IMG/VR virus record: IMGVR_UViG_3300042197_002821
Coordinates: 1-56,144 of that record
Direction: 5' to 3' (one strand)
DNA from: a virus
Length of the DNA: 56,144 nt
The notes beneath the pieces were generated by a model. It saw nothing but the letters and a program-made list of their open reading frames with translations. It made no database searches and was not told where the DNA came from. Each line of letters begins with the position of its first letter. The stretch's first letter is position 1. The translations under genes and the position numbers were made by a program. This document shows, in pieces, positions 1 through 56,144 of this stretch.

Positions 1-51
1 ATCTGCTAACATCAGGTAGCAAGAGGATAGTAAACCGTGCTATCACTTAAT

Positions 52-126
52 GGTTCCATAGTATATCGGTTAGTATAGCGCCCTGTCACGGCGCAGGGAC
101 GGGTTCGACTCCCGTTGGGACCGCCA
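52..126 (+). tRNA. tRNA-Asp(GTC)
   Basis: Cloverleaf with a 7-bp acceptor stem (ggttcca/tgggacc), anticodon loop ctgtcac and an encoded CCA end. First gene of a dense phage tRNA array. The 51 bases before it hold no recognisable gene. Confidence 0.95.
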
Positions 127-135
127 AAGTTTCTT

Positions 136-211
<76 letters not shown>

Positions 212-218
212 ATTTTAT

Positions 219-294
219 GCACCATTCGTCTAGAGGCCTAGGACACCACCCTTTCACGGTGGGTACACCGGTTCGAATCCGGTATGGTGTACCA
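219..294 (+). tRNA. tRNA-Glu(TTC)
   Basis: Acceptor gcaccat/atggtgt, anticodon loop ctttcac in a ccacc/ggtgg stem, encoded CCA. Confidence 0.95.
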
Positions 295-302
295 TTTTTA
301 TC

Positions 303-377
303 GCGGGTATAATTCAGGGGTAGAATGTTTCCTTGCCAAGGAAAATGCCGTCGGTTCGAATCCGACTACCCGCTCCA
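303..377 (+). tRNA. tRNA-Gly(GCC)
   Basis: Acceptor gcgggta/tacccgc, anticodon loop ttgccaa in a tttcc/ggaaa stem, encoded CCA. A second Gly tRNA (TCC) lies at 2135. Confidence 0.95.
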
Positions 378-383
378 AGTTTT

Positions 384-478
384 GCTCCCATAGCTTAATG
401 GTAAAGCTCCCGGCTTATATCCGGGCGATGCCTCTAGATGAGGGGATGATCTAGGTTCGAATCCTAGTGGGAGTACCA
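384..478 (+). tRNA. tRNA-Ile(TAT) with an unusually long variable arm
   Basis: The 95-nt fold has acceptor gctccca/tgggagt, anticodon stem cccgg/ccggg with loop cttatat (anticodon TAT, reading ATA) and a variable region of about 25 nt that can form a hairpin. A long variable arm is normal for Leu, Ser and Tyr tRNAs but not Ile. ATA codons are common in this phage, so an ATA reader makes sense. Amino-acid identity is inferred from the anticodon only. Confidence 0.75.
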
Positions 479-482
479 ATAT

Positions 483-558
483 GTATCCTTAGTGTTTAAC
501 GGCAGCACGACAGTCTCCAAAACTGCTAGTGGGGGTTCGAATCCCTCAGGGTACGCCA
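483..558 (+). tRNA. tRNA-Trp(CCA)
   Basis: Acceptor gtatcct/agggtac, anticodon loop ctccaaa, encoded CCA. The outermost anticodon-stem pair is a mismatch. Confidence 0.9.
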
Positions 559-568
559 AACAATTCAT

Positions 569-646
569 GCAACGGTGGCGGAGTGGCCCAACGCAAGAGT
601 CTGCAAAACTCTAACCCCGTGAGTTCGAATCTCACCCGTTGCTCCA
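569..646 (+). tRNA. tRNA-Cys(GCA)
   Basis: Acceptor gcaacgg/ccgttgc, anticodon loop ctgcaaa in an agagt/actct stem, encoded CCA. Confidence 0.95.
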
Positions 647-651
647 AACAT

Positions 652-739
652 GGAAGAGTGGTCGAGTGGTCTATGGCTCTAGTCTTGAAAACTAGCGGCT
701 CGCGAGGGTCCGTGGGTTCGAATCCCACCTCTTCCTCCA
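652..739 (+). tRNA. tRNA-Ser(TGA)
   Basis: Acceptor ggaagag/ctcttcc, anticodon loop cttgaaa in a ctagt/actag stem, long variable arm as expected for Ser, encoded CCA. Confidence 0.95.
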
Positions 740-762
740 ATTTTATTTCTAGGAGATTTATC

Positions 763-810
763 ATGACTGATTCAGAAATTTGGAAGTTTATTAAAAACAA
801 CTATCAATAG
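763..810 (+). CDS. 15-residue micro-ORF between tRNAs
   Basis: A 15-codon frame (begins MTDSEIWKF) sits between tRNA-Ser and a damaged tRNA-Ile. It has a clear ribosome binding site (aggag, 752-756) seven bases before its ATG. Its TAG stop overlaps the first bases of the expected acceptor strand of the following tRNA. Function unknown. It may be a short peptide gene or a spacer that recruits ribosomes; nothing distinguishes these. Confidence 0.4.
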   Translation: MTDSEIWKFIKNNYQ

Positions 811-885
811 CCACATAGCTCAGTCGGTTAGAGCACCATGTTGATAACGCGGGGGTCGTTGGTTCGAATCCTAGTTCCCCTGCCA
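809..885 (+). pseudogene. Damaged tRNA-Ile(GAT)-like sequence
   Basis: D arm, anticodon loop (ttgataa, GAT), T loop (ttcgaat) and a CCA end are present in normal spacing. The two acceptor strands (agccaca and ttcccct) pair at only three of seven positions, and the T stem has two mismatches. The 5' strand coincides with the end of the preceding micro-ORF. It is unlikely to be aminoacylated unless repaired, so it is called a pseudo-tRNA. Confidence 0.6.
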
Positions 886-889
886 AAGA

Positions 890-974
890 GTTCCGATCAT
901 CGCAGTGAGTGCAGCCGGCCGCCTATAAGGTTAGGGATGATCGTGCCGTCGCGGGTAAGCGGTGCCTCGGGAAC
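890..974 (+). ncRNA. Structured inter-tRNA RNA segment
   Basis: The 85 nt between two tRNA genes have no convincing reading frame but can fold. Outer strands gttcc (890-894) and ggaac (970-974) pair, and gatcatc (895-901) pairs with gatgatc (936-942). No anticodon or T loop is visible. It could be a small RNA or a processing spacer; the fold was judged by eye. Confidence 0.3.
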
Positions 975-976
975 AT

Positions 977-1051
977 CGGTCCGTAGCTCAGTGGAAGAGT
1001 TCTGGTCTTCGAAACCAGCAGTCGGGAGTTCGAATCTCTCCGGACCGGCCA
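977..1051 (+). tRNA. tRNA-Arg(TCG)
   Basis: Acceptor cggtccg/cggaccg, anticodon loop cttcgaa in a ctggt/accag stem, T stem gggag/ctctc, encoded CCA. Confidence 0.95.
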
Positions 1052-1070
1052 AACATAAAAGGAGAATCTT

Positions 1071-1274
1071 ATGAAACTCGTGATGTTTAGAAATCGTGTC
1101 AATGGCGAGCGATTCGTCTGCGAAGATGTTCGTGCCGTTGAAGTCATAGACGGTGTGGAATATCTCACGGTACATCGCCCCAATGAACAGAGATCGTTTA
1201 AGATGCGCAGAGATGCGCTGGAGAAAGATACCGCCGTGGTGAAAGGGATATCACGAAACTTTGCGAAGGTTTAG
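1071..1274 (+). CDS. Small conserved-looking protein inside the tRNA array
   Basis: A 67-residue protein beginning MKLVMFRNRV with an AAGGAG ribosome binding site nine bases upstream. It is rich in charged residues and looks like a small beta-rich domain (VEVIDGVEYLTVHR). No family is recognised. It lies between tRNA-Arg(TCG) and an orphan tRNA 3' end that starts at its stop codon, which suggests it replaced or was inserted into a tRNA gene. Being a real gene is supported by the ribosome site and composition; function is unknown. Confidence 0.7.
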   Translation: MKLVMFRNRVNGERFVCEDVRAVEVIDGVEYLTVHRPNEQRSFKMRRDALEKDTAVVKGISRNFAKV

Positions 1275-1304
1275 TTTTAGGTTCGAGTCCTAACGGGGGT
1301 GCCA
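1271..1304 (+). pseudogene. Orphan tRNA 3' end (T arm, acceptor strand, CCA)
   Basis: The sequence has a T arm (ttagg, ttcgagt, cctaa) followed by cgggggt, a discriminator G and CCA. No matching 5' acceptor strand (acccccg) exists upstream; the space is taken by the 67-residue ORF. This looks like the remnant of a tRNA whose 5' part was lost. Confidence 0.55.
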
Positions 1305-1310
1305 AACGAT

Positions 1311-1386
1311 GCAGGGGATAGTGTACCGGTGCGCACAACTGTCTGTGAAACAGTAAGATAGGGTTCAACTCCCGTCCACCTGCCCA
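1311..1386 (+). tRNA. tRNA-His(GTG)
   Basis: The anticodon loop ctgtgaa sits in an actgt/acagt stem. A G precedes position 1 and faces C73, the identity pair of tRNA-His. CCA is encoded. One acceptor mismatch and a weak T stem (three pairs) are seen. Confidence 0.85.
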
Positions 1387-1388
1387 AA

Positions 1389-1464
1389 CCTGCTTTTGTA
1401 GATATGGTTATTACGCCGGTCTGAAGAGCCGGAGAACTCCGATCGTAACGGAGAGGCGGGACCA
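1389..1464 (+). tRNA. tRNA-Phe(GAA)
   Basis: Acceptor cctgctt/aggcggg (with G-U pairs), anticodon loop ctgaaga, encoded CCA. The T loop reads atcgtaa rather than the usual ttcgaat form, so TTC is not conserved at its start. Confidence 0.8.
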
Positions 1465-1470
1465 AATATT

Positions 1471-1542
1471 GCCCCTGCAGATGGAGCTGTGCCAGGCCTT
1501 CTAAGCCAGGTTATGAGGGTTCGAATCCTTCCGGGGGCGCCA
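1471..1542 (+). tRNA. tRNA-Arg(TCT), first copy
   Basis: Acceptor gcccctg/cgggggc, anticodon loop cttctaa, T loop ttcgaat, encoded CCA. Only 72 nt long with a shrunken D arm and one anticodon-stem mismatch. A normal Arg(TCT) gene lies at 2216, so this copy may be decaying or specialised. Confidence 0.75.
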
Positions 1543-1550
1543 TATAATCG

Positions 1551-1579
1551 TTGACTGAATACGAGAACGAATATATAAT
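1551..1579 (+). promoter_or_regulatory. Sigma70-type promoter inside the tRNA array
   Basis: TTGACT (1551-1556), 17-base spacer, TATAAT (1574-1579). It would start RNA about ten bases before tRNA-Leu at 1596 and so serve the second half of the array. Confidence 0.75.
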
Positions 1580-1595
1580 AGACAAAGTTAGTAAC

Positions 1596-1678
1596 GCCCC
1601 GGTGGTGGAATGGTAGACACGCTGGTCTTAGAAGCCAGTGCCAAAAGCGTGAGAGTTCGAGTCTCTCCTGGGGCACCA
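1596..1678 (+). tRNA. tRNA-Leu(TAG)
   Basis: Acceptor gccccgg/ctggggc, anticodon loop cttagaa in a ctggt/gccag stem, long variable arm, encoded CCA. Confidence 0.95.
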
Positions 1679-1684
1679 AAATAT

Positions 1685-1777
1685 GGAGCATTGACCGAGA
1701 GGCTTAAGGTACTTTCCTGCTAAGAAAGAGTCTGGTGATAAACTGGACCGTTGGTTCGAATCCAACATGCTCCGCCA
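1685..1777 (+). tRNA. tRNA-Ser(GCT)
   Basis: Acceptor ggagcat/atgctcc, anticodon loop ctgctaa in a ctttc/gaaag stem, long variable arm, encoded CCA. Confidence 0.95.
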
Positions 1778-1794
1778 ACAAGAAAGGAAAGACC

Positions 1795-1878
1795 ATGACT
1801 AGAAAAGTTGTTGACAATATTGGATTCTTTTGTTTGGGTATCGTGTCTTATCATTTAATTTTAAGTTTCGGAGTGTAG
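1795..1878 (+). CDS. 27-residue micro-ORF with a hydrophobic segment
   Basis: A 27-codon frame starting MTRKVVDNIG with a good ribosome binding site (aaagg, 1783-1787). The middle (FFCLGIVSYHLIL) is hydrophobic enough for one membrane segment. Its stop codon lies inside the first bases of tRNA-Pro, so both would be read from one transcript. Function unknown; possibly a small membrane peptide. Confidence 0.4.
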   Translation: MTRKVVDNIGFFCLGIVSYHLILSFGV

Positions 1879-1945
1879 GTCAGCCTGGTAGACCGCTGCG
1901 TTTGGGACGCAGATGTCGCGAGTTCAAATCTTGCCACTCCGACCA
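1869..1945 (+). tRNA. tRNA-Pro(TGG)
   Basis: Acceptor cggagtg/cactccg, anticodon loop tttggga in a ctgcg/cgcag stem, encoded CCA. The 5' end overlaps the end of a micro-ORF. Confidence 0.95.
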
Positions 1946-1953
1946 GTTTTATC

Positions 1954-2029
1954 GCGCGGTTAGCTCAGTTGGTAGAGCTTCTCGCTTACACCGAGGAGGT
2001 CGGCGGTTCGAGTCCGTCACCGCGCACCA
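1954..2029 (+). tRNA. tRNA-Val(TAC)
   Basis: Acceptor gcgcggt/accgcgc, anticodon loop cttacac, encoded CCA. Confidence 0.95.
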
Positions 2030-2052
2030 GATTAAATTATAAGTATTATCAA

Positions 2053-2126
2053 GCCCCATTAGCATGAAGGTCGTGCAGCCGCCTTGTAAGCGGCAGGTGA
2101 TAGTTCAATTCTGTCATGGGGCACCA
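2053..2126 (+). tRNA. tRNA-Thr(TGT)
   Basis: Acceptor gccccat/atggggc, anticodon loop cttgtaa in a gccgc/gcggc stem, encoded CCA. Confidence 0.95.
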
Positions 2127-2134
2127 AGTTTTAA

Positions 2135-2208
2135 GCGGCGGTCGTATAATGGTAATACCCTAGCCTTCCAAGCTAGAGCCGCGGGTTCGATTCCCGCTCG
2201 CCGCTCCA
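2135..2208 (+). tRNA. tRNA-Gly(TCC)
   Basis: Acceptor gcggcgg/tcgccgc, anticodon loop cttccaa in a ctagc/gctag stem, encoded CCA. Confidence 0.95.
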
Positions 2209-2215
2209 AAGATAT

Positions 2216-2291
2216 CCGCCCTTAGCTCAGGGGACAGAGCAACAGCCTTCTAAGCTGTGGGTCGCACGTTCGATTCGTGCAGGGCGGGCCA
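2216..2291 (+). tRNA. tRNA-Arg(TCT), second copy
   Basis: Acceptor ccgccct/agggcgg, anticodon loop cttctaa in an acagc/gctgt stem, normal D and T arms, encoded CCA. Confidence 0.95.
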
Positions 2292-2306
2292 GTTTTATCA
2301 AAATGA

Positions 2307-2335
2307 TTTACAATCCGAGTTTTATATCTTATAAT
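2307..2335 (+). promoter_or_regulatory. Sigma70-type promoter of rpoZ
   Basis: TTTACA (2307-2312), 17-base spacer, TATAAT (2330-2335). Predicted RNA start is near 2342, which rules out the upstream ATG at 2303 as the start of rpoZ. Confidence 0.8.
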
Positions 2336-2356
2336 AAACGAAATAGGAAAACATCA

Positions 2357-2560
2357 ATGGCGAGAATTACTTCAGAAAAAGCTGTAGAGATCATGGGCAA
2401 TAAATTCGAGTTGATCCTAGTGGCAGCGGCCAGAGCCAGAGAACTAGCTCGAGGAAGTAGACCTCTAGTAGAATCCACCAATGGTACGGTAGTCACGGCT
2501 CTCAGAGAAATCGAAGCAGGAAAGATAGACAAGAAAGAATACCTAAGGAAAAGAAAATGA
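2357..2560 (+). CDS. rpoZ: RNA polymerase omega subunit
   Basis: This 67-residue protein matches bacterial RNA polymerase omega almost end to end: MARIT at the start, then [21 protein letters not shown], and [10 protein letters not shown], each at the spacing of E. coli RpoZ. It lacks the longer acidic C-terminal tail of the E. coli protein and ends in a short basic tail. Omega binds the beta-prime subunit, helps polymerase assembly and affects promoter choice. The start at 2357 is set by the homology and by the promoter just upstream. It overlaps the next gene by four bases (ATGA). An omega subunit is very unusual in a phage; it could compete with host omega to retune the host enzyme (inference). 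Confidence 0.93.
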
Positions 2561-3120
2561 AAATCAGCCTCAGAAAAGCCAACGCCATCCAGACATCGAT
2601 CAACGATGCGGTCCGTGCCCTAAGCTTCGAGACCACCGTGCGGATCAACGAATTCGAAAATCCCGAGCAGAAAATCTCAGAGGCACGAGCGGAATTCAAT
2701 CGCAATTTGGATAGAAAGATCGATCTGGATCTAGTATTGTACAGCATCCGCAAATCAGTGGGCGCTGCCAATCACACATCAGGCATCGACGGTCGTCTAG
2801 CCGATGTGGCCAGGATCGAAAAACAGATCCAACTGCTGACTGGGTTTTCCAAAGACCGAGTCAGAGAGTCTGCGTCAGTGATCTCAGGTAAACTGGAAAA
2901 GATCAAAGCTCGCAAAGAAGATTCTTTCTACGGGCGCGAAGCAGAAATCGCTACATCGATCTTTGACCGAGCGGATGTTACCAGATTCAAAGAGTCATTG
3001 GCTGCCCTGCGCAAAGAAAAACAGCGCATCCAGGACGAGATCCTTGAGCTCAATGTCCGCACTGAGATCACCCTCAGCGATGACGAAGTGGCCATACTCA
3101 AGGTAGACGGCATCGTTTGA
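2557..3120 (+). CDS. Coiled-coil protein of unknown function
   Basis: A 187-residue charged, mostly helical protein translationally coupled to rpoZ. Residues about 75-150 look like a long helical hairpin (repeated RxxxIxxL patterns around KQIQLLTGF and [15 protein letters not shown]). No catalytic motif or known family is recognised. Coupling to rpoZ hints at a transcription-related partner, but this is inference from position only. Confidence 0.8.
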
Positions 3121-3125
3121 TTTCG

Positions 3126-3199
3126 TGCGGGATATTGAAATGGCATCATGGAGGTCTCATAAGCCTCCGTTCCTGGTTCGACTCCGGGTCCCGCTACCA
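3126..3199 (+). tRNA. tRNA-Met(CAT) with a 1:72 mismatch
   Basis: Anticodon loop ctcataa in a gaggt/gcctc stem, T arm cctgg/ccggg, discriminator A and encoded CCA. Six acceptor pairs form (gcggga/tcccgc) while the first and last positions are T and T. An unpaired 1:72 is a hallmark of bacterial initiator tRNA, but the three G-C pairs expected in an initiator anticodon stem are missing. Elongator, initiator or Ile(CAT) identity is open. Confidence 0.75.
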
Positions 3200-3486
3200 G
3201 TTTTGCCAGTTTCGTAAAACTGGCCGGTGACATGGGGGGTAGATGAGGATAGACACACCGTGTTTGGCCAAAAAGCCAAAGACACCTTTGACGACTGCGA
3301 CTGAAAATCGCGACGTGCTTGTGTGCGCCGATTCATACCTAACATAGATTGTCATTTGCTGATCGGAAATAGGCAGGCCTCTGTGGATTGTAGATTGAGG
3401 TTTGTTTGGGGAGTTTCTCGATGAGAGCTCCTGCTTGCATGTTGTCCGGTCTATTACTTGACCCTCCTTGGATCCGTTCATAACCG
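3200..3486 (+). other. Non-coding stretch with hairpins
   Basis: About 290 bases without a convincing gene. Visible hairpins are gccagttt/aaactggc (3205-3224, loop cgta) and tttggc/gccaaa (3263-3280). Neither is followed by a T run. Minus-strand frames here lack ribosome sites and protein-like composition. It may hold an untranslated RNA or the downstream part of the tRNA transcript. Confidence 0.4.
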
Positions 3487-3515
3487 TTGACAACTCCTTA
3501 AAAAGATCATATACT
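3487..3515 (+). promoter_or_regulatory. Sigma70-type promoter of a tRNA-like RNA
   Basis: TTGACA (3487-3492), 17-base spacer, TATACT (3510-3515). The seventh base after the -10 box is 3522, the first base of the acceptor-like stem of the downstream RNA. Confidence 0.85.
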
Positions 3516-3521
3516 CAGTGT

Positions 3522-3624
3522 GTGACCGTAAGCAAACGGGGAAAGCTCTACGTCGTTAATCAGCGATGTCAGGAAGGGACTAGGCCATTGGCCGTCTTTG
3601 GGGGTTCGAGGCCCTCCGGTCACA
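3522..3624 (+). ncRNA. tRNA-like small RNA without CCA
   Basis: The 103-nt segment has a perfect 7-bp acceptor-like stem (gtgaccg/cggtcac), a D-like hairpin, an anticodon-like arm acgtcg/cgatgt with an 8-nt loop (ttaatcag), a strong variable-arm hairpin (ggcc att ggcc) and a T arm with ttcgagg. Unlike nearly all other RNAs of the array it does not encode CCA. It has its own promoter, which starts at its first base. It could be a class II tRNA (a UAA-reading Leu is the obvious missing species) or a tRNA mimic with another role. Confidence 0.6.
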
Positions 3625-3628
3625 GTAG

Positions 3629-3703
3629 CTCTCCGTAGTTCAATGGATAGAACAAGACACTCCTAAGGTTTAGATCCTGGTTCGATTCCGGGCGGAGAGG
3701 CCA
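3629..3703 (+). tRNA. tRNA-Arg(CCT)
   Basis: Acceptor ctctccg/cggagag, anticodon loop ctcctaa, T arm cctgg/ccggg, encoded CCA. The loop-closing anticodon-stem pair is an A-G mismatch. With TCG and two TCT genes it makes four Arg tRNAs. Confidence 0.85.
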
Positions 3704-3735
3704 CCCAATTTTATTTTTCGAGAAAGGAGGCGAAT

Positions 3736-4344
3736 ATGCCCTCAGTTTGGCTAGTATCAGACACGCACTTTGGTCACGCTGGTGTATGTCGCTTCACTAG
3801 GAATGACGGCGTGACCAAACTTCGTCCCTGGACTGATCCAGATGAAATGGACGAAGCCATGATCGCTGCTTGGAACGATCGTGTACGCCCGAACGACAAA
3901 GTCTATCACCTAGGCGATGTCGTGATTAACAGGAAAGCTATGAAGACATTGGGCCGCCTTAACGGCGACAAGGTGCTTATCCGTGGCAATCACGATATCT
4001 TTCGTGACGACGAATATCGCCAATACTTCCGTGAACTCCGTGCCTACCATGTGATGAATGGCATGATCTTGAGCCATATTCCCGTCCACGAAGCCAGCTT
4101 GGGTCGATTTGGGGTTAACATCCACGGACATCTGCATGCCAATCGTGTATTAAAGGCTCGTGGTATCGATGCCCGGACAGGAGAAACTCTGTACAGCGAT
4201 GAAGTCGACCCTCGTTATCACTGCGTCTGTGTGGAACAAACTCCGGACTTCGCGCCCATACTGTTCGAAAATGTCATAAAGAGGATCCAAGCCGAAGGTG
4301 GGCAAGTTGGATTCCGGAATGGCAATGGACCGGTTGTTGACTAA
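3736..4344 (+). CDS. Calcineurin-like metallophosphoesterase
   Basis: A 202-residue enzyme with the full metal-binding set of the calcineurin-like phosphoesterase superfamily: SDTHFGH (residues 8-14), GD (60-61), GNHD (84-87), SHIPVH (113-118) and HGHLH (130-134). These bind two metal ions and hydrolyse phosphate esters; the substrate cannot be told. A strong AAAGGAGG ribosome site precedes the ATG. It follows the tRNA array directly. A second, unrelated phosphoesterase lies at 15057. Roles in RNA repair, nucleotide-signal breakdown or host-DNA breakdown are all possible. Confidence 0.88.
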   Translation: MPSVWLVSDTHFGHAGVCRFTRNDGVTKLRPWTDPDEMDEAMIAAWNDRVRPNDKVYHLGDVVINRKAMKTLGRLNGDKVLIRGNHDIFRDDEYRQYFRELRAYHVMNGMILSHIPVHEASLGRFGVNIHGHLHANRVLKARGIDARTGETLYSDEVDPRYHCVCVEQTPDFAPILFENVIKRIQAEGGQVGFRNGNGPVVD

Positions 4345-4381
4345 TTAAATAGGTAGTATAATACACTTATGCTACCTATTT
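4334..4381 (+). promoter_or_regulatory. Promoter with a 10-bp dyad around its -10 box
   Basis: TATAAT (4357-4362) lies in the centre of a perfect inverted repeat, aaataggtag (4347-4356) and ctacctattt (4372-4381). A weak -35 box (TTGTTG, 4334-4339) is 17 bases upstream. The dyad could be an operator or the stem of a terminator for the upstream gene. Two other promoters in the window have the same arrangement. Confidence 0.6.
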
Positions 4382-4394
4382 CAAAGGAGAAAAA

Positions 4395-4535
4395 ATGGCC
4401 GCAGCTTCAGGAAATAAAAAAACCCATACCACTGTTTTTAAAAGGACCAGCCAAGGTGGCCGGCGTCCTAAAACCAGCACGATGAACAAGAATCAATCAC
4501 GGAGTTTTAAATCTTATAGAGGACAGGGGCGATAA
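4395..4535 (+). CDS. Small basic protein
   Basis: A 46-residue, strongly basic protein (begins MAAASGNKKT, ends YRGQGR) rich in Lys, Arg, Ser and Thr. It has an AAAGGAG ribosome site and a promoter just upstream, and its stop overlaps the start of the exonuclease gene (TAATG). The composition suggests nucleic-acid or ribosome binding, with little regular structure expected. No family is recognised. Confidence 0.7.
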   Translation: MAAASGNKKTHTTVFKRTSQGGRRPKTSTMNKNQSRSFKSYRGQGR

Positions 4536-5071
4536 TGGCCATGCATTTGATGGTAGATCTAGAGACTCTAGATACCAAAGTTTCAGCCACCGTACTGACC
4601 CTAGGTGCCGTGAAGTTCGATCCATTCAGCGACAGTGACATGAAAGAACTATATCTCAGGGTGGACATCGACAGCCAAGACAGTCTAGGTTGCACGGTTT
4701 CTGAAGATACCATCAAATGGTGGAAGAACCAAAACACTGATATCATGGAAGAAGCATTCAACCCCAGAGATCGCATACCAGTCCAAGAAGCCATGAACCA
4801 GTTCCATAGTTTCGCTTGGAACTGCGATCAGTTTTGGAGCCATGGATCTAGCTTCGACCTAATGATACTACAAAACATCTACGACCGACTAGGACGGACC
4901 TATCCTTGGAATTTCTGGCAGCTCAGAGATACCCGAACTCTATTTGATCTCGCAGAGCCAGAGATGCCGCAGGACAGCAAGCATAACGCCCTGGAAGACG
5001 CACGGAGACAAGCTGTGGGTGTGAGAAATTGCTTCCGTAAACTAAACTACAAAGGAAAAAAATGGAACTAG
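4535..5071 (+). CDS. DEDDh 3'-5' exonuclease
   Basis: A 178-residue RNase H-fold exonuclease. The four acidic residues and histidine of the DEDDh class are visible: D8 and E10 (MVDLET), D108 (SSFDLM), and H150 with D155 (HNALEDA). Its pattern is closest to the Rv2179c-like exoribonucleases and T4 DexA rather than to polymerase proofreading domains. It probably trims RNA or DNA 3' ends early in infection. It overlaps the neighbours on both sides, so it is part of one operon with the small proteins that follow. Confidence 0.85.
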   Translation: MAMHLMVDLETLDTKVSATVLTLGAVKFDPFSDSDMKELYLRVDIDSQDSLGCTVSEDTIKWWKNQNTDIMEEAFNPRDRIPVQEAMNQFHSFAWNCDQFWSHGSSFDLMILQNIYDRLGRTYPWNFWQLRDTRTLFDLAEPEMPQDSKHNALEDARRQAVGVRNCFRKLNYKGKKWN

Positions 5072-5280
5072 AGGATCTCTATCAATCGTATTGGCAAATC
5101 CACAACGAAAAAATACTGGAAGCATCTCCTCTGGAACTTGCCGCTGTACTGGTGTCTCAGGGGTTAACTATCTATAAGACAGTGCTAGACGCGGAGGAAT
5201 ACGACAACATCGTAGACAACATCAGCGACATGCGCGATCGTATTAAAAAAATCAGCGTAGAAGGCGGTACGTTCCAATGA
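5062..5280 (+). CDS. Hypothetical 72-residue protein
   Basis: A helical acidic protein (begins MELEDLYQSY) overlapping the exonuclease by ten bases and the next gene by four (ATGA). No motif is recognised. Tight coupling marks it as a real member of the early-type operon 4395-6761. Confidence 0.75.
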   Translation: MELEDLYQSYWQIHNEKILEASPLELAAVLVSQGLTIYKTVLDAEEYDNIVDNISDMRDRIKKISVEGGTFQ

Positions 5281-5603
5281 AACCAGCACAGGGAATAATG
5301 AAAACCGGAGACTATAGCGACGCTAAATCTTTCCGCGTAGCCTGTGAATGTACCGATCCCAGGCACGATGTTAATGCTTGGATAGAGATAGACAGTGATC
5401 GAGAAGTCAGTGAGATAACTCTGGGATTTTACGTAGAAACCCAAACACCATTTTGGAAAGAAGGATTTAATCGTTTTAAGGCCGCATGGGATCTATTGGT
5501 CAAAGGCAGCCATAGCAGTGAGCATCATCTAGTGTTAAATCGCAGTTCGGCAGAAAACTTCGCACAGGCAATAACCGACTCTATAAAGGAAATCGAACAA
5601 TGA
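5277..5603 (+). CDS. Hypothetical 108-residue protein
   Basis: Mixed alpha/beta protein with a short CEC segment near residue 25 and an aromatic core (TPFWKEGFNRFKAAWDLL). It overlaps both neighbours by four bases. I cannot assign a family or function from the sequence. Confidence 0.75.
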   Translation: MKPAQGIMKTGDYSDAKSFRVACECTDPRHDVNAWIEIDSDREVSEITLGFYVETQTPFWKEGFNRFKAAWDLLVKGSHSSEHHLVLNRSSAENFAQAITDSIKEIEQ

Positions 5604-6244
5604 CAACGTCCCAAGAAAAAGCAGAACTCTTAGAAGCTATTAAAGCAGAAAAACATCGCTACGAGATACATCTCACCGGCTATGGCGGGGAGATCGTCTT
5701 GGGTCGTATCACCAAAGAACAGTACGAATTCTGGAAGGACCGAGAAGACCTCGACGAGTTCACTGGTGACTGGGACAACGAAATGGAGATCCCCGAAGAG
5801 ATGAAAATGTTTTCCAGCGGTAACTGGTACGAGTGCGATGATCTCGCACACGAAAACGGCTGTGAATTTTCTAACGCCTGCTGGGTCACTGTTTATGACG
5901 AAGACAACAACGAAGTTTTTACCTGCCCATTAGATTACAACGAATTAGAAAATCGCGGAGTTTTCGTAGAAGGTATAGCCAATGACGAATACCGAGTGCA
6001 ATGGGATTCTGATGCCAAGCATTATTTCTTTGGACAGAACTTCGAAAAAGGCACGTTCCAGACCTACGAAGTAGAAGACTACAAATTCGATCCTGCCAAG
6101 CTCAACTTCCGAGTCAACGATATCGAAGGTTGGACCTTGGTCACTGGCGTCAGCTACATGAGCCAAGAACTAGACGATACCGGGGGGTACTCTACTACCG
6201 GTAAGAGCTGTGAATACCGAGTTTATGCTGTGGACGATGAATAA
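5600..6244 (+). CDS. Hypothetical acidic 214-residue protein
   Basis: A very acidic protein with many Asp, Glu, Tyr and Trp residues and no catalytic motif that I recognise. The helical N-terminal part (TTSQEKAELLEAIKAEKHRY) is followed by a beta-rich body. High acidity is sometimes seen in DNA-mimic inhibitors, but that is only a thought from composition. It overlaps the previous gene by four bases. Confidence 0.75.
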   Translation: MTTSQEKAELLEAIKAEKHRYEIHLTGYGGEIVLGRITKEQYEFWKDREDLDEFTGDWDNEMEIPEEMKMFSSGNWYECDDLAHENGCEFSNACWVTVYDEDNNEVFTCPLDYNELENRGVFVEGIANDEYRVQWDSDAKHYFFGQNFEKGTFQTYEVEDYKFDPAKLNFRVNDIEGWTLVTGVSYMSQELDDTGGYSTTGKSCEYRVYAVDDE

Positions 6245-6761
6245 GCCGTCCTCTAGCCCAGACCGACATACCTTCCAAAAACAGGGTTATGTCAAACGCT
6301 GTGAAGAAACGGGTGAGTCACCCAACCAAGATTATCTAGACATGTTTTCTAAGATCTTGGAAGATCAAAAACACAAGTTCGATGATCCCAAGGACAGAGA
6401 AAACAATCTCGAGTATGATCTTCTAACCACAGACTGGATCCTAGAAAAAGTACGAGGTAGCGACAGCTACGCACAGAATCTCTATGCGGCACTGTGCAAC
6501 ACAAAATGGCAGAACAAGGCCGTGTGGCCCACTCTAAAAGAACAAAAGTGGGGCTGTTCTTGGAGATACGCAGGTGGCATCATCGCAGACATGCAGGAAA
6601 AAGGTGATTACATCAACTGGTATTGTTCTGGCATCGGCGGGGGTTTAGGTAATGGCGATGAAGATAATACCAAGGGCTATGTCAGTGAGGGCACAGTCAC
6701 TGATGAGATCGAGAGTGATTTGGATCGCTTGGGCTGGACGATCAGTCCATGCAAAGATTAA
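6237..6761 (+). CDS. Hypothetical 174-residue protein
   Basis: The start at 6237 (MNKPSSSPDR) overlaps the previous stop codon, the usual arrangement in this operon; an upstream in-frame ATG at 6210 would cut deep into the previous gene. The protein has a helical N-terminal half and a Trp/Cys/Gly-rich C-terminal half (CSWRYAGGIIADM, YINWYCSGIGGG). Family and function are not recognised. A strong terminator follows. Confidence 0.75.
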   Translation: MNKPSSSPDRHTFQKQGYVKRCEETGESPNQDYLDMFSKILEDQKHKFDDPKDRENNLEYDLLTTDWILEKVRGSDSYAQNLYAALCNTKWQNKAVWPTLKEQKWGCSWRYAGGIIADMQEKGDYINWYCSGIGGGLGNGDEDNTKGYVSEGTVTDEIESDLDRLGWTISPCKD

Positions 6762-6788
6762 AATAGGGGCTTAGGCCCCTATTTTTTT
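6761..6788 (+). terminator. Intrinsic terminator
   Basis: Stem aaataggggc/gcccctattt with loop ttag, followed by seven T residues. It ends the operon that begins near 4395. Confidence 0.92.
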
Positions 6789-6800
6789 GGCCATAGTTCC

Positions 6801-6808
6801 GATAAATA
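6801..6808 (+). promoter_or_regulatory. T4-type late promoter (GATAAATA)
   Basis: GATAAATA sits 20 bases before the ATG of a fibre-like gene and just after the terminator. It differs by one base from the T4 late consensus TATAAATA. Similar boxes precede other structural genes in the window. Confidence 0.7.
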
Positions 6809-6828
6809 TTGTAAAACAAGGAGCAGCT

Positions 6829-7743
6829 ATGGCTTTCGTACCGCTTAGTCTAGGTAATTTCAACACCAGCAAAGAACCTTTATCGACGTCTCTGACCAAG
6901 ATCAACGACATGATCGAAGAACTATACACGTTCAGCGAAGAGGGCGACCTCGGTTCGATCAGCCAAAACATCGTGCCCGACCAGGACGATATCAGAGATC
7001 TTGGCAGCATAGACAAAAAGTGGCGCAGCTTATATGTCAGCGGTAACACTATCTATCTGGGCAACTCAGAAATCAGTGTGGACAGCCAAGGAAATCTTTC
7101 AGTGAACGGTGAATCTATCGCTGCTACTACCTGGGAAAACGTTCTAGGAAGACCCGAGGTACCTACCAGTATTTTCGACTTAGATGTCCCGGCAATAATT
7201 ATCAGACCCGGTTTTCTCAAATATGATGGCAGCAGTCTAAGTTGGGTCGAGCTATCTACTGTGGCAGAATCTGGTAGCTACAACGATCTCACTGACAAGC
7301 CAACTATCCCAGCAGACATCAGTGACCTCACTGATTCCGGAAATCTATTAGGACAGCAACCTTCCCGTGTCACTGTATCAGCGACCACAGGTCCTTTATT
7401 TCAAAACCAAACTGGAAATATAAGTATCACTGGATTTAAATCTTACGCGATACTAAAAATCACCACTGAGCTGCCCTCATGGGTAAGGATCTATTCAGAT
7501 CAGGCAGCAAGGACCGCTGATGCATCTCGCACTGAAAATCAAGATCCTGCTCCAGGTGCTGGCGTTATAGCTGAAGTCATAACCACAGGTCCAGGAGAAC
7601 AAACCGTACTGATGACTCCTTCGGTGATAGGTTTTAACAACGAAGCAGCTGGCACTAATGTGATTCCTGTAGCAGTTACCAACAAAGGCACAGGGTTAGC
7701 TACTATACAAGTAACACTGACATTGATCAAGCTAGAAGACTGA
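6829..7743 (+). CDS. Fibre-like virion protein
   Basis: A 304-residue protein started at 6829 because of the AAGGAG site and late promoter just before it. The N-terminal part (residues 10-30, NFNTSKEPLSTSLTKINDM) resembles the attachment segment of the large fibre-like proteins at 24217-36484. The segment around residues 55-80 (WRSLYVSGNTIYLGN) is a motif common in phage tail-fibre proteins. The C-terminal half is a beta-rich domain. It probably forms part of a fibre or baseplate appendage; the exact virion position is unknown. Confidence 0.75.
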   Translation: MAFVPLSLGNFNTSKEPLSTSLTKINDMIEELYTFSEEGDLGSISQNIVPDQDDIRDLGSIDKKWRSLYVSGNTIYLGNSEISVDSQGNLSVNGESIAATTWENVLGRPEVPTSIFDLDVPAIIIRPGFLKYDGSSLSWVELSTVAESGSYNDLTDKPTIPADISDLTDSGNLLGQQPSRVTVSATTGPLFQNQTGNISITGFKSYAILKITTELPSWVRIYSDQAARTADASRTENQDPAPGAGVIAEVITTGPGEQTVLMTPSVIGFNNEAAGTNVIPVAVTNKGTGLATIQVTLTLIKLED

Positions 7744-7745
7744 GC

Positions 7746-9389
7746 ATGTCTGAAACCAAAGAATATATCGTCACTCTACATCGCAGAGAAGATCTCGAGC
7801 AGTTCTATGAGGACATGGAAACTCCTGGTGGTGATCTATGCATACCAGATCGCAGAGTAGACATAGCTGTACGAAGACCATCGAGTCGTAACACACATTA
7901 TTATCTCACAGATGAAGAAGCCAGCAATCTCAGGGCTGATCCTAGAGTGGCAGCCGTCGAAGTACGTCCCGAACAACAGGGTATAGAAAGGAAACCTTCC
8001 TATACACAAACGTCTGACGACTGGGATAAAGCAAGCACAGCAAGCAGCCTAGACAAGAACTGGGGCCTGCTGAGATGCGTAGAAGGTCAACAAAGGACCA
8101 ATTGGGGCTCCAACGGTACCGCTAATCAATCAGGAACCGTGGCTCTCCCGACTCAGGGAAAAAACGTCGATGTGGTCATAGTTGACGGAATGATAGATCC
8201 TGCCCATCCTGAATTCGCTGTCAACGCCGATGGTACTGGCGGGACCAGAGTCGTTCAGTATAATTGGTTCCAGCACAATCCCGCTGTCTCGGGAACGGCA
8301 GCTGGCAACTATATCTATACCCCGTATATAGATGGCAGTGACCCCGATCGCACAGACGACAACAATCACGGACAACACGTCGCGGGCACTGTAGCCGGAA
8401 ACACACAAGGTTGGGCCAGACAGGCCAATATCTATAATATCAATCCATACAGCACTGATATCAACAGCGTAGATGATTTATTAATAATGGATTACGTAAG
8501 AGAGTTCCATAACAATAAGCCTGTAAATCCCTCTACGGGAAGAAGGAATCCTACTATCTGCAATCACAGCTGGGGATATTTCTATACATTTCCTATCAGC
8601 GGAGTCACTGGAATATTTTTCCAAGGAGTTTATACAGCTGGCCCGTTCACTGAAGCTGAGCTACGGTCCTACGGTGTCTATACTTTCGTATCGAATGGTA
8701 TCACTGTGTTTACTGCACCGGCGAGATATCCAGCGTTTGATGCAGACATGCAAGATGCCATAGATGATGGTGTCATACAAGTCGGAGCAGCCGGAAACAG
8801 CTACATGAAAATGGACATCAATGGTGGCATAGATTTTGATAATCTAGTAGTTTGGAGCGACGGCATTTCTAATTTTGGAATATATTATCACGAAGGTGGT
8901 AGTCCGACTTCTGCCAGCAATGTAATCTGCGTAGGCGCAGTCGGTGCGCTGGCCAACGAGACCAAAGCTTCTTTCAGTAACTGCGGACCTCGAGTCGATA
9001 TATATGCTCCTGGGCAGTGGATCATGAGCAGCCTACATACCGGCAGCGTACAGGATCCTAGAAACTCTTCTTATGTCAACGGAAAGTATCAAGGAACCAG
9101 CATGGCCAGCCCACAGGTCTGCGGAGTATTAGCCTGTGCCTTGGAAACCTATCCTAGCATGACACAATCGCAGTGCCGAGACTATATATTTGCCTATAGC
9201 AAACAGTCTCAGGTCACAGACACTGGCGGGTCTTACACTGATTTCACTTCCTTACAAGGATCTGCTAACAGATATCTGTTCTATTACAAAGAACGCGACG
9301 TCGTTGGAAACATCTATCCAAAAGTCAACTATTCATTACGGGCTAGTTCTTCCGTAAAATATCCCCGAGTTCGGATAAGAAGGTCTTGA
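7746..9389 (+). CDS. Subtilisin-like serine protease
   Basis: A 547-residue S8-family peptidase with its full catalytic triad: Asp in VVIVDGMID (about residue 147), His in NNHGQHVAGTVAG (about 206), and Ser in GTSMASPQVCG (about 455), plus the oxyanion Asn in GAAGNSY. The first 90 residues look like an inhibitor-type prodomain. No signal peptide is seen. It follows the fibre-like gene by three bases in a late-promoter unit, so it is probably a virion-associated or maturation protease. Candidate jobs are processing fibres or degrading host surface proteins. Confidence 0.9.
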   Translation: MSETKEYIVTLHRREDLEQFYEDMETPGGDLCIPDRRVDIAVRRPSSRNTHYYLTDEEASNLRADPRVAAVEVRPEQQGIERKPSYTQTSDDWDKASTASSLDKNWGLLRCVEGQQRTNWGSNGTANQSGTVALPTQGKNVDVVIVDGMIDPAHPEFAVNADGTGGTRVVQYNWFQHNPAVSGTAAGNYIYTPYIDGSDPDRTDDNNHGQHVAGTVAGNTQGWARQANIYNINPYSTDINSVDDLLIMDYVREFHNNKPVNPSTGRRNPTICNHSWGYFYTFPISGVTGIFFQGVYTAGPFTEAELRSYGVYTFVSNGITVFTAPARYPAFDADMQDAIDDGVIQVGAAGNSYMKMDINGGIDFDNLVVWSDGISNFGIYYHEGGSPTSASNVICVGAVGALANETKASFSNCGPRVDIYAPGQWIMSSLHTGSVQDPRNSSYVNGKYQGTSMASPQVCGVLACALETYPSMTQSQCRDYIFAYSKQSQVTDTGGSYTDFTSLQGSANRYLFYYKERDVVGNIYPKVNYSLRASSSVKYPRVRIRRS

Positions 9390-9414
9390 CAAATACTTTG
9401 GATTTTGTTAATAT
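9386..9414 (+). promoter_or_regulatory. Sigma70-type promoter, leaderless geometry
   Basis: TTGACA (9386-9391), 17-base spacer, TAATAT (9409-9414). Six bases separate the -10 box from the ATG at 9421, so RNA should begin on the start codon. Confidence 0.8.
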
Positions 9415-9420
9415 AAACCA

Positions 9421-9591
9421 ATGATTAAAAATATCTACCTCGTAGAAGAACTCTTCCAGGATATTCCCGAAGATCCGGACAATGTCCTGTTTACCATTCC
9501 GCCGGAAGTCTGTGAACACCTGGGATGGCAACCTGGAGACGCTCTACACATCGAAGCCAATCAAGGATCGATAGTCATCAAAAAAGCATGA
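9421..9591 (+). CDS. AbrB/MazE-like small regulator
   Basis: A 56-residue protein whose C-terminal half ([20 protein letters not shown], then IVIKKA) fits the swapped-hairpin AbrB/SpoVT/MazE DNA-binding domain: the IPPEV start, LGW..GD turn and the final IVIKK strand. Such proteins are dimeric DNA binders and often bind AT-rich operators. No toxin gene follows it. It is predicted to be leaderless and its stop overlaps the IF-1 start (ATGA). It could repress one of the dyad promoters in this window (inference). Confidence 0.75.
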
Positions 9592-9806
9592 GCAAACGCG
9601 ACGACCTCTTAGAGATGCAGGGTGCAGTCACCGAAGTCTTGCCAAATAATATGTTTCGGGTAAAGATAGAAACTGGAAACGAAATAATCTGTTATACCAA
9701 CGGACGTCTACGCCAAAACAAGATCAAGATCATCCTAGGCGATTCAGTTCGGATAGAGATGTCGGTCTACGATCTCACAAAAGGTAGAATCACTTACCGC
9801 CTTTAA
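9588..9806 (+). CDS. infA: Translation initiation factor IF-1
   Basis: This 72-residue protein aligns over its whole length with bacterial IF-1: [18 protein letters not shown], then [14 protein letters not shown] and [11 protein letters not shown], the conserved signature blocks. The length equals E. coli IF-1 (72). IF-1 is an OB-fold protein that binds the A site of the 30S subunit during initiation. A phage copy is rare. It is co-transcribed with an AbrB-like gene from a promoter predicted to give a leaderless message. It may support initiation on phage messages when the host factor is limiting (inference). Confidence 0.93.
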
Positions 9807-9808
9807 GG

Positions 9809-9837
9809 TTGACAAACAATCTATTCTAATATACTAT
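9809..9837 (+). promoter_or_regulatory. Sigma70-type promoter
   Basis: TTGACA (9809-9814), 17-base spacer, TACTAT (9832-9837); an overlapping TATACT would give a 15-base spacer. Predicted start 9844 coincides with the first base of a small hairpin (acgca/tgcgt, 9844-9860), so the message would begin with a 5' stem-loop. Confidence 0.75.
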
Positions 9838-9891
9838 AGAGAAACGCATACGTTGTGCGTAAATTTTTAGCAAAACTGGAAAGGAACCAAA

Positions 9892-11052
9892 ATGCTACAA
9901 TTACAGACCAACGGCGTATTTGGCATGTCCTCTTACGCTCATACGAAAAATTCTCGTTTTTCGAATACTCAAAGTAACATTAAAACCATACAACAGCGAT
10001 GGTCCGAAACTTACAATGCAATGACCCCTAGTATGCAGGCTGTTGTAGATAATGCATTATCCGCAGCGATAGCCGAATTTCGTAGACGAAATCCCAATAT
10101 AACCAAATGGGAACACCTGCCTCTAGCAGAAGCCAAATCAGTACCGATGAATTCTATCAAGATTGACGGTACTATGCAAAGGCAATTAGATATTTTTTGG
10201 GTATTGAAAATTCTCAACCATTTTTTAGCTACTATGGTTGTACCTATACAAGTATACCGGCCAGATCCCTGTGTTGACGAGTATCTAGGTTGGGACGGTC
10301 AACACACACTTATTTTGTTGTGGCTGATCGCTACTCAAATCATGGGTGAGAATCCGGACGAAGTTCTAGTTCCTGTGAACTTATACCAGAGTTCATTGAA
10401 GGCAGAGATGCGGAGTAACTTTATCAGCCTCAACTCTAAGGAAGGAAAGAAACAACTGGATTTGATTGATATATTTGAACAGCAGGTGTTTGGTGTTAGG
10501 GTCGATGGTAGCACTAATCCGTTGTGGATAGAAGCTGAGCTCAAGCAGCAACAGATTGAAAAATTTGGGCTGTTCGTAACCGCTAAAAAATTCGGTGACG
10601 ATGATCAGCCAGGTGCTATCAGTCGTTTACAAGAAATCAACAAGCTCAATGCAGAATCAGTAGGTTGGCTCTGTGAATATCTGTCATTGTCAACTCAGTT
10701 GGCTCGGCCGGTAGAAGAGAAGGAAATGGTCATGATGGCACATTTCTTTGACCGATGCAGGTTAGCTGGTGTCGATGTAAATTCTATATATATCGCTGAC
10801 CTCTATAATGTAAATCAGCAATTATTCGACTGTGACTTTAGCCCTATGGGTGCATTTTGGGTCAAAGCCGGCTTGGCCTATGCTAACTGGCATTTCATCA
10901 ACTCGAATGGTATTAGCAGTCCTAGATTTAATAAAGAACCAGTACATGGATTTCCATTCTTTATCGCACAATTGAGCAAGAGTTTTGGGCATGCAGTACC
11001 AAGGTCAGATTCTAAAAGTGAATTCTATCCCGATGCGAAGGATCTGTTCTAA
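9892..11052 (+). CDS. ParB-like (DGQH) protein paired with an HNH nuclease
   Basis: A 386-residue protein with a WDGQHTL motif at residues 134-140, preceded by a VVPIQVY strand. This matches the ParB/DndB-type fold in which DGQHR marks the nucleotide or DNA site. The rest is helical, with a FISLNSKEGKKQLD segment typical of the DGQHR group. An AAGGA site precedes the ATG. Its stop overlaps the start of an HNH nuclease gene, so the two are coupled. Likely a DNA-targeting or regulatory partner of that nuclease; the target is unknown. Confidence 0.65.
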   Translation: MLQLQTNGVFGMSSYAHTKNSRFSNTQSNIKTIQQRWSETYNAMTPSMQAVVDNALSAAIAEFRRRNPNITKWEHLPLAEAKSVPMNSIKIDGTMQRQLDIFWVLKILNHFLATMVVPIQVYRPDPCVDEYLGWDGQHTLILLWLIATQIMGENPDEVLVPVNLYQSSLKAEMRSNFISLNSKEGKKQLDLIDIFEQQVFGVRVDGSTNPLWIEAELKQQQIEKFGLFVTAKKFGDDDQPGAISRLQEINKLNAESVGWLCEYLSLSTQLARPVEEKEMVMMAHFFDRCRLAGVDVNSIYIADLYNVNQQLFDCDFSPMGAFWVKAGLAYANWHFINSNGISSPRFNKEPVHGFPFFIAQLSKSFGHAVPRSDSKSEFYPDAKDLF

Positions 11053-11501
11053 TGCGAGACATGATTTGGGATCAAACTAAATCTCTAGCCCAAATGAAAA
11101 AAGAACAGGGCAAGACCTGTAACGTTCCGAGCTGTGGTAAACCTCTAACCCATATGCAAGGTCCTGGGTCAGAAGTTCTCTGTCGTGAACACCAACTTAA
11201 ACTTGTTGAATACGGTGGAGCAGGTAAAATTAATCGACTACATACTCTACATCGTAAATGGGTATGCGACGATTGTGGGGTAGATGTATCGGAACAAGTT
11301 AGACTGAAGTATCCCACATTAGAAGACCCTATATTGTTTAATAGATTGTGCCGCAATCGTGTTATTGGCGACCATCAAATTAGACAAGCAGACGGCGGCG
11401 ACGATTCTGAAGGAAATATTCGGTCTCTATGTTTAAATTGTAATTCGGACAAAACTATCTTAAACGAAGACTATAAGAAATCTAAAATTAAAACAGATTA
11501 A
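11052..11501 (+). CDS. HNH endonuclease
   Basis: A 149-residue protein with a C-terminal HNH site: DH at 107-108, N122, and the zinc pair C127/C130 (CLNC). The first part carries further cysteine pairs (C23/C28, C44/H47, C72/C75) that could bind one or two more zinc ions. It starts on the stop codon of the DGQH protein. Unlike homing endonucleases it is not inside another gene. It probably cuts DNA under the control of its partner. Confidence 0.85.
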   Translation: MRDMIWDQTKSLAQMKKEQGKTCNVPSCGKPLTHMQGPGSEVLCREHQLKLVEYGGAGKINRLHTLHRKWVCDDCGVDVSEQVRLKYPTLEDPILFNRLCRNRVIGDHQIRQADGGDDSEGNIRSLCLNCNSDKTILNEDYKKSKIKTD

Positions 11502-11539
11502 CAATTATATAAACTAAATATCATGAAAGGAGAAATAAA

Positions 11540-11614
11540 ATGGCAAAATGGCGAGCACATCATCCCCGTTCAATCCGAGCTACTGCTCGTAGAGTACTCA
11601 AAAAACGCAAGTAA
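11540..11614 (+). CDS. 24-residue basic micro-protein
   Basis: A 24-codon frame (begins MAKWRAHHPR, ends LKKRK) with an AAAGGAG ribosome site. Nearly half the residues are Lys, Arg or His. A ctaaata box (11515-11521), possibly a late-type promoter, lies upstream. The composition suggests RNA or ribosome binding. Too short to assign, but the ribosome site and even spacing make it plausible. Confidence 0.5.
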   Translation: MAKWRAHHPRSIRATARRVLKKRK

Positions 11615-11617
11615 TCG

Positions 11618-11671
11618 TTGACAAACTGCACAGGCTCCTGTTATACTAGTCTATATTATAACAGGAGCCTG
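11618..11671 (+). promoter_or_regulatory. Promoter overlapped by a 15-bp perfect dyad
   Basis: TTGACA (11618-11623), 17-base spacer, TTATAC (11641-11646). The perfect inverted repeat is caggctcctgttata (11631-11645) and its complement (11657-11671), 11 bases apart. The left arm covers the spacer and -10 box, and the right arm contains the AGGAG ribosome site of the next gene. With no T run after it, an operator is more likely than a terminator. An RNA starting near 11653 would carry only the right arm. Confidence 0.7.
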
Positions 11672-11673
11672 GA

Positions 11674-11904
11674 ATGAAAGTAGTCAGCATCGAAGATAAG
11701 ACCAGCAAAAAACGCAAGGCCGAACTGCTAGAGATTTTGGCTGCGATCCGCGATCGCGTCGAAAATGGTGAGATACAGGAGTTCGTGGCAGCCAGCATCG
11801 ATAATGAAGGTGATGTCCAGATACATGCCTGCATCAAAGACATGATCGGTGGTGTTGGAATGTTCGAAATGGGAAAACAAATACTCATCAATCAAGAAAC
11901 CTAA
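11674..11904 (+). CDS. Hypothetical 76-residue protein under a dyad promoter
   Basis: A small alpha/beta protein (begins MKVVSIEDKT) with a helical centre and a C-terminal strand region. The AGGAG ribosome site lies within the right arm of the promoter dyad. No family is recognised. Its private promoter and operator-like dyad suggest it is separately regulated, perhaps by its own product or the AbrB-like protein. Confidence 0.75.
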   Translation: MKVVSIEDKTSKKRKAELLEILAAIRDRVENGEIQEFVAASIDNEGDVQIHACIKDMIGGVGMFEMGKQILINQET

Positions 11905-11913
11905 GGGGCGGCA

Positions 11914-12612
11914 GTGGGTAAATCAGAGCGATACACAGACACTAAACACAGTCTCGCCGTGGCCTGTGCCATATTCCGTATCAAAGGTTACAGCAATACC
12001 TATACCTACAAAGACGGCGAAGGCACTGCCTATACCAACAAGGACATGTTGACCTATGCCCTTTATCCTGAATTATCTCCAAAAAATTATCTCTTAGATT
12101 TTTCTCCCACTGAGCAGGACAGAGAATCTGCCGAAGCCATCGTGAAATACTATCGCAGATTATCCTTTGGTATCATCGGGGACAACATCGTTGATTATCT
12201 AAGGAAAGTGTTTTCCGTGTCGCAGAGTGAACGGGTAGCGTTCTCAGATCTCGGAGTGCTGGCCAGCATACCACAGAGTTATCAAAGAGAGCAGACAGCC
12301 AAAGAGGTCAAATCGCAGATCAAAGACACAGTAAAGGAACATCTCGGACAGGAAGGACAGCCGATCACCGTGACTATCAGGTACCTATCCGCTAGGTACG
12401 TGCCCAATCTAAACTGTTTTGCGCACGAAGCCATCACTGATACCAATCATTTGGTAGGTTTTCTCAATAAAATATCTCTAGGGGAAGCGGGCCAGACACA
12501 GCGGATCAAAGGCCGAGTGAAAAGGCATGGAGTCAACTATAACACCAAAACTCCAGAAACACAGCTCAATTATGTCAAAGTATTAGAAACTATGGTGATC
12601 ACAGATGAATAA
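11914..12612 (+). CDS. Hypothetical 232-residue protein upstream of DNA ligase
   Basis: A mixed protein (begins MGKSERYTDT) with no catalytic motif that I recognise. The C-terminal third is beta-rich and basic (ITVTIRYLSARYVPNLNCFA, then RIKGRVKRHGVNY), which would suit nucleic-acid binding. It overlaps the ligase start by eight bases, so the two are translated together. A replication or repair role is a guess from position. Confidence 0.75.
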   Translation: MGKSERYTDTKHSLAVACAIFRIKGYSNTYTYKDGEGTAYTNKDMLTYALYPELSPKNYLLDFSPTEQDRESAEAIVKYYRRLSFGIIGDNIVDYLRKVFSVSQSERVAFSDLGVLASIPQSYQREQTAKEVKSQIKDTVKEHLGQEGQPITVTIRYLSARYVPNLNCFAHEAITDTNHLVGFLNKISLGEAGQTQRIKGRVKRHGVNYNTKTPETQLNYVKVLETMVITDE

Positions 12613-13921
12613 GCCTTGGGAAGTAATCAAAGAACTGGAATCTGATAACAGCCGATTGGCCAAAGAAGCCATCTTGTTACGAGAAGCAGAAGCTGGCAAC
12701 AGTGAACTCTTCCAAGGACTGCGCCTGGCTCTCGACCCCATGATCACCTTTGGTCTCAAACAGATCCCAGAAAAGTCTGATGAAGATGGCCCTGGCATGT
12801 CTTGGGACAGTTTCTCTCTAGCAGTTACAGGATTCGTTAATCGACAGGTCACTGGCAACACAGCCAGAGATATGGTACAGACCATGATGAAGTCTGCTAC
12901 TCGCGACCAATGGCAGCATTGGTACCGAAGAATTTTGATCAAAGACATGCGGGCAGGGTTTGGAGATAAGAGCGTGAACAAAGCAGTGGCCAAGCGCTGG
13001 CCCGAATATATGGTGCCTATCTTCGGTTGTCAGCTGGCACACGACAGCAACAATCACGAATCAAAGACTGTGGGTAAAAAACGACTGGAAGTAAAATTAG
13101 ATGGCGTGCGTGTGATCACTATAGTCTATCCTGAAGGACGAGTAGATCAGTTCAGTCGCAATGGCAAAGAATTGGTAAACTTCGAGCATATCAAAAACCA
13201 GTTGGCCGAAAATGCCAGTACCTTTAGTGAACCTATGGTCCTCGATGGGGAAGTGATGAGCTCCAGCTTCCAGGATCTCATGCGTTCTGTGCATCGTAAA
13301 TATGATGTAGATGCCTCTGATGCTGTGCTCTATCTCTTCGACGCACTACCTCTTCGAGACTTCGAAACAGGGTATTGTGGAACGACCCAGAAAGATCGTT
13401 CGGCCTGGCTGAACGGGTGGTACGAAACTAAGTTGAAAAAATCTATGGCCAGTGTCAGCTGCCTAGATCATGCCATCGTAAATCTAGACACCGACGAAGG
13501 ACAGAATCTTTTTAGGATGTACAACAAGAGTGCTATAGAAAATGGATATGAGGGTCTGGTGCTTAAAGACCTTGATGCTCCCTACGAATGTAAAAGGACA
13601 ACGTCATGGTTGAAATTAAAACCGGTTATCGAAGTCACACTAGGAGTCGATGATGTGGAAGAAGGCACGGGACGTAATGTTGGACGACTGGGCGCCCTGG
13701 TTTGCTCCGGACAAGACGACGGGAAGCAAATTACCGTCAATGTTGGTAGTGGCTTCAGCGACAGTGATAGAGATCAGTTTTGGAGCAACCGTGATCTACT
13801 TGTTGGTCAACTTGTAGAAGTGAGAGCAGATGCTGTCACCCAAAATCAAGATGGATCATACAGCCTTAGATTTCCGAGGTTCCTACGCTTCCGAGGATTC
13901 GAAGTCGGTGAAAAGATCTAG
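12605..13921 (+). CDS. ATP-dependent DNA ligase
   Basis: A 438-residue ligase of the T4 gp30 type. The nucleotidyltransferase motifs are visible: motif I VKLDGVR with the adenylated lysine K164, motif III LDGEV (213-217), motif IV YEGLVLKD, and motif V WLKLKP. A helical DNA-binding segment occupies residues 1-135 and an OB-fold the last 90. It seals nicks during replication and repair. It is slightly shorter than T4 ligase (487). It shares an operon with the gene before it and with the D,D-carboxypeptidase gene after it. Confidence 0.93.
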   Translation: MNKPWEVIKELESDNSRLAKEAILLREAEAGNSELFQGLRLALDPMITFGLKQIPEKSDEDGPGMSWDSFSLAVTGFVNRQVTGNTARDMVQTMMKSATRDQWQHWYRRILIKDMRAGFGDKSVNKAVAKRWPEYMVPIFGCQLAHDSNNHESKTVGKKRLEVKLDGVRVITIVYPEGRVDQFSRNGKELVNFEHIKNQLAENASTFSEPMVLDGEVMSSSFQDLMRSVHRKYDVDASDAVLYLFDALPLRDFETGYCGTTQKDRSAWLNGWYETKLKKSMASVSCLDHAIVNLDTDEGQNLFRMYNKSAIENGYEGLVLKDLDAPYECKRTTSWLKLKPVIEVTLGVDDVEEGTGRNVGRLGALVCSGQDDGKQITVNVGSGFSDSDRDQFWSNRDLLVGQLVEVRADAVTQNQDGSYSLRFPRFLRFRGFEVGEKI

Positions 13922-13922
13922 A

Positions 13923-14744
13923 ATGAAGTATCTAGCTATCTCTCTGCTGTTCATCTCGGCCTCGGTCCAAGCTAAATTACCCAGCACGATGATCTACGAT
14001 CAAAGCAAAGACGACATCGTAGAATGCCGAGAATGCAACATACCGAGGTCCATAGCCAGTCTGACCAAAGTGATGACAGCCATAGTGGCCTTGGAACACA
14101 ACAGCGATCTCAGCCAACCAATCAAAGTTGGTGCAGGATCTAAGATCCCACCGGGCATCACGACCCGTGGGGATCTATTTGCTGCCATGCTGGTGCGCAG
14201 TGATAACAAAGCCGCAGAGATACTGGCCGAAGATTACCCCGGAGGAAGGAAAGCTTTCATCCGTGCCATGAATGCCAAAGCTCGATCCTTGGGCATGGAA
14301 TTCACTAAGTTCGTAGATCCCTCGGGACTCAGCGCAGGAAACATAGCTAAAATCGGAGAATTGATCATCTTAGTCAAAGTAGCTGCTCTACAACCTATCA
14401 TCGCAGATACCAGTGTCTTATCTCAAGTAGAGGTCAAGAATAAAAAGTATAAGGTGCTGTTAGATAACACCAATAAGATGCTGATCGCAGACTTCGACGA
14501 AATCAAATTTTCCAAGACGGGATTTACCAGTGCCGCAGGTTGGAACGTAGCCATGATCCTGGAACGAGACGGACGGAGATTCGTGGTCATCGTCATGGGT
14601 GCCCGAGATAAAGTAGAAAGATACAACCTAGCCAAATCCATGATACATCGACACTTCGCAGAAATCGAATACGAGATACAACAAGAGATAGAAAAGGAAA
14701 AAAATAAATCCGTTTGGGAAAAGATCTTAGATTGGTTCAGATGA
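13923..14744 (+). CDS. Exported D,D-carboxypeptidase-like penicillin-binding enzyme
   Basis: A 273-residue exported protein of the S11 (DacA/PbpG) family. A signal peptide covers residues 1-17 (ends SVQA). The three active-site motifs are present: S46-x-x-K49 (SLTK), SDN (93-95) and KTG (198-200). These enzymes act in the periplasm, removing the last D-alanine or cutting peptidoglycan cross-links. A C-terminal helix (KSVWEKILDWFR) looks amphipathic and could hold it at the membrane, as in DacA. The start at 13923 is chosen for the signal peptide. Such an enzyme is uncommon in phages; it may remodel the wall before lysis. Confidence 0.87.
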   Translation: MKYLAISLLFISASVQAKLPSTMIYDQSKDDIVECRECNIPRSIASLTKVMTAIVALEHNSDLSQPIKVGAGSKIPPGITTRGDLFAAMLVRSDNKAAEILAEDYPGGRKAFIRAMNAKARSLGMEFTKFVDPSGLSAGNIAKIGELIILVKVAALQPIIADTSVLSQVEVKNKKYKVLLDNTNKMLIADFDEIKFSKTGFTSAAGWNVAMILERDGRRFVVIVMGARDKVERYNLAKSMIHRHFAEIEYEIQQEIEKEKNKSVWEKILDWFR

Positions 14745-15025
14745 CACATAAGATCGTCAACGGCCGCATAGAAGAAACGAGGACTATCACCGTACATGAG
14801 TTTAGGCTAGGAGACGTCGAAGATCCAGATCTCTATGCCGCAGAACCGTTGCTAAAATGGCAGGAAAGCGAAAAAGGAAAATGGGTCATGGAGAACGCTG
14901 TGGAAACTCCCAGTTGGCATAGGATGATCGATCATGCATCTATGGGCTATCAATATTGTATACGTGCCAAACTACAAGGCCCCGCCCTGACCTTTTACCT
15001 GCTCAAATGGGGCGACACTGCTTGA
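14741..15025 (+). CDS. Hypothetical 94-residue protein
   Basis: Starts at 14741 within the stop of the previous gene (ATGA). The C-terminal half (YQYCIRAKLQGPALTFYLLKW) is beta-like and hydrophobic; the N-terminal half is acidic. No family is recognised. Its end lies next to the promoter of the second phosphoesterase. Confidence 0.7.
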   Translation: MTHKIVNGRIEETRTITVHEFRLGDVEDPDLYAAEPLLKWQESEKGKWVMENAVETPSWHRMIDHASMGYQYCIRAKLQGPALTFYLLKWGDTA

Positions 15026-15050
15026 CATCCAAGCAATAAACCAGTACAAT
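15022..15050 (+). promoter_or_regulatory. Sigma70-type promoter, leaderless geometry
   Basis: TTGACA (15022-15027), 17-base spacer, TACAAT (15045-15050). The ATG at 15057 follows after exactly six bases and no ribosome site is present. Confidence 0.82.
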
Positions 15051-15056
15051 AATCAG

Positions 15057-15866
15057 ATGAAGATACAGATAGTTTCAGACCTACACCTAGAGTTTTCGGA
15101 CGTAAACATCAAGAATCAGGGAGACACTGATGTCTTAATCTTGGCTGGAGATGTCCTAGTAGCGGACAAATTATTTCGTCACAACAGCGAAACTGGGCAG
15201 AAGTTCCGTGATTTCCTGAGCCGAGTCAGCTTCCAATTTCCCCACGTGGTCTATGTCGCTGGCAATCACGAATTCTACGGAGGCGGACATTTCTACGGGA
15301 CCGTGGATGCTCTGAGATCATGGTGTGCTAATAACTACGGCAATGTCTATTTCTTAGAAGATGAAACCAAACTCATCGACGATGTCATGTTCGTGGGCGG
15401 CACTCTTTGGACCGACATGAACAAAGGAGATCCATTGACCGTCATGCACTGCAATGATCGTATGAACGATTACAGGGCTATCAAAAACGATCGCAAGGGC
15501 TATACCGCGATACGTCCCATAGATACCGTAGAAAGACACGAGCGCACCAAGCAATATTTCCGTATAGTCATCGACGGTGCCGCAGAAGATCAAAAGATCG
15601 TCGTGGTAGGGCATCATACACCCAGCCATACCAGCATCGCCGAACACTATCGAGACGAGCACCTAATGAATGGTGCTTATCACAATCGATTAGAAGATTT
15701 CATCCTAGATCGCCCCAAGATCAAGCTCTGGGTGCATGGTCATACTCACTGGGCTTTCGACTACATGATCGGAGACACTAGGGTAGTCTGCAATCCTCGC
15801 GGCTACGACAGCGACAAATTCAAAGAGAACACCGGTTGGGATCCCGCGAAGGTCTTCGAAGTATGA
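15057..15866 (+). CDS. Second calcineurin-like metallophosphoesterase
   Basis: A 269-residue enzyme with SDLHLEF (7-13), GDVL (about 31), GNHEFYGG (about 71), VGHHTPSH (about 183) and HGHTHW (about 223), the complete metal-binding set. It differs from the 202-residue enzyme at 3736 in length and spacing, so it is not a recent duplicate. Its own promoter should give a leaderless message. Five genes follow it with overlaps, ending in clpP. The substrate is unknown. Confidence 0.88.
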   Translation: MKIQIVSDLHLEFSDVNIKNQGDTDVLILAGDVLVADKLFRHNSETGQKFRDFLSRVSFQFPHVVYVAGNHEFYGGGHFYGTVDALRSWCANNYGNVYFLEDETKLIDDVMFVGGTLWTDMNKGDPLTVMHCNDRMNDYRAIKNDRKGYTAIRPIDTVERHERTKQYFRIVIDGAAEDQKIVVVGHHTPSHTSIAEHYRDEHLMNGAYHNRLEDFILDRPKIKLWVHGHTHWAFDYMIGDTRVVCNPRGYDSDKFKENTGWDPAKVFEV

Positions 15867-16183
15867 ACAAAAAAGAGCTGTTCGAACAGATCAAGGGTAT
15901 TAGGCATATAGTGATAAACACTGATTGGGGCGGTTTCGGACTGTCTGACGAAGCTTGGGACCGCTATAAATCTATGGCAGGTATAGACGATGAAGATTTC
16001 AGTCAGTACGACATCCCCAGAGATGACGCCTATTTGGTACAGATCGTGAGAGAAATGGGCGAAGACGCTAACAGCGAATATGCCAAGTTAAAGATCGTGG
16101 AAATCCCCGGAGATGTAGATTGGCAGATCGGCGAATACGATGGTCGCGAGTGGGTCGCTGAAAAACACAGGAGGTGGGACTAA
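15863..16183 (+). CDS. Hypothetical 106-residue protein
   Basis: Starts at 15863 overlapping the previous stop (ATGA). Acidic, mixed alpha/beta, with a segment SDEAWDRYKSMAG resembling one in the next protein (KAWEKYKMLAG), so the two may share a small helical module. No known family. Part of the phosphoesterase-clpP operon. Confidence 0.72.
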   Translation: MNKKELFEQIKGIRHIVINTDWGGFGLSDEAWDRYKSMAGIDDEDFSQYDIPRDDAYLVQIVREMGEDANSEYAKLKIVEIPGDVDWQIGEYDGREWVAEKHRRWD

Positions 16184-16605
16184 TGAAGATAGGTCTGAGT
16201 CTTAGCCGATGCGTTCTTGATATCTACGAAGGCAAAATTGATACACAGGACATCTTAGTAGTTATAGCCCGAACAGATTTCGATCCGGAAAATGATCAGC
16301 AATGGTCGAACATCTGGAATGGTTATCGCAGCCGATCTGGTTGGAGCAATCCAGAATGGTACGGCATACCCGACGAAGATGAACCCAAGGTTCGGAATAT
16401 CTGCGTGGGCCTAAAAAAAGACGGAAAGTTACACCAACCTCGCCAGTTTGGTGCCCATCCACCGCGATTAAGTTATGCTTGGCTAGATACATTTGCTCCA
16501 CGAGAGGAAATCGCAAAAAACCCTGCTACGGTCAAGGCCTGGGAAAAATATAAAATGCTGGCCGGGTTGTCTACAGATATTAAAACAGTAAAGGATGATT
16601 TTTAA
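16183..16605 (+). CDS. Hypothetical 140-residue protein
   Basis: Start 16183 is chosen for the GGAGG ribosome site; it overlaps the previous stop. The protein is rich in Trp, Tyr and Pro with a C-terminal helix (KAWEKYKMLAG). No catalytic motif is recognised. Confidence 0.72.
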   Translation: MKIGLSLSRCVLDIYEGKIDTQDILVVIARTDFDPENDQQWSNIWNGYRSRSGWSNPEWYGIPDEDEPKVRNICVGLKKDGKLHQPRQFGAHPPRLSYAWLDTFAPREEIAKNPATVKAWEKYKMLAGLSTDIKTVKDDF

Positions 16606-16958
16606 TGATCGATGCACTATCCTCCAAAGGAAAATACACCTACATACATGGCGGGCATCTCGGTTCTAGACCTAATATCAGCCCTGGTTCTTCGGGTGCG
16701 GGCATGCTTAGATACAATCCTAACACCTGCCAGATCGAAGTCAATGATGGAAATATCTGGATGAAATTTCCTGATTCTACGCCGGTCGTGGGGCTCACTG
16801 ACGAGGCCGAGGCTGCCATAGATTGGGCCGTTAAAAAGATGCGCGAGGAACAGCGCACAGAAGAGTTCTGCCAGCGATATCCGGCACTGAAAAAAGCCAA
16901 GGATAACTACGAATTAATCCTAAACATCATAAAGGACGAAAATGAAAACCAGATTTGA
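16605..16958 (+). CDS. Hypothetical 117-residue protein
   Basis: Its N-terminal half is Gly/Ser-rich (HGGHLGSRPNISPGSSGAGM) followed by a helical C-terminal half. The Gly/Ser part with MLRYNPNTCQIEVND resembles short segments of phage structural proteins. Function unknown. The ATG overlaps the previous stop. Confidence 0.7.
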   Translation: MIDALSSKGKYTYIHGGHLGSRPNISPGSSGAGMLRYNPNTCQIEVNDGNIWMKFPDSTPVVGLTDEAEAAIDWAVKKMREEQRTEEFCQRYPALKKAKDNYELILNIIKDENENQI

Positions 16959-17169
16959 GGAAGTCTGTAAAGTGACCTGTGAGGACAACGATCGAGTCGT
17001 AGACGCAGATGTACTAGATTTCAGAGAAGAAAAGATGCTGATCGTCAGTTTAAATAAAAGCATCAAATTAACCATGCCATGGAACGGAAAGATCTACGAA
17101 GGCAAGCTCGCAGGTAAAAGTTTCGTTTCACAGGGGCCAAAAGGATACACTTACAAGGAAGGTAGATAA
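16942..17169 (+). CDS. Hypothetical 75-residue protein upstream of clpP
   Basis: A small beta-rich protein (begins [10 protein letters not shown]) that looks like a compact barrel. It overlaps both neighbours and directly precedes clpP. It could be an adaptor or specificity factor for the protease, but only position suggests this. Confidence 0.7.
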
Positions 17170-17762
17170 TGCCAAATCTAGTACCAGTAGTAGTAGAATC
17201 AACCAACAAAGGCGAACGTGCCTACGATATCTATTCGAGGCTGTTAAAAGATCGGGTAGTCATGCTAGACGGTGCCGTAGAAGAACACAGCGCCAGCTTA
17301 TTGGTCAGCCAATTATTGTTCTTAGAATCAGAAAGCTCTGAAAAAGATATCTATCTTTACATCAACAGTCCCGGGGGTATCATAACCTCAGGCATGGCCA
17401 TCTACGACACCATGCAGTTTATTGGACCAGATGTCTGCACCATCGTCATGGGACAGGCCTGTTCTATGGGCAGTTTCCTAGCACAGGCTGGAGCCCCTGG
17501 GAAACGTTGGATGTTGCCCAATGCCAGGCACATGATACACCAACCCAGTGGAGGTGCTCGAGGTATGGCCTCTGACATCGAAATCAGCTACAACGAGATC
17601 ATGTTTTGGAAACGTCGACTCACTGAGCTATATGTCAAACACAACACCGCGGGCAAGACCTATGGGGATTTCGAGAGAGATATGGATCGAGATACCTTCA
17701 TGAGCGCAGACGCTGCTCTAGCCTATGGTCTGGTAGACAAAATCATCGAACGGAGAGAATAA
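17169..17762 (+). CDS. clpP: ClpP protease subunit
   Basis: A 197-residue S14 peptidase of normal ClpP length. The N-terminal block [17 protein letters not shown], the INSPGG loop, catalytic Ser99 (GQACSMGS), His124 (MIHQPSGG) and the Asp in [17 protein letters not shown] are all present. ClpP forms a tetradecameric chamber that needs an AAA+ unfoldase. This window also has a ClpA-type unfoldase with an IGF loop (45686), so a full phage Clp protease is possible. The start overlaps the previous stop; the next gene overlaps its own stop. Confidence 0.94.
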
Positions 17763-18088
17763 TGGAAAACATAGATCAGATCAAAGAAGTCAGCGACCTA
17801 GTCGACTTTAAAGGAGATTGGTACAAGACCGCCAACGAAGAAGAACGAAAGATGTTCCGAGAGTGGTTGCTAGGAGTGCTGAAGATGCATTCTCCAGTAT
17901 CAGTTTCGTTTACCAAAGCAGATGGTGCTATCAGAGATATGAACTGCACTCTCAAAGAAGACATCGCACCAAAAGTAGAAAATCCAAAAATTTCGGATAC
18001 TCTATGCACGGTTTGGGACACAGACCTTTCTGCTTGGCGTAGTTTTAAGTTTGAGAATATTAGGTCTATAAATTTTACCATAGGATGA
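17762..18088 (+). CDS. SH3-like small domain protein
   Basis: A 108-residue protein. Residues 40-108 (VSVSFTKADGAIRDMNCTLK, then TLCTVWDTDLSAWRSFKFE) resemble the DUF2693 / SH3-barrel family common in phage genomes. Those proteins are small beta barrels of unknown role. It starts on the clpP stop codon, so the two are coupled. Confidence 0.75.
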   Translation: MENIDQIKEVSDLVDFKGDWYKTANEEERKMFREWLLGVLKMHSPVSVSFTKADGAIRDMNCTLKEDIAPKVENPKISDTLCTVWDTDLSAWRSFKFENIRSINFTIG

Positions 18089-18363
18089 AACCAGAATTTC
18101 GGGTAGATCGTCGAGGACAGTACTGGACCGTTGAGATATTTTATCTAGATCCCGACGAAGGATCTCTGCTCTACGGGTTCGAAGAACCCTTCAACGAAGC
18201 CACTTATCAGAGCATACAGAAATGGTGTCACGATAATTTCAAGACTTGGCTCTACCCAAAACGAGTCCGCAGGATGAGCTTCATGCAGTTCTACTTCGCG
18301 TCCAAACGTGATTTGGACTGGTTTATACTGCACTGGAGCGGGGTTGACATCTCGGCTTTTTGA
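18085..18363 (+). CDS. Hypothetical 92-residue protein
   Basis: An aromatic-rich protein (begins MKPEFRVDRR) with a beta N-terminus and a C-terminal helix. It overlaps the previous gene by four bases. The promoter for the next gene lies within its last codons. No family recognised. Confidence 0.7.
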   Translation: MKPEFRVDRRGQYWTVEIFYLDPDEGSLLYGFEEPFNEATYQSIQKWCHDNFKTWLYPKRVRRMSFMQFYFASKRDLDWFILHWSGVDISAF

Positions 18364-18372
18364 GCATATAAT
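18344..18372 (+). promoter_or_regulatory. Consensus sigma70 promoter
   Basis: TTGACA (18344-18349), 17-base spacer, TATAAT (18367-18372): a perfect match. Predicted start 18379, AGGAG ribosome site, ATG 18401. Confidence 0.92.
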
Positions 18373-18400
18373 TATAATATACAGTTAACTAGGAGCAGAA

Positions 18401-19573
18401 ATGGCTACGAAAACTAAACGGCGGATCCAAAATCATGCGATAAAGAAAGCCAAAGATACCGCGCCTAATTGGACGGGCTGCGAAACTTGGAGCGATGATC
18501 AGTTCCATAAATTCTTTAAAGATTCTATGGACTATTACAGATTAGAAAAATCGGCCAAAGATCTCAAACCCGAAGTTCTGCGTTGGATGAGCGACAATGA
18601 CTATACCAACGAACAGATAAAGGGTTTCAAAGATACCAAAGACAACCGCTGTTCTAGTACCGTAGGATCCATCGCTGCCAATCTCAATCGGGGAATGACT
18701 GCTCAACGAGATGGGTTCAATCAAGGACGAGATACCAGCGAATGGCTAAAGAAAGAAATCGCTGGCATCCTCGAAGCTGGTAAAGACGACTTCGAACCCG
18801 AACCCGACACTGAAAAGACTGTGTCAGCTCCCGTGATATCCATCCAAGATAGGATGAAAGAAGCGGCAGCACGTATGGTCGAGGACATCGAAGATGCCTT
18901 AGAAAACTTCCGCAGTGATCCAGAAGCGTTTGATCCAAAACAGTTTAAGGTTCTTAATCTCCTCAAGGGCAAACAGGCCAAAGCCGCACATTCAAGGATC
19001 ATCAAGGGATTCTACGAGTTTGAGCTGGCCGAATTAGAAGAACTAGCATCAGGAGGCGCAGACGAACAGCTTAAGGAAGGTTACAGCCATCTTCCAAGGA
19101 AGCATGTCAAAAAGCTGATCGAGTTTTATAAAGAGATCGAATCTGCCTGCGATATGTTGGCCCAAGAGCAGAAAGTCAATCGTAAACCCAGGGCTAAGAA
19201 AGCACAGCCTAAAGAAAAGGTAGTGGCTAAGATCAAATATCTTAAAACGCACGAACCTCTGAAACTGGTATCCATCAATCCCACAGATATCATCGGTGCC
19301 AAGGAACTTTGGATCTATAATGTCAAGACGAGAAAATTAGGCAAGTATGTATCCGCTGAATATCAAGAGCTAGGTGTCAAGGGCGCATCGATCATCAACT
19401 TCGATGGGAATCGTAGCACACAGAAAACCCTTAGGAAGCCCGAGGAAAAGATCAAAGAGTTCAAGGCCGCAGGTAAAGTACAACTCAGGAAGTTCTTGGA
19501 AGATATCAATTCAGTAGAGTCAAAGATGAACGGCAGATTAAATGAACAGACAATCTTGCTAAAGGTCCAATAA
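18401..19573 (+). CDS. Large basic helical protein of unknown function
   Basis: A 390-residue protein read from a perfect sigma70 promoter, so probably made early and in quantity. The N-terminus is basic (KTKRRIQNHAIKKAK) and is followed by WTGCETWSDDQFHKF, then long charged helices. A Lys-rich linker (about residues 262-282) joins a C-terminal beta domain containing KTRKLGKYVSAEYQELGVKG. Nucleic-acid binding is likely from composition. No named family is recognised. Confidence 0.82.
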   Translation: MATKTKRRIQNHAIKKAKDTAPNWTGCETWSDDQFHKFFKDSMDYYRLEKSAKDLKPEVLRWMSDNDYTNEQIKGFKDTKDNRCSSTVGSIAANLNRGMTAQRDGFNQGRDTSEWLKKEIAGILEAGKDDFEPEPDTEKTVSAPVISIQDRMKEAAARMVEDIEDALENFRSDPEAFDPKQFKVLNLLKGKQAKAAHSRIIKGFYEFELAELEELASGGADEQLKEGYSHLPRKHVKKLIEFYKEIESACDMLAQEQKVNRKPRAKKAQPKEKVVAKIKYLKTHEPLKLVSINPTDIIGAKELWIYNVKTRKLGKYVSAEYQELGVKGASIINFDGNRSTQKTLRKPEEKIKEFKAAGKVQLRKFLEDINSVESKMNGRLNEQTILLKVQ

Positions 19574-19576
19574 ATA
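19569..19576 (+). promoter_or_regulatory. Possible late promoter (AATAAATA)
   Basis: AATAAATA covers the stop codon of the previous gene and lies seven bases before the ATG at 19584. It fits the late box pattern but includes the stop codon, so chance is possible. Confidence 0.4.
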
Positions 19577-19583
19577 TGTTGCT

Positions 19584-19892
19584 ATGGACCAAAAAGATCT
19601 CGACCAAATCCAGTACCAGGCCAAATTATGGAACCTATACAGCATAGGTTCCCCTCTGTTGCTGATCCTGTTCGTTGTGGTTTTACATATTTTTGATGCC
19701 CTGCATTATAATTTCTTGTTTTGGGTCTCTATCGGTGTGTTCGGAATAAGTTCAATAGTATGGTGGATCTGGGCTGTAGTTACTATCATGAAACTAACCG
19801 AGACCTTAAAAAAAGCCGACGAAAATTTCGTGATCATTCTAGAAGAAATAAAAAAGATAAAGATCAACAATGCTGGTAGCGGGCAACGGTGA
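19584..19892 (+). CDS. Two-helix membrane protein
   Basis: A 102-residue protein with two membrane segments (about 23-42 and 47-70) and a charged cytoplasmic C-terminal helix (EEIKKIKIN). No ribosome site precedes it, so it may be leaderless from the late box just upstream. It could be a holin-like or envelope-modifying protein; the sequence does not decide. Confidence 0.72.
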   Translation: MDQKDLDQIQYQAKLWNLYSIGSPLLLILFVVVLHIFDALHYNFLFWVSIGVFGISSIVWWIWAVVTIMKLTETLKKADENFVIILEEIKKIKINNAGSGQR

Positions 19893-20427
19893 AAGCCGGC
19901 GAGGTTTAGATCTACCTTTCAACACGATCGGCTGTAATGCTGTGTTCAGAGATCACAGTCTAAGCGACTTCGTCTGTATAGATCCGACGATCCTAGACGA
20001 ATGCTTAAAATCTCCTAACACCGCTCAGTCTATGATCCACACCAAAAAAGAATGGATCCGGTTTTTCAAAGACTCGAGGTTAGCACCTTTACCCGAAGTA
20101 CAGAATCAAGATCCAAAAGCACATAGTCGATTTTGGAGTTCTGGTTGTTATGCTTTACTGATAGCCGCTACCGTATCCAAAAAAATAGACGTCGTTGGCT
20201 TTGATCTCTATTCGGGCAACATCTACAAAGACACGCAGGGTTATTCTCCGTCTACATTAGATCCACCGAATCCACAGGCATGGATATATCAGATATCTAC
20301 GATCATCAAGGACAACGAAGATAAGTACTTTACGTTCTATAATCGATCAGATTGGATCATTCCGGAAAGTTGGAAATTGGCAAATGTTTTTTTCGAATCT
20401 CTTGATGTTTTCAACGGTCGACGCTAG
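19870..20427 (+). CDS. Sialyltransferase-like (GT29/GT42-type) protein
   Basis: A 185-residue protein. The N-terminal VAGNGESRRGLDL..GCNAVFRDH pattern and the central WSSGCYALLIAA...VDVVGFDLYSG-like block resemble the two nucleotide-sugar motifs of sialyltransferase-type folds (GT29, GT42, DUF115). It may add a sugar to the host envelope or to virion proteins. It overlaps the previous gene by 23 bases. Two more sugar-transfer-like genes lie at 21229 and 21879. The family call is tentative. Confidence 0.55.
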   Translation: MLVAGNGESRRGLDLPFNTIGCNAVFRDHSLSDFVCIDPTILDECLKSPNTAQSMIHTKKEWIRFFKDSRLAPLPEVQNQDPKAHSRFWSSGCYALLIAATVSKKIDVVGFDLYSGNIYKDTQGYSPSTLDPPNPQAWIYQISTIIKDNEDKYFTFYNRSDWIIPESWKLANVFFESLDVFNGRR

Positions 20428-20516
20428 AATAATGTTAGTGGACTCCCATGGCATTCATCCCACTTTAAATATTCTGCATGTCATCAAACTTGCTCATTTA
20501 TTAAAGGAGACTAGAG

Positions 20517-21041
20517 ATGGCAAATTACGTATCAACAAAAACATATGGCAATGACCGAGGTCTTTCATGCTGCTTCCGTCAATGGCGTAGCACTCACAGT
20601 CATTGCAGCCTATTGCATGGTTATAGCATTGGCATTCGTCTTGTATTTGAGTCTACTACCCTTGATGATCGCAATTGGGTTATGGACTTCGGTGGATTAA
20701 AGGCATTCAAAGACTGGAGCGAATGGCAGTTTGATCACACCTTTATAGTTGCAGAAGATGATCCTCATTTAGGAATGTTTAAAAACATGGCGGCATTAGG
20801 TCTACAAGACCAAGGCGGCGTCTGCGATCTGCGAATCGTAGAAGCCGTGGGCTGTGAAAAATTCGCAGAACTGGCGTATCGAACGATGGCTGAAATCCTA
20901 GAAGCTTATCAACAAGGCAGAGGTTGGACACATCCGGACGGTCGTGTGTTCGAAGCACGTTACCCTGTAGGACAAGGTGTGAGACTGCGTTCAGCAGAAG
21001 TGTTCGAGCACGAAGGTAACTCCGCGATCTACGAAGCATGA
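20517..21041 (+). CDS. queD: QueD-like 6-pyruvoyl/6-carboxy-tetrahydropterin synthase
   Basis: A 174-residue T-fold enzyme. The zinc-binding THSHCSLLHGY block near residues 26-36, the MDFGGLK strand, the FDHTFIV segment and the late E-V-F-E-H end are as in QueD-like proteins of T4-like marine phages. QueD turns dihydroneopterin triphosphate into the precursor of 7-deazaguanines, used for queuosine in tRNA or for DNA modification. No other pathway gene (QueC, QueE, FolE, DpdA) is seen in the window, so its end product is unknown. An AAGGAG site sets the start. Confidence 0.82.
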   Translation: MANYVSTKTYGNDRGLSCCFRQWRSTHSHCSLLHGYSIGIRLVFESTTLDDRNWVMDFGGLKAFKDWSEWQFDHTFIVAEDDPHLGMFKNMAALGLQDQGGVCDLRIVEAVGCEKFAELAYRTMAEILEAYQQGRGWTHPDGRVFEARYPVGQGVRLRSAEVFEHEGNSAIYEA

Positions 21042-21229
21042 ACAGTCTAGAAAAGATATGGGCACGGGCCACAGGGCACCTTATGGGGCACACAGACGAC
21101 GATCGTCCGGATGTGCCCATCCTCACTGTTCGAGAAGCCCGGGTGGCTTTGTTCCTAAAAACTTTCTGGGTGGTCATACATGTCGTTACCTGTTTCTTCA
21201 TCATCGCTAATGTAATCAGGCACTGGTAA
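21038..21229 (+). CDS. Small single-pass membrane protein
   Basis: A 63-residue protein with a hydrophilic N-terminus and one membrane segment (about residues 38-59, FLKTFWVVIHVVTCFFIIAN). It overlaps both neighbours by a few bases. No family recognised. Confidence 0.7.
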   Translation: MNSLEKIWARATGHLMGHTDDDRPDVPILTVREARVALFLKTFWVVIHVVTCFFIIANVIRHW

Positions 21230-21918
21230 TGATCAATGTACTCTGCCTTAAACACGGAAAAAAATACGGGCCAGAATATGTAAACAATCTCTATAGCATG
21301 GTAGAGAGACATTTAACTCTGCCTCATAGATTTGTCTGCTTCACTGAAAACACCAACGGCTTAAACGAAAAAATCGATGTCATCGACTTGCCCGTTGACG
21401 GGGGCTACAAAGGTTGGTGGTGGAAGCCTTATACATTTAAACGAGATCATTTCTCCCGAGATGATATTAATCTATTCATAGATCTCGACATGGTCATAGT
21501 GAAAAATATAGACAAGATATTCAATCATCGACCGGGAAAATTCATAGGGCTCGAGGATCCAGGTAGGGCATGGGGCAGGAAAAACCGGCTAGGCTCTGCG
21601 GTAATGCGCTGGCCCAGTGGCGCTTATTCTGATATATGGGAAAAGCTTACTCCCAGCGTTATGACTAAATTCAGAGGGGACCAAGATTGGATCTTTAGCC
21701 TGTACCAAAAAGAACTAGAATTCTATCCCGAGAAATGGATAATGAGCTACAAATGGGAAGTAAGAAAAAAACAAGAGATATCAGGATTCGGTGAAAACGC
21801 TAGGTTCAAAGAAAAGAAAAACGTAGACCTAGATTCGGAGACTATGATACTGGCCTTCCACGGCCATCCACAACCACATCAAGTCGAAGATCCGATCATA
21901 GTCAATAACTGGCGCTGA
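21229..21918 (+). CDS. Glycosyltransferase-like protein
   Basis: A 229-residue GT-A-type protein. The FIDLDMVIVKNID block near residue 85 holds a D-x-D metal site as in GT8 and related families, followed by GRKNRLGSAVMRW and a GDQDWIF motif that fits the acceptor site. It probably adds a sugar to an envelope or DNA/protein acceptor. It ends opposite a minus-strand gene that overlaps its last 40 bases. Confidence 0.75.
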   Translation: MINVLCLKHGKKYGPEYVNNLYSMVERHLTLPHRFVCFTENTNGLNEKIDVIDLPVDGGYKGWWWKPYTFKRDHFSRDDINLFIDLDMVIVKNIDKIFNHRPGKFIGLEDPGRAWGRKNRLGSAVMRWPSGAYSDIWEKLTPSVMTKFRGDQDWIFSLYQKELEFYPEKWIMSYKWEVRKKQEISGFGENARFKEKKNVDLDSETMILAFHGHPQPHQVEDPIIVNNWR

Positions 21919-22745
21919 ATCGAACCTTCTTCGAGCTCTTTCAGAGACCATTCAGTATGGCAGATATCTCTGAACCATTGATTTCTATCTGGTCGCCGAG
22001 GTGACTCTATTTCTTCGAATTCTGAACTCATTGGGCGTGCTAGACTTTTAGGGCCGACTACAGCAGGAGTTCCTCTTATTATCGATTCGACGCCTGGGCT
22101 GCTAGAATAGTTCACTGTTACGAATGTGTTTTCGAGAGCTTGATAGAAATCGTCAGATTCGTTTACGGCCTTAGCCGGAGAATGGACGACGTTTTTAAAC
22201 CTACTGACTATGTCGTTCGAAATACGATTCCGAGGGTGGGATCTTAGCACTATTTTCCTGTCCGAAAATTTCCTAATATCTGTGATCGTGTTTTCGATGT
22301 AGCTGCGGAGATCTTCTCTGTCGGCCCATTGCTGGCTGGTATGATGCTGTGTGCAGAGCAGTATATGGTCTCCAATCTCAGACCAATCCAGCATTTTCAG
22401 GCCTAGCTGTTCCGGACGACAAGGATTCCTTTCGGTGATATAGTCGTAGCAGCCTAGATTGATACCATTTAAGCCCACTCTAAACAATTTTCCCCTGTTC
22501 AAAGTTCCAGATTCCAGCACTATCACGGGCTTGCTCGCTTTCCGGAATCTATCCCATATTAGTTTATTTTGGGACATCTTTCCGCGCCAAAGCACAGACC
22601 AAATCACAGCGATGTCTGCGTCCATGATGTTGCTTTGGATAATCGCACCGTTTTTCGACAGGCCTTTCTTAAAAGCATCGAACACTGGCTGGCTGCCTAT
22701 GGCTCCATACTGCTCAAACAAAGATATCCTTAAAGATTGACCCAT
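21879..22745 (-). CDS. Capsule-polysaccharide/GT-B-like protein
   Basis: A 288-residue minus-strand protein. The C-terminal half has a GT-B-like signature (IVLRSHPRNR, then VNYSSSPGVESIIRGTPAVVG) as in capsule-synthesis and Kdo-transfer type proteins that bind nucleotide sugars. The start at 22745 (MGQSLRISLF) is preferred because a minus-strand promoter (22751-22779) puts the RNA start on it; a longer frame begins at 22769. With the plus-strand enzymes around it, it points to modification of a surface polysaccharide, perhaps to block superinfection (inference). Confidence 0.65.
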   Translation of the reverse strand: MGQSLRISLFEQYGAIGSQPVFDAFKKGLSKNGAIIQSNIMDADIAVIWSVLWRGKMSQNKLIWDRFRKASKPVIVLESGTLNRGKLFRVGLNGINLGCYDYITERNPCRPEQLGLKMLDWSEIGDHILLCTQHHTSQQWADREDLRSYIENTITDIRKFSDRKIVLRSHPRNRISNDIVSRFKNVVHSPAKAVNESDDFYQALENTFVTVNYSSSPGVESIIRGTPAVVGPKSLARPMSSEFEEIESPRRPDRNQWFRDICHTEWSLKELEEGSIQRQLLTMIGSST

Positions 22746-22765
22746 AGCTTTATATATGCTATAAT
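22737..22765 (+). promoter_or_regulatory. Sigma70-type promoter of uvsE, leaderless geometry
   Basis: TTGACC (22737-22742), 17-base spacer, TATAAT (22760-22765). The ATG follows after six bases at 22772. Confidence 0.85.
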
Positions 22766-22779
22766 ACATCTATGGACAA
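22751..22779 (-). promoter_or_regulatory. Divergent minus-strand promoter
   Basis: On the minus strand TTGTCC (22779-22774), 17-base spacer, TATATA (22756-22751), then five bases to the ATG at 22745. It overlaps the uvsE promoter, so the two would compete. Confidence 0.5.
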
Positions 22780-23836
22780 TATCAAACGAATTGGTTTCGC
22801 TTGCAAATGGATCGATCATCCCGGGCAAGTAGATGGTATCAAACCCAAAGACGACTGTAAGAAATACAATACAGGATCTACCACAGTGGCCTGGCTAAAC
22901 AGACAGACTAGAGATATCGCTGAACAAAAACTTTGGTCTCTGATGGAGCAGAACATCGAATCTGTTCGCAAACTAGTAACCAAGGTAGGTGAGCAGGATC
23001 GACATCTTAGGATGGTACGTCTCGGCAGCGATATCTTACCTGTTTACACAGAATCTACCTGGCGCTATTTTTGGCAGTTGCCCGATGTCCAAGCACACGC
23101 AGAACGAGCATTTGCCGAAGTAGGTAGAGTGGCCAGAGATAGAGATGTACGTCTCAGTTTCCATCCCGGGCAGTTCACTGTGCTGGCCAGCGAGAATCCG
23201 GATATCGTAAATAGAAGCATAGAGGAGTTCGAATATCATGTGGATATGGCCCGCTGGATGGGATACGGCAGACAGTTTCAAGACTTCAAGATCAACGTAC
23301 ATATCGCAGGCCGCAAAGGTCCGCAGGGTATCAAAGATGTACTCGGACGTCTTTCTCCCGAAGCCCGAAACACCATTACCATCGAAAACGACGAAATCAG
23401 CTGGGGCATCGATGCCAGCATCGAGCTCGTCGAACACTGCGCTCTCGTACTTGATTTACACCATCACTGGATCCATAGTGGAGAATACATTCAACCTACC
23501 GACGATAGATTTAACCGTATAGTTGATTCTTGGCGGGGTGTAAGACCTGTTATACATTATTCCGTGAGCCGCGAGGATCTACTCACTGATCATCATAAAG
23601 ATACCTTGCCCGACTTACCTCGATTGTTAGATTCGGGGTATAAGAAAGGAAAACTCAGAGCGCATTCAGACTTTTACTGGAACAGCAAGTCTAACGAATG
23701 GGCCCTGAGCTTCTGGGATCACACAGATATCATGTGTGAGTCAAAGGCTAAGAACTTGGCCAGTTTCGCACTCTACGAACAGGCCAAATCCTCGATCACG
23801 CCTTTGGTTTACGACCGCGAGTTGTTGCTTTCTTAA
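22772..23836 (+). CDS. uvsE: UV damage endonuclease (UVDE/UvsE)
   Basis: A 354-residue TIM-barrel repair nuclease. Family signatures are GFACKW at the start, MVRLGSDILP, LSFHPGQFTVLASENPDIV, the metal ligand block ENDE, DLHHHWIHSG and RAHSDFYWN. UVDE nicks DNA 5' of pyrimidine dimers and other lesions, starting a repair route without UvrABC. It is a fitting gene for a phage in sunlit water. It is predicted leaderless. Its last 41 bases overlap a minus-strand gene. Confidence 0.92.
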   Translation: MDNIKRIGFACKWIDHPGQVDGIKPKDDCKKYNTGSTTVAWLNRQTRDIAEQKLWSLMEQNIESVRKLVTKVGEQDRHLRMVRLGSDILPVYTESTWRYFWQLPDVQAHAERAFAEVGRVARDRDVRLSFHPGQFTVLASENPDIVNRSIEEFEYHVDMARWMGYGRQFQDFKINVHIAGRKGPQGIKDVLGRLSPEARNTITIENDEISWGIDASIELVEHCALVLDLHHHWIHSGEYIQPTDDRFNRIVDSWRGVRPVIHYSVSREDLLTDHHKDTLPDLPRLLDSGYKKGKLRAHSDFYWNSKSNEWALSFWDHTDIMCESKAKNLASFALYEQAKSSITPLVYDRELLLS

Positions 23837-24098
23837 CTGCGGTTTTAGCTTTGACCGCTGCTTTTTTAGCACCGGCTTTAGCCTTGGTAGCCGCGACTTT
23901 GACATCAGCAGCGTCTACTTTACCGTCTTTGTTTAGATCAGCAGCAGTTTGGACTCCGCTTACTGCGTTGTCGACCGCAGTTTTAGCATCTGCTAGGTCG
24001 ATTTTCCCATCATTGTTGATGTCAAGGGTTTTCGATGATCTATTAAAATAGATCAAAGCAGCCACGACAACAACGATAGCAACTAAGATTAATTCCAT
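23796..24098 (-). CDS. Membrane-anchored EF-hand protein with histone-H1-like tail
   Basis: A 100-residue protein with an AAGGAGA ribosome site. Residues 3-19 form a membrane anchor. Two calcium-binding loops follow, DINNDGKIDLAD (about 26-37) and DLNKDGKVDAAD (about 54-65), like a dockerin or paired EF-hand. The last 35 residues are a Lys/Ala-rich tail ending TTRGRKPKA, like histone H1 or bacterial HU tails that bind DNA. The combination would place calcium sensing and polyanion binding at the membrane. Function unknown. Confidence 0.8.
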   Translation of the reverse strand: MELILVAIVVVVAALIYFNRSSKTLDINNDGKIDLADAKTAVDNAVSGVQTAADLNKDGKVDAADVKVAATKAKAGAKKAAVKAKTAVKKATTRGRKPKA

Positions 24099-24185
24099 TT
24101 TGTGTCTCCTTGTGGGTAAAATTATTTATTGGTAAATATCTTAGCGGGCTTCGAAAATGGCCTGGAAAATCAAGATCAACCTTAA

Positions 24186-24193
24186 GATAAATA
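24186..24193 (+). promoter_or_regulatory. T4-type late promoter (GATAAATA)
   Basis: GATAAATACTT lies 23 bases before the ATG of the 2216-residue fibre gene; it matches T4 late TATAAATACT except for the first base. Confidence 0.75.
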
Positions 24194-24216
24194 CTTAAAA
24201 CAGCGGAGTCTACGGA

Positions 24217-27200
24217 ATGGCAAGACAAATTATCGACATCGGTCTAGAGGGCAACGACGGTACCGGTGACAGTTTACGAGAATCATTTAGGAAATCCAAC
24301 GAAAATTTCAGAGAGCTATATGCTATCTTTACCAAAGAGGGCGAGCTTTCTTTCTTAGATCTAGGTGATACTCCAGACAATTTTGACGGCGCTGCTAACA
24401 AACTCTTAGTAGTAAACTCCAACGAAGATTCTATAATTTTCAAAGAACTAGTGGAAGGTGACGGGATCAGATTCCAAGTCGATTCTACTAGTATCACGCT
24501 GATCTCTGAACCTATATCTAGACTCATAGATGACGGTCGACCAAGATTACAGACACATCTCAGCGCCAAAGGTAACGCCCTAGGCAACATCTCAGTGCCC
24601 ACAGCCGACAACGGACTGCTCACTGAGTACGTGATCACGCACCCAGACGAGCAAAGCATCGATATCAACAGTTTCGCTATCAACAAAGGATATGCTGATG
24701 ATCGATATGTAGATCGTGCGGGAGACTTGATCACGGGCAATATCAGGAGCACCATACAAGAAAGATCACTACCTGAATATAGGGTCATAGTTTCCTATAC
24801 CGCAGAAGGATTTTTAAACATCCCCAATCACCAACTGAGCGCCGCTGACGTCGATGGGGATCCTTGGATTTATTCCAGCACAGGTACTTCAGCGGCAGGC
24901 GTGGTCAACAACCAAACATATTATCTAAGAGTTGTAGGCGCTAATACACTGAGCCTACATACCGACGCCGCGGGCGCTCTCACCGGTACCGGCGCTAGAG
25001 TGATGAGTGGCGGCACGGGCACACAGAGCATAAAAGGCCAGTATTACAATCCTTTACTGCTAGGTAATTGGAATCCAGATGAGCTCATGACCAGGAATTA
25101 CATAGTGCGCCGACAGGGCGATGCTATGACTGGTCCATTGTATCTCAACGACCACCCGCCTCCACTTTCCGGATCTGGAACTCCCACAGGCATCGAGGAC
25201 CTACGTGCAGCCAGCAAATTTTACGTGGACAACTCCAGCTTTGCCAGCAAGGTCAACCTCTATGTTTCTACATCAGGATCTGATGATCAGCCATTTACTC
25301 CACCTGGACGAGAAGGTAGATCGCTGGCCTATGCTTTCGCTTCTGTGGGCAAGGCCTGCGGAGTAGCCGAAGAAATCATAAGAGACTCTGAGTGGGAACC
25401 AGGACCTTACAGACAGTTAATAGCATTTAACAGTGGTGCCAGCTATTCTACGCTGAAGGCTGTGCATACACCAACCAGTGCTTCAGTGCTACAGCCCGAC
25501 GATGGCGCATCAACGAGGATATTCTTTTCTAACAACAACGGCTCTAGGGTAGATCAAGGTGCTGCAGCCAATCAGGACATCGTACCTGGAAAACTGGTCA
25601 GAGGTGTGCTGTCAAACGCTCACGGATTCATAACCTATTATTATGGTGTCAGCACTGCAGCACAGATCAGCGCCGACGCTGGAGTTCAGAGCACTGACTA
25701 TCTAGATCTTAGAAACGTCAAGGGAACTTTCGCGGTAGCTAAAAATATCAACGGTGTTACTACTTGGAGTTTCGATGGAACAGTGATCACCGTGACCAGC
25801 GCGGGCCACGGTTTATATCCTGGACAGACTATAACCGTTTCTGGTGCGATCACGGCTTCTAACTCTCCCAACGGCACTTTCATCGTCGACACTGTGGTCA
25901 ATGCCAACACATTTACCTACAAAGTCGCCCAGGCACCGGGAGGTACCACCGCTTCGGGATCTCTAAACATACAGGTTCAAGGTGAAAATCTAGAATTCGC
26001 AGAGCCGGTCAAGATACAGCAGGTAACTGTGATCGTGGAAAGCGGTATCTACTACGAAGACTTTCCTATAAGATTGGCAGCCAACGTTTCTATCCTAGGC
26101 GATGAATATAGACGCTGCATAATCCGACCCAAAAACAGAGCAAGCCAGAGCCGTTGGGTCGACCTTTGGTTTTACAGAGATACCATGTTCGATGGCATGC
26201 ACATCGCTACAGCCGGAACACCATACACTAATCCACAGACCAACGAAGTAGACGGATACTATGGATATCATTACCTATCAGATCCTACAGATATAAATTC
26301 TACACCAAAAAACAACCAAGAGATAGATTGCTTCCTCTGCGGTGATGCTACCATCGTCCGCCAGATAACTGTGCAAGGGCAGGGCGGATTCATGATGGTC
26401 TTAGATCCAGAAACACAGATATTATCAAAGTCCCCTTACTGCCAACAGGGATCTAGTTTTTCTGGCAGCATAAACAAACAGAGATTCGCAGGCGGACAGT
26501 TTGTGGACGGTTTCACTGGGAACATGAACGCTGAAGTCTTAGAGGTTGTTGACACTGAAACTCTTAAAATAACAGGAATACCTAGACCTCCACAGGTGCC
26601 AACTTCGTACTTCGTCACAGGCCGTAGGTTTAAGATCAACGATTACACCCCTGCAAGTAACGGTGACGATAATGCTGCTGAAATACTAGAAATCAATAGA
26701 CAATTCATCATCGAGGAAGTTTCAGCATATATCGGTGCTCCAGTAACATCCAACGGTCTAGGCTTCGAGGATTACAACGAAGTCAAGTGCCGCAGAGACA
26801 TTGGATATCTCGTCGATGCTTTGGCTTTCGATCTTAGATATGGCGGCAACACACAGTCTATATTTGCTGCGAGAAAATATCATTATGGTGTCATAGAGAG
26901 ATTGCCCAGCGAGCAAGTTTCTTACACGAAGTCAGCATATCTACATCTAGCAGTTATCGCCAAAGATATAATAACCAATACCACTATATCAACCTCATAC
27001 CAAGGAATCATCGCCCAGAATAAAACGCTGACATCGGGCGATCCTTTGACTAGATCGCGCATCGATACCCTGATAACTTTGATCAACGATATCATCGAAA
27101 ACGGTGCCAGTGTCGCTCCCCAGATAGGAGAACAGAACTATGAGTATCCGACCTTCTCGCTGATCATAGATGCTGGCACACCCGTGCAATCAGCACCTCC

Positions 27201-30200
27201 CAGCATTATAACACTGTTGACCGCTGGTAACACTTCGATGCTGAGCAACGACTTTACCCAGGTCAACGATCTCGGCTATGGTCTAGTAGGCGTGAACAAT
27301 GCTCTAGTAGAAACCGTGTCAGTGTTCACCTACTACTGTCAAGCAGCTTTTTATGTGTCCAACGGTGCCCAAATACGATCACTGAACGGTTCTAGCTGCC
27401 AGGGTGTCTTCGGGCTAATAGCCGAAGGATCAGATCCCTTGGAAGTTCCAGACCAAGTGATCTTAAATGACGATACCGCACAGTACGCCAAGGTATTCAA
27501 GAGATTTTCTTACAGCAACGAAGGGGTTGTTGAAAAATTTGAGTTCATGATCGAAAATTTTGATTACATCCCCTACGACAGCGGATTTGTTGAGATCGAT
27601 CACGGGGGCATCATCGGAATCGCTGTCTATCCCGTATCGAATTACAGTGAAGCTTCCGCTGGTGTTGGGGAGCCGGGCGTAACCTATCCGGCAGGCAGCG
27701 TGTTAAGAGTTACCCTAACTATATCAAACATTGCAGGAATCACCAACGGCTTGGCTGCTGATCTCGTTGACGGCCAAAAGGTTTTGATCAGGAATGGTTC
27801 TCAGTTAAAATTCCGTAACGTCTTAGAAGTACGCCCAACTAGACCATCGACTGCACTGACATTAGTCGGTGATCCTGACACAAACATTGATCCAGCGACA
27901 GGAAGAGAAAATGCGCCAGTGTATCGAGTCATCGCTTATAATCTGAGAGATCCGTTAGGCAATGCTTTAAATCGATCACTGAATGTTATCGCAGCAAGTA
28001 ATACCAATCCTTTGGTATTGACTCTTTCAGCTAATCATGGATTCGCAGATGGAGATTACATCAAGCTCACTGGCTTGCAGACTTCCTGGAAAAGCATAGA
28101 ATACGATCCGCTGACCGACAACAGATACTATGTCAAAGTCACAGGCTACGATCCTGACACTGTCGCTGTATATACGAACTCGGCATTAACCAATGGTGTC
28201 AATAGCAGCTCTCTGCCTCTGTTTGCCGCACAGCAAACCGAATCTGTGACATTAAACTATGATATCGCGATCTTAGAAGCGGACGAACCTTACAAATACA
28301 TCGAAATAGATGTGCATCCCACTGCTTATCTACAGACCGAGGCAGCATCGGGATACATCACAGGCGGCTCTGGATCTAAAACATTGGGCAATACCGCAGG
28401 TGACACTTACATCGCTATACGACCTGTAACGGCTAATAGACTGATAAAACTGAGATTAGAAACTGCTCAGATGCTGTTTGGTTGGGATGGAAAAATACAT
28501 CGCATCATCGGACTAATCAAAGGTCCCGATAGCTACCTCGGTGATCAAGGCTATGATATCATAAGGATTTCAGACATTGGAGTCGACGGTAACCCTCTGC
28601 AGAATATAAATTCACCAGCTGGGGGTGCTGGTCTCTATAGTGCAGTAAAAGCCGATCAGGAGATCAACGTAGGCCTGTCTAAAGGTGAAGCCGCAGAGGT
28701 CGTAGTTAATATCTCTACATGTAGGGCCACAGGTCATGATTTCTTAGACATCGGCACTGGCGGATATAATGAAACCAACTATCCAGAGAAGATCTACGGA
28801 GCACCGATCAATAAGGTTAATCCTGATGAGAGGATCGTTCTCGAAAAAACTCGAGGTCGAGTGTTCCATGCGTCCACTGACCAAAACGGATTCTTTAGAA
28901 TCGGAAGATTCTTCTCGGTAGATCAGGGCACTGGCGAAGTTACCATCGATGCTGGTCGCATATCGCTGACTGGAGTCACTGGCCTTAAATTCCGAAGTGG
29001 TGTTCGAGTCACAGAGTTTAGTGCCGACAGTACATTTGCTTCTGCAACTAACGAAAACGTAGCTACCATGCTGGCTGTGGAAAATTATATCGATGCCAGG
29101 CTAGGAAAAAATCGTAGCCAAGACCTATCGAACTCAAACATTGGTGGCGCCGGTTTCTTAGATGCTGACGGCATCGTTAATTACAGGGGAGGATCAGATC
29201 CGACCAACAAAAGACCATTAAATCTAGGAGGCGCTAGAATCGCTAACCTAGCCAATCCTATCAATCTACAGGATGCTGCTACTAAGTTTTATGTCGACGA
29301 TCAAGAACTGTCCGATGATCGAGTAGATACCACTACCGCTCCGGCCAAAGCCGCGAATGACGTCTTAGTTTGGAACGGCACTAAATGGGTTAATGCGGAA
29401 ACTGCCACTACTGGTGATATTGCTACATCGCTGAACGGCAAAGCGCTGGCCCTTAACATCAAATCTGGGGCGATCATCGACGGCGATGTTAATACCAACG
29501 CTGCTGTCACACAGACTAAATTAGACCTAAGGAACAGTCCTGTGTCTAGGGCCAATTCTTTAGTGGTCACAGCTACCAGCGGAAACGGCACCACGGCTAC
29601 GCTGAGTTTTGGCAATCAAAGCGAGCCGCCATTTTCGATAGGAAGTTATATACAAGTTTCCAATGTAGCACCTTCTGCGTATAACGGGACTTTCCAAGTC
29701 ACTGCATGTACACCGACTACTGTATCTTATACTTCTACGGCCACGGGAGGTATCGTATCACAGGGCACCGTAGCTGCACAGAAAGGTATAGCAGCATTTA
29801 ACAGCGTAGAATTTAACAGCACCTCTGGTTGGATATCTTTACGGGACAACGGTATAGCTAAGAGCAAACTCGATCTAATCGGGCCACAAACTGTGCTAGG
29901 AAATAAAAGCCCGCCCGGGGGCGAAAGATTGGCACCCGCAGAGATCTCATTCTCAGACATCATAGCAGGAGGAGGTGCTGTTTCGAGAAGCGAATTCACA
30001 TCAAACGGTGCGATGACCGTATCTATCGATCAGGGCACTAGTATTAGGACTTTCAGCGTAACTGGAATATCGATATCGTCGAGCAGTGCTGGTAATAAAC
30101 TAGTGCAGAGAAATTCCAACGGTAAAGGCAGTGTCACGGTTCTACAGTTAAACGATAAAGATGCTCTGCTGCATGGTAGTGACAGCGATATCAAATTGAT

Positions 30201-30867
30201 ATCCCCCGATGGCGTGTACACGCTGCTCACTGGTAAAGGTACTAACAGCACAAATGCTGAATTGACTCTGCACGGAAATACCACTGTCAACGGAAATATA
30301 ACTGCTAATGGTGCTGTTACTAATATAAGTTGTGGGAATCAAGTTTCAGGAAAAATCGGATCTTTCTCTGAAAGTGTCAAGACTGCCAATCTCTTAGCTC
30401 GAGATTCTGGCGGAAATACTAATAACAACACCTTAGGAACGATACAAGGATATTGGTCCTTGACTGATGGTTCTAGATTAGAGGCTACCTATGCCGACTT
30501 AGCTGAATATTACGAAGCGGATAAAGTCTACGAAATCGGAACAGTTCTAGTGTTCGGCGGCGAAAAGGAAGTCACAGTTACCAGCAACCACGAAGATCGC
30601 AGAGTCGCGGGAGTCGTATCGGAACACGCTGCATTCATCATGAATCAACAATGTCCTGGCATCAAGATCTGTATAGCACTACAAGGTCGTGTTCCGGTAA
30701 AAGTCATAGGCAGAGTGCGCAAAGGCGATATGCTGGTAGCTGCGGCGAGACCTGGATATGCCATAGTCAGCCACGATCCGAAACTAGGATCTGTGATAGG
30801 CAAGTCTCTAGAAAACAAAGACACGCTAGACGATGGTATGGTAGAAGTTTCTGTAGGTAAAATGTAA
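24217..30867 (+). CDS. Giant tail-fibre/baseplate-like virion protein
   Basis: A 2216-residue structural protein. It opens with a short attachment motif (IIDIGLEGNDGTGDSLRESF, residues 5-24) shared with the proteins at 30878 and, more loosely, 34280. Beta-rich repeats follow, including ALGNISVPTADNGLLTEY, KFYVDNSS type connectors at about 335 and 1690, and a long central domain (about 850-1500). The last 110 residues (YADLAEYYEAD, RVAGVVS, ALQGRVPVKVIGRVRKGD, GYAIV) resemble the peptidase-G2-like self-cleaving or chaperone end of phage fibres. It probably recognises the host surface. No ribosome site is obvious except ggag 14 bases upstream. Confidence 0.85.
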   Translation: MARQIIDIGLEGNDGTGDSLRESFRKSNENFRELYAIFTKEGELSFLDLGDTPDNFDGAANKLLVVNSNEDSIIFKELVEGDGIRFQVDSTSITLISEPISRLIDDGRPRLQTHLSAKGNALGNISVPTADNGLLTEYVITHPDEQSIDINSFAINKGYADDRYVDRAGDLITGNIRSTIQERSLPEYRVIVSYTAEGFLNIPNHQLSAADVDGDPWIYSSTGTSAAGVVNNQTYYLRVVGANTLSLHTDAAGALTGTGARVMSGGTGTQSIKGQYYNPLLLGNWNPDELMTRNYIVRRQGDAMTGPLYLNDHPPPLSGSGTPTGIEDLRAASKFYVDNSSFASKVNLYVSTSGSDDQPFTPPGREGRSLAYAFASVGKACGVAEEIIRDSEWEPGPYRQLIAFNSGASYSTLKAVHTPTSASVLQPDDGASTRIFFSNNNGSRVDQGAAANQDIVPGKLVRGVLSNAHGFITYYYGVSTAAQISADAGVQSTDYLDLRNVKGTFAVAKNINGVTTWSFDGTVITVTSAGHGLYPGQTITVSGAITASNSPNGTFIVDTVVNANTFTYKVAQAPGGTTASGSLNIQVQGENLEFAEPVKIQQVTVIVESGIYYEDFPIRLAANVSILGDEYRRCIIRPKNRASQSRWVDLWFYRDTMFDGMHIATAGTPYTNPQTNEVDGYYGYHYLSDPTDINSTPKNNQEIDCFLCGDATIVRQITVQGQGGFMMVLDPETQILSKSPYCQQGSSFSGSINKQRFAGGQFVDGFTGNMNAEVLEVVDTETLKITGIPRPPQVPTSYFVTGRRFKINDYTPASNGDDNAAEILEINRQFIIEEVSAYIGAPVTSNGLGFEDYNEVKCRRDIGYLVDALAFDLRYGGNTQSIFAARKYHYGVIERLPSEQVSYTKSAYLHLAVIAKDIITNTTISTSYQGIIAQNKTLTSGDPLTRSRIDTLITLINDIIENGASVAPQIGEQNYEYPTFSLIIDAGTPVQSAPPSIITLLTAGNTSMLSNDFTQVNDLGYGLVGVNNALVETVSVFTYYCQAAFYVSNGAQIRSLNGSSCQGVFGLIAEGSDPLEVPDQVILNDDTAQYAKVFKRFSYSNEGVVEKFEFMIENFDYIPYDSGFVEIDHGGIIGIAVYPVSNYSEASAGVGEPGVTYPAGSVLRVTLTISNIAGITNGLAADLVDGQKVLIRNGSQLKFRNVLEVRPTRPSTALTLVGDPDTNIDPATGRENAPVYRVIAYNLRDPLGNALNRSLNVIAASNTNPLVLTLSANHGFADGDYIKLTGLQTSWKSIEYDPLTDNRYYVKVTGYDPDTVAVYTNSALTNGVNSSSLPLFAAQQTESVTLNYDIAILEADEPYKYIEIDVHPTAYLQTEAASGYITGGSGSKTLGNTAGDTYIAIRPVTANRLIKLRLETAQMLFGWDGKIHRIIGLIKGPDSYLGDQGYDIIRISDIGVDGNPLQNINSPAGGAGLYSAVKADQEINVGLSKGEAAEVVVNISTCRATGHDFLDIGTGGYNETNYPEKIYGAPINKVNPDERIVLEKTRGRVFHASTDQNGFFRIGRFFSVDQGTGEVTIDAGRISLTGVTGLKFRSGVRVTEFSADSTFASATNENVATMLAVENYIDARLGKNRSQDLSNSNIGGAGFLDADGIVNYRGGSDPTNKRPLNLGGARIANLANPINLQDAATKFYVDDQELSDDRVDTTTAPAKAANDVLVWNGTKWVNAETATTGDIATSLNGKALALNIKSGAIIDGDVNTNAAVTQTKLDLRNSPVSRANSLVVTATSGNGTTATLSFGNQSEPPFSIGSYIQVSNVAPSAYNGTFQVTACTPTTVSYTSTATGGIVSQGTVAAQKGIAAFNSVEFNSTSGWISLRDNGIAKSKLDLIGPQTVLGNKSPPGGERLAPAEISFSDIIAGGGAVSRSEFTSNGAMTVSIDQGTSIRTFSVTGISISSSSAGNKLVQRNSNGKGSVTVLQLNDKDALLHGSDSDIKLISPDGVYTLLTGKGTNSTNAELTLHGNTTVNGNITANGAVTNISCGNQVSGKIGSFSESVKTANLLARDSGGNTNNNTLGTIQGYWSLTDGSRLEATYADLAEYYEADKVYEIGTVLVFGGEKEVTVTSNHEDRRVAGVVSEHAAFIMNQQCPGIKICIALQGRVPVKVIGRVRKGDMLVAAARPGYAIVSHDPKLGSVIGKSLENKDTLDDGMVEVSVGKM

Positions 30868-30877
30868 GGAGTCAAAC

Positions 30878-31552
30878 ATGGCATTACAAGTCATAGATCT
30901 AGGAACACAGGCCAACGACGGAACCGGTGACGACCTACGGACCGCATTCGAAAAAGTCATAGCTAATTTTGAGTATCTCGAAGGACTACTGACTGCACCA
31001 GTTACCGCAGCCAACCTCGGAGCATATACTGATCAAGGTGTATTCAAAGAAAAAATCGATAATGTGCTGTATTTTAAAACCGTCGTGGGCGACGATAATA
31101 TCGAAGTGCAGTCCACAGACAATGAATTATTGATAGGGCTAGCCGATGACATAGATTTCAGAGATGGTGATCTTTCTAATGTTGGAAATATAAATCTCAA
31201 AGGAACTATAACGGCCGCGCAGACCAGTCAGGGATATTTTGGCCCTACCAGCGGAGTCCATGTTGGCGTCGTCAACGGTACCGTCTATGCTCCCTTAGGT
31301 ACATTTGGTCTACAGGGTGATGTAGTAGGAAGAAATCCTAATGTAGGTAATCTAGTCCAAGATTATCAACCAGCAAAAGTGGATGGTGTCGCTGTCAAAG
31401 ATCTTTATGCTACTGTACATAGTTTCGATTTTGGCAGCATCGTCGATGAACTAGCTAACCCCATACAGTATATACTATCACAGATAGGTATGGATCTAGG
31501 AACTATAACCAGTCCGTCAAACATTAAGATCGATGCTGGCGGAATAATCTAA
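30878..31552 (+). CDS. Short fibre-like virion protein
   Basis: A 224-residue protein with the same N-terminal attachment motif as the giant fibre (VIDLGTQANDGTGDDLRTAF) and an AAGGAG ribosome site. The remainder is beta-rich with INLKGTI and PLGTFGL repeats. The shared motif suggests both attach to the same baseplate partner, and this one may be an adaptor or a second fibre. Ten bases separate the two genes. Confidence 0.78.
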   Translation: MALQVIDLGTQANDGTGDDLRTAFEKVIANFEYLEGLLTAPVTAANLGAYTDQGVFKEKIDNVLYFKTVVGDDNIEVQSTDNELLIGLADDIDFRDGDLSNVGNINLKGTITAAQTSQGYFGPTSGVHVGVVNGTVYAPLGTFGLQGDVVGRNPNVGNLVQDYQPAKVDGVAVKDLYATVHSFDFGSIVDELANPIQYILSQIGMDLGTITSPSNIKIDAGGII

Positions 31553-31561
31553 GAGACCGCG

Positions 31562-34258
31562 ATGTCTGATATATGGCGCTTTGAGTCAGGTTACAATCTA
31601 GGAACTCTACAAGAAAGAAGGAAAGTAGAGCTAGTATTACCTCTGGCCAATGAATCTCTCAACAAAGAATTGAGATTTTCTGTGATAGCAGGCAATCTAC
31701 CATCGGGTTTAGTATTAGAGGAAAATAAAATCGTAGGAGTTCCTCTAGAAGTAGTAAGGCCAACAACATCAACCTTCGTGATACGTGCCCAAGAAATGTC
31801 AGCGATCGGGCCTTTGATGATCGAAGACCGCACATACAGCCTAACCGTGGAAGGGTTCGATGTTCCAGAATGGCGAACTCCAGCTGGGCCATTGTCTCTC
31901 AACGGCACTCAAAAATTATTCATCCTAGACAATACCTATGTGGATTTTAAACTATCTGCCGTGGACAGAGATTTGCCGGCAGGTGATTTCCTAGAATATT
32001 TTATCGCCGACGGCAACGGCAGTCTACCGGATGGGTTGACTTTATATCCCGATGGTTCTATCAAAGGCACCATCGATCCTATATTAGCCTTAGATGTTTC
32101 TGCACAAGAAGCATTTTTTGACGGCATACGCTACGATTCTCAACCCTACGATTTCGCCGAGCTACCTGCCACAGGTGCGGATACCTACCCATACGACACA
32201 GTACCTTATGGTTATAATGTTAGGGTACGGACACCAAAAAAACTCAATCGCAACTACCAATTCATAGTAACGGTATCCGATGGTGAAAATCTAGTCAATC
32301 GCACTTTCAGTGTTTATGTAGTCGGTGACGACTTCTTGAGAGCAGACAATACGATCATGCGTGTGGGCACCGGTGTTTTCACTTCTGATAACACTTACCT
32401 AAGAGCGCCAGTCTGGTTAACTCCTAATAATTTAGGTGTGAGGAGAGCTGACAATTATGTGACTGTTTTCTTAGATGTGCTAGATGCTAATCCAGATCTA
32501 GGACCAGTGGTCTATAATCTGCAGGAAAAAAATAGAGATAACACTGACAGTCGTCTACCAGAAGGACTATTCTTAGATCAAAGCAACGGGGAAATATTTG
32601 GATTCATCCCCTACCAGCCAGCGGTGACCAGAGAATATCGATTCACTGTCACTGCCAACAAATATGATGTCACTGCTATATCACAGGTAGAAGTGGCTGT
32701 CAGAGTCTATGAAAATGCTAATATAGGACAGACCTATTTAAAGATATATCCGCTGATCGCAGAAGATGTTGCTCTCATAATCTTTGATTTCCTGCGGCTG
32801 GGCAACTATTCCTACCAAGTGAGAAGCTATGAAGATCGCGATCCTGCTACACAATTACCTTATAACGGATTCGCATTTCTGAGACTAGACCGTTCTCTGA
32901 TCTTAGACATACCTGCAGAGTATGTGATATCTAAAACTTTTTATACCACCAATGTAGAAGGCAGCACAACCAGCGCCAGCAAAGAGTTTTACATCTCTAC
33001 GATCGGAGAAGTAGACAGCGTAATCAAATATCTAACAGCGCCGGAATTAGAACCTCTGAGAAGCAATTTCGCTAGCACACTATCAGTAAAAGCAGAGTCA
33101 TCAGTGCCCAAAGCTGTGATGACATACAGGATAACCAAAGGCAGACTTCCCCCAGGGCTAGAGTTAAAAGTCACTGGGGAAATTACGGGAAAGACTGCGC
33201 AATTCGGTACACCATCTAATCCAGGTCTGACGCTGATAGATACCAAAGAAACTACCTTCGACGGTGGTCTGACCACGTTCGATCGGGAATACAAAGTTTC
33301 TATCCTAGCACAGGATCAGTTCAGACTCAGTGGTATTACCAGAGAGTTTACTGTAAAAGTGCTAGACTCAGATGATCGACTTTATAGCAGTATCTATGCT
33401 AGACCTTATCAAAGACTGGACAAGCGATACCTATGGCAGAACTTTATCAGCGATATGAGTATATTCACCCCTGATAAAATCTACAGAGCCAGCGATCCAG
33501 CATACGGTGTACAAGACAGTCTCAAGATGTTGATCTATCCTGGTATAGAAACCACAGAGATAGGAAAGTTAATAACCGCATTTAACACTAATGCTAAGAA
33601 GAAGAGATTTCGGCTCGGCGCAGCAAAAAAGGCCGTGGCTAAAAAACAGGGCACAGACGATGTCATCTATGAAGTGATCTACATAGAAGTTATGGATCCT
33701 TACCAGAATACCAAGGGCACGATATCTGAAAAGATCAAGCTTAATAAAAACATCAATTCTCCGGTACTGGTAAATCAGTCAAACTATGATAAGATCAATG
33801 GCGATCCTGGCACATCAGCAAACATCAGCAAACAAAACCTAGACGAGCTAGGGAGATTCCGTCCTATAAACGAGGCTTTAAAAATCAGCAGCCGAGCTGT
33901 GAATATCAGCGGAAAAGATCAAGAATATCTTTATCCTACAACCGTAGAACACATGAGATCCAATCTAGAAAAGATACAGATCGCAGACGGAATCAGTATT
34001 TCTATAGAAAACGAATATTTGCCGTTATGGATGAAAACTCCGCAGAGTAGGAGCCAGGCTGCTACAGGATTTATAAAAGCGATCCCTATATGTTATTGCA
34101 ATCCCGGTGACGGTGATTACATATTAGAAAACATCGAAAATTCGGGATTCGACTTTTCAGAGCTAGATTACGAAATCGATAGATTGATCGTTGATGCTAC
34201 TATGGAAAACAGCCAGGAACAGTTTATAAAGTTCAATAGCCAGCAGTATAATGTATAA
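31562..34258 (+). CDS. Virion protein with Ig-like (He_PIG-type) repeats
   Basis: An 898-residue structural protein. At least four Ig-like repeats show the pattern LPxGLxL...GxIxG: near residues 45, 160, 340 and 535 (for example LPSGLVLEENKIVGVPL and LPPGLELKVTGEITGK). Such repeats occur in phage fibre shafts and surface adhesins and can hold calcium or bind sugars. The C-terminal 300 residues are a different domain with a basic stretch (TNAKKKRFRLGAAKKAVAKK). Its stop overlaps a late promoter box. Confidence 0.82.
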   Translation: MSDIWRFESGYNLGTLQERRKVELVLPLANESLNKELRFSVIAGNLPSGLVLEENKIVGVPLEVVRPTTSTFVIRAQEMSAIGPLMIEDRTYSLTVEGFDVPEWRTPAGPLSLNGTQKLFILDNTYVDFKLSAVDRDLPAGDFLEYFIADGNGSLPDGLTLYPDGSIKGTIDPILALDVSAQEAFFDGIRYDSQPYDFAELPATGADTYPYDTVPYGYNVRVRTPKKLNRNYQFIVTVSDGENLVNRTFSVYVVGDDFLRADNTIMRVGTGVFTSDNTYLRAPVWLTPNNLGVRRADNYVTVFLDVLDANPDLGPVVYNLQEKNRDNTDSRLPEGLFLDQSNGEIFGFIPYQPAVTREYRFTVTANKYDVTAISQVEVAVRVYENANIGQTYLKIYPLIAEDVALIIFDFLRLGNYSYQVRSYEDRDPATQLPYNGFAFLRLDRSLILDIPAEYVISKTFYTTNVEGSTTSASKEFYISTIGEVDSVIKYLTAPELEPLRSNFASTLSVKAESSVPKAVMTYRITKGRLPPGLELKVTGEITGKTAQFGTPSNPGLTLIDTKETTFDGGLTTFDREYKVSILAQDQFRLSGITREFTVKVLDSDDRLYSSIYARPYQRLDKRYLWQNFISDMSIFTPDKIYRASDPAYGVQDSLKMLIYPGIETTEIGKLITAFNTNAKKKRFRLGAAKKAVAKKQGTDDVIYEVIYIEVMDPYQNTKGTISEKIKLNKNINSPVLVNQSNYDKINGDPGTSANISKQNLDELGRFRPINEALKISSRAVNISGKDQEYLYPTTVEHMRSNLEKIQIADGISISIENEYLPLWMKTPQSRSQAATGFIKAIPICYCNPGDGDYILENIENSGFDFSELDYEIDRLIVDATMENSQEQFIKFNSQQYNV

Positions 34259-34261
34259 ATA
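34254..34261 (+). promoter_or_regulatory. T4-type late promoter (TATAAATA)
   Basis: A perfect T4 late box, TATAAATA, spans the stop codon of the Ig-like gene, 18 bases before the ATG at 34280. Confidence 0.75.
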
Positions 34262-34279
34262 GCACATAGAGGATAAAAA

Positions 34280-36484
34280 ATGGCCAGCAACATCAATTAC
34301 GAAGACATCGACGAGAGTTTCCCCCGAACGGGCGTAGATAACCCCAGCCAGGGATTCCGTGATAACTTTTCTGTGATCAAGGACAGTTTCCAGACTGCCA
34401 AAGAAGAGATATCTACACTGCAATCGACCACTGCTAAGATCAACGATGAAAACGATTTCAACGGTAACATCATCAAGCAGGCCAAGTTCGTAAACTGCGT
34501 ACAAGAATCTTTCACTAGAACAACTCCTAGTACCGCAGATCAAATCGTAGATTTCATCAATGGTAGTTATCAAGAATTTAGATTAGATAAAAACACAAAT
34601 TTCGTGTTAGAAGGTTGGCCACAGTCAGACGGATATGCTTCCCTGAGAATAGCACTGTTTTCGACCACTGATGTTTCTCACGTAGCTACATTCAGGATAA
34701 ACGGTTCTGGTACTATATCCTATGATCAAGAAACCACATACACCGAAGTTGGACAATCTGGTGGACAAACAGTACAGGTCGTTACTAGAGGTATGTCATC
34801 GAGTCAACTGATCGGTCCCGACATCAAAGTCTACGAATTTTGGACCAAAACTAATGGCAGCCTAGTATATGCTAGATACCTGGGTATATATAATCCTTCG
34901 GCGCCTAGTTCAGCTGGTAATAGCGCTTTAAGCACCACGGCTTTGTCAGTTACTGGCACAGCCACTATTGCAGACACTATGACTCTTTCAAAGTCCACGG
35001 GAACTTCTCTGGATGTCAAGGGTGACTCTGTGTTCGAAAAAGATGTGGTCATCGAAGGTAATCTCGTAGTACAAGGAACAGCGTCTGCTTCGCTGACTGG
35101 TGTAACAGTGGCCAGTCTGGATGCCATCGGCGATGTCGAAATATCTAATCCCGGCCAAGGAGATACACTGAGATATGATTCGAATACGCAAAAATGGTCC
35201 AATCTATCTACAGGCAACGTGATTAATTTCACTGTTACTATCGACGACGACGGATCAGGTAACCAACCGGTATTTTATTTTGATAATGCAAAATTACAGG
35301 ACAACCTAGGGAATCAAACAACTATAACTTTCGAAAAAGATACTACTTATAGATTTAATACTACAGATCCTAGTAATCAAAATAAGACTTTAAAGTTCTC
35401 TACAACACCAGATATATTAAATCCTACAAGCATAACTCCTTATACTACCCTAGTATCTAATATCGGAATAGCAGGAACTTCAGGATCATACACAGAAATA
35501 ATAGTCACAGAAGATACCCCCAGTCCTTTATACTTTTACGCACAAGAACCTGCAGGAGTTGATACTTCACTTTATGGTGCGGCTTACCCGATCTCTGTAA
35601 ACAATGGCGACGTTAAAGTTATCAATAAAAAATATAAGTCTATCGGTAATCAAAGGATATCAGTCGATACTTCTGTGATTGGCCCAGTGACCATCGTTCT
35701 TCCTAGTGTCGCTGAATCAACTGCAGGAATGTATGTCACTGTAATAGATAATGGCAACGCTGCTACAAATAATATCACTATCGATAGGAATGGTGGTACT
35801 ATCAATGGTGCTGCTGTAAACAAGATCATCAATATAAATTACAACTCTTTAACATTGATCAGCGACGGTGGTGGTAAATGGAGCGTCGCAGATCCATTGG
35901 TCAATGGCGGTATAGTTCAAGATACCACTGATTCGGCGACTGCGACTACAGGTGCTTTACAGATTCGTGGCGGAGTTGGTATATCTAAAAAACTCAATGT
36001 CGGCGACGACGCTAATGTTGCTGGAGCATTAAATGTTGCAGAAAAAATAACTCTAGGTGTCAACGAACACAACAATCAAGGAACTTTTGATCTTACTAAG
36101 TCTGCGGCGTACTCATTTGTTTCAGGATCTGAGACCGGAATATTACCAGCGGGCGAAGATGGTCAGGTCTTTATCATCGGAATGATTGGCGCAGGTTCTT
36201 TAGAAGTGCAGGTAGTGAATTCTGCATGGAACAACGGATCAGCTGGAATAATCATGTTTGATCGAGCGGGGCAATCAGCTACAATGATGTATATGGGAGG
36301 TAGATGGTTCTGCATCGGCAGCAATGGATGTAGGTTTGGTTCACCTGGAAATGCTGCCGGCGCAACTACTGGCAACAGCTTAGACGACCTATTAAATGTA
36401 CAATTCGTAAGCCCAGTGACTATCGGACAGACCTTAAAGTGGAACGGATTAAACTGGACTAATGGTGTTGATTTAACGGAATAA
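34280..36484 (+). CDS. Tail-fibre-like virion protein
   Basis: A 734-residue protein. Its N-terminus (residues 12-40, FPRTGVDNPSQGFRDNFSVI) is an attachment motif related to those of the two fibres upstream. A domain at about 315-435 (TVTIDDDGSGNQPVFYF, TYRFNTTDPSNQ, SPLYFYAQEP) resembles a cupredoxin-like module frequent in marine phage fibres. The segment ALQIRGGVGISKKLNVGDDA near 555 is another common fibre connector. It is made from its own late promoter. Confidence 0.82.
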   Translation: MASNINYEDIDESFPRTGVDNPSQGFRDNFSVIKDSFQTAKEEISTLQSTTAKINDENDFNGNIIKQAKFVNCVQESFTRTTPSTADQIVDFINGSYQEFRLDKNTNFVLEGWPQSDGYASLRIALFSTTDVSHVATFRINGSGTISYDQETTYTEVGQSGGQTVQVVTRGMSSSQLIGPDIKVYEFWTKTNGSLVYARYLGIYNPSAPSSAGNSALSTTALSVTGTATIADTMTLSKSTGTSLDVKGDSVFEKDVVIEGNLVVQGTASASLTGVTVASLDAIGDVEISNPGQGDTLRYDSNTQKWSNLSTGNVINFTVTIDDDGSGNQPVFYFDNAKLQDNLGNQTTITFEKDTTYRFNTTDPSNQNKTLKFSTTPDILNPTSITPYTTLVSNIGIAGTSGSYTEIIVTEDTPSPLYFYAQEPAGVDTSLYGAAYPISVNNGDVKVINKKYKSIGNQRISVDTSVIGPVTIVLPSVAESTAGMYVTVIDNGNAATNNITIDRNGGTINGAAVNKIININYNSLTLISDGGGKWSVADPLVNGGIVQDTTDSATATTGALQIRGGVGISKKLNVGDDANVAGALNVAEKITLGVNEHNNQGTFDLTKSAAYSFVSGSETGILPAGEDGQVFIIGMIGAGSLEVQVVNSAWNNGSAGIIMFDRAGQSATMMYMGGRWFCIGSNGCRFGSPGNAAGATTGNSLDDLLNVQFVSPVTIGQTLKWNGLNWTNGVDLTE

Positions 36485-36486
36485 TC

Positions 36487-36720
36487 ATGTTCCATCCATT
36501 GTCTGAAGATTATAGCCAGCTCAAAGATGCTGAGATCGAAAACAGGATACAAGATCTCAGCAAAAAATATTTTCAGGCTACTAACCCTGCTGTGCAGTAT
36601 CAGATCACTCTGTTTTTAGATATCTACAAATCGGAACTGGCAGCGAGAAGAGCCAAAGTCTGGCAGGAAGAATACCAAAAACGCGACACAGATCTTGACA
36701 GTTTAATCAAAATCGATTAA
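36487..36720 (+). CDS. Hypothetical 77-residue helical protein
   Basis: A helical, charged protein (begins MFHPLSEDYS) two bases after the fibre gene. Its small size and position suggest a fibre chaperone or baseplate factor, but no motif proves this. The promoter of the next gene lies within its last codons. Confidence 0.7.
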   Translation: MFHPLSEDYSQLKDAEIENRIQDLSKKYFQATNPAVQYQITLFLDIYKSELAARRAKVWQEEYQKRDTDLDSLIKID

Positions 36721-36723
36721 ACT
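36695..36723 (+). promoter_or_regulatory. Sigma70-type promoter, leaderless geometry
   Basis: TTGACA (36695-36700), 17-base spacer, TAAACT (36718-36723). The ATG at 36730 follows after six bases. Confidence 0.75.
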
Positions 36724-36729
36724 AGCAGT

Positions 36730-37224
36730 ATGAAAATCGACGAGTACGGGCTTGCCGTCTATGATTCTCAGGATCTGATCACTTTCCTTTATCAGGGAAA
36801 AGACTTCTCCGATGTGTTAGTCAACGGCGACGATCCCGAAATCAGACAATATATCGAGCATATAGGTCAACTGAACATCTATAAAGATCCGGGCATTTCT
36901 ATAAACGACTTTGACAAGATACTGCAGTCGAATTGGTGGATGCCTGAAGAATACAAGACTCTAGACATAGAGGGATATCTAATCAGCGTCTGTCCAAAAC
37001 AAAATTATCAGCGCATGAAAGATGAACTAGAAGAATTTAGATCTAGAGGAATGATCGATTTACTAAGATGGCTAAAGTATTTCACAGACACTTGTAGGAA
37101 AAACAACGTAGTCTGGGGTGTAGGACGAGGATCCAGTGTCTCGAGCTACCTGCTCTTTTTGCTAGGAATACACAAGATAGACAGCATAAAATATAATTTA
37201 GACTGGCGCGATTTCTTGAGATAA
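36730..37224 (+). CDS. DnaE-like (polymerase III alpha) fragment
   Basis: A 164-residue protein whose C-terminal 45 residues (VVWGVGRGSSVSSYLLFLLG, then DSIKYNLDWRDFLR) match the start of the catalytic palm of bacterial DNA polymerase III alpha subunits (GRGSxxGS...LGIT..DPL...L.FERFLN). The acidic catalytic residues that come later in DnaE are absent because the protein ends there. It cannot be a polymerase by itself. It might mimic or bind host polymerase III or its partners. It is predicted leaderless. Confidence 0.7.
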   Translation: MKIDEYGLAVYDSQDLITFLYQGKDFSDVLVNGDDPEIRQYIEHIGQLNIYKDPGISINDFDKILQSNWWMPEEYKTLDIEGYLISVCPKQNYQRMKDELEEFRSRGMIDLLRWLKYFTDTCRKNNVVWGVGRGSSVSSYLLFLLGIHKIDSIKYNLDWRDFLR

Positions 37225-37227
37225 GTA
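37220..37227 (+). promoter_or_regulatory. Possible late promoter (GATAAGTA)
   Basis: GATAAGTA overlaps the stop codon of the previous gene, 22 bases before the ATG at 37250. One base off the late box used elsewhere. Confidence 0.4.
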
Positions 37228-37249
37228 CACATATTAAGGAGATGTTAAA

Positions 37250-37477
37250 ATGGTACAACCAGAAAAACCTAAAAAAATCTACAGATCTGCCAACGGAAAG
37301 ATCGTAGACATGGATTTACTACGACAACGCAATGAGCTTACTCCTGCTGCGGGGAACGTGCGAGTAAATGCACGCGGCGACGAACTAGGGCCAGGTGGTA
37401 AAATCGTTCGTAAAAGAGAAGAAATACTCAAAGATTTTTATGCAGAAGCCGAGAAAAAGGCTGGAAAGGTAAAATAA
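37250..37477 (+). CDS. Hypothetical 75-residue protein upstream of the co-chaperonin
   Basis: A basic protein (begins MVQPEKPKKI) with an AAGGAG ribosome site, one base before the GroES-like gene. It lacks clear structure and shows motifs of low complexity. It may be a partner of the co-chaperonin. Confidence 0.72.
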   Translation: MVQPEKPKKIYRSANGKIVDMDLLRQRNELTPAAGNVRVNARGDELGPGGKIVRKREEILKDFYAEAEKKAGKVK

Positions 37478-37816
37478 ATGGCAGTTAGAGGAAACATCAA
37501 ACCCTTGGGCAAGAAAGTCATGGTCTCGGAAATGAACTTTGGAGAACAGAGGACTCTAGGCGGTTTAATCATACCCGGTGATGACGGCAGAGATTTTGGA
37601 GTGCATCCACGCTGGGGTCGTGTGCTAGCCAAAGGTCCGGACAACGTAGACGAGTATTCGGTAGGTGATTGGGTCCTAGTCGAGCACGGTCGTTGGACAC
37701 GAGGTATCAAATACGTGCCCGAAGACCAGGAAGAAGAGATCACCATAAGGATGATCGATCACGAAGCCGTGATGATGTGGAGCGATGAAGAGCCCAAATC
37801 GGCGGTGCTGGCATGA
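37478..37816 (+). CDS. GroES-like co-chaperonin
   Basis: A 112-residue protein with the GroES order: PLGKKVMV near the start, a mobile-loop region TLGGLIIPGDDG (about 27-38), GRVLAKGP, and YSVGDWVLVEHG. It plays the part of T4 gp31, which replaces GroES on host GroEL to fold the capsid protein. The central insertion (RDFGVHPRW) is typical of phage versions. The next gene overlaps by four bases. Confidence 0.87.
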   Translation: MAVRGNIKPLGKKVMVSEMNFGEQRTLGGLIIPGDDGRDFGVHPRWGRVLAKGPDNVDEYSVGDWVLVEHGRWTRGIKYVPEDQEEEITIRMIDHEAVMMWSDEEPKSAVLA

Positions 37817-38184
37817 CCAATCCATTCCAAGATCAAGCTACATTCATGGCAGCCTGCGATCAAACCGTGGGCGAAAAAAATACCAGACAGTACGAAATGT
37901 ACTATAAACTGATCAAAGAAGAAGTCGCTGAGCTCATGCAGGCCCATAATCAAAACGATCGCATAGAACAGCTTGATGCTCTCATAGACATCCTAGTAGT
38001 CACTGTAGGTGCTATCCACAGCATGGGCGCAGATGGGGAAGGTGCTTGGAACGAAGTAATGCGAACGAATTTCGCTAAAATCAATCCAGATACCAAAAAA
38101 GTTATAAAACGGGGAGATGGAAAAGTTCTAAAGCCAGAAGGTTGGCAGCCACCGTCTCTGGAAAAGTATCTGCTCAAAGACTAA
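37813..38184 (+). CDS. MazG-type nucleotide pyrophosphohydrolase
   Basis: A 123-residue all-helical protein with the MazG/PRA-PH pattern: KLIKEEVAEL (about 35-44) and LDALIDILVV (about 54-63), where E-E-x-x-E and D-x-x-x-D bind magnesium. Such enzymes break down NTPs, dNTPs or alarmones, and many aquatic phages carry one. It is coupled to the co-chaperonin. Confidence 0.8.
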   Translation: MTNPFQDQATFMAACDQTVGEKNTRQYEMYYKLIKEEVAELMQAHNQNDRIEQLDALIDILVVTVGAIHSMGADGEGAWNEVMRTNFAKINPDTKKVIKRGDGKVLKPEGWQPPSLEKYLLKD

Positions 38185-38192
38185 AAATCCCA

Positions 38193-38220
38193 TTGACTTT
38201 TCTTAAATTTAGTGTAAAAT
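38193..38220 (+). promoter_or_regulatory. Sigma70-type promoter, leaderless geometry
   Basis: TTGACT (38193-38198), 16-base spacer, TAAAAT (38215-38220), six bases, then ATG at 38227. Confidence 0.75.
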
Positions 38221-38226
38221 CTAACT

Positions 38227-38631
38227 ATGTTCACACCACTACGCGATGACCTTATGGTCCAACAGCAGATCTCCAACGCATGGGAACATATGGTTGGGGT
38301 CATCATGCTGAATCAAACTGGAAGGAAGCCCGTAAAGACCTGCTTACCAGAATTTCTGTATTGGTTCCCTAATCCCCATGTGTTCCTAGACGCTGACGAA
38401 AATTTCGTCAAAACTATCATAGCTCCCTTGGGCATGGTCAATGTTCGATACAAGAGATTGATTGGTATGACCAAAGACTTTATGACCTGGGACGGCAGAG
38501 ATGCCACGGCGCTGTATGGTATCGGAAAATACGGTTCAGACAGCTATGAGATCTTTTTCAAACAGAATTATGCTGTAGAACCTACAGACAAAGAACTTAA
38601 ACGCTATCTAGAAGAGGAAATTTTTCAATGA
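38227..38631 (+). CDS. HhH-GPD superfamily DNA glycosylase-like protein
   Basis: A 134-residue short member of the helix-hairpin-helix base-excision family, closest in pattern to MBD4-type glycosylases: ISNAWEHMVGVIMLNQT, then LGMVNVRYKRL and ALYGIGKYGSDSYEIFF, which contains the HhH and the conserved Asp-like position. The usual 200-residue enzymes carry more helices. It probably removes damaged or mispaired bases. It is predicted leaderless. Confidence 0.78.
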   Translation: MFTPLRDDLMVQQQISNAWEHMVGVIMLNQTGRKPVKTCLPEFLYWFPNPHVFLDADENFVKTIIAPLGMVNVRYKRLIGMTKDFMTWDGRDATALYGIGKYGSDSYEIFFKQNYAVEPTDKELKRYLEEEIFQ

Positions 38632-38873
38632 TAGAAATAATAACTATTTTTATTCCTGTCGCAATAATTTGCAGAGACTTGTCTGTGAAAAACTGTGAAA
38701 TGATACAGTATCAAGGTTATTTCCACAGTGAACAAGAATGCCGAAATATCATCGATACTACATTTATGTCTAAATTACTTTCTGAAGATCACGCCCATAT
38801 ATACATAGATACGCGGTGCGTAAGAACAGAGATTCGAGCTGTTGATAAAAAATATCTTCCTCAATCTATTTAA
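38628..38873 (+). CDS. Small exported Cys-containing protein
   Basis: An 81-residue protein with a hydrophobic N-terminus (IIEITIFIPVAIICR type, residues 1-15) that could be a signal or membrane anchor, and four cysteines downstream. It overlaps the glycosylase stop. Function unknown. Confidence 0.65.
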   Translation: MIEIITIFIPVAIICRDLSVKNCEMIQYQGYFHSEQECRNIIDTTFMSKLLSEDHAHIYIDTRCVRTEIRAVDKKYLPQSI

Positions 38874-38882
38874 TAAGAATTC

Positions 38883-38936
38883 ATGACTACTCCAGAAGAA
38901 CTTTTTCCGCAGACAGATAGAAGAGGAAGTATATGA
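38883..38936 (+). CDS. 17-residue upstream micro-ORF
   Basis: A short frame (begins MTTPEELFPQ) whose stop overlaps the start of the next gene (ATGA). It could couple ribosomes onto the cytidylyltransferase gene. Its own ribosome site is weak. Confidence 0.3.
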   Translation: MTTPEELFPQTDRRGSI

Positions 38937-39340
38937 AGACCGGTTTCACCTGCAGCACCTTTGATCTCTTCCACGCTGGGCATATCATGATGCTCAAGGA
39001 GGCTAAGACCAAATGCGACTATCTTATCGTAGGTTTGCAAACAGACCCAACCATCGATCGAGAATGGAAAAACACGCCAGTGCAATCAGTGTTCGAACGA
39101 TTCGTGCAGCTACAGGCCTGTAAGTATGTCGACGAAATCGTACCGTATGCCACAGAAAAAGAACTGCTGGATATCTTGCAATCATATCCCATAGATGTTA
39201 GAATACTAGGTGAAGAATACCTAGACAAACAATTTACAGGATTCGACCTGCCAATGGGCAAACATTTTAACAGAAGGCGACACAGTTTTTCCACCACAGA
39301 ACTGAGGCAGCGTGTGGTAGATGCGGAGAGTAAAAAATGA
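38933..39340 (+). CDS. TagD-like glycerol-3-phosphate/sugar cytidylyltransferase
   Basis: A 135-residue enzyme with the HxGH motif (FHAGH, residues 13-17), GLQTDPT, and the STTELR (RTSGIST-like) motif near residue 120. These enzymes make CDP-linked polyols from CTP. It may feed the sugar-transfer genes at 19870-22745 or act on lipids. It overlaps the clamp-loader gene by four bases. Confidence 0.83.
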   Translation: MKTGFTCSTFDLFHAGHIMMLKEAKTKCDYLIVGLQTDPTIDREWKNTPVQSVFERFVQLQACKYVDEIVPYATEKELLDILQSYPIDVRILGEEYLDKQFTGFDLPMGKHFNRRRHSFSTTELRQRVVDAESKK

Positions 39341-40263
39341 AAGAATTATGGGTAGAAAAATATAGGCCGAAAACCCTAGATGGTTACGTGTTTAAAGATG
39401 AGCGCCAAAAGTCTCAGATCGAATCCTGGATCAAGGAAGGCGCAATTCCTCACCTACTGTTTTCTGGTAACGCCGGAGTGGGTAAAACTACTCTAGCTAA
39501 AATATTAGTCAACGAGCTAGGCGTACAAGACACAGACGTGCTCGTAGCTAATGCCAGTAAAGATGGTCGCAGGATTGAGTGGCTCAACGACAAGCTCACT
39601 GGATTCTGTCAGACCATGCCATTCGGCGAATTCAAAGTTGTGATCTTAGACGAAGCCGATTATCTTAATCCACAAAGCGTGCAACCTGCCCTGCGAAATC
39701 TCATGGAAGAATACAGTCACTCTGTGAGATTCATCCTTACCTGTAACTATCCCAATCGCATCATACCTGCACTTCACAGTCGTTGCCAGCAGATTCACGT
39801 CGAAAGGACCGATCTCACTGAATTTACCGCCCGAGCTGCTACTATTCTAGTACAGGAAGGCATCGAATTCGATCTCGACACATTGGATACCTATGTCAAA
39901 GGTACCTATTCCGACCTCAGAAAATGCATCAACAATATCCAGATGAACAGCCTAGATGGAAAATTGCATGCGCCAGACGCTGACAGCGTCAGCACTGATT
40001 ATAGGGTAGAAATGGTAGAACTGTTCAAGAAAAACAAAATCGCGGATGCTAGGAAATTGCTGTGTAGCCAAGCCAGACCTGAAGAGATGGAGGACATCTA
40101 TCGATGGATGTATGACAATGTCAGCCTCTTTGGCAAGGATGAGGCTGCACAGGATCAAGCAGTATTGATCATCAAACAGGGCCTAGTCGATCATACACTG
40201 GTCGCAGATGCTGAAATAAATCTAGCAGCCACCCTGATAAGATTGGCTAGGAACCTCGAATAA
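39337..40263 (+). CDS. Sliding-clamp loader large subunit (T4 gp44-like)
   Basis: A 308-residue AAA+ protein. WVEKYRPKTLDGYV at the start, Walker A GNAGVGKT (about 46-53), Walker B VILDEAD (about 104-110) and the SRC arginine-finger motif mark it as an RFC/gp44 clamp loader. It loads the sliding clamp onto primer ends for the replication polymerase. The small partner gp62 and clamp gp45 are not in this window. Confidence 0.92.
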   Translation: MKELWVEKYRPKTLDGYVFKDERQKSQIESWIKEGAIPHLLFSGNAGVGKTTLAKILVNELGVQDTDVLVANASKDGRRIEWLNDKLTGFCQTMPFGEFKVVILDEADYLNPQSVQPALRNLMEEYSHSVRFILTCNYPNRIIPALHSRCQQIHVERTDLTEFTARAATILVQEGIEFDLDTLDTYVKGTYSDLRKCINNIQMNSLDGKLHAPDADSVSTDYRVEMVELFKKNKIADARKLLCSQARPEEMEDIYRWMYDNVSLFGKDEAAQDQAVLIIKQGLVDHTLVADAEINLAATLIRLARNLE

Positions 40264-40264
40264 C

Positions 40265-40294
40265 CTCTCAGCTAGTCTTCTAGCTGAGAGTTTT
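40265..40294 (+). terminator. Intrinsic terminator after the clamp loader
   Basis: An 11-bp stem ctctcagctag/ctagctgagag with a tctt loop, followed by four T residues. It separates the plus-strand operon from the convergent phoH gene. Confidence 0.85.
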
Positions 40295-40305
40295 AAATAC
40301 TTCTG

Positions 40306-41043
40306 TCAGTCACCGTAGAGTTCTAGGACCTCCTTGACGGCTTCATGCCGTTCGATGTCACCAGTTTCGAATTCCACGATGTCGAGACAATCTAGATTGC
40401 GGTCTTCTAGCTTCCTGCAAAAATCTATGAGACCGTTATCTTCTAATCGATCTGCCTGTCGCAGATCTCCAGTCACGACCATCTTAGAGCCTTCACCGAG
40501 ACGAGTTAACAGCATTTTCATCTGGTTGGGCGTAGCGTTCTGCATTTCGTCGGCAATGATATAAGATTTCTTAAACGTACGACCCCTCATGTACGCTAAA
40601 GGGCTGATCTCGATCACTCCCTCACGGATCATATTTTCGATGTCTCTAGAATAGTAATAATCTGATAGAACATCGAAAATCGGGCGAGTCCAGGGCTCCA
40701 TCTTTTCCTGTAACGTTCCCGGAAGGAATCCATGATCTTCATCCACCGAAACAGCAGGTCTAGTCACTATGATTTTATCTATCGCTCCTTCTTTGAGAAG
40801 CTTAACGCCGACTTGGCACGCTATCAGTGTTTTACCTGTGCCAGCGGGACCAATCGCGAAAACTATGTTTTTGGACTGATCTAATAATTTATGTAGATAT
40901 TTGTGCTGATTGCTGTTACGGGGAGCAACATGTACATGTTGTTTTTTCTGTGGAAGTAATGTTTGATTTGTGTGCCTAAAATTCTGATACTCTACGACGC
41001 TTAAATCTGCTTTAAAACGCTTCTTGGCTCTCTTTGTCGTCAT
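40306..41043 (-). CDS. phoH: PhoH-like ATPase
   Basis: A 245-residue P-loop protein on the minus strand. Motifs are Walker A IGPAGTGKT, FLPGTLQEKM, and Walker B YIIADEMQNATPNQMK, followed by VVTGDLRQADR. PhoH-like genes are common in marine phages; the product is an RNA-related ATPase or helicase of uncertain role. The start at 41043 (MTTKRAKKRF) is set by an AAGGAG site; a longer frame starts at 41100. Repeats in the upstream region look like an operator. Confidence 0.9.
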   Translation of the reverse strand: MTTKRAKKRFKADLSVVEYQNFRHTNQTLLPQKKQHVHVAPRNSNQHKYLHKLLDQSKNIVFAIGPAGTGKTLIACQVGVKLLKEGAIDKIIVTRPAVSVDEDHGFLPGTLQEKMEPWTRPIFDVLSDYYYSRDIENMIREGVIEISPLAYMRGRTFKKSYIIADEMQNATPNQMKMLLTRLGEGSKMVVTGDLRQADRLEDNGLIDFCRKLEDRNLDCLDIVEFETGDIERHEAVKEVLELYGD

Positions 41044-41064
41044 TAACTGCTCTCCTTTTGAGGC

Positions 41065-41116
41065 GTAGGACGTCAAGTTGTCTATATCACAGTAGGACAA
41101 CTCAGAGAGGTCCTAC
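41065..41116 (-). promoter_or_regulatory. Repeat-bearing control region of phoH
   Basis: Three copies of the 7-mer GTAGGAC/GTCCTAC (41065-41071, 41092-41098 direct; 41110-41116 inverted) flank an extended -10 like TGaTATAGA on the minus strand. Two of them form a dyad. They may be regulator binding sites. Confidence 0.4.
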
Positions 41117-41172
41117 CAAAATATTTAACAATCTAAGAAAAAATATAACTGATACTCTATCAAAACGGCAAA

Positions 41173-41180
41173 GATAAATA
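41173..41180 (+). promoter_or_regulatory. T4-type late promoter (GATAAATA)
   Basis: GATAAATA is only two bases from the ATG at 41183. With a normal start point the RNA would begin inside the frame, so either the true start is ATG 41204 or the message is leaderless. Confidence 0.55.
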
Positions 41181-41182
41181 AA

Positions 41183-41737
41183 ATGTCACAGGAAAATCAA
41201 AAAATGCAAGACATTCTCGAGATCATCAAAAACGTAGATACCATCTACAACGATGAAAATTCTCTAAATATCCTCAAGGACTATGAAAGAGTCTTTGACG
41301 AGCTCGACCTTTATGTGTTCGAAAACTGGAGAGATGGTGAGCTAGTGGTCGGACCAAAGATGGATCGCCATTGGATCACTTGTAGTTTCATGTGGCCTAA
41401 AGAAAAGATGCCCAATCCCGAGGCCGCAAAAAGACTAGGCGAATATGGCTGCAATGTCAAATATATCAAAGACACGCTAATAAAGCCTAGGAAGATCAAG
41501 GACCCCGATGACATACGCCCGGGTACCAAGAAAGGCAAGCTAGACGAGTTTCCTATATGGATCGTAGAAATCGCCATGCCGAAGAAACTGGTCTTAGAGA
41601 TATTCAGAGGATATCACAGCAAGCTCATGGATGAGATAGAAACAGAAAAATCTGCGCCCGAGCTGCAAGCACCGCCTGAAGGAGAGATGGTACAGGATAT
41701 GGAAACCCCTGGAGGTGAACCAAATGCTGCTCAATGA
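41183..41737 (+). CDS. Hypothetical 184-residue late protein
   Basis: An acidic protein (begins MSQENQKMQD) with a helical N-terminal half, a central mixed domain and a Pro/Glu-rich tail. The ATG at 41204 (MQDILEIIKN) is an alternative start that fits the late promoter. It overlaps the next gene by 14 bases. A structural or assembly role is likely from position and promoter, but no family is recognised. Confidence 0.75.
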   Translation: MSQENQKMQDILEIIKNVDTIYNDENSLNILKDYERVFDELDLYVFENWRDGELVVGPKMDRHWITCSFMWPKEKMPNPEAAKRLGEYGCNVKYIKDTLIKPRKIKDPDDIRPGTKKGKLDEFPIWIVEIAMPKKLVLEIFRGYHSKLMDEIETEKSAPELQAPPEGEMVQDMETPGGEPNAAQ

Positions 41738-42458
41738 GGACAGCCTACAAGCCGGTGATCTCAGAAATCTGTTGAGCCATATATTCGAAGTCGACCAATA
41801 CAAATCTAAGATGGGCGACGACAAGGATGTGGTCGTGTTGAGCTTCACCGTCGAGAGCGAGCATCCCGCTGACGACCTAGTGGACTTTGTCGAGAAGGGT
41901 TATCAGTTCGTCTTAGATGCTGACAAGAGTCCTGGAGAAATGCGCAACGGAAAATATAAAGTGTTCGTCGAAATAGAACGAGACAAACACATCTCAGAGA
42001 ATATCGAAAATCTCTTGTACGGAGTAGGTAAATTAGCTGGTATAGAAAATTTCAAGTTTAGGTACTATAAGAGCTTCAACAGCATCGAAGCCAACAAGAT
42101 CAATCTCGAAGAGACTATTCCCTCTGATCCAGTAAGCTATGAAACTACCATACAAGAAAGACAGCTAGAGAATTACGATAACTTTTTCTCGCAGAGCATG
42201 CTAGAAAGCCTAACTGTGATAGATGATGTCATAGAATTCAAGAAAGTTTTCGCCGAACCCTTAAAATTTAAAATACTGGAATCAGGCAAGACCAAGACTA
42301 TCCTAGAGTCGCTGACAGATAAGATCGCAGTAGACTACTATGATATGGCCGAAATCATGTTCCTAACCAAATACATCGGTAACTATAACATAACTAAGAT
42401 GGGTACAAAGTTCATGTTCGAACACAGAGATCATGCTGTGATAATGGAGAAAATATAA
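41724..42458 (+). CDS. Hypothetical 244-residue late protein
   Basis: The start at 41724 (MLLNEDSLQA) has GGAGG eight bases upstream; a GTG at 41715 is less likely. The protein is acidic and mostly alpha/beta, with the segment LLYGVGKLAGIENFKFRYYK near residue 95. No family is recognised. It precedes the endolysin gene with a one-base overlap. Confidence 0.75.
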   Translation: MLLNEDSLQAGDLRNLLSHIFEVDQYKSKMGDDKDVVVLSFTVESEHPADDLVDFVEKGYQFVLDADKSPGEMRNGKYKVFVEIERDKHISENIENLLYGVGKLAGIENFKFRYYKSFNSIEANKINLEETIPSDPVSYETTIQERQLENYDNFFSQSMLESLTVIDDVIEFKKVFAEPLKFKILESGKTKTILESLTDKIAVDYYDMAEIMFLTKYIGNYNITKMGTKFMFEHRDHAVIMEKI

Positions 42459-43084
42459 TGTCATTTACTTTCGATTTTAAAAAACAACATCTGCAAGCAT
42501 TGATAGGAAACAATCCTTATCTAGATTACTGGTACAATGCGCTGTGCCAAATACTGCCTGAATATGAGATCAACACACCAGAGCGTGTGGCAGCATGGTT
42601 GGCACAGTGCGCACACGAAAGTGGTTATTTTAAATTTCTCAAAGAAAATCTAAACTACAAGGCGGCCAGCCTGCGTAAAGTATTTCCTAAATATTTCCCC
42701 ACAGACGAGCTGGCAGCTCAATATGAAAAGAAACCAGAAAAGATCGCTAACAGAGTCTATGCCAATCGCATGGGCAACGGTGACGAGGCCAGCGGTGATG
42801 GATTCCGTTATCTAGGACGTGGTCTGATCCAGCTCACAGGCAAGAACAACTATACTATCTTCGCTGCCAGCATCGATACCCCTTTAGAAGAGATTCCAGA
42901 ATACTTACAGACTTTCGAGGGTGCTGTACAGAGCGCCTGCTGGTTCTGGGAACAGAACAATCTTAACAAATTCGCTGATAGCCGAGATATCGTAACCATG
43001 AGCAAACGTATCAACGGCGGAACCATCGGTATGGAAGATCGCATCATGAAATATGAAAAATGCCTTAAGATGTTTGGAGTCTAA
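42458..43084 (+). CDS. GH19 endolysin
   Basis: A 208-residue glycoside hydrolase family 19 (chitinase-fold) enzyme. The catalytic Glu54 is in CAHESG, and GFRYLGRGLIQLTGKNNY marks the substrate cleft. GH19 phage lysins cut peptidoglycan glycan strands. It has no signal peptide, so it would need a holin. It is the first gene of a lysis cassette that includes a spanin pair. Another GH19 protein is at 51451. Confidence 0.9.
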   Translation: MSFTFDFKKQHLQALIGNNPYLDYWYNALCQILPEYEINTPERVAAWLAQCAHESGYFKFLKENLNYKAASLRKVFPKYFPTDELAAQYEKKPEKIANRVYANRMGNGDEASGDGFRYLGRGLIQLTGKNNYTIFAASIDTPLEEIPEYLQTFEGAVQSACWFWEQNNLNKFADSRDIVTMSKRINGGTIGMEDRIMKYEKCLKMFGV

Positions 43085-43086
43085 AG

Positions 43087-43587
43087 ATGTTTGGTATCGG
43101 TGGAATGATAAAAGCCATAGTAGCCCTGATAATCGTTGTTATACTAGCAGGCGGCATATATTATATCACCGGTCTACGTGCTGACCTAGCTGTCAGTGAA
43201 ATGAACAACAAAAAGCTAGAAGAAGGTATTCAGGCACAGCAGGCTCTCATGGAGCAAATGAAAGCTGACGTCGCACAGATACAGACTATCAATCAGGATC
43301 TGGCTAAAGAAGCAGATCGCCAACGTCAAGAAGTAGCACAGCTACAAAACAGATTTTCAGTAAATGCCAAAGGTGAGGCCAGAGACTTTGGTGCTCTAGC
43401 TGCTGAAAAACCCGAAGTAGTAGAACGTGCTGTAAATAGAGGAACTGCTCGAGCATTAAGATGTCTAGAACTAGCATCTGGTGCACCACACACAGAACAA
43501 GAACTACGTGCAACAACATCCAGTGAGATAAACCGTGAATGTCCAACACTTGCGAACCCCAATTATAAGCCTGCTCCTGGCCAGTAG
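43087..43587 (+). CDS. Inner-membrane spanin-like protein
   Basis: A 166-residue protein with one N-terminal membrane segment (about residues 9-29) and a long periplasmic coiled coil (about 35-100) full of Gln and Asp, like Rz-type inner spanins. It ends with a proline-rich tail. It acts after the endolysin, fusing membranes. The outer spanin gene overlaps its C-terminus. Confidence 0.8.
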   Translation: MFGIGGMIKAIVALIIVVILAGGIYYITGLRADLAVSEMNNKKLEEGIQAQQALMEQMKADVAQIQTINQDLAKEADRQRQEVAQLQNRFSVNAKGEARDFGALAAEKPEVVERAVNRGTARALRCLELASGAPHTEQELRATTSSEINRECPTLANPNYKPAPGQ

Positions 43588-43936
43588 CCTCACAGGCTGT
43601 GCCAGCTTTGGTAACCTCTTTGGAGAGAGGGTGAAACCTGTCGAGATACAGACCAAGGCAGTGGAACGAACGAGATTAGATATTCCTTTTCCTAATCCTG
43701 TGACAGCTAAACCCATCGAATGGATAATCATCACTCCAGAAAACGCCGATCAGATATGGGCCAAATTAAAAGAGTCAAACACTGACATCGTTTTATTAGG
43801 ATTAACAGATAATGGCTACGAACAATTATCTGTGACCATTGCAGAATTGAGAAACATGATCGCTGCACAGCGTCAGATCATCATCAAGTATAAAGAATAC
43901 TACGAGCCCGAAAAGAAAGAAGAAGCCAAGAAATGA
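43535..43936 (+). CDS. Outer-membrane spanin-like lipoprotein
   Basis: A 133-residue lipoprotein. The signal peptide ends in the lipobox LTGC (about residues 19-22, Cys22). The rest has a coiled coil (about 85-130) ending KKEEAKK. Its start lies 53 bases inside the inner-spanin gene, in a different frame, as in Rz/Rz1 pairs. It is longer than typical Rz1 proteins, and its C-terminus is helical. Confidence 0.78.
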   Translation: MNVQHLRTPIISLLLASSLTGCASFGNLFGERVKPVEIQTKAVERTRLDIPFPNPVTAKPIEWIIITPENADQIWAKLKESNTDIVLLGLTDNGYEQLSVTIAELRNMIAAQRQIIIKYKEYYEPEKKEEAKK

Positions 43937-44151
43937 GCGAGGAATCGAAAAAGCTGTCTTGGTGGGCTCGACTTTTTAGATCGAGGGCCAAACTCACATA
44001 TTGGTTGGGCAACGATACTTACGTGGTAGAAGTCAGCAAATTCACAGAAAAAAAAGAAGACTGCATAGTGTTCGTCGATTACTATACGCAGAAAACAGTG
44101 ATGGTCAAATATAGTAGGCCTATAACCTATGTTTTAGAGCAGATCAAATGA
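43933..44151 (+). CDS. Hypothetical 72-residue protein in the lysis cassette
   Basis: A small basic protein (begins MSEESKKLSW) with an aromatic, beta-rich body. No membrane segment is clear. It overlaps the spanin gene stop. It may be an anti-holin or an accessory, but nothing specific is seen. Confidence 0.68.
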   Translation: MSEESKKLSWWARLFRSRAKLTYWLGNDTYVVEVSKFTEKKEDCIVFVDYYTQKTVMVKYSRPITYVLEQIK

Positions 44152-44163
44152 CGGAGCGAAATC

Positions 44164-44562
44164 ATGGTACAGAAAAAACTTTGTCGAGAATCTAGATATA
44201 ATAAGTATGACAGCGACTGGGACGGAACAGTCAGCGACAACGAAATCGACAATGCACAAGAAATGCTAGAACTAGAATTAAGAGAAGAAAAAGCAGACGC
44301 ACACAGACGTATGGCCTGGATGGCCATGATTTCCATGATCGTGTTTACTATAATACTATTTCTTCCTGTGGTGTCTGAAAGCCGCGTAGCAGCCTTAGCT
44401 GATCTCCTCGGACTGTTTTATATCGCACAAGCAGGTGTAGTTGGAGCATATATGGGTGTTACTGCGTGGATGAGCAAAGGAAACATTTCAGTACCTGTGA
44501 GTAGGATGTCGGCTGCGCCTGCTCCCAAACGTGTACCTCAGGCAGCCGAACCAGAACTATAA
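44164..44562 (+). CDS. EF-hand membrane protein, candidate holin
   Basis: A 132-residue protein with an N-terminal EF-hand loop (DSDWDGTVSDNE, about residues 17-28), a helix, two membrane segments (about 50-70 and 80-105) and a Pro/Ala-rich tail. Size, two membrane helices and place in the lysis cassette fit a holin. A calcium-binding loop in a holin candidate is unusual, and would allow membrane disruption to be tuned by calcium (inference). Confidence 0.68.
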   Translation: MVQKKLCRESRYNKYDSDWDGTVSDNEIDNAQEMLELELREEKADAHRRMAWMAMISMIVFTIILFLPVVSESRVAALADLLGLFYIAQAGVVGAYMGVTAWMSKGNISVPVSRMSAAPAPKRVPQAAEPEL

Positions 44563-44572
44563 GGAGCAACTC

Positions 44573-44803
44573 ATGAAAGCATTATTAGTAGGTATTTTCG
44601 CAGGTATGATGGCCGTTTCGTCCTATGCTGCTGAAGCTAAAAAAGAAGAGCCGGAAACTAAAAAAGTCTGTGTAGATGTACAGGGCAAAGATGGTAAACC
44701 TGTGATCGATCCAAAAACCAAGCAACCAAAGCAGAACTGCACCACGGTTAAAGTTCGTCAAAAGTTCGAAGGGACCAAGATCGAAGACGCCAAGAAAAAA
44801 TAA
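44573..44803 (+). CDS. Small exported Lys-rich protein
   Basis: A 76-residue protein with an AAGGAG site and a signal peptide (residues 1-18, cut after SYA). The mature part is a small Cys-pair, Lys-rich domain (CVDVQG..NCTTVKV). It may be a periplasmic lysis regulator or inhibitor. It is followed by the terminator/promoter palindrome. Confidence 0.72.
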   Translation: MKALLVGIFAGMMAVSSYAAEAKKEEPETKKVCVDVQGKDGKPVIDPKTKQPKQNCTTVKVRQKFEGTKIEDAKKK

Positions 44804-44805
44804 TC

Positions 44806-44856
44806 TTGACATCACTGGAAAGGTATAGTATAATTACAGTATACTATACCTTTTTT
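44806..44856 (+). promoter_or_regulatory. Composite terminator/consensus promoter palindrome
   Basis: TTGACA (44806-44811), 17-base spacer, TATAAT (44829-44834) is a perfect sigma70 promoter. The -10 box overlaps the left arm of a perfect 14-bp inverted repeat (44819-44832 and 44840-44853, loop attacag) followed by six T residues. The repeat would end the lysis transcript and may also act as operator of dnaJ. Confidence 0.85.
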
Positions 44857-44861
44857 AATCT

Positions 44862-45674
44862 ATGACAGACTATTATCAGATATTAGGAGTTAACAGGAAT
44901 TCTTCACAGGATGATATCAAAAAAGCCTATCGAAAATTGGCTGCTAAACATCATCCGGACCGAGGAGGTGACACTGCCTCTTTCCAAAAAATACAAGAAG
45001 CCTATGATATCCTAGGCAACGACCAAAAACGGCAGCAATATGATAATCCAATGCCCGAAATGCGCCAATTTCATTTCCATTCGGGTCCTGGCGGATTCGA
45101 TGATATATTTGCGCAGTTTGGGTTCGGTGGCATGCGCAGGCAACCACAGAAAAATCGCCACATAAACATCACTGTCCAAATGACGTTAGAGGAAGTGCTT
45201 ACTGGTAAATCAGTGGTCGGTAACATACAGCTACCATCTGGAAGAGATCAATACATCGAACTGCAGATTCCGGCAGGTGTAAAAAACGGAGATAATATAA
45301 GATTTGGTGGGCTGGGCGATGACAGCATCCCCGGTCTTCCTCGAGGTGATTTAGTCGCAGTGATCAGAGAGCTGCCGCATGAAAAATTCGTGAGGAACGG
45401 AGCAGACATTATCACTACCGTAAAAACCAATATACTCGATATCATCGTCGGCGGTACCATAAAAGTAGAAACCTTGGATAAGAAAATCTTAGAAGTAACC
45501 GTACCGCAGAATTTTTCAGTAGACGGCAACCTCTGCTGCGGAGGCCACGGATTACCTGCGGTCAATTCAGCAAGGCGGGGGAATCTCTATATAAATCTCA
45601 GTTTGTCTAATCCAAAGCTGTCCCCCGAAGATGTAGAAGTGCTAAAAGCCATAAAGAAAAAATACTCAACATAA
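44862..45674 (+). CDS. DnaJ-type co-chaperone
   Basis: A 270-residue J protein. The J domain (residues 3-60, HPD at 31-33) is followed by a Gly/Phe-rich linker and a C-terminal domain (RHINITVQMTLEEVLTGKSV and similar) but no zinc finger, so it is CbpA-like (class B). It can deliver clients to host DnaK. There is no ribosome site in its 21-base predicted leader. The ClpA-type gene follows after 11 bases. Confidence 0.9.
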   Translation: MTDYYQILGVNRNSSQDDIKKAYRKLAAKHHPDRGGDTASFQKIQEAYDILGNDQKRQQYDNPMPEMRQFHFHSGPGGFDDIFAQFGFGGMRRQPQKNRHINITVQMTLEEVLTGKSVVGNIQLPSGRDQYIELQIPAGVKNGDNIRFGGLGDDSIPGLPRGDLVAVIRELPHEKFVRNGADIITTVKTNILDIIVGGTIKVETLDKKILEVTVPQNFSVDGNLCCGGHGLPAVNSARRGNLYINLSLSNPKLSPEDVEVLKAIKKKYST

Positions 45675-45685
45675 TAGGAAAAACC

Positions 45686-47929
45686 ATGGTAGAACCCAGT
45701 GATCAACTTACCTCAGTATTCGAAAAAGCCGTCAGTGACTGCAAAAAACTAGACCACGAATACGTAACTCTAGAACATCTGATCTTTGCGATGTTCTGCG
45801 AAGAAAAGTTCTACGACCTAATATCTAACTTTGGTGCCGATGCCGATTATATCAAAGTTTCCCTAGAACACTATCTAAAAAACAATCTCACTGAGATCAA
45901 GATCGCAGAACCTACTAAGAATTTCAAACCCAAGAAAACACAGGCCGTAGAACGTGTGCTTAACCGAGCGTTCACGCAGGTCCTGTTCAGTGGCCGGCAG
46001 AACATAGAGTTGGTAGATGTGTTCCTAGCGGCTCTCAGCGAAAAGAGATCATACGCTGTCTACTATGTTACCAAAGGCGGCATAGACAAAGATAAGTTTG
46101 CTGAGTTCATCAACTCAGAAGCACCTGACGAGGAAATGCCAGCCAATGACTCACAGTTGGAAAAAGCTCTCAAAGAATACACTACCAATCTCAACGAACA
46201 GACCAAGAAGAACAAGATCGATCCAGTGATCGGACGATCGGAGGAGCTAGAACAGATCGCGCTGGGACTTGGACGTAGGACCAAGAACAACGTCCTGCTA
46301 GTTGGCGATCCTGGTGTAGGTAAAACTGCGATCGCAGAAGGTCTGGCCTATAACATCGTCAATGGCAATGTTCCTAACTTCCTCAAAGAATACACCGTTT
46401 ATAATCTCGATATCAGCAGCATGTTGGCCGGTTCTAAATATCGAGGAGACTTCGAAGAACGTTTCAAGATCGTGCTAAAAGCTCTGCAGACCAAAGGCAA
46501 AACTGTGCTGTTCATCGACGAAGCCCATATGATCTCCGGTGCAGGCGCAGGAGGTGGCAACAGTTCCAACGATCTAGCCAACATGATGAAGCCTGCACTG
46601 AGCAAAGGCAACATCAAAGTAGTGGCATCTACTACCTGGGAAGAATATCGCAAATATTTCGAAAAAGATCGTGCCCTGATGCGCAGATTCCAAAGGATCA
46701 CGGTAGACGAACCGTCACCAGAAATGAGCATTGAGATCCTCAGAGGCATCAAAAAATACTACGAGGATCATCACAAAGTAGAAATCACCGACGAAGCTAT
46801 CCAATCGGCGGTAAAACTGTCAGTGAAATACATGAACGATAAAAAACTACCCGACAAGGCCATCGATTTGATCGATGTAGCCTGTTCTAGGTTTAATATC
46901 AAAGACAGCGATACTCGTGTGATCGGTACCCAGGAAGTGCAGTTTGAGCTCAGTAAAATGGTCAAACTGCCCGAAGAAACTATCAAGGAAAAAGAAAGCA
47001 ACAATCTCGCAGGATTAGATAAGAACCTCAAGAGCGAAGTCTACGGGCAAGATGAAGCCATCGATGAAGTCGTAGACAAGATATTAGTAGCTCAAGCAGG
47101 ACTGAAACCCGAAAACAAACCCATTGGTAGCTTCGTGTTTATGGGCCCCACTGGTGTTGGTAAGACTGAAGCTGCCAAGCAGATTTCTAAGCATCTTGGT
47201 ATTCCTATGATACGTTTCGATATGAGCGAATATCAAGAGAAGCACTCAGTGTCGAAATTGATCGGTAGTCCTCCGGGCTATGTGGGCTTCGAAGAAAACG
47301 CAGGATTGCTGATCACGAAATTGCAGGAAAATCCACACTGCGTTCTACTGCTAGATGAGATAGAGAAAAGCCATCCTGATGTCAGTACCATCCTTTTACA
47401 GTTGATGGACAATGGTTTCGTCACTGGCAGCAATGGCAAAGTCGCAGATGCCCGAAACGTGATATTGATCATGACCACAAACCTAGGCGCATCAGAGGCT
47501 GAGAAGCTAAAGATTGGCTTCGGCAATCAGGAAAACGAATACGAAGACAAAGAAATCAAGAAATTCTTTGCACCAGAATTCCGCAATCGCTTAGACGGAG
47601 TGATCAGATTCGGCAGCCTCAGCAAAGAAACTATGATCAAGATCGTGGGCAAATTCCTCGTCGAGCTCAAAGAACAGATCAAAGACAAAGAAATCAAGAT
47701 CAAGATCGACAACGATGCCATCGATTACCTCGTAGACAAAGGATTCGATCGCAAGATGGGTGCAAGACCTCTGCAACGGGTCATAGACAAAGAAATCAAG
47801 CGTCCTTTGAGCAAAATGATGCTGTTCGGAGACTTGAAAAATGGCGGGAAGCTGTCGATAAACGTGTCTAATGATGGTTTAGAACTGATCACTGAACCAA
47901 AAGAGGATCTAGTTTCCGAAAGCAACTGA
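45686..47929 (+). CDS. ClpA-type AAA+ unfoldase with IGF loop
   Basis: A 747-residue Clp/Hsp100 ATPase: N-domain (residues 1-145), first AAA+ with Walker A GDPGVGKT (207-214), second AAA+ with GPTGVGKT (about 486-493). There is no ClpB-type middle coil, and length matches ClpA (758). An IGF sequence in KLKIGFGNQ (about 609-613) is the ClpP-docking loop found in ClpA and ClpX but not ClpB. It can therefore pair with the phage ClpP (17169) or host ClpP. It shares a promoter with the J protein. Confidence 0.9.
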   Translation: MVEPSDQLTSVFEKAVSDCKKLDHEYVTLEHLIFAMFCEEKFYDLISNFGADADYIKVSLEHYLKNNLTEIKIAEPTKNFKPKKTQAVERVLNRAFTQVLFSGRQNIELVDVFLAALSEKRSYAVYYVTKGGIDKDKFAEFINSEAPDEEMPANDSQLEKALKEYTTNLNEQTKKNKIDPVIGRSEELEQIALGLGRRTKNNVLLVGDPGVGKTAIAEGLAYNIVNGNVPNFLKEYTVYNLDISSMLAGSKYRGDFEERFKIVLKALQTKGKTVLFIDEAHMISGAGAGGGNSSNDLANMMKPALSKGNIKVVASTTWEEYRKYFEKDRALMRRFQRITVDEPSPEMSIEILRGIKKYYEDHHKVEITDEAIQSAVKLSVKYMNDKKLPDKAIDLIDVACSRFNIKDSDTRVIGTQEVQFELSKMVKLPEETIKEKESNNLAGLDKNLKSEVYGQDEAIDEVVDKILVAQAGLKPENKPIGSFVFMGPTGVGKTEAAKQISKHLGIPMIRFDMSEYQEKHSVSKLIGSPPGYVGFEENAGLLITKLQENPHCVLLLDEIEKSHPDVSTILLQLMDNGFVTGSNGKVADARNVILIMTTNLGASEAEKLKIGFGNQENEYEDKEIKKFFAPEFRNRLDGVIRFGSLSKETMIKIVGKFLVELKEQIKDKEIKIKIDNDAIDYLVDKGFDRKMGARPLQRVIDKEIKRPLSKMMLFGDLKNGGKLSINVSNDGLELITEPKEDLVSESN

Positions 47930-47952
47930 TTTGCGAGCTAGGCATATAATAG

Positions 47953-47960
47953 CATAAATA
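47953..47960 (+). promoter_or_regulatory. T4-type late promoter (CATAAATA)
   Basis: CATAAATA is 22 bases before the ATG of the first head-cargo gene; a TATAAT (47945-47950) lies just upstream. A short dyad, agcataaa/tttatgct, surrounds the start point. Confidence 0.65.
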
Positions 47961-47982
47961 ATTTGTTAACAGGGTTTATGCT

Positions 47983-48339
47983 ATGCCTACTTTCAAAGAA
48001 CTATTCGAAAATCTAAGCAGACCAGAAAATTGGTTGGAAGAAACCTATCACGGCGACGATTTTCATCTGATCTACGGTGAGATCGAAGAGACCCTAGAGG
48101 AAGCTGAATACCGAGGACGTAAAGTTTCCCTAGGGAAGCCCATGCAGGGCGATGTCAAAAAATTCAAAGTCTATGTACGCAACCCTCAAGGGAATGTAGT
48201 CAAGGTTAATTTTGGTGATCCTAACATGAAGATCAAGAAAAGCGATCCGGCTCGAAGAAAATCTTTTCGCGCTCGACACAACTGCGACAATCCCGGTCCT
48301 CGAACCAAGGCTCGTTATTGGAGCTGTCGCAAATGGTGA
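47983..48339 (+). CDS. Head-cargo candidate with basic Cys/Trp C-terminus
   Basis: A 118-residue protein that starts with a short amphipathic segment (MPTFKELFENLS) similar to T4 capsid-targeting peptides (MKTYQEFIAEA). Residues 60-80 form a beta unit (KFKVYVRNPQGNVVKVNFGD) and the last 30 are basic with Cys and Trp (RKSFRARHNCDNPGP, KARYWSCRKW). It is probably packed in or on the head. LFEN near residues 7-10 could be a prohead-protease site. Confidence 0.72.
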   Translation: MPTFKELFENLSRPENWLEETYHGDDFHLIYGEIEETLEEAEYRGRKVSLGKPMQGDVKKFKVYVRNPQGNVVKVNFGDPNMKIKKSDPARRKSFRARHNCDNPGPRTKARYWSCRKW

Positions 48340-48343
48340 TATC

Positions 48344-48685
48344 ATGCTGCTAAGAGAATTCATAAATTTAAAAGAATTAGAAGACGTAGATCTCTGTGAC
48401 GATCTGCAGGTATTCATGCGCAACGATCCGTTGTTCTATAGAAAAATATTTTATCCAGAGATCGTTAAAGTCAGAGACAGGATAAAATCCGGAAAAAGAT
48501 GCGAGGAAACCTGTTTCAGAAACTGTGTCGATCGAGCTGCAGATGCTTACTGCGAAAAATTCAAAGTATCAACCAATCCGATCAGTGTGTTTACTGAAGT
48601 AGATCGAGACAAAGTCGCTAGACAGATTTTCGCCAAAGAGCGAGACAACATCATCAAAGGCCGATATGACAGGAGTGAAGGATGA
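48344..48685 (+). CDS. Head-cargo candidate, Cys-rich
   Basis: A 113-residue protein beginning MLLREFINLKELED, another member of the targeting-peptide set. Its middle has closely spaced cysteines (RCEETCFRNCVDRAADAYCEKF, a 22-residue stretch with four Cys) that may bind zinc or an iron-sulfur cluster or make disulfides after delivery. Four-base overlap with the next gene. Confidence 0.7.
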   Translation: MLLREFINLKELEDVDLCDDLQVFMRNDPLFYRKIFYPEIVKVRDRIKSGKRCEETCFRNCVDRAADAYCEKFKVSTNPISVFTEVDRDKVARQIFAKERDNIIKGRYDRSEG

Positions 48686-49413
48686 TCATTTCCGAAGGTG
48701 GTAACGTAATACAGGGAGCAGTTCCTTTAAACAAAGCTGACTTTCCTCTAGTGATGGCCAATCTCGAAAAGATCTTGCCTAAAGGTTTGAATCTCTATCC
48801 TATCGGTTCCGCAGGCAAAAAAGAAGTCAGTTCTGACATAGACGCTTTGATTGATGCTGAAGAGCTGATGGCTGCTTTTCCTGCCAAAGAATTAAAGTTC
48901 AGTCGCAAAGAACTAGAAGACTATTTCAAGGCCAAGGGACTGCAGGCTGCGAGAACAGGTGTCAGCGTGCATGTGGGAATTTCCATCGGCGATACTGATA
49001 AGTTAGTACAAGTAGATCTCATGGCTGTAGAAAAGGCAGCAGCCGCACAGCCATTGCACATGCATGACTATGATGATCCTACCATGAAGGGCGGTACTCT
49101 GCATGCCATGTGGGCCGACCTCGCTAATCTCAGCAGCGTAGAAGGTCATCCTAGCCTGATGATGAGTCCCTACAAAGGACTAGTAGATAGGCAGACCAAA
49201 CAGTTGGTCACCGGCGATAAAGATGAGATAGCCAAGATAATCATAGGACCCACTGCTTCTGCTGCCGACATGGGCAATCCTAAGAAAGTCCTAGCAGCCC
49301 TGCGCAACTATCCAAAGAAGTATCATGAAATCAAAAACAAGTATTTTCCCGACATGCAGGAAGGTACCAATGTTTGGTTCCGGCAGATGATCAACATAGC
49401 GAGCGTGAAATGA
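48682..49413 (+). CDS. Polymerase-beta-type nucleotidyltransferase
   Basis: A 243-residue protein. GSAGKKEVSSDIDALID (residues 39-55) is the GS..(K)..SDxD metal site of the polymerase-beta nucleotidyltransferase superfamily, and LVQVDLM (about 110) supplies the third acidic residue. These enzymes attach NMPs to proteins, antibiotics or RNA. Its N-terminus (MIISEGGNVI) only weakly resembles the targeting peptide. It is coupled to both neighbours. Confidence 0.78.
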   Translation: MIISEGGNVIQGAVPLNKADFPLVMANLEKILPKGLNLYPIGSAGKKEVSSDIDALIDAEELMAAFPAKELKFSRKELEDYFKAKGLQAARTGVSVHVGISIGDTDKLVQVDLMAVEKAAAAQPLHMHDYDDPTMKGGTLHAMWADLANLSSVEGHPSLMMSPYKGLVDRQTKQLVTGDKDEIAKIIIGPTASAADMGNPKKVLAALRNYPKKYHEIKNKYFPDMQEGTNVWFRQMINIASVK

Positions 49414-50576
49414 GAGCTCGAGAATTCATTCTCAGAGAAGCTGCGCCAGCTATTGGTAGGAAATACCAGCACATAGAAGATCTAGTTTTTACCAATGGCA
49501 GCGACGGTGGAATACATGCCGCTGAGAGACTGCGGTCAATGGCTGGTCAAAGTGGTACCATAGAACTGAAATGGGACGGCAGCCCTGTGGTCTATTGGGG
49601 TCGGACCGAAGATGGTCAATTCATGCTGATACCTAAGAACGCCTGGGAATATCTCAAGCGAGGCAAGACTGAGTTAGATGGTGGAATCAAAACAGCAATG
49701 GCCGAACCCGGAGACATCAGCAAGTTCATCCTCGGCACTGGTAAGCCGCCCGAGAACAAAGAAGCCGAAGTCAAAAGAAAACAGTATGCCCAACAACTAG
49801 CCAGCTTGTGGCCATATTTCGAAAAAGCCAGTCCTCCAGATGGATTCATCGAAGGCGGGCTATTATTCTATCCTGGAACTAAACCGGATGGCTCCACTGC
49901 AGCAGCCGTGTTAAATCAAGAAACAGGCGAGTACGAATTTACTCCCAATATCACTACGTTCCATATACATCGAGATTCTGATCTAGGTAAAAGGATAGCC
50001 AAAGCTAAGATCATGATAGCAGCTACAGGATATTACAAAAATCTAGGCAGCTCCGAGGAAACTAGATATCCTGGTGCGCAGGGATTATCTACTAATGACG
50101 TCATAGTACAGGGCACTACCTACGTAGAAAAGGCTCCTGAGATCGACGACAGGCTAGTAGATCAAGCCGAGCAATACATAGAACAGAATGCCGCTGTCAT
50201 AGATCAGTTCCTAGCGCCTAAACCTGGATTGAGCAAACCTGGAGAAATACTCTATAAGTTTTACAATCAGAACAAACGTGTAGCTGGTGTCAAAGAAAAA
50301 TTCCGTGCATGGGCCGCAGAAAATTTGTCTGCTGGACAGGCCAACAAAGTAATAGCAGACAAAGGATTAGACGTAGTATTAAATGCCGTGGAAATGTTGA
50401 CGACTGCTAAAATGGATATGATCAAGAAGATCAGTTCCGGAACACATGGCGGAGTTAGGCAGACCAAACCCGAGGGATATGTGCAGGCGCATCCAGGCGG
50501 TAAGTTTAAGAAAGATATTCCAGGTCAGTTCGTCAAAGCCATCGATCAAGATACATGGGCACCAAGGAAAGAATAA
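49410..50576 (+). CDS. Ligase-like KxDG protein with capsid-targeting start
   Basis: A 388-residue protein. The N-terminus MRAREFILREAAPAIG fits the targeting peptide with a possible cut after LRE. Residues 51-62 (IELKWDGSPVVY) look like motif I of nucleotidyl-transferring ligases (KxDG), where Lys would carry AMP, followed by EGGLLFYPG, which could be motif IV. It might be a DUF6267-type protein; catalytic activity is unproven. Start chosen at 49410 because it overlaps the NTase stop. Confidence 0.7.
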   Translation: MRAREFILREAAPAIGRKYQHIEDLVFTNGSDGGIHAAERLRSMAGQSGTIELKWDGSPVVYWGRTEDGQFMLIPKNAWEYLKRGKTELDGGIKTAMAEPGDISKFILGTGKPPENKEAEVKRKQYAQQLASLWPYFEKASPPDGFIEGGLLFYPGTKPDGSTAAAVLNQETGEYEFTPNITTFHIHRDSDLGKRIAKAKIMIAATGYYKNLGSSEETRYPGAQGLSTNDVIVQGTTYVEKAPEIDDRLVDQAEQYIEQNAAVIDQFLAPKPGLSKPGEILYKFYNQNKRVAGVKEKFRAWAAENLSAGQANKVIADKGLDVVLNAVEMLTTAKMDMIKKISSGTHGGVRQTKPEGYVQAHPGGKFKKDIPGQFVKAIDQDTWAPRKE

Positions 50577-50577
50577 C

Positions 50578-51234
50578 ATGTTTATAAGAGAACTATTCGA
50601 AAAAATATCCAGAACCGGTCAAGGTGATACCGCAGTAGTAGGTTGGGGTCGAGGTATGGGGCACAAGGGACACATGATGTTGGCCAGCTCCGTGATCACA
50701 CAGGCTAAAAAATCTAACGGAGATCCTTACTTCGTCGTTAGCAGGACCGTTGGTAAAGATGATCCACTGACCGCCGATGAAAAGATCGCTATCTATAAAA
50801 AAGTTTTTCCTAAACAGGGACATATATTCCAAGCAGCCAGCGACGAGATACCTGATCTAACAAAAGTATTATCCAACCTAAATCAACAAGGTTATAAAAA
50901 TGCTATAGTAGTCTTAGGTGCGGATCAGGTCAAAGCCTTCCAATATCTAAAACAATACAATGGTAAACCTAACAAAAAAGGTGAGATACCTTTTGATTTT
51001 GATAATCTAGAAGTTATCAGCAGGCAGGAAACTGGAGATCCTTCAGCAGGTGAAGAGGGGCCAAGGGCTACTCCGCTAAGGAACATCTTAAACGATCCTA
51101 CCGTATCTCCCGAAGAACAGTTCAAAGCATGGAGAGATGCCATGAGTCCTGAACTCAGTGACGACGAAGTTAGAGCACTTATGGCCAAGGCCAAAGAGAG
51201 AATGGCTCAATTCGCTGCACCTAAGAAAAAATAG
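50578..51234 (+). CDS. HxGH nucleotidylyltransferase with capsid-targeting start
   Basis: A 218-residue protein. MFIRELFEKISRTG is the targeting-like start. VGWGRGMGHKGHMML (residues 21-35) contains HKGH, the HxGH signature of cytidylyl- and NMN-adenylyltransferases, although the usual FNPPT lead-in is replaced by RGM. VVLGADQV near residue 115 matches the GSDRV block. It is the third nucleotidyl-transfer gene in a row. Confidence 0.75.
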   Translation: MFIRELFEKISRTGQGDTAVVGWGRGMGHKGHMMLASSVITQAKKSNGDPYFVVSRTVGKDDPLTADEKIAIYKKVFPKQGHIFQAASDEIPDLTKVLSNLNQQGYKNAIVVLGADQVKAFQYLKQYNGKPNKKGEIPFDFDNLEVISRQETGDPSAGEEGPRATPLRNILNDPTVSPEEQFKAWRDAMSPELSDDEVRALMAKAKERMAQFAAPKKK

Positions 51235-51235
51235 C

Positions 51236-51454
51236 ATGGACGAGCTCGATCGTATCAAGAAGTTAGCGGGCGTCAGCGAATTCAAAGGTTGGCAACCAGT
51301 GGCCACAGAAAACATTTCACATACTGGCACAGAAAAACATCGTCTTGAGCGAGAAATGAACATACGACCCGGTGATCTGGATTGGTTTAAGCTATGGTTC
51401 AGCCGGCCGTATTGGTTGGGCTTCCCACCTAAGTTTCGAGGTAGAAAGGCATGA
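51236..51454 (+). CDS. Hypothetical 72-residue protein with the ELxRIKxLAG motif
   Basis: A small protein that opens MDELDRIKKLAGV; a very similar motif (VELNRIKMLSGL) ends the 322-residue protein at 54248. The rest (MNIRPGDLDWFKLWFSRPYW) is aromatic. Start chosen for overlap and motif. It may bind a head component. Confidence 0.65.
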   Translation: MDELDRIKKLAGVSEFKGWQPVATENISHTGTEKHRLEREMNIRPGDLDWFKLWFSRPYWLGFPPKFRGRKA

Positions 51455-52758
51455 AGATCTCCGAGGTCGTCAACGAAGCAAAGAGAAAGAGACGGAGAAA
51501 GCGTGTTAAAGGTGCTGCCTACGGTCCGGGACCATTTGGCATGTACGGTACTGCCGTAGGCTATAGCGGAGCCGGTGGTGGTGGTGCAGGTGTTGCTGTA
51601 GGTGAGGCAGCCTATCCAGGAAATCTAGGAGCAATGGAACTAGCAGCTTTCTTCAAGAAAGCTACTCCACAACAAAAGGCCCTGTTAAAAAAATTCATAG
51701 AAGAAAAAAACAGTCGTTCAGCTTGGGCATTGATCAAAAAAATCACAGGCACTGAACTAGTAGGCAAAGAGTTTAACGAGGGAGAATACGTACAAGTAAC
51801 TTTAGATAACGGTGAAAAGAAATATCTACGTACTTTCGGAAAAAGAAACAAAGACATAATCAATTATTTTCGCAAGCTAGGACACCAAGTAGCCTGCATC
51901 GATAATCAATGCCCCCCATCAATAAAAGAAGATAACTTAGACGAAGGGTGGCGAGATTGGATAGCAGGTGCTGCGTTAGGTGCCGGTGTCGCTTTAAGCG
52001 GGCCTGCAGCAGCTGACGTAGAAAGAGTACAGGTACAAAAGGGTGATACCGTATATTCTATAGCTAAAGCGTTTAGTACTACCCCGCAGGTCATACAAAA
52101 ACTAAACAAACTAGATAAAAATTTTACGGTCAAACCTGGTCAAGAAATCAAAGTACCGAAATGGCCTGAAGTCAAAGAACCAGAGAAAAAGAAGCCAGAG
52201 AAAAAGAAGTCAGAGAAAAAACTCGATGTTAGTAAAACACTGACAGGTACCATGCACGAAGCTATATTAATCAGAGAAGCTAACCGTGCGGGAATAACCG
52301 ATCCGGTAGAACTAGCAGCGTTATTGTCACAGGCCGCTCACGAAAGCCATGATTTTAAATCTATGGTAGAATATGGCGGGAGCTTAGATTTTAAAAAGTA
52401 TGATCCTAAATATGCTCCCAAGAAGGCACGAGCTTTAGGAAATACCAAAGTGGGCGATGGTGCTAGATACAAAGGTCGAGGATACATACAGCTTACTGGT
52501 CGTTACAATTATAAACGTGCCGGTGAGGCTCTAGGCTTGCCTTTAGAAGCTAAACCAGAACTAGCAGAAAAACCAGAAATAGCTGCGAAAATAGCAGTAT
52601 GGTTTTGGAAGCAGCGTGTACAACCAAACGTGAATAATTTTGATGATGTTAGATCTGTGACCAAGCCTATAAATCCAGGCCTGGCTGGACTACAGGATAG
52701 AAAAGTAGCTTTCCAAGATTTCATAAACTTTACAAAATCTCTAGGAAGATCTATATGA
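51451..52758 (+). CDS. LysM-GH19 muramidase with capsid-targeting start
   Basis: A 435-residue protein. MKISEVVNEAKRKRRRKR is the targeting-like start followed by a basic run. A Gly-rich region follows, then a possible membrane-active hydrophobic stretch (about 168-188), LysM (191-237), a Lys/Pro/Glu linker, and a GH19 domain (about 265-430; AHESH with Glu298, KGRGYIQLTGRYNY). Candidate cut sites are VNE-A, VGE-A and LDE-G. It likely travels with the genome and cuts peptidoglycan at entry, unlike the GH19 lysin at 42458. Confidence 0.8.
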   Translation: MKISEVVNEAKRKRRRKRVKGAAYGPGPFGMYGTAVGYSGAGGGGAGVAVGEAAYPGNLGAMELAAFFKKATPQQKALLKKFIEEKNSRSAWALIKKITGTELVGKEFNEGEYVQVTLDNGEKKYLRTFGKRNKDIINYFRKLGHQVACIDNQCPPSIKEDNLDEGWRDWIAGAALGAGVALSGPAAADVERVQVQKGDTVYSIAKAFSTTPQVIQKLNKLDKNFTVKPGQEIKVPKWPEVKEPEKKKPEKKKSEKKLDVSKTLTGTMHEAILIREANRAGITDPVELAALLSQAAHESHDFKSMVEYGGSLDFKKYDPKYAPKKARALGNTKVGDGARYKGRGYIQLTGRYNYKRAGEALGLPLEAKPELAEKPEIAAKIAVWFWKQRVQPNVNNFDDVRSVTKPINPGLAGLQDRKVAFQDFINFTKSLGRSI

Positions 52759-52955
52759 AAGTACGTGAAATAATTTCCGAAAACTTTGCGGATGGCAAAG
52801 TAAAGGGCAAGAGCCGTCCTGGTAGAGTTAAAAAATCAGGGGCTAGTTGTAAAGGTTCTGTAACAGATCTTAGAGCTCGTGCTAAGAAATACGGTGGCGA
52901 AAAAGGAAAGATGTATCATTGGTGTGCTAATATGAAAGGCGGTAAGAATAAATAA
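52755..52955 (+). CDS. Small basic head-cargo candidate
   Basis: A 66-residue, Lys/Gly-rich protein beginning MKVREIISENFADG, with the targeting pattern. Its last half (SCKGSVTDLRARAKKYGGEK, MYHWCANMK) is a small Cys-bearing basic domain, resembling the DUF5872-type tail of phage head proteins. It overlaps the muramidase gene by four bases. Confidence 0.7.
   Translation: MKVREIISENFADGKVKGKSRPGRVKKSGASCKGSVTDLRARAKKYGGEKGKMYHWCANMKGGKNK
52947..52954 (+). promoter_or_regulatory. Weak late-box candidate (AATAAATA)
   Basis: AATAAATA overlaps the last codons of the previous gene and lies seven bases before the next ATG. It may be chance from AAT AAA TAA codons. Confidence 0.25.
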
Positions 52956-52961
52956 CATATT

Positions 52962-54224
52962 ATGAAAATCAACGACATCATTTTAGAAAAAGCTGCTGCT
53001 AAACCTAGGAATTTCGTGGCTAAAAATGCCGGGAAAACTACCTCTGGTGCTGGCAAACATAAAGATAGAAAGAAAGCCGCAAAACAGGGAGATGTAAAAC
53101 ACAAAGGCAAGGTGATGGCGGAAGGCTCAGAGGATGATATAGAAGATACACGACAATGGAGAGATGCTATCGCTTTGGCCAAATCACAAAAGGCGATCCG
53201 TCAGGCTCGATATGGCAAAGATCAGAAATTTTATGCTGATGGAACGCCAGTGACCCCCGAGGAAGTTGCTCGCAGAGCCGCAGAAAGAAAAGCCAAAAAG
53301 AAAGGTGTGGCGGAAGGCATCAGTGTAGTTGATCAAGACTATGACTTAGATCAAATCATTTTAACCTTAGATATCGAAGGTCGGAGAGTATCATTTACCT
53401 ATACTGACTATGACGAAAACTTTGAAAACGCAGAACGTCGAGATGTGTTTGATCAACTACAGGAAAAATCATGGTATAAGGGTTTAGATCATCCTACTAA
53501 AATGGAGATCTTAGATGCTGCCTACAAGGCTATAAGAGGTGAAGAACCCAGCGAATACAAACCTAGAGTTGATGATGAGCCGTTAGACATAGACGAAGGG
53601 GTCTCGGAAGGCAGCGACTGGGGCGAACCTAGAGAGATACTGAAAGATGTTCTACAGACTTTGGAGCGTGAAGTAGAGTGGCCATTGACCGAGGTAATGG
53701 ATCCTAGAGAAGTACGCCAACTATTGGCACCTATCATAAAAGCAGTAAATGATAAAATGATGAGTATGAAAGAAGCACAAGACGACTGGGGCGGTATGAG
53801 CCACAGAGAATTCAAGCGTAAAGAATTACAGCATGAACTAGGACATGAAGACGATCCGGAATTTCAAAGACAGATGCGGGAAAAAGATCGCGGGCCCTGG
53901 TACATCAAAATCGACGGTCGTATTTACAAGCAGAAGGGCCAACCTAAAGCGTTTGACTGGAAAAAAGGTGCTAACAACTATGCATTGGCTATGGTAAAAA
54001 ATCAGCCTGCTCTCAAAAGTAAGATATTGTTAACTAAAAATCTCAGCGACGATGTTGCAGAAACTGCCACCACAGGATCTATGTCATCGGGTGATTTTTC
54101 TGTTGGTGCTGTATATCCTAACAAAAAGGGCAAGACCTACAAGAACAAAGACGGTACCACTAAAAATGCCCTGGATATCAAAGGTGGTAATTTATTAACT
54201 GGTGGCAGCATCGCCAAACGATAA
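52962..54224 (+). CDS. Multi-module head-cargo protein with VAEG-type sites
   Basis: A 420-residue protein starting MKINDIILEKAAAK (targeting-like). It is divided by sites fitting T4-type prohead protease cleavage after Glu: VMAEG (51-55), GVAEG (115-119), GVSEG (213-217) and VAET (365-368). Between them lie a basic module (1-51), a helical linker, an acidic domain (about 120-212), a helical domain (about 217-300) and a small Gly/Lys-rich end. It may be a polyprotein that yields several peptides in the head. A late promoter follows. Confidence 0.72.
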   Translation: MKINDIILEKAAAKPRNFVAKNAGKTTSGAGKHKDRKKAAKQGDVKHKGKVMAEGSEDDIEDTRQWRDAIALAKSQKAIRQARYGKDQKFYADGTPVTPEEVARRAAERKAKKKGVAEGISVVDQDYDLDQIILTLDIEGRRVSFTYTDYDENFENAERRDVFDQLQEKSWYKGLDHPTKMEILDAAYKAIRGEEPSEYKPRVDDEPLDIDEGVSEGSDWGEPREILKDVLQTLEREVEWPLTEVMDPREVRQLLAPIIKAVNDKMMSMKEAQDDWGGMSHREFKRKELQHELGHEDDPEFQRQMREKDRGPWYIKIDGRIYKQKGQPKAFDWKKGANNYALAMVKNQPALKSKILLTKNLSDDVAETATTGSMSSGDFSVGAVYPNKKGKTYKNKDGTTKNALDIKGGNLLTGGSIAKR

Positions 54225-54227
54225 ATA
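54220..54227 (+). promoter_or_regulatory. T4-type late promoter (GATAAATA)
   Basis: GATAAATACAG overlaps the stop codon of the previous gene, 20 bases before the ATG at 54248. A GGAG site follows. Confidence 0.7.
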
Positions 54228-54247
54228 CAGTATAACGGAGTTTAGAC

Positions 54248-55216
54248 ATGCCAGATTTACCAAAACAACAAGAACCTCAGATGCAGATGCAACTGAGCGT
54301 GCCGCAAGATGATCACGAAGGGCAGATGGCCCGCGCCGATTTATACAGAGCTGCTAAACATGCTATGAAGCTGTTCGAGATGATACAAGAAGGCCAAGAA
54401 CTAGAAGGATGGGTGCAGGCCAAGATCACAAAATCTGCAGACTATCTCGATTCGGTTTTCCACTACATGGAATATCAGATGAAATTTGGCGACGGTGCTA
54501 GGGCTAGCAGCGTTGATGACATCACTGGCGAAGCACAGGTCGCGAGAGAAAAAGAAGTGTCCGAAGAGGACGATGAAAAAATGGAGAGCAACATGAACTA
54601 TGATCAAAAACTCAAGGCACTTCTAGAAAGCGCCAAGAAAAAACAAGAAGAAAAGAAACCTGCTAAAAAAGTCGCAGAAAAAAAACCGGCCAAGAAAGAA
54701 GTCAAGACCGACGAAGCACTGGACATGAATCTAGTCAAGGCTGCGCAGAAAGGCCAAGCAGGCAAGCCTATCGGTAAGCCAGATGCCGAGAGCGACAAGA
54801 ACATTAAAAAGAAATACGGTTATCGTTCCGACGGCGAGCCTTCGGAGAAAGAAGACGAAGTAGGCAAGCAAGACCGCCCAGGCCGTAAGCGCAAGACCAA
54901 AGAAAGCATGGTCAAGGCAGTGATCAAGCGTGTAGTAGAAGCCAACAAACCCGATGTCAACAAAGACGGTATTCCTGACTATGCTCAAGACGGCAAAGGT
55001 GCCAAAGATCTAGGCAAAGGCAAGACGCCCGCAAACAAAGGCGGGGAGAAAAAAACTGCCAAAGGTATGACTGCTGCCCAGAAAAAATTACCTCCTGGAT
55101 TACAGAAAGCCATCGCTAAAAAGAAAGGTGCCAGCGAAAGCACAGTTTCCGCTAAGAAAGTAATGGCAGAATCTGTAGAACTAAATCGCATCAAGATGCT
55201 GAGTGGACTGAAATAA
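54248..55216 (+). CDS. Charged scaffold-like protein with a calcium-loop motif
   Basis: A 322-residue, Lys/Glu-rich protein with long helical stretches (about 30-75, 115-150) and Lys/Ala repeats (EKKPAKKVAEKKPAKKE). The segment DVNKDGIPDYAQDG (about 238-251) is a DxNxDGxxD calcium loop like thrombospondin type 3 repeats. The end is VELNRIKMLSGLK, related to the start of the protein at 51236; VMAES just before it could be a protease site. Made from a late promoter; a core or scaffold role is likely. Confidence 0.72.
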   Translation: MPDLPKQQEPQMQMQLSVPQDDHEGQMARADLYRAAKHAMKLFEMIQEGQELEGWVQAKITKSADYLDSVFHYMEYQMKFGDGARASSVDDITGEAQVAREKEVSEEDDEKMESNMNYDQKLKALLESAKKKQEEKKPAKKVAEKKPAKKEVKTDEALDMNLVKAAQKGQAGKPIGKPDAESDKNIKKKYGYRSDGEPSEKEDEVGKQDRPGRKRKTKESMVKAVIKRVVEANKPDVNKDGIPDYAQDGKGAKDLGKGKTPANKGGEKKTAKGMTAAQKKLPPGLQKAIAKKKGASESTVSAKKVMAESVELNRIKMLSGLK

Positions 55217-55217
55217 A

Positions 55218-56144
55218 ATGGATATGAAGAAAATACTACAGGTCATAGACGGTGCTGTTAAACGGCCTGTAGTAGATTCTAGTGACATGAAACGATTTGT
55301 CAGTATCGTGGCTGAGAACAATGTTGCCGAGACTGCGAAATTGTCTGCCCAAGTAAAGCAAGGTGTGGGGGAAGATAGAGATCTCGGCGAACAGCGGTAC
55401 AAATTCCAGAGAATAAAATTCCGGGGTACGGACCATGACATCGGAGAAGAGCGATATGTTTTCGTTATCGACGGTAATCCAGAGGTTTTCAATTTCGCAA
55501 GTGATGAAGACAACCCGAACCCCGATAGTCCCAGTTTTGAAGAAATCTTAGCACGGGTGCAGAGAAGCGGGGCAGTGGCACATCATCGAATCACGCCTGC
55601 GGAACAACAGGCCATTGCCAAGAAGATCGCGGCCGAACGCCAGCGGTATCTAGATCAACGCCGGTCGGGTGTGGCGGAAGGCTTCTCTAACGATATGTCT
55701 ACCGAAGATATGATTGCGTATCTCCGACAACATCACGATAAGAATCTACACCCTGATTACATCAATCATCTAACAACGACCAACAGCAAGTTTGTCTTAA
55801 AAAAAATCCCATTGTCTTCTATTAAAACTGAATTGTCAGGATTGGATCGAGCAAAGGTAGAACAATACAAGCAAATGGATTTCAGCAAGGCTCCTCCTAT
55901 TGTAGTAGGCAGTGATGGTAATATCCTGGATGGTTATCATAGAGCCACAGTGGCAAAAGCATTGGGTATTCCTACTATCAAAGCCTATGTTGGCATAAAA
56001 GGTCAACAAGATGTCCAGGAAGGCGTCCCACAACCAGGAAAGTCTTCAGGAAAGCCTATATCTTGGATCTCACCTGAAAGAGTGATTACAAAATATTTGA
56101 CACTGAATGAGATTCTAAATTCTGTACAAGGAATTCCTTATTAT
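55218..56144 (+). CDS. ParB-like protein with targeting start and VAEG sites (partial)
   Basis: An open frame of at least 309 codons that runs off the window. It begins MDMKKILQVIDGA (targeting-like) and has VAET (about 36-39) and GVAEG (about 154-158). The first part is an acidic domain with two related R-Y-x-F strands. After the GVAEG site comes a ParB/Srx-like domain (KIPLSSIKTELSGL, then PPIVVGSDGNILDGYHRATV, residues about 195-245). DGYHR is the active motif of CTP-binding ParB or sulfiredoxin-type folds. A second possible site is DVQEG. The C-terminus is missing. Confidence 0.7.
   Translation, partial: MDMKKILQVIDGAVKRPVVDSSDMKRFVSIVAENNVAETAKLSAQVKQGVGEDRDLGEQRYKFQRIKFRGTDHDIGEERYVFVIDGNPEVFNFASDEDNPNPDSPSFEEILARVQRSGAVAHHRITPAEQQAIAKKIAAERQRYLDQRRSGVAEGFSNDMSTEDMIAYLRQHHDKNLHPDYINHLTTTNSKFVLKKIPLSSIKTELSGLDRAKVEQYKQMDFSKAPPIVVGSDGNILDGYHRATVAKALGIPTIKAYVGIKGQQDVQEGVPQPGKSSGKPISWISPERVITKYLTLNEILNSVQGIPYY

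Follow-up and report, generated by a model that had tools for sequence, protein, structure and literature searches.

The role of the omega subunit of RNA polymerase has long been disputed, since many bacteria can live without it; in Escherichia coli omega is dispensable. Nucleocytoplasmic large DNA viruses encode Rpb6/omega homologues, which are viral proteins of this superfamily; their Rpb6 comes with a full viral polymerase, unlike the phage omega described here, and the fold matches of these homologues to the phage protein are weak (E above 0.4). Jumbo phages of the phiKZ/AR9 type also use relatives of cellular polymerase subunits, and they encode β and β′ while alpha and omega are absent (PMC7598289). 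The phages of our study are the reverse case, in which omega was found without β or β′. Host omega is already contacted by phage-like regulators, for which the direct binding of GafA from the gene transfer agent RcGTA to host omega is a precedent (PMC9638019).

The omega gene described here lies in a 56-kb IMG/VR record, a jumbo-phage fragment that is called the window in the following. The open reading frame at positions 2357–2560 (plus strand) encodes 67 amino acids. An upstream in-frame ATG at 2303 is located 5′ of the −10 box (2330–2335), and the homologues begin at the MAR motif; therefore, 2357 is taken as the start, with AGGA at 2345–2348 as a plausible ribosome-binding site. The first-pass annotation had described this protein as matching RpoZ along its length, and profile searches bear this out. 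PF01192 matched with 56.3 bits (E 3.3e-15, cut-off 26) and TIGR00690 (rpoZ) with 53.4 bits (E 2e-14, cut-off 23.6) over residues 1–57, with no shift to another helical family, and in a phmmer search of the PDB, residues 1–60 matched E. coli omega (E 3e-12). In an AlphaFold2 model built with 29 phage sequences as input (pLDDT 83.5), the top PDB fold matches found by Foldseek were all E. coli omega chains (TM 0.83, E 6e-5). With bacterial RpoZ the window protein shares the domain, the short-omega length class (66–70 amino acids), the MAR motif and the predicted fold, and its identity to enterobacterial omega is about 53% across 60 residues. Profile, fold, tree and phage context together support that the product of 2357–2560 is a phage-encoded omega.

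Omega is small, universal in bacteria and easily captured, and contamination of public “phage” records is known: a phage collection gave six omega matches, all of which appear to be host DNA inside the records. We nevertheless consider it very improbable that the gene is a recently captured, functionless host rpoZ or a host contamination of the contig. It is surrounded by phage genes for a clamp loader, DNA ligase, a DNA polymerase fragment, tail-fibre and head proteins, endolysins and a spanin; the closest relatives of the ClpA-like protein of the window are jumbo-phage versions, and L002, another contig of this virus, shares 8,782 identical bases, omega included. In a maximum-likelihood tree of 70 columns, with bacterial rows from Pseudomonadota only that were collected with the phage profile, other phyla being unsampled, a single branch (SH-aLRT 99) parts 62 phage omegas from 36 Pseudomonadota omegas; the tree thus resolves this split and not the root or donor of the phage clade. 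The phage omegas are not nested among the Pseudomonadota omegas, which refutes contamination or recent capture for the family. They differ from bacterial RpoZ by the signatures S6 (91% of phage rows, against V in 97% of the bacterial ones), E29 (100%; Q in 91% of bacterial rows) and Y62 (89%), by the loss of K43, which is invariant across the bacterial set, and by the missing long C-terminal tail. Residues A9, G14, R26, E29, L30, A48, E51 and E53 are invariant among the phage omegas, and the conserved phage residues fall in the core that packs on β′ in known structures. The dN/dS ratio of 41 close pairs has a median of 0.11 and a maximum of 0.51; phage omegas evolve under purifying selection, which also argues against a functionless passenger. 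They form a large, old, virus-only branch of the omega family.

According to the first-pass annotation, few phage cases are known; phage-encoded omega is, however, not rare. A scan of IMG/VR with the window protein found relatives encoded at no fewer than 125 loci, the best 80 of which form 48 clusters at 90% identity together with the window copy, and a wider profile scan yielded at least 518 loci, some of which may be bacterial DNA. Omega is absent only from PHROGs, where no omega family exists, and from cultured phages; it was also not found in the named jumbo phages that share neighbor genes with the omega loci, namely Paride, Domovoi, Phosso, Atu_ph07, XaC1 and Vibrio 2.275.O. The literature searched, a scope to which most subscription journals and preprints did not belong, gave no description of a phage omega. 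Two database entries from uncultured Caudovirales phages named “DNA-directed RNA polymerase”, A0A6J5T227 and A0A6J7WH19, are 43% and 40% identical to the window omega, and their predicted structures match it with TM 0.82 and 0.68, respectively; the names are apparently annotation-only, and the literature searched does not describe either protein. Phage omega is already present as database entries; the window protein behaved as an omega in every analysis, and it belongs to a separate clade with an unusual setting.

This setting is a further difference to bacterial rpoZ, as the phage omega genes sit within phage tRNA arrays. A tRNA gene lies within 3 kb of omega in 79 of 87 distinct genes and within 1 kb in 64 of them, and the 20-kb flanks of the omega loci contain up to 38 tRNA genes. 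ARAGORN called 22 tRNA genes in the window, 20 of them in an array adjoining omega (52–2291, plus strand) and two further ones at 3126–3199 and 3629–3703. Two tRNA-like stretches that ARAGORN did not call, at 815–875 and 3522–3624 (plus strand), scored 31.6 and 23.4 bits with the Rfam tRNA model and are perhaps decayed or unusual tRNAs. The tRNA arrays of 6 of 23 scanned omega loci (L027, L041, L042, L045, L046 and L072) contain a tmRNA with tags such as ANDEVYALAA. Elsewhere on the plus strand, the window encodes a ClpP-like protease (17169–17762, 251 bits to PF00574) and a ClpA-like ATPase (45686–47929), which possibly constitute a complete phage Clp machine, as well as a subtilase-family protease (7746–9389, 107 bits to PF00082).

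A sigma70-type promoter, TTTACA-17-TATAAT, precedes omega at 2307–2335 (plus strand) with 11 of 12 consensus matches, in line with the promoter claimed in the first-pass annotation. Taken alone, a single site of this quality is weak evidence, as the window region contains seven such sites where 6.3 are expected by shuffling. However, a survey of the 100 nt upstream of 87 distinct phage omega genes found an 11–12/12 promoter in 18 of them (0.15 expected) and one of 10–12/12 in 27 (1.25 expected). The repetition across the 87 genes makes the promoter of the window omega credible and promoters at this position real in the family, and it is difficult to reconcile with a passenger gene. Sigma70-type promoters at omega genes also imply the host polymerase.

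Which polymerase the phage omega joins can be approached from 22 large omega-phage records (111–355 kb), which are metagenomic and not certified complete. Exactly one PF01192 match was present in each, whereas β′ (PF04998) and β (PF00562) were found in none of the 22; control genomes were positive in 14 of 14 cases. A phage-encoded multisubunit polymerase was rejected as the partner of omega on this basis. With one omega and neither β nor β′ in these records, only the host polymerase is available, and a partnership with it is the simplest reading. We hold the following role of phage omega likely. During infection, the phage protein would bind host β′ and enter the host enzyme, where it would replace or supplement host omega. 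The phage depends on this polymerase, and its omega would secure the assembly or stability of the enzyme; it would also mark the enzyme for phage transcription or tune it, possibly in its use of promoters, as the first-pass annotation had suggested. Several points speak against this explanation. What a phage would gain from a second omega is not obvious, given that E. coli can do without its own. The exchanges V6 to S and Q29 to E, the loss of K43 and the new Y62 could alter or abolish contacts with β′, and incomplete metagenomic records might still hide a divergent phage polymerase too distant for the search.

Binding of ppGpp by omega has been ascribed to the MAR motif (PMC9638019), and the first-pass annotation had suggested that the phage protein might change the ppGpp response of the host polymerase. 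One half of this idea agrees with the data, because the window omega begins with MARIT and so retains MAR of ppGpp site 1. The other half does not extend to the family: MAR starts 43 of 61 phage representatives and all 35 bacterial ones (Fisher p = 2e-4), so that it is lost in 18 of 61 phage representatives and in none of the 35 bacterial ones, and in a few phage representatives the whole segment is gone. Phage omega could act as a modulator that alters the polymerase response at site 1 and thereby allows phage genes to be transcribed in starved hosts, a reading to which the retained motif and an HD_4 (SpoT/MESH1-type) domain in 6 of the 22 large records would fit. However, retention of MARIT predicts normal and not altered ppGpp binding, and with MAR lost in 18 of 61 representatives such modulation cannot be a family-wide function. 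We therefore regard such a modulator as quite unlikely; ppGpp sensing is probably not what phage omegas have in common, while altered sensing may occur in single phages. Evasion of ppGpp as a shared function was likewise rejected, as the window omega has MAR and only some family members lack it. The HD_4 domains belong to L323–L328; in three of these records, which are closely related, they lie about 3–4 kb away from omega. Their presence in only 6 of 22 records excludes an HD_4 gene as a constant companion of omega, and we treat it as a lead and not as a rule.

Directly behind omega, at 2557–3120 (plus strand), the window encodes a protein of 187 amino acids that is all-helical in its predicted model (pLDDT 90). 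Its start overlaps the omega stop by four bases (ATGA), and therefore the two genes are probably translationally coupled. About a dozen other distinct phage omega loci have a homologue that follows omega immediately (gap −20 to +1), and distant homologues occur in PA5oct, Paride and Brevundimonas jumbo phages. A fold search with the 187-residue protein was not informative: its sole match, 3kdq (E 4e-3), is itself an unknown protein.

A second neighbor is a structured RNA of about 285 nt, of which an intact copy is located at 3195–3487 (plus strand); it scored 209.9 bits (E 2.5e-60) with a covariance model of 35 sequences, one of which is the window copy itself. The RNA came to light through a constant 21-mer, TGTCCGGTCTATTACTTGACC, that was first noticed upstream of omega in several relatives. 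The 21-mer is an invariant 3′ segment of the RNA (3443–3463, plus strand, in the window) and occurs exactly in 108 IMG/VR stretches; in some relatives, its TTGACC doubles as the −35 element of omega promoters. In 60 of 61 distinct places, some of them sorted by eye from translations, the 21-mer is followed by omega or the 187-aa gene within about 30–100 nt. The sole exception is the window virus, where the RNA lies behind the omega pair. Further copies without the exact 21-mer were found with the covariance model, and six copies away from omega (L003, L004, L024, L045, L199 and L229) are followed by the 187-aa gene within about 30 nt.

Across 35 diverse copies the RNA has 47 consensus pairs, 26 of which are changed on both sides; 98.2% of the cells are paired, a figure that is favored by the derivation of the structure from the same alignment. 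The double changes and the collapse upon sliding are still large, since the covariation of 0.429 falls to 0.06–0.09 if the partner strand is slid by 1–3 columns and to 0.189 upon shuffling. A sigma70 promoter (10–12/12) ends at the RNA 5′ end in 45 of 53 distinct copies, and five of the 53, the window among them, start at the CCA of a tRNA. The window copy stands behind the omega pair, and compensatory changes preserve its helices; this points to a stand-alone RNA and to more than a leader. Rfam gave no meaningful match up to E 10 for two copies, wider scans at gathering scores found only tRNA, and a sample of 150 Pseudomonadota genomes contained no copy under strict filters. RNase P, 6S RNA and tmRNA were rejected as identities of the RNA for lack of Rfam support, and a likeness of short motifs to RNase P that had been seen by eye was dropped for the same reason. 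From alignment and searches, the RNA probably represents a new RNA family.

These two neighbors bear on the main rival of the proposed role in assembly and tuning, according to which phage omega in the host polymerase mainly offers a surface for a phage factor, for example the RNA or the 187-aa protein. Omega and the 187-aa gene overlap or abut in about a dozen loci including the window virus, all three elements adjoin each other in related phages, the residues S6, E29 and Y62 are phage-specific, and GafA sets the precedent of docking on host omega (PMC9638019). However, the 187-aa gene lies within 8 kb of omega in only 18 of 89 phage omega loci, many loci have the RNA and the 187-aa gene with no omega between them, so that the parts are separable, and the fold of the 187-aa protein has no informative match. 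We consider this docking role possible, if somewhat doubtful. A bolder version, which appears rather unlikely to us, is that RNA, 187-aa protein and omega form a host-takeover module of giant tRNA-rich phages, in which an RNA-protein particle would reach the host polymerase via omega and the RNA would be a new structured RNA class. We continue to favor phage omega as a subunit that joins the host polymerase via β′.

In conclusion, our findings expose a blind spot, as neither PHROGs nor cultured phages contain the omega family, and the adjacent RNA qualifies as a strong candidate for a new family of structured RNAs. The data suggest that a lineage of uncultured giant phages has long kept an omega subunit without its own β and β′. 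A phage would not retain a subunit of 67 residues without gain, and the role of omega thereby becomes testable from the virus side.

Follow-up and report, generated by a model that had tools for sequence, protein, structure and literature searches.

Three adjoining phage genes with different predicted nucleotidyl-transfer folds form a recurring module with head-targeting-like peptides

Three consecutive plus-strand genes in the analysed window, i.e. the whole stretch of 56,144 nt, encode proteins with different predicted nucleotidyl-transfer folds. In the ORF list they lie exactly where an earlier sequence-only reading had placed three such folds side by side. The first gene (48682..49413) encodes a nucleotidyltransferase (NTase) of 243 aa with a polymerase-X-like fold, the catalytic residues D52, D54 and D112 and the N-terminus MIISE/GG (slash: cut-like site). 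It is followed by the gene of a 388 aa protein with ligase-like motifs, the KxDG protein of Pfam family DUF6267 (49410..50576; mechanical ORF start upstream at 49374), and by that of a 218 aa, NMN adenylyltransferase-like HxGH nucleotidyltransferase (50578..51234; mechanical ORF start at 50446). Start and stop codons within the trio overlap or almost touch in an operon-like manner.

The trio is embedded in a cassette of plus-strand genes whose products carry tag-like N-termini. Upstream lie the genes of a small protein of unknown function (47983..48339; MPTFKELFE; phrog_7595, 7.8e-12) and of a 113 aa protein (48344..48685; MLLREFINLKE; tag matrix score 9.4, rank 6 of 1008 start sites). Downstream follow a lysozyme-like enzyme with LysM and GH19 domain matches (51451..52758; MKISEVVNE/A), a 66 aa protein (52755..52955; MKVREIISE/N; score 11.5, rank 2/1008) and a 420 aa protein (52962..54224; MKINDIILE/K; score 7.1, rank 7/1008). 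A second, separate GH19 endolysin is encoded at 42458-43084, adjoining a spanin gene, and the phage has 22 tRNA genes. At 47954..47960 (plus strand), 23 nt upstream of the first cassette gene, we found the late-promoter-like sequence ATAAATA, which we take to be the late element of T4 and the cyanophages. Seven of the eight plus-strand ATAAATA sites precede an ORF of at least 100 aa by no more than 35 nt, a count that does not exceed 3 for the 20 other permutations of these letters. The total number of ATAAATA sites in the window showed no excess, only their position before genes standing out, and for TATAAATA no enrichment was found.

The NTase contains GSAGKKEVSSDID. Residues G42, D52, D54 and D112 were present in all 41 aligned relatives and S43 in 40 of them, which corresponds to the GS...DxD...D pattern of DNA polymerase X. 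The structural model (pLDDT 92) matched the DNA polymerases beta, lambda and mu with a Foldseek E-value of 1.1e-5, and comparison with polymerase X by VIA aligned 167 residues at 3.3-3.4 Å with Z 10.6. Residues 11-200 of the model cover both palm and thumb of polymerase X, i.e. more than a minimal NTase. The polymerase X family was absent from the 24 Pfam families matched by the 41 NTases, and nucleotidyltransferase-type matches were weak. The predicted resemblance of the NTase to DNA polymerase X is based on the fold and the three catalytic aspartates; its setting in a head cassette also differs from that of the polymerases. The African swine fever virus, whose repair set is packaged in the virion, likewise combines a polymerase X and a ligase in one virus, but it is an unrelated virus and provides an analogy of folds only.

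The KxDG protein matched DUF6267 (PF19782) with 64 bits compared to a curated cut-off of 27, and all 66 members of its alignment matched this family (E-values up to 1). Motifs of covalent nucleotidyltransferases (ligases and capping enzymes) occur in the expected order: motif I is KWDG at residues 54-57 (K54-W-D-G), motif III lies in the region 148-150, motif IV is E355-G and motif V is K376. K54, D56, G57, E355, G356 and K376 are invariant in the 66 relatives. The motifs were assigned by eye, the residues being on or beside the expected strands of the model (pLDDT 92; below 50 for the first 16 residues). All 50 VIA matches listed for the model were RNA, tRNA or DNA ligases with RNA ligases ranking highest; the best Z of 7.1 over 179 residues is to be read with VIA's own note that values below 8 can mean a common arrangement. 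The best Foldseek match was a fungal tRNA ligase (E 0.022), with no PDB match below 0.001. At the level of sequence profiles no significant match was obtained to T4 Rnl2, the DNA ligase of the window or PDB chains; hhalign returned a probability of 0.1 both for T4 Rnl2 and for a set of six Rnl2 sequences, and the RNA ligase family PF09414 had 0 matches in the window record. Since these links failed, we dropped the assignment of the protein to an RNA ligase family. In its motifs, and probably in its predicted fold, it resembles members of the RNA/DNA ligase superfamily such as T4 Rnl2, Naegleria RNA ligase and Trl1, from which it differs by additional helices that separate motif III from motif IV and by ending without a further domain after motif V. 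A ligase-like nature of DUF6267 was not found in the literature searched.

The HxGH protein carries HKGH at residues 29-32 (H29-x-G-H32) as well as GPRATPxR. Among 26 relatives G31, H32 and R168 are present throughout, and position 29 is H in 11 and T in 15, in agreement with the (H/T)xGH plus C-terminal R motifs of NMN/NaMN adenylyltransferases. NadR- and NadD-type models were matched by 16 and 15 of these relatives (up to 1e-6); the window protein itself matched none of the NCBIfam models. Because NadR/NadD models match many relatives, the PHROG name "cytidyltransferase" was set aside in favour of an NMNAT-like label, and the protein appears closest to NMN adenylyltransferases. For the whole trio, substitution of catalytic residues in homologues had been named beforehand as evidence against enzymatic transfer. 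None was observed, the residues being invariant in 41/41 NTase, 66/66 KxDG and 26/26 HxGH relatives. Because of this invariance a structural, non-catalytic role was rejected; the proteins are very probably active enzymes.

We then compared gene neighbourhoods in 121 of 379 KxDG ORFs, which were kept if they covered at least 80% of the domain on the plus strand with 1300 bases upstream and 1000 downstream, near-duplicates being removed by shared 4-mers. The HxGH gene was adjacent or fused to the KxDG gene in 116 of these 121 loci and the NTase gene in 66, the latter being missing from 54. Fusions comprised 24 NTase-KxDG, 17 KxDG-HxGH and 5 triple proteins. The three genes thus form a module, whose recurring order, together with the invariant catalytic residues, indicates more than a chance arrangement. 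To the extent that fusions and a fixed gene order can demonstrate it, the proteins act jointly, and functional coupling of the products is probable. The trio was not found in the literature searched. A near-DNA search of phage records gave no match to the window, and tblastn with the NTase as query found no phage isolate.

The relatives place the module in different settings. In the isolates S-PM2, ACG-2014j, HTVC008M and Melnitz-3 the KxDG gene is located among replication genes, helicase and primase flank the genes in some marine-type relatives, and in the pelagiphage HTVC008M a Zeta/PNK-like kinase separates KxDG from HxGH. Some HxGH relatives are joined to endolysin-like domains, which speaks for packaging, and some carry a sigma-70 region 4 domain (L019, 5.5e-18). 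A comparable architecture is known, according to the available text of Iyer et al. 2017 (PMC5512222), from the polyvalent proteins that phages and conjugative elements carry in with their DNA, in which effector enzymes are fused to domains of the lysozyme or ParB type and the like. Relatives of the trio with at least two effector domains are of this kind, whereas the window has three separate genes and not one multi-effector polypeptide.

Internal proteins that are targeted to T4-type capsids carry a short N-terminal peptide that is cut after L/I-x-E (PMC9026906). Such N-termini are found throughout the trio: LRE/A in the KxDG protein (MRAREFILRE, 49410..49439 on the plus strand, followed by A), LFE/K in the HxGH protein (MFIRELFE, 50578..50601, plus strand) and ISE/G in the NTase, which has just a short variant of the tag. 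The two targeting peptides proposed from the sequence thus stood up to closer inspection, as did the proposed head-cargo cassette. A tag matrix trained on 87 KxDG and HxGH N-termini of other contigs, a few of which are internal methionines of fusions, placed 6 of its 7 best sites among the 1008 start sites of the window between 48344 and 52962, with the HxGH protein ranking 1/1008 (score 16.2). When KxDG and HxGH were left out, 4 of the next 5 best sites were still in the cassette (P = 1.7e-4). A cut-like site was present in 43 of the 46 stand-alone N-termini from this lineage (background 7.5%) and at all 24 NTase-KxDG junctions (5.3%), counts that are not independent, since the sequences are related and the pattern was chosen after viewing them. 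Packaging is not universal, given that the KxDG protein lacks a cut-like N-terminus in 46 of 51 marine-type loci and sits among replication genes in isolates.

Among the closest known systems are the virion NMNAT-like or cytidylyltransferase proteins of T4-like cyanophages (T4-GC190; S-SM1, S-SCSM1, S-CREM2, S-SZBM1), which share the HxGH family with the window protein (profile E-values of 2e-74 for SSM1_190 and 2e-77 for SSCSM1_91). The presence of HxGH in virions is already published: the accessible parts of the proteomics reports describe the homologue (PMC3037559, PMC9602691, PMC10665884, PMC9146016), including the tagged proteins of S-SM1 (MKKFSAFLNE/A) and S-SCSM1 (MKSFLQFLKE/A) from purified virions, with the authors of two proteomes warning of possible carry-over. 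In these parts neither KxDG nor NTase is reported from virions, and the cyanophage stretches compared differ from the window in having no polymerase-X-like NTase gene. The KxDG gene adjoins in S-SM1, its product SSM1_189 being without a clear tag. The virion protein SSCSM1_90, which adjoins HxGH in S-SCSM1 and was expected to be KxDG, turned out not to be KxDG. Overall, T4-type head targeting of the cassette is well supported. From this we infer that NTase and KxDG are packaged as well, and consider it highly probable that the trio enzymes are loaded into the phage head. As most trio proteins bear tags resembling those used for head loading, a small kit for repair or nucleotide supply is probably injected by the phage along with its DNA.

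Late in infection a T4-type late promoter would drive transcription of the cassette, as the motif suggests. The N-terminal peptides would direct the proteins into the prohead core, where the head protease would cut after L/I-x-E; the virion proteomics of HxGH homologues supports this step. After injection, the NTase may fill in or add nucleotides at ends or gaps, as its fold and catalytic residues suggest, and the KxDG protein, adenylylated at K54, may seal 5'-phosphate ends in line with its ligase-like motifs and fold. The HxGH protein, judged by family resemblance, would convert NMN and ATP into NAD+. This NAD+ could supply or regenerate the adenylyl donor, or it could replenish a pool that host defence has drained. 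That nucleic-acid ends are the target of NTase and KxDG appears slightly more probable than not, and the chances are about even that the head-loaded trio enters with the DNA and acts jointly on such ends and a needed nucleotide cofactor. A more specific version is quite unlikely: a packaged DNA end-joining and gap-repair machine, in which the polymerase-X-type enzyme fills or adds, DUF6267 as a new ligase family seals, and the adenylyltransferase recycles released NMN such that sealing uses ATP-derived NAD+. At the onset of infection, ahead of any gene expression, this machine would repair or join the genome that has just entered, in some relatives as one long protein cut into its parts by the head protease.

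The sequence-only reading had proposed, with T4 Alt as precedent, that this phage may inject nucleotidyltransferases to modify host proteins, tRNA or DNA ends. As protein modifiers they would nucleotidylate the host's RNA polymerase or further proteins. Alt shares the short N-terminal peptide, the cut site and the proposed injection with the trio but is an ADP-ribosyltransferase and not one of three nucleotidyl-transfer folds. Besides this precedent, the sigma-70 domain on some HxGH relatives and the prediction that pol-beta NTases of polyvalent proteins modify proteins (available text of PMC5512222) speak for such modifiers. The NTase model, however, spans palm and thumb, and KxDG is ligase-like. 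With polymerase X, RNA/DNA ligases and an NMN adenylyltransferase-like family as best matches, an Alt-like activity was not supported and is distinctly improbable; the matches point to nucleic-acid ends and NAD+ instead of host proteins. Our preferred reading is a packaged unit that repairs nucleic-acid ends and is supported by NAD+ supply, in preference to an Alt-like protein modifier.

As an alternative, the injected HxGH enzyme could immediately synthesize NAD+ from NMN to counter NAD+-draining defences, with KxDG and NTase tuning or using the NAD+. HxGH is the partner detected in virions, NadR/NadD models match members of its family, the cyanophage proteome authors proposed NAD+ synthesis, and phage rebuilding of NAD+ is an established anti-defence theme (PMC12774641), both as far as the accessible text goes. 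We nevertheless regard this as rather unlikely, as it leaves the ligase-like and polymerase-like partners and their fusion to HxGH unexplained and the window HxGH matched no NCBIfam model. A similarly small probability is given to a kit in which the ligase and an end-adding NTase repair tRNAs that anticodon nucleases of the host have cleaved during phage entry; an NTase combined with an RNA ligase is a described pairing for repair (PMC9503650, available text). The RNA and tRNA ligases that head the VIA and Foldseek matches of KxDG, the 22 tRNA genes and the kinase of HTVC008M agree with it; polymerase X as best match of the NTase, the DNA replication genes around KxDG-HxGH in isolates and the unexplained HxGH do not. 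Finally, the enzymes might serve replication or nucleotide metabolism in the infected cell with incidental N-termini, as the untagged marine-type loci (46/51) and the position between helicase and primase would suggest. The clustering of tags, the cut-like sites retained at fusion junctions and the published detection of tagged HxGH homologues in virions, to the extent of the accessible reports, make this improbable.

Linking DUF6267, so far without function, to the ligase superfamily, a fixed HxGH partner and the phage head opens its role to study by simple assays. Should packaging be confirmed, T4-like phages from lakes and seas would deliver several nucleotidyl-transfer enzymes together with their DNA and so broaden a theme for which T4 Alt and the polyvalent proteins have been the main examples.

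The window, a viral record of 56,144 bases, appears to be one piece of a large T4-like phage genome; among its genes scanned there was neither a major capsid gene nor a head protease gene. The genes of a polymerase-X-like nucleotidyltransferase (NTase, 243 aa), a ligase-like protein with a KxDG motif (388 aa) and an NMN adenylyltransferase-like protein with an HxGH motif (218 aa) are consecutive and gapless on the plus strand at 48682-51234. All motifs that the sequence-only reading had assigned to them were found. That reading had named substituted catalytic residues in homologues as evidence against itself; in alignments of relatives the residues were conserved in all three proteins. In the NTase G42, D52, D54 and D112 were invariant (41/41) and S43 was present in 40 of 41. 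The KxDG protein kept K54, D56 and G57 (motif I), K76, N180, K334, E355 and G356 (motif IV) and K376 (motif V) in 66/66 sequences, while in the motif III region E148 and D150 each occurred in 33/66. For the HxGH protein G24, R25, G31, H32 and R168 were invariant (26/26).

The NTase matched no family in Pfam or PHROG. Its AlphaFold2 model (pLDDT 92, pTM 0.84) resembled DNA polymerases mu, lambda and beta (Foldseek E 1.1e-5; VIA Z 10.6 for 167 residues at 3.3-3.4 A, covering residues 11-200). Pfam places the KxDG protein in DUF6267 (2e-17), a family without assigned function that was matched by 66/66 aligned relatives. Its model (pLDDT 92, pTM 0.87) showed a weak but consistent likeness to ligases: all 50 VIA matches listed were RNA, tRNA or DNA ligases, the best among them being Naegleria RNA ligase (Z 7.1, 179 residues), and the best Foldseek match was a fungal tRNA ligase (E 0.022). 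Against a viral structure library 15 matches fell below 0.001, among them a number of cytidyltransferase-like proteins from phages, for example S-PM2; from 0.02 upwards matches were mixed, with RNA and DNA ligases frequent. Since sequence profiles gave no support to any ligase family, we term the modelled protein ligase-like rather than a ligase. The HxGH protein matched the PHROG family 'cytidyltransferase' (2.3e-23), and PHROG 455 covers both proteins, with HxGH lying centrally and KxDG at the beginning. In an NCBIfam scan 17 of 26 HxGH relatives matched a general adenylyl/cytidylyltransferase model, 16 NadR-type and 15 NadD-type NMN adenylyltransferase models; the window's own protein matched no NCBIfam model. 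Outside the head-cargo cassette, the window has a second HxGH-type gene at 38933-39340 (phrog_7878, heptose 1-phosphate adenylyltransferase-like, 8.5e-36).

Relatives of each protein were taken from IMG/VR and all ORFs were profile-searched; 121 of 379 KxDG ORFs were kept after dropping short flanks, partial domains and near-duplicates. HxGH was directly 3' of KxDG or fused to it in 116 loci, with 5 exceptions. The NTase was directly upstream (42) or fused (24) in 66 loci and elsewhere in one; the 54 loci that lacked it were almost all marine-type. Fusions joined NTase to KxDG in 24 loci, KxDG to HxGH in 17 and all three in 5. This order and these fusions argue for a shared function. Named isolates with the KxDG-HxGH pair are Synechococcus phages ACG-2014j and S-PM2, Pelagibacter phage HTVC008M and Methylophilales phage Melnitz-3. 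Because contigs of bacterial and archaeal genomes gave only 14 loci with KxDG relatives, KxDG looks like a phage family. The S-PM2 KxDG gene is split in AJ630128.1, while LN828717.1 holds a single 591-aa KxDG-HxGH protein, which affects the annotation of T4-GC71/190 in this phage.

In T4, gp21 cleaves after L/I-x-E, and just the 10 N-terminal residues of IPIII are described as enough for packaging (PMC9026906). A position matrix for such head tags, trained on 87 KxDG and HxGH N-termini from other contigs, was applied to 1008 start sites in the window. Six of the seven top scores belonged to HxGH, KxDG, the genes starting at 48344, 52755 and 52962, and a LysM-GH19 enzyme (51451); the remaining one, at 15863 (MNKKELFEQIKG), lies far outside the head-cargo cassette, ranked third and has a head-tag-like N-terminus. 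With KxDG and HxGH excluded, 4 of the 5 best sites lay within 47900-54300 (P = 1.7e-4). A cut-like site, its pattern chosen after looking at these related sequences, preceded the KxDG domain in 43/46 of this lineage's stand-alone proteins (7.5% background within those proteins) and marked 24/24 NTase-KxDG junctions (5.3% background), an internal position in these fusions. Since only 5/51 marine-type KxDG proteins, HTVC008M included, carry it, the pair seems to have moved into the head in this lineage and a few others.

The presence of HxGH proteins in virions is already published. T4-GC190, a putative cytidylyltransferase, was detected in purified S-SM1 virions (Sullivan et al. 2010, PMC3037559); it is SSM1_190, begins MKKFSAFLNE|A (bar, putative cut position) and follows SSM1_189 (T4-GC71), a KxDG protein. 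S-SCSM1 virions contain the NMNAT-like ORF91 (PMC9602691), which begins MKSFLQFLKE|A. S-CREM2 ORF154 (3 peptides; PMC10665884) and an S-SZBM1 cytidylyltransferase (PMC9146016) were also detected, and by their names we take both to be of the HxGH family. The S-SCSM1 and S-CREM2 reports caution about carry-over. In the literature searched we found no account of the HxGH head tag or partners. For the NTase and KxDG proteins we infer packaging in the head; that the trio is not packaged at all appears improbable to us.

A polymerase-X-like and a ligase-like protein with an NMNAT-like partner point to nucleic-acid ends and NAD+. We favour a packaged end-repair unit, to which we give about even chances; it and its rivals are not mutually exclusive. 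The adenylyl donor could be NAD+, in which case HxGH would recycle the NMN. NAD+ counter-defence would be an unlikely use of the trio, and tRNA repair is just as unlikely. Modification of proteins, which the sequence-only reading had proposed alongside that of tRNA or DNA ends, we hold to be about as improbable as absence of packaging. The window encodes 22 tRNAs at 52-3703, 20 of them within the first 2.3 kb; at 12605 it also has an ordinary ATP-dependent DNA ligase.

In HTVC008M a Zeta-toxin/polynucleotide-kinase-like gene (L160:5333-5992) lies between KxDG and HxGH, as an end-repair set would predict. The gene before KxDG in S-SM1 (SSM1_188, L401:46447-47280) and in Melnitz-3 (L383:5260-6342) shows by eye a (T/E)PKTDIL...(S/C)xK pattern like that of PD-(D/E)xK nucleases; the Melnitz-3 gene matched no Pfam family.

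HxGH relatives also carry extra domains: sigma-70 region 4 in L019 (7470-9014; 5.5e-18), ParB in L013 (9119-12724) and L109, cytidine deaminase in L013, and endolysin or peptidoglycan-binding domains in L007, L036 and, weakly, L003. The proteins of L019 and L013 are possibly injected transcription factors, and cell-wall enzymes fused to HxGH would fit entry with the virion, as is argued likewise for polyvalent proteins (PMC5512222). The window has one GH19 endolysin-like gene at 42458-43084, adjoining a spanin gene (43087-43587), and another, with LysM, in the cassette at 51451-52758. From its head-tag-like N-terminus and its position, the latter is probably a virion-borne cell-wall enzyme. 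A late-promoter-like ATAAATA element lies 23 nt 5' of the first cassette gene. On the plus strand of the whole window 7 of 8 copies precede ORFs of at least 100 aa by no more than 35 nt, and other permutations of the letters reach at most 3. ATAAATA before gene starts offers a handle on the late genes of this phage group.
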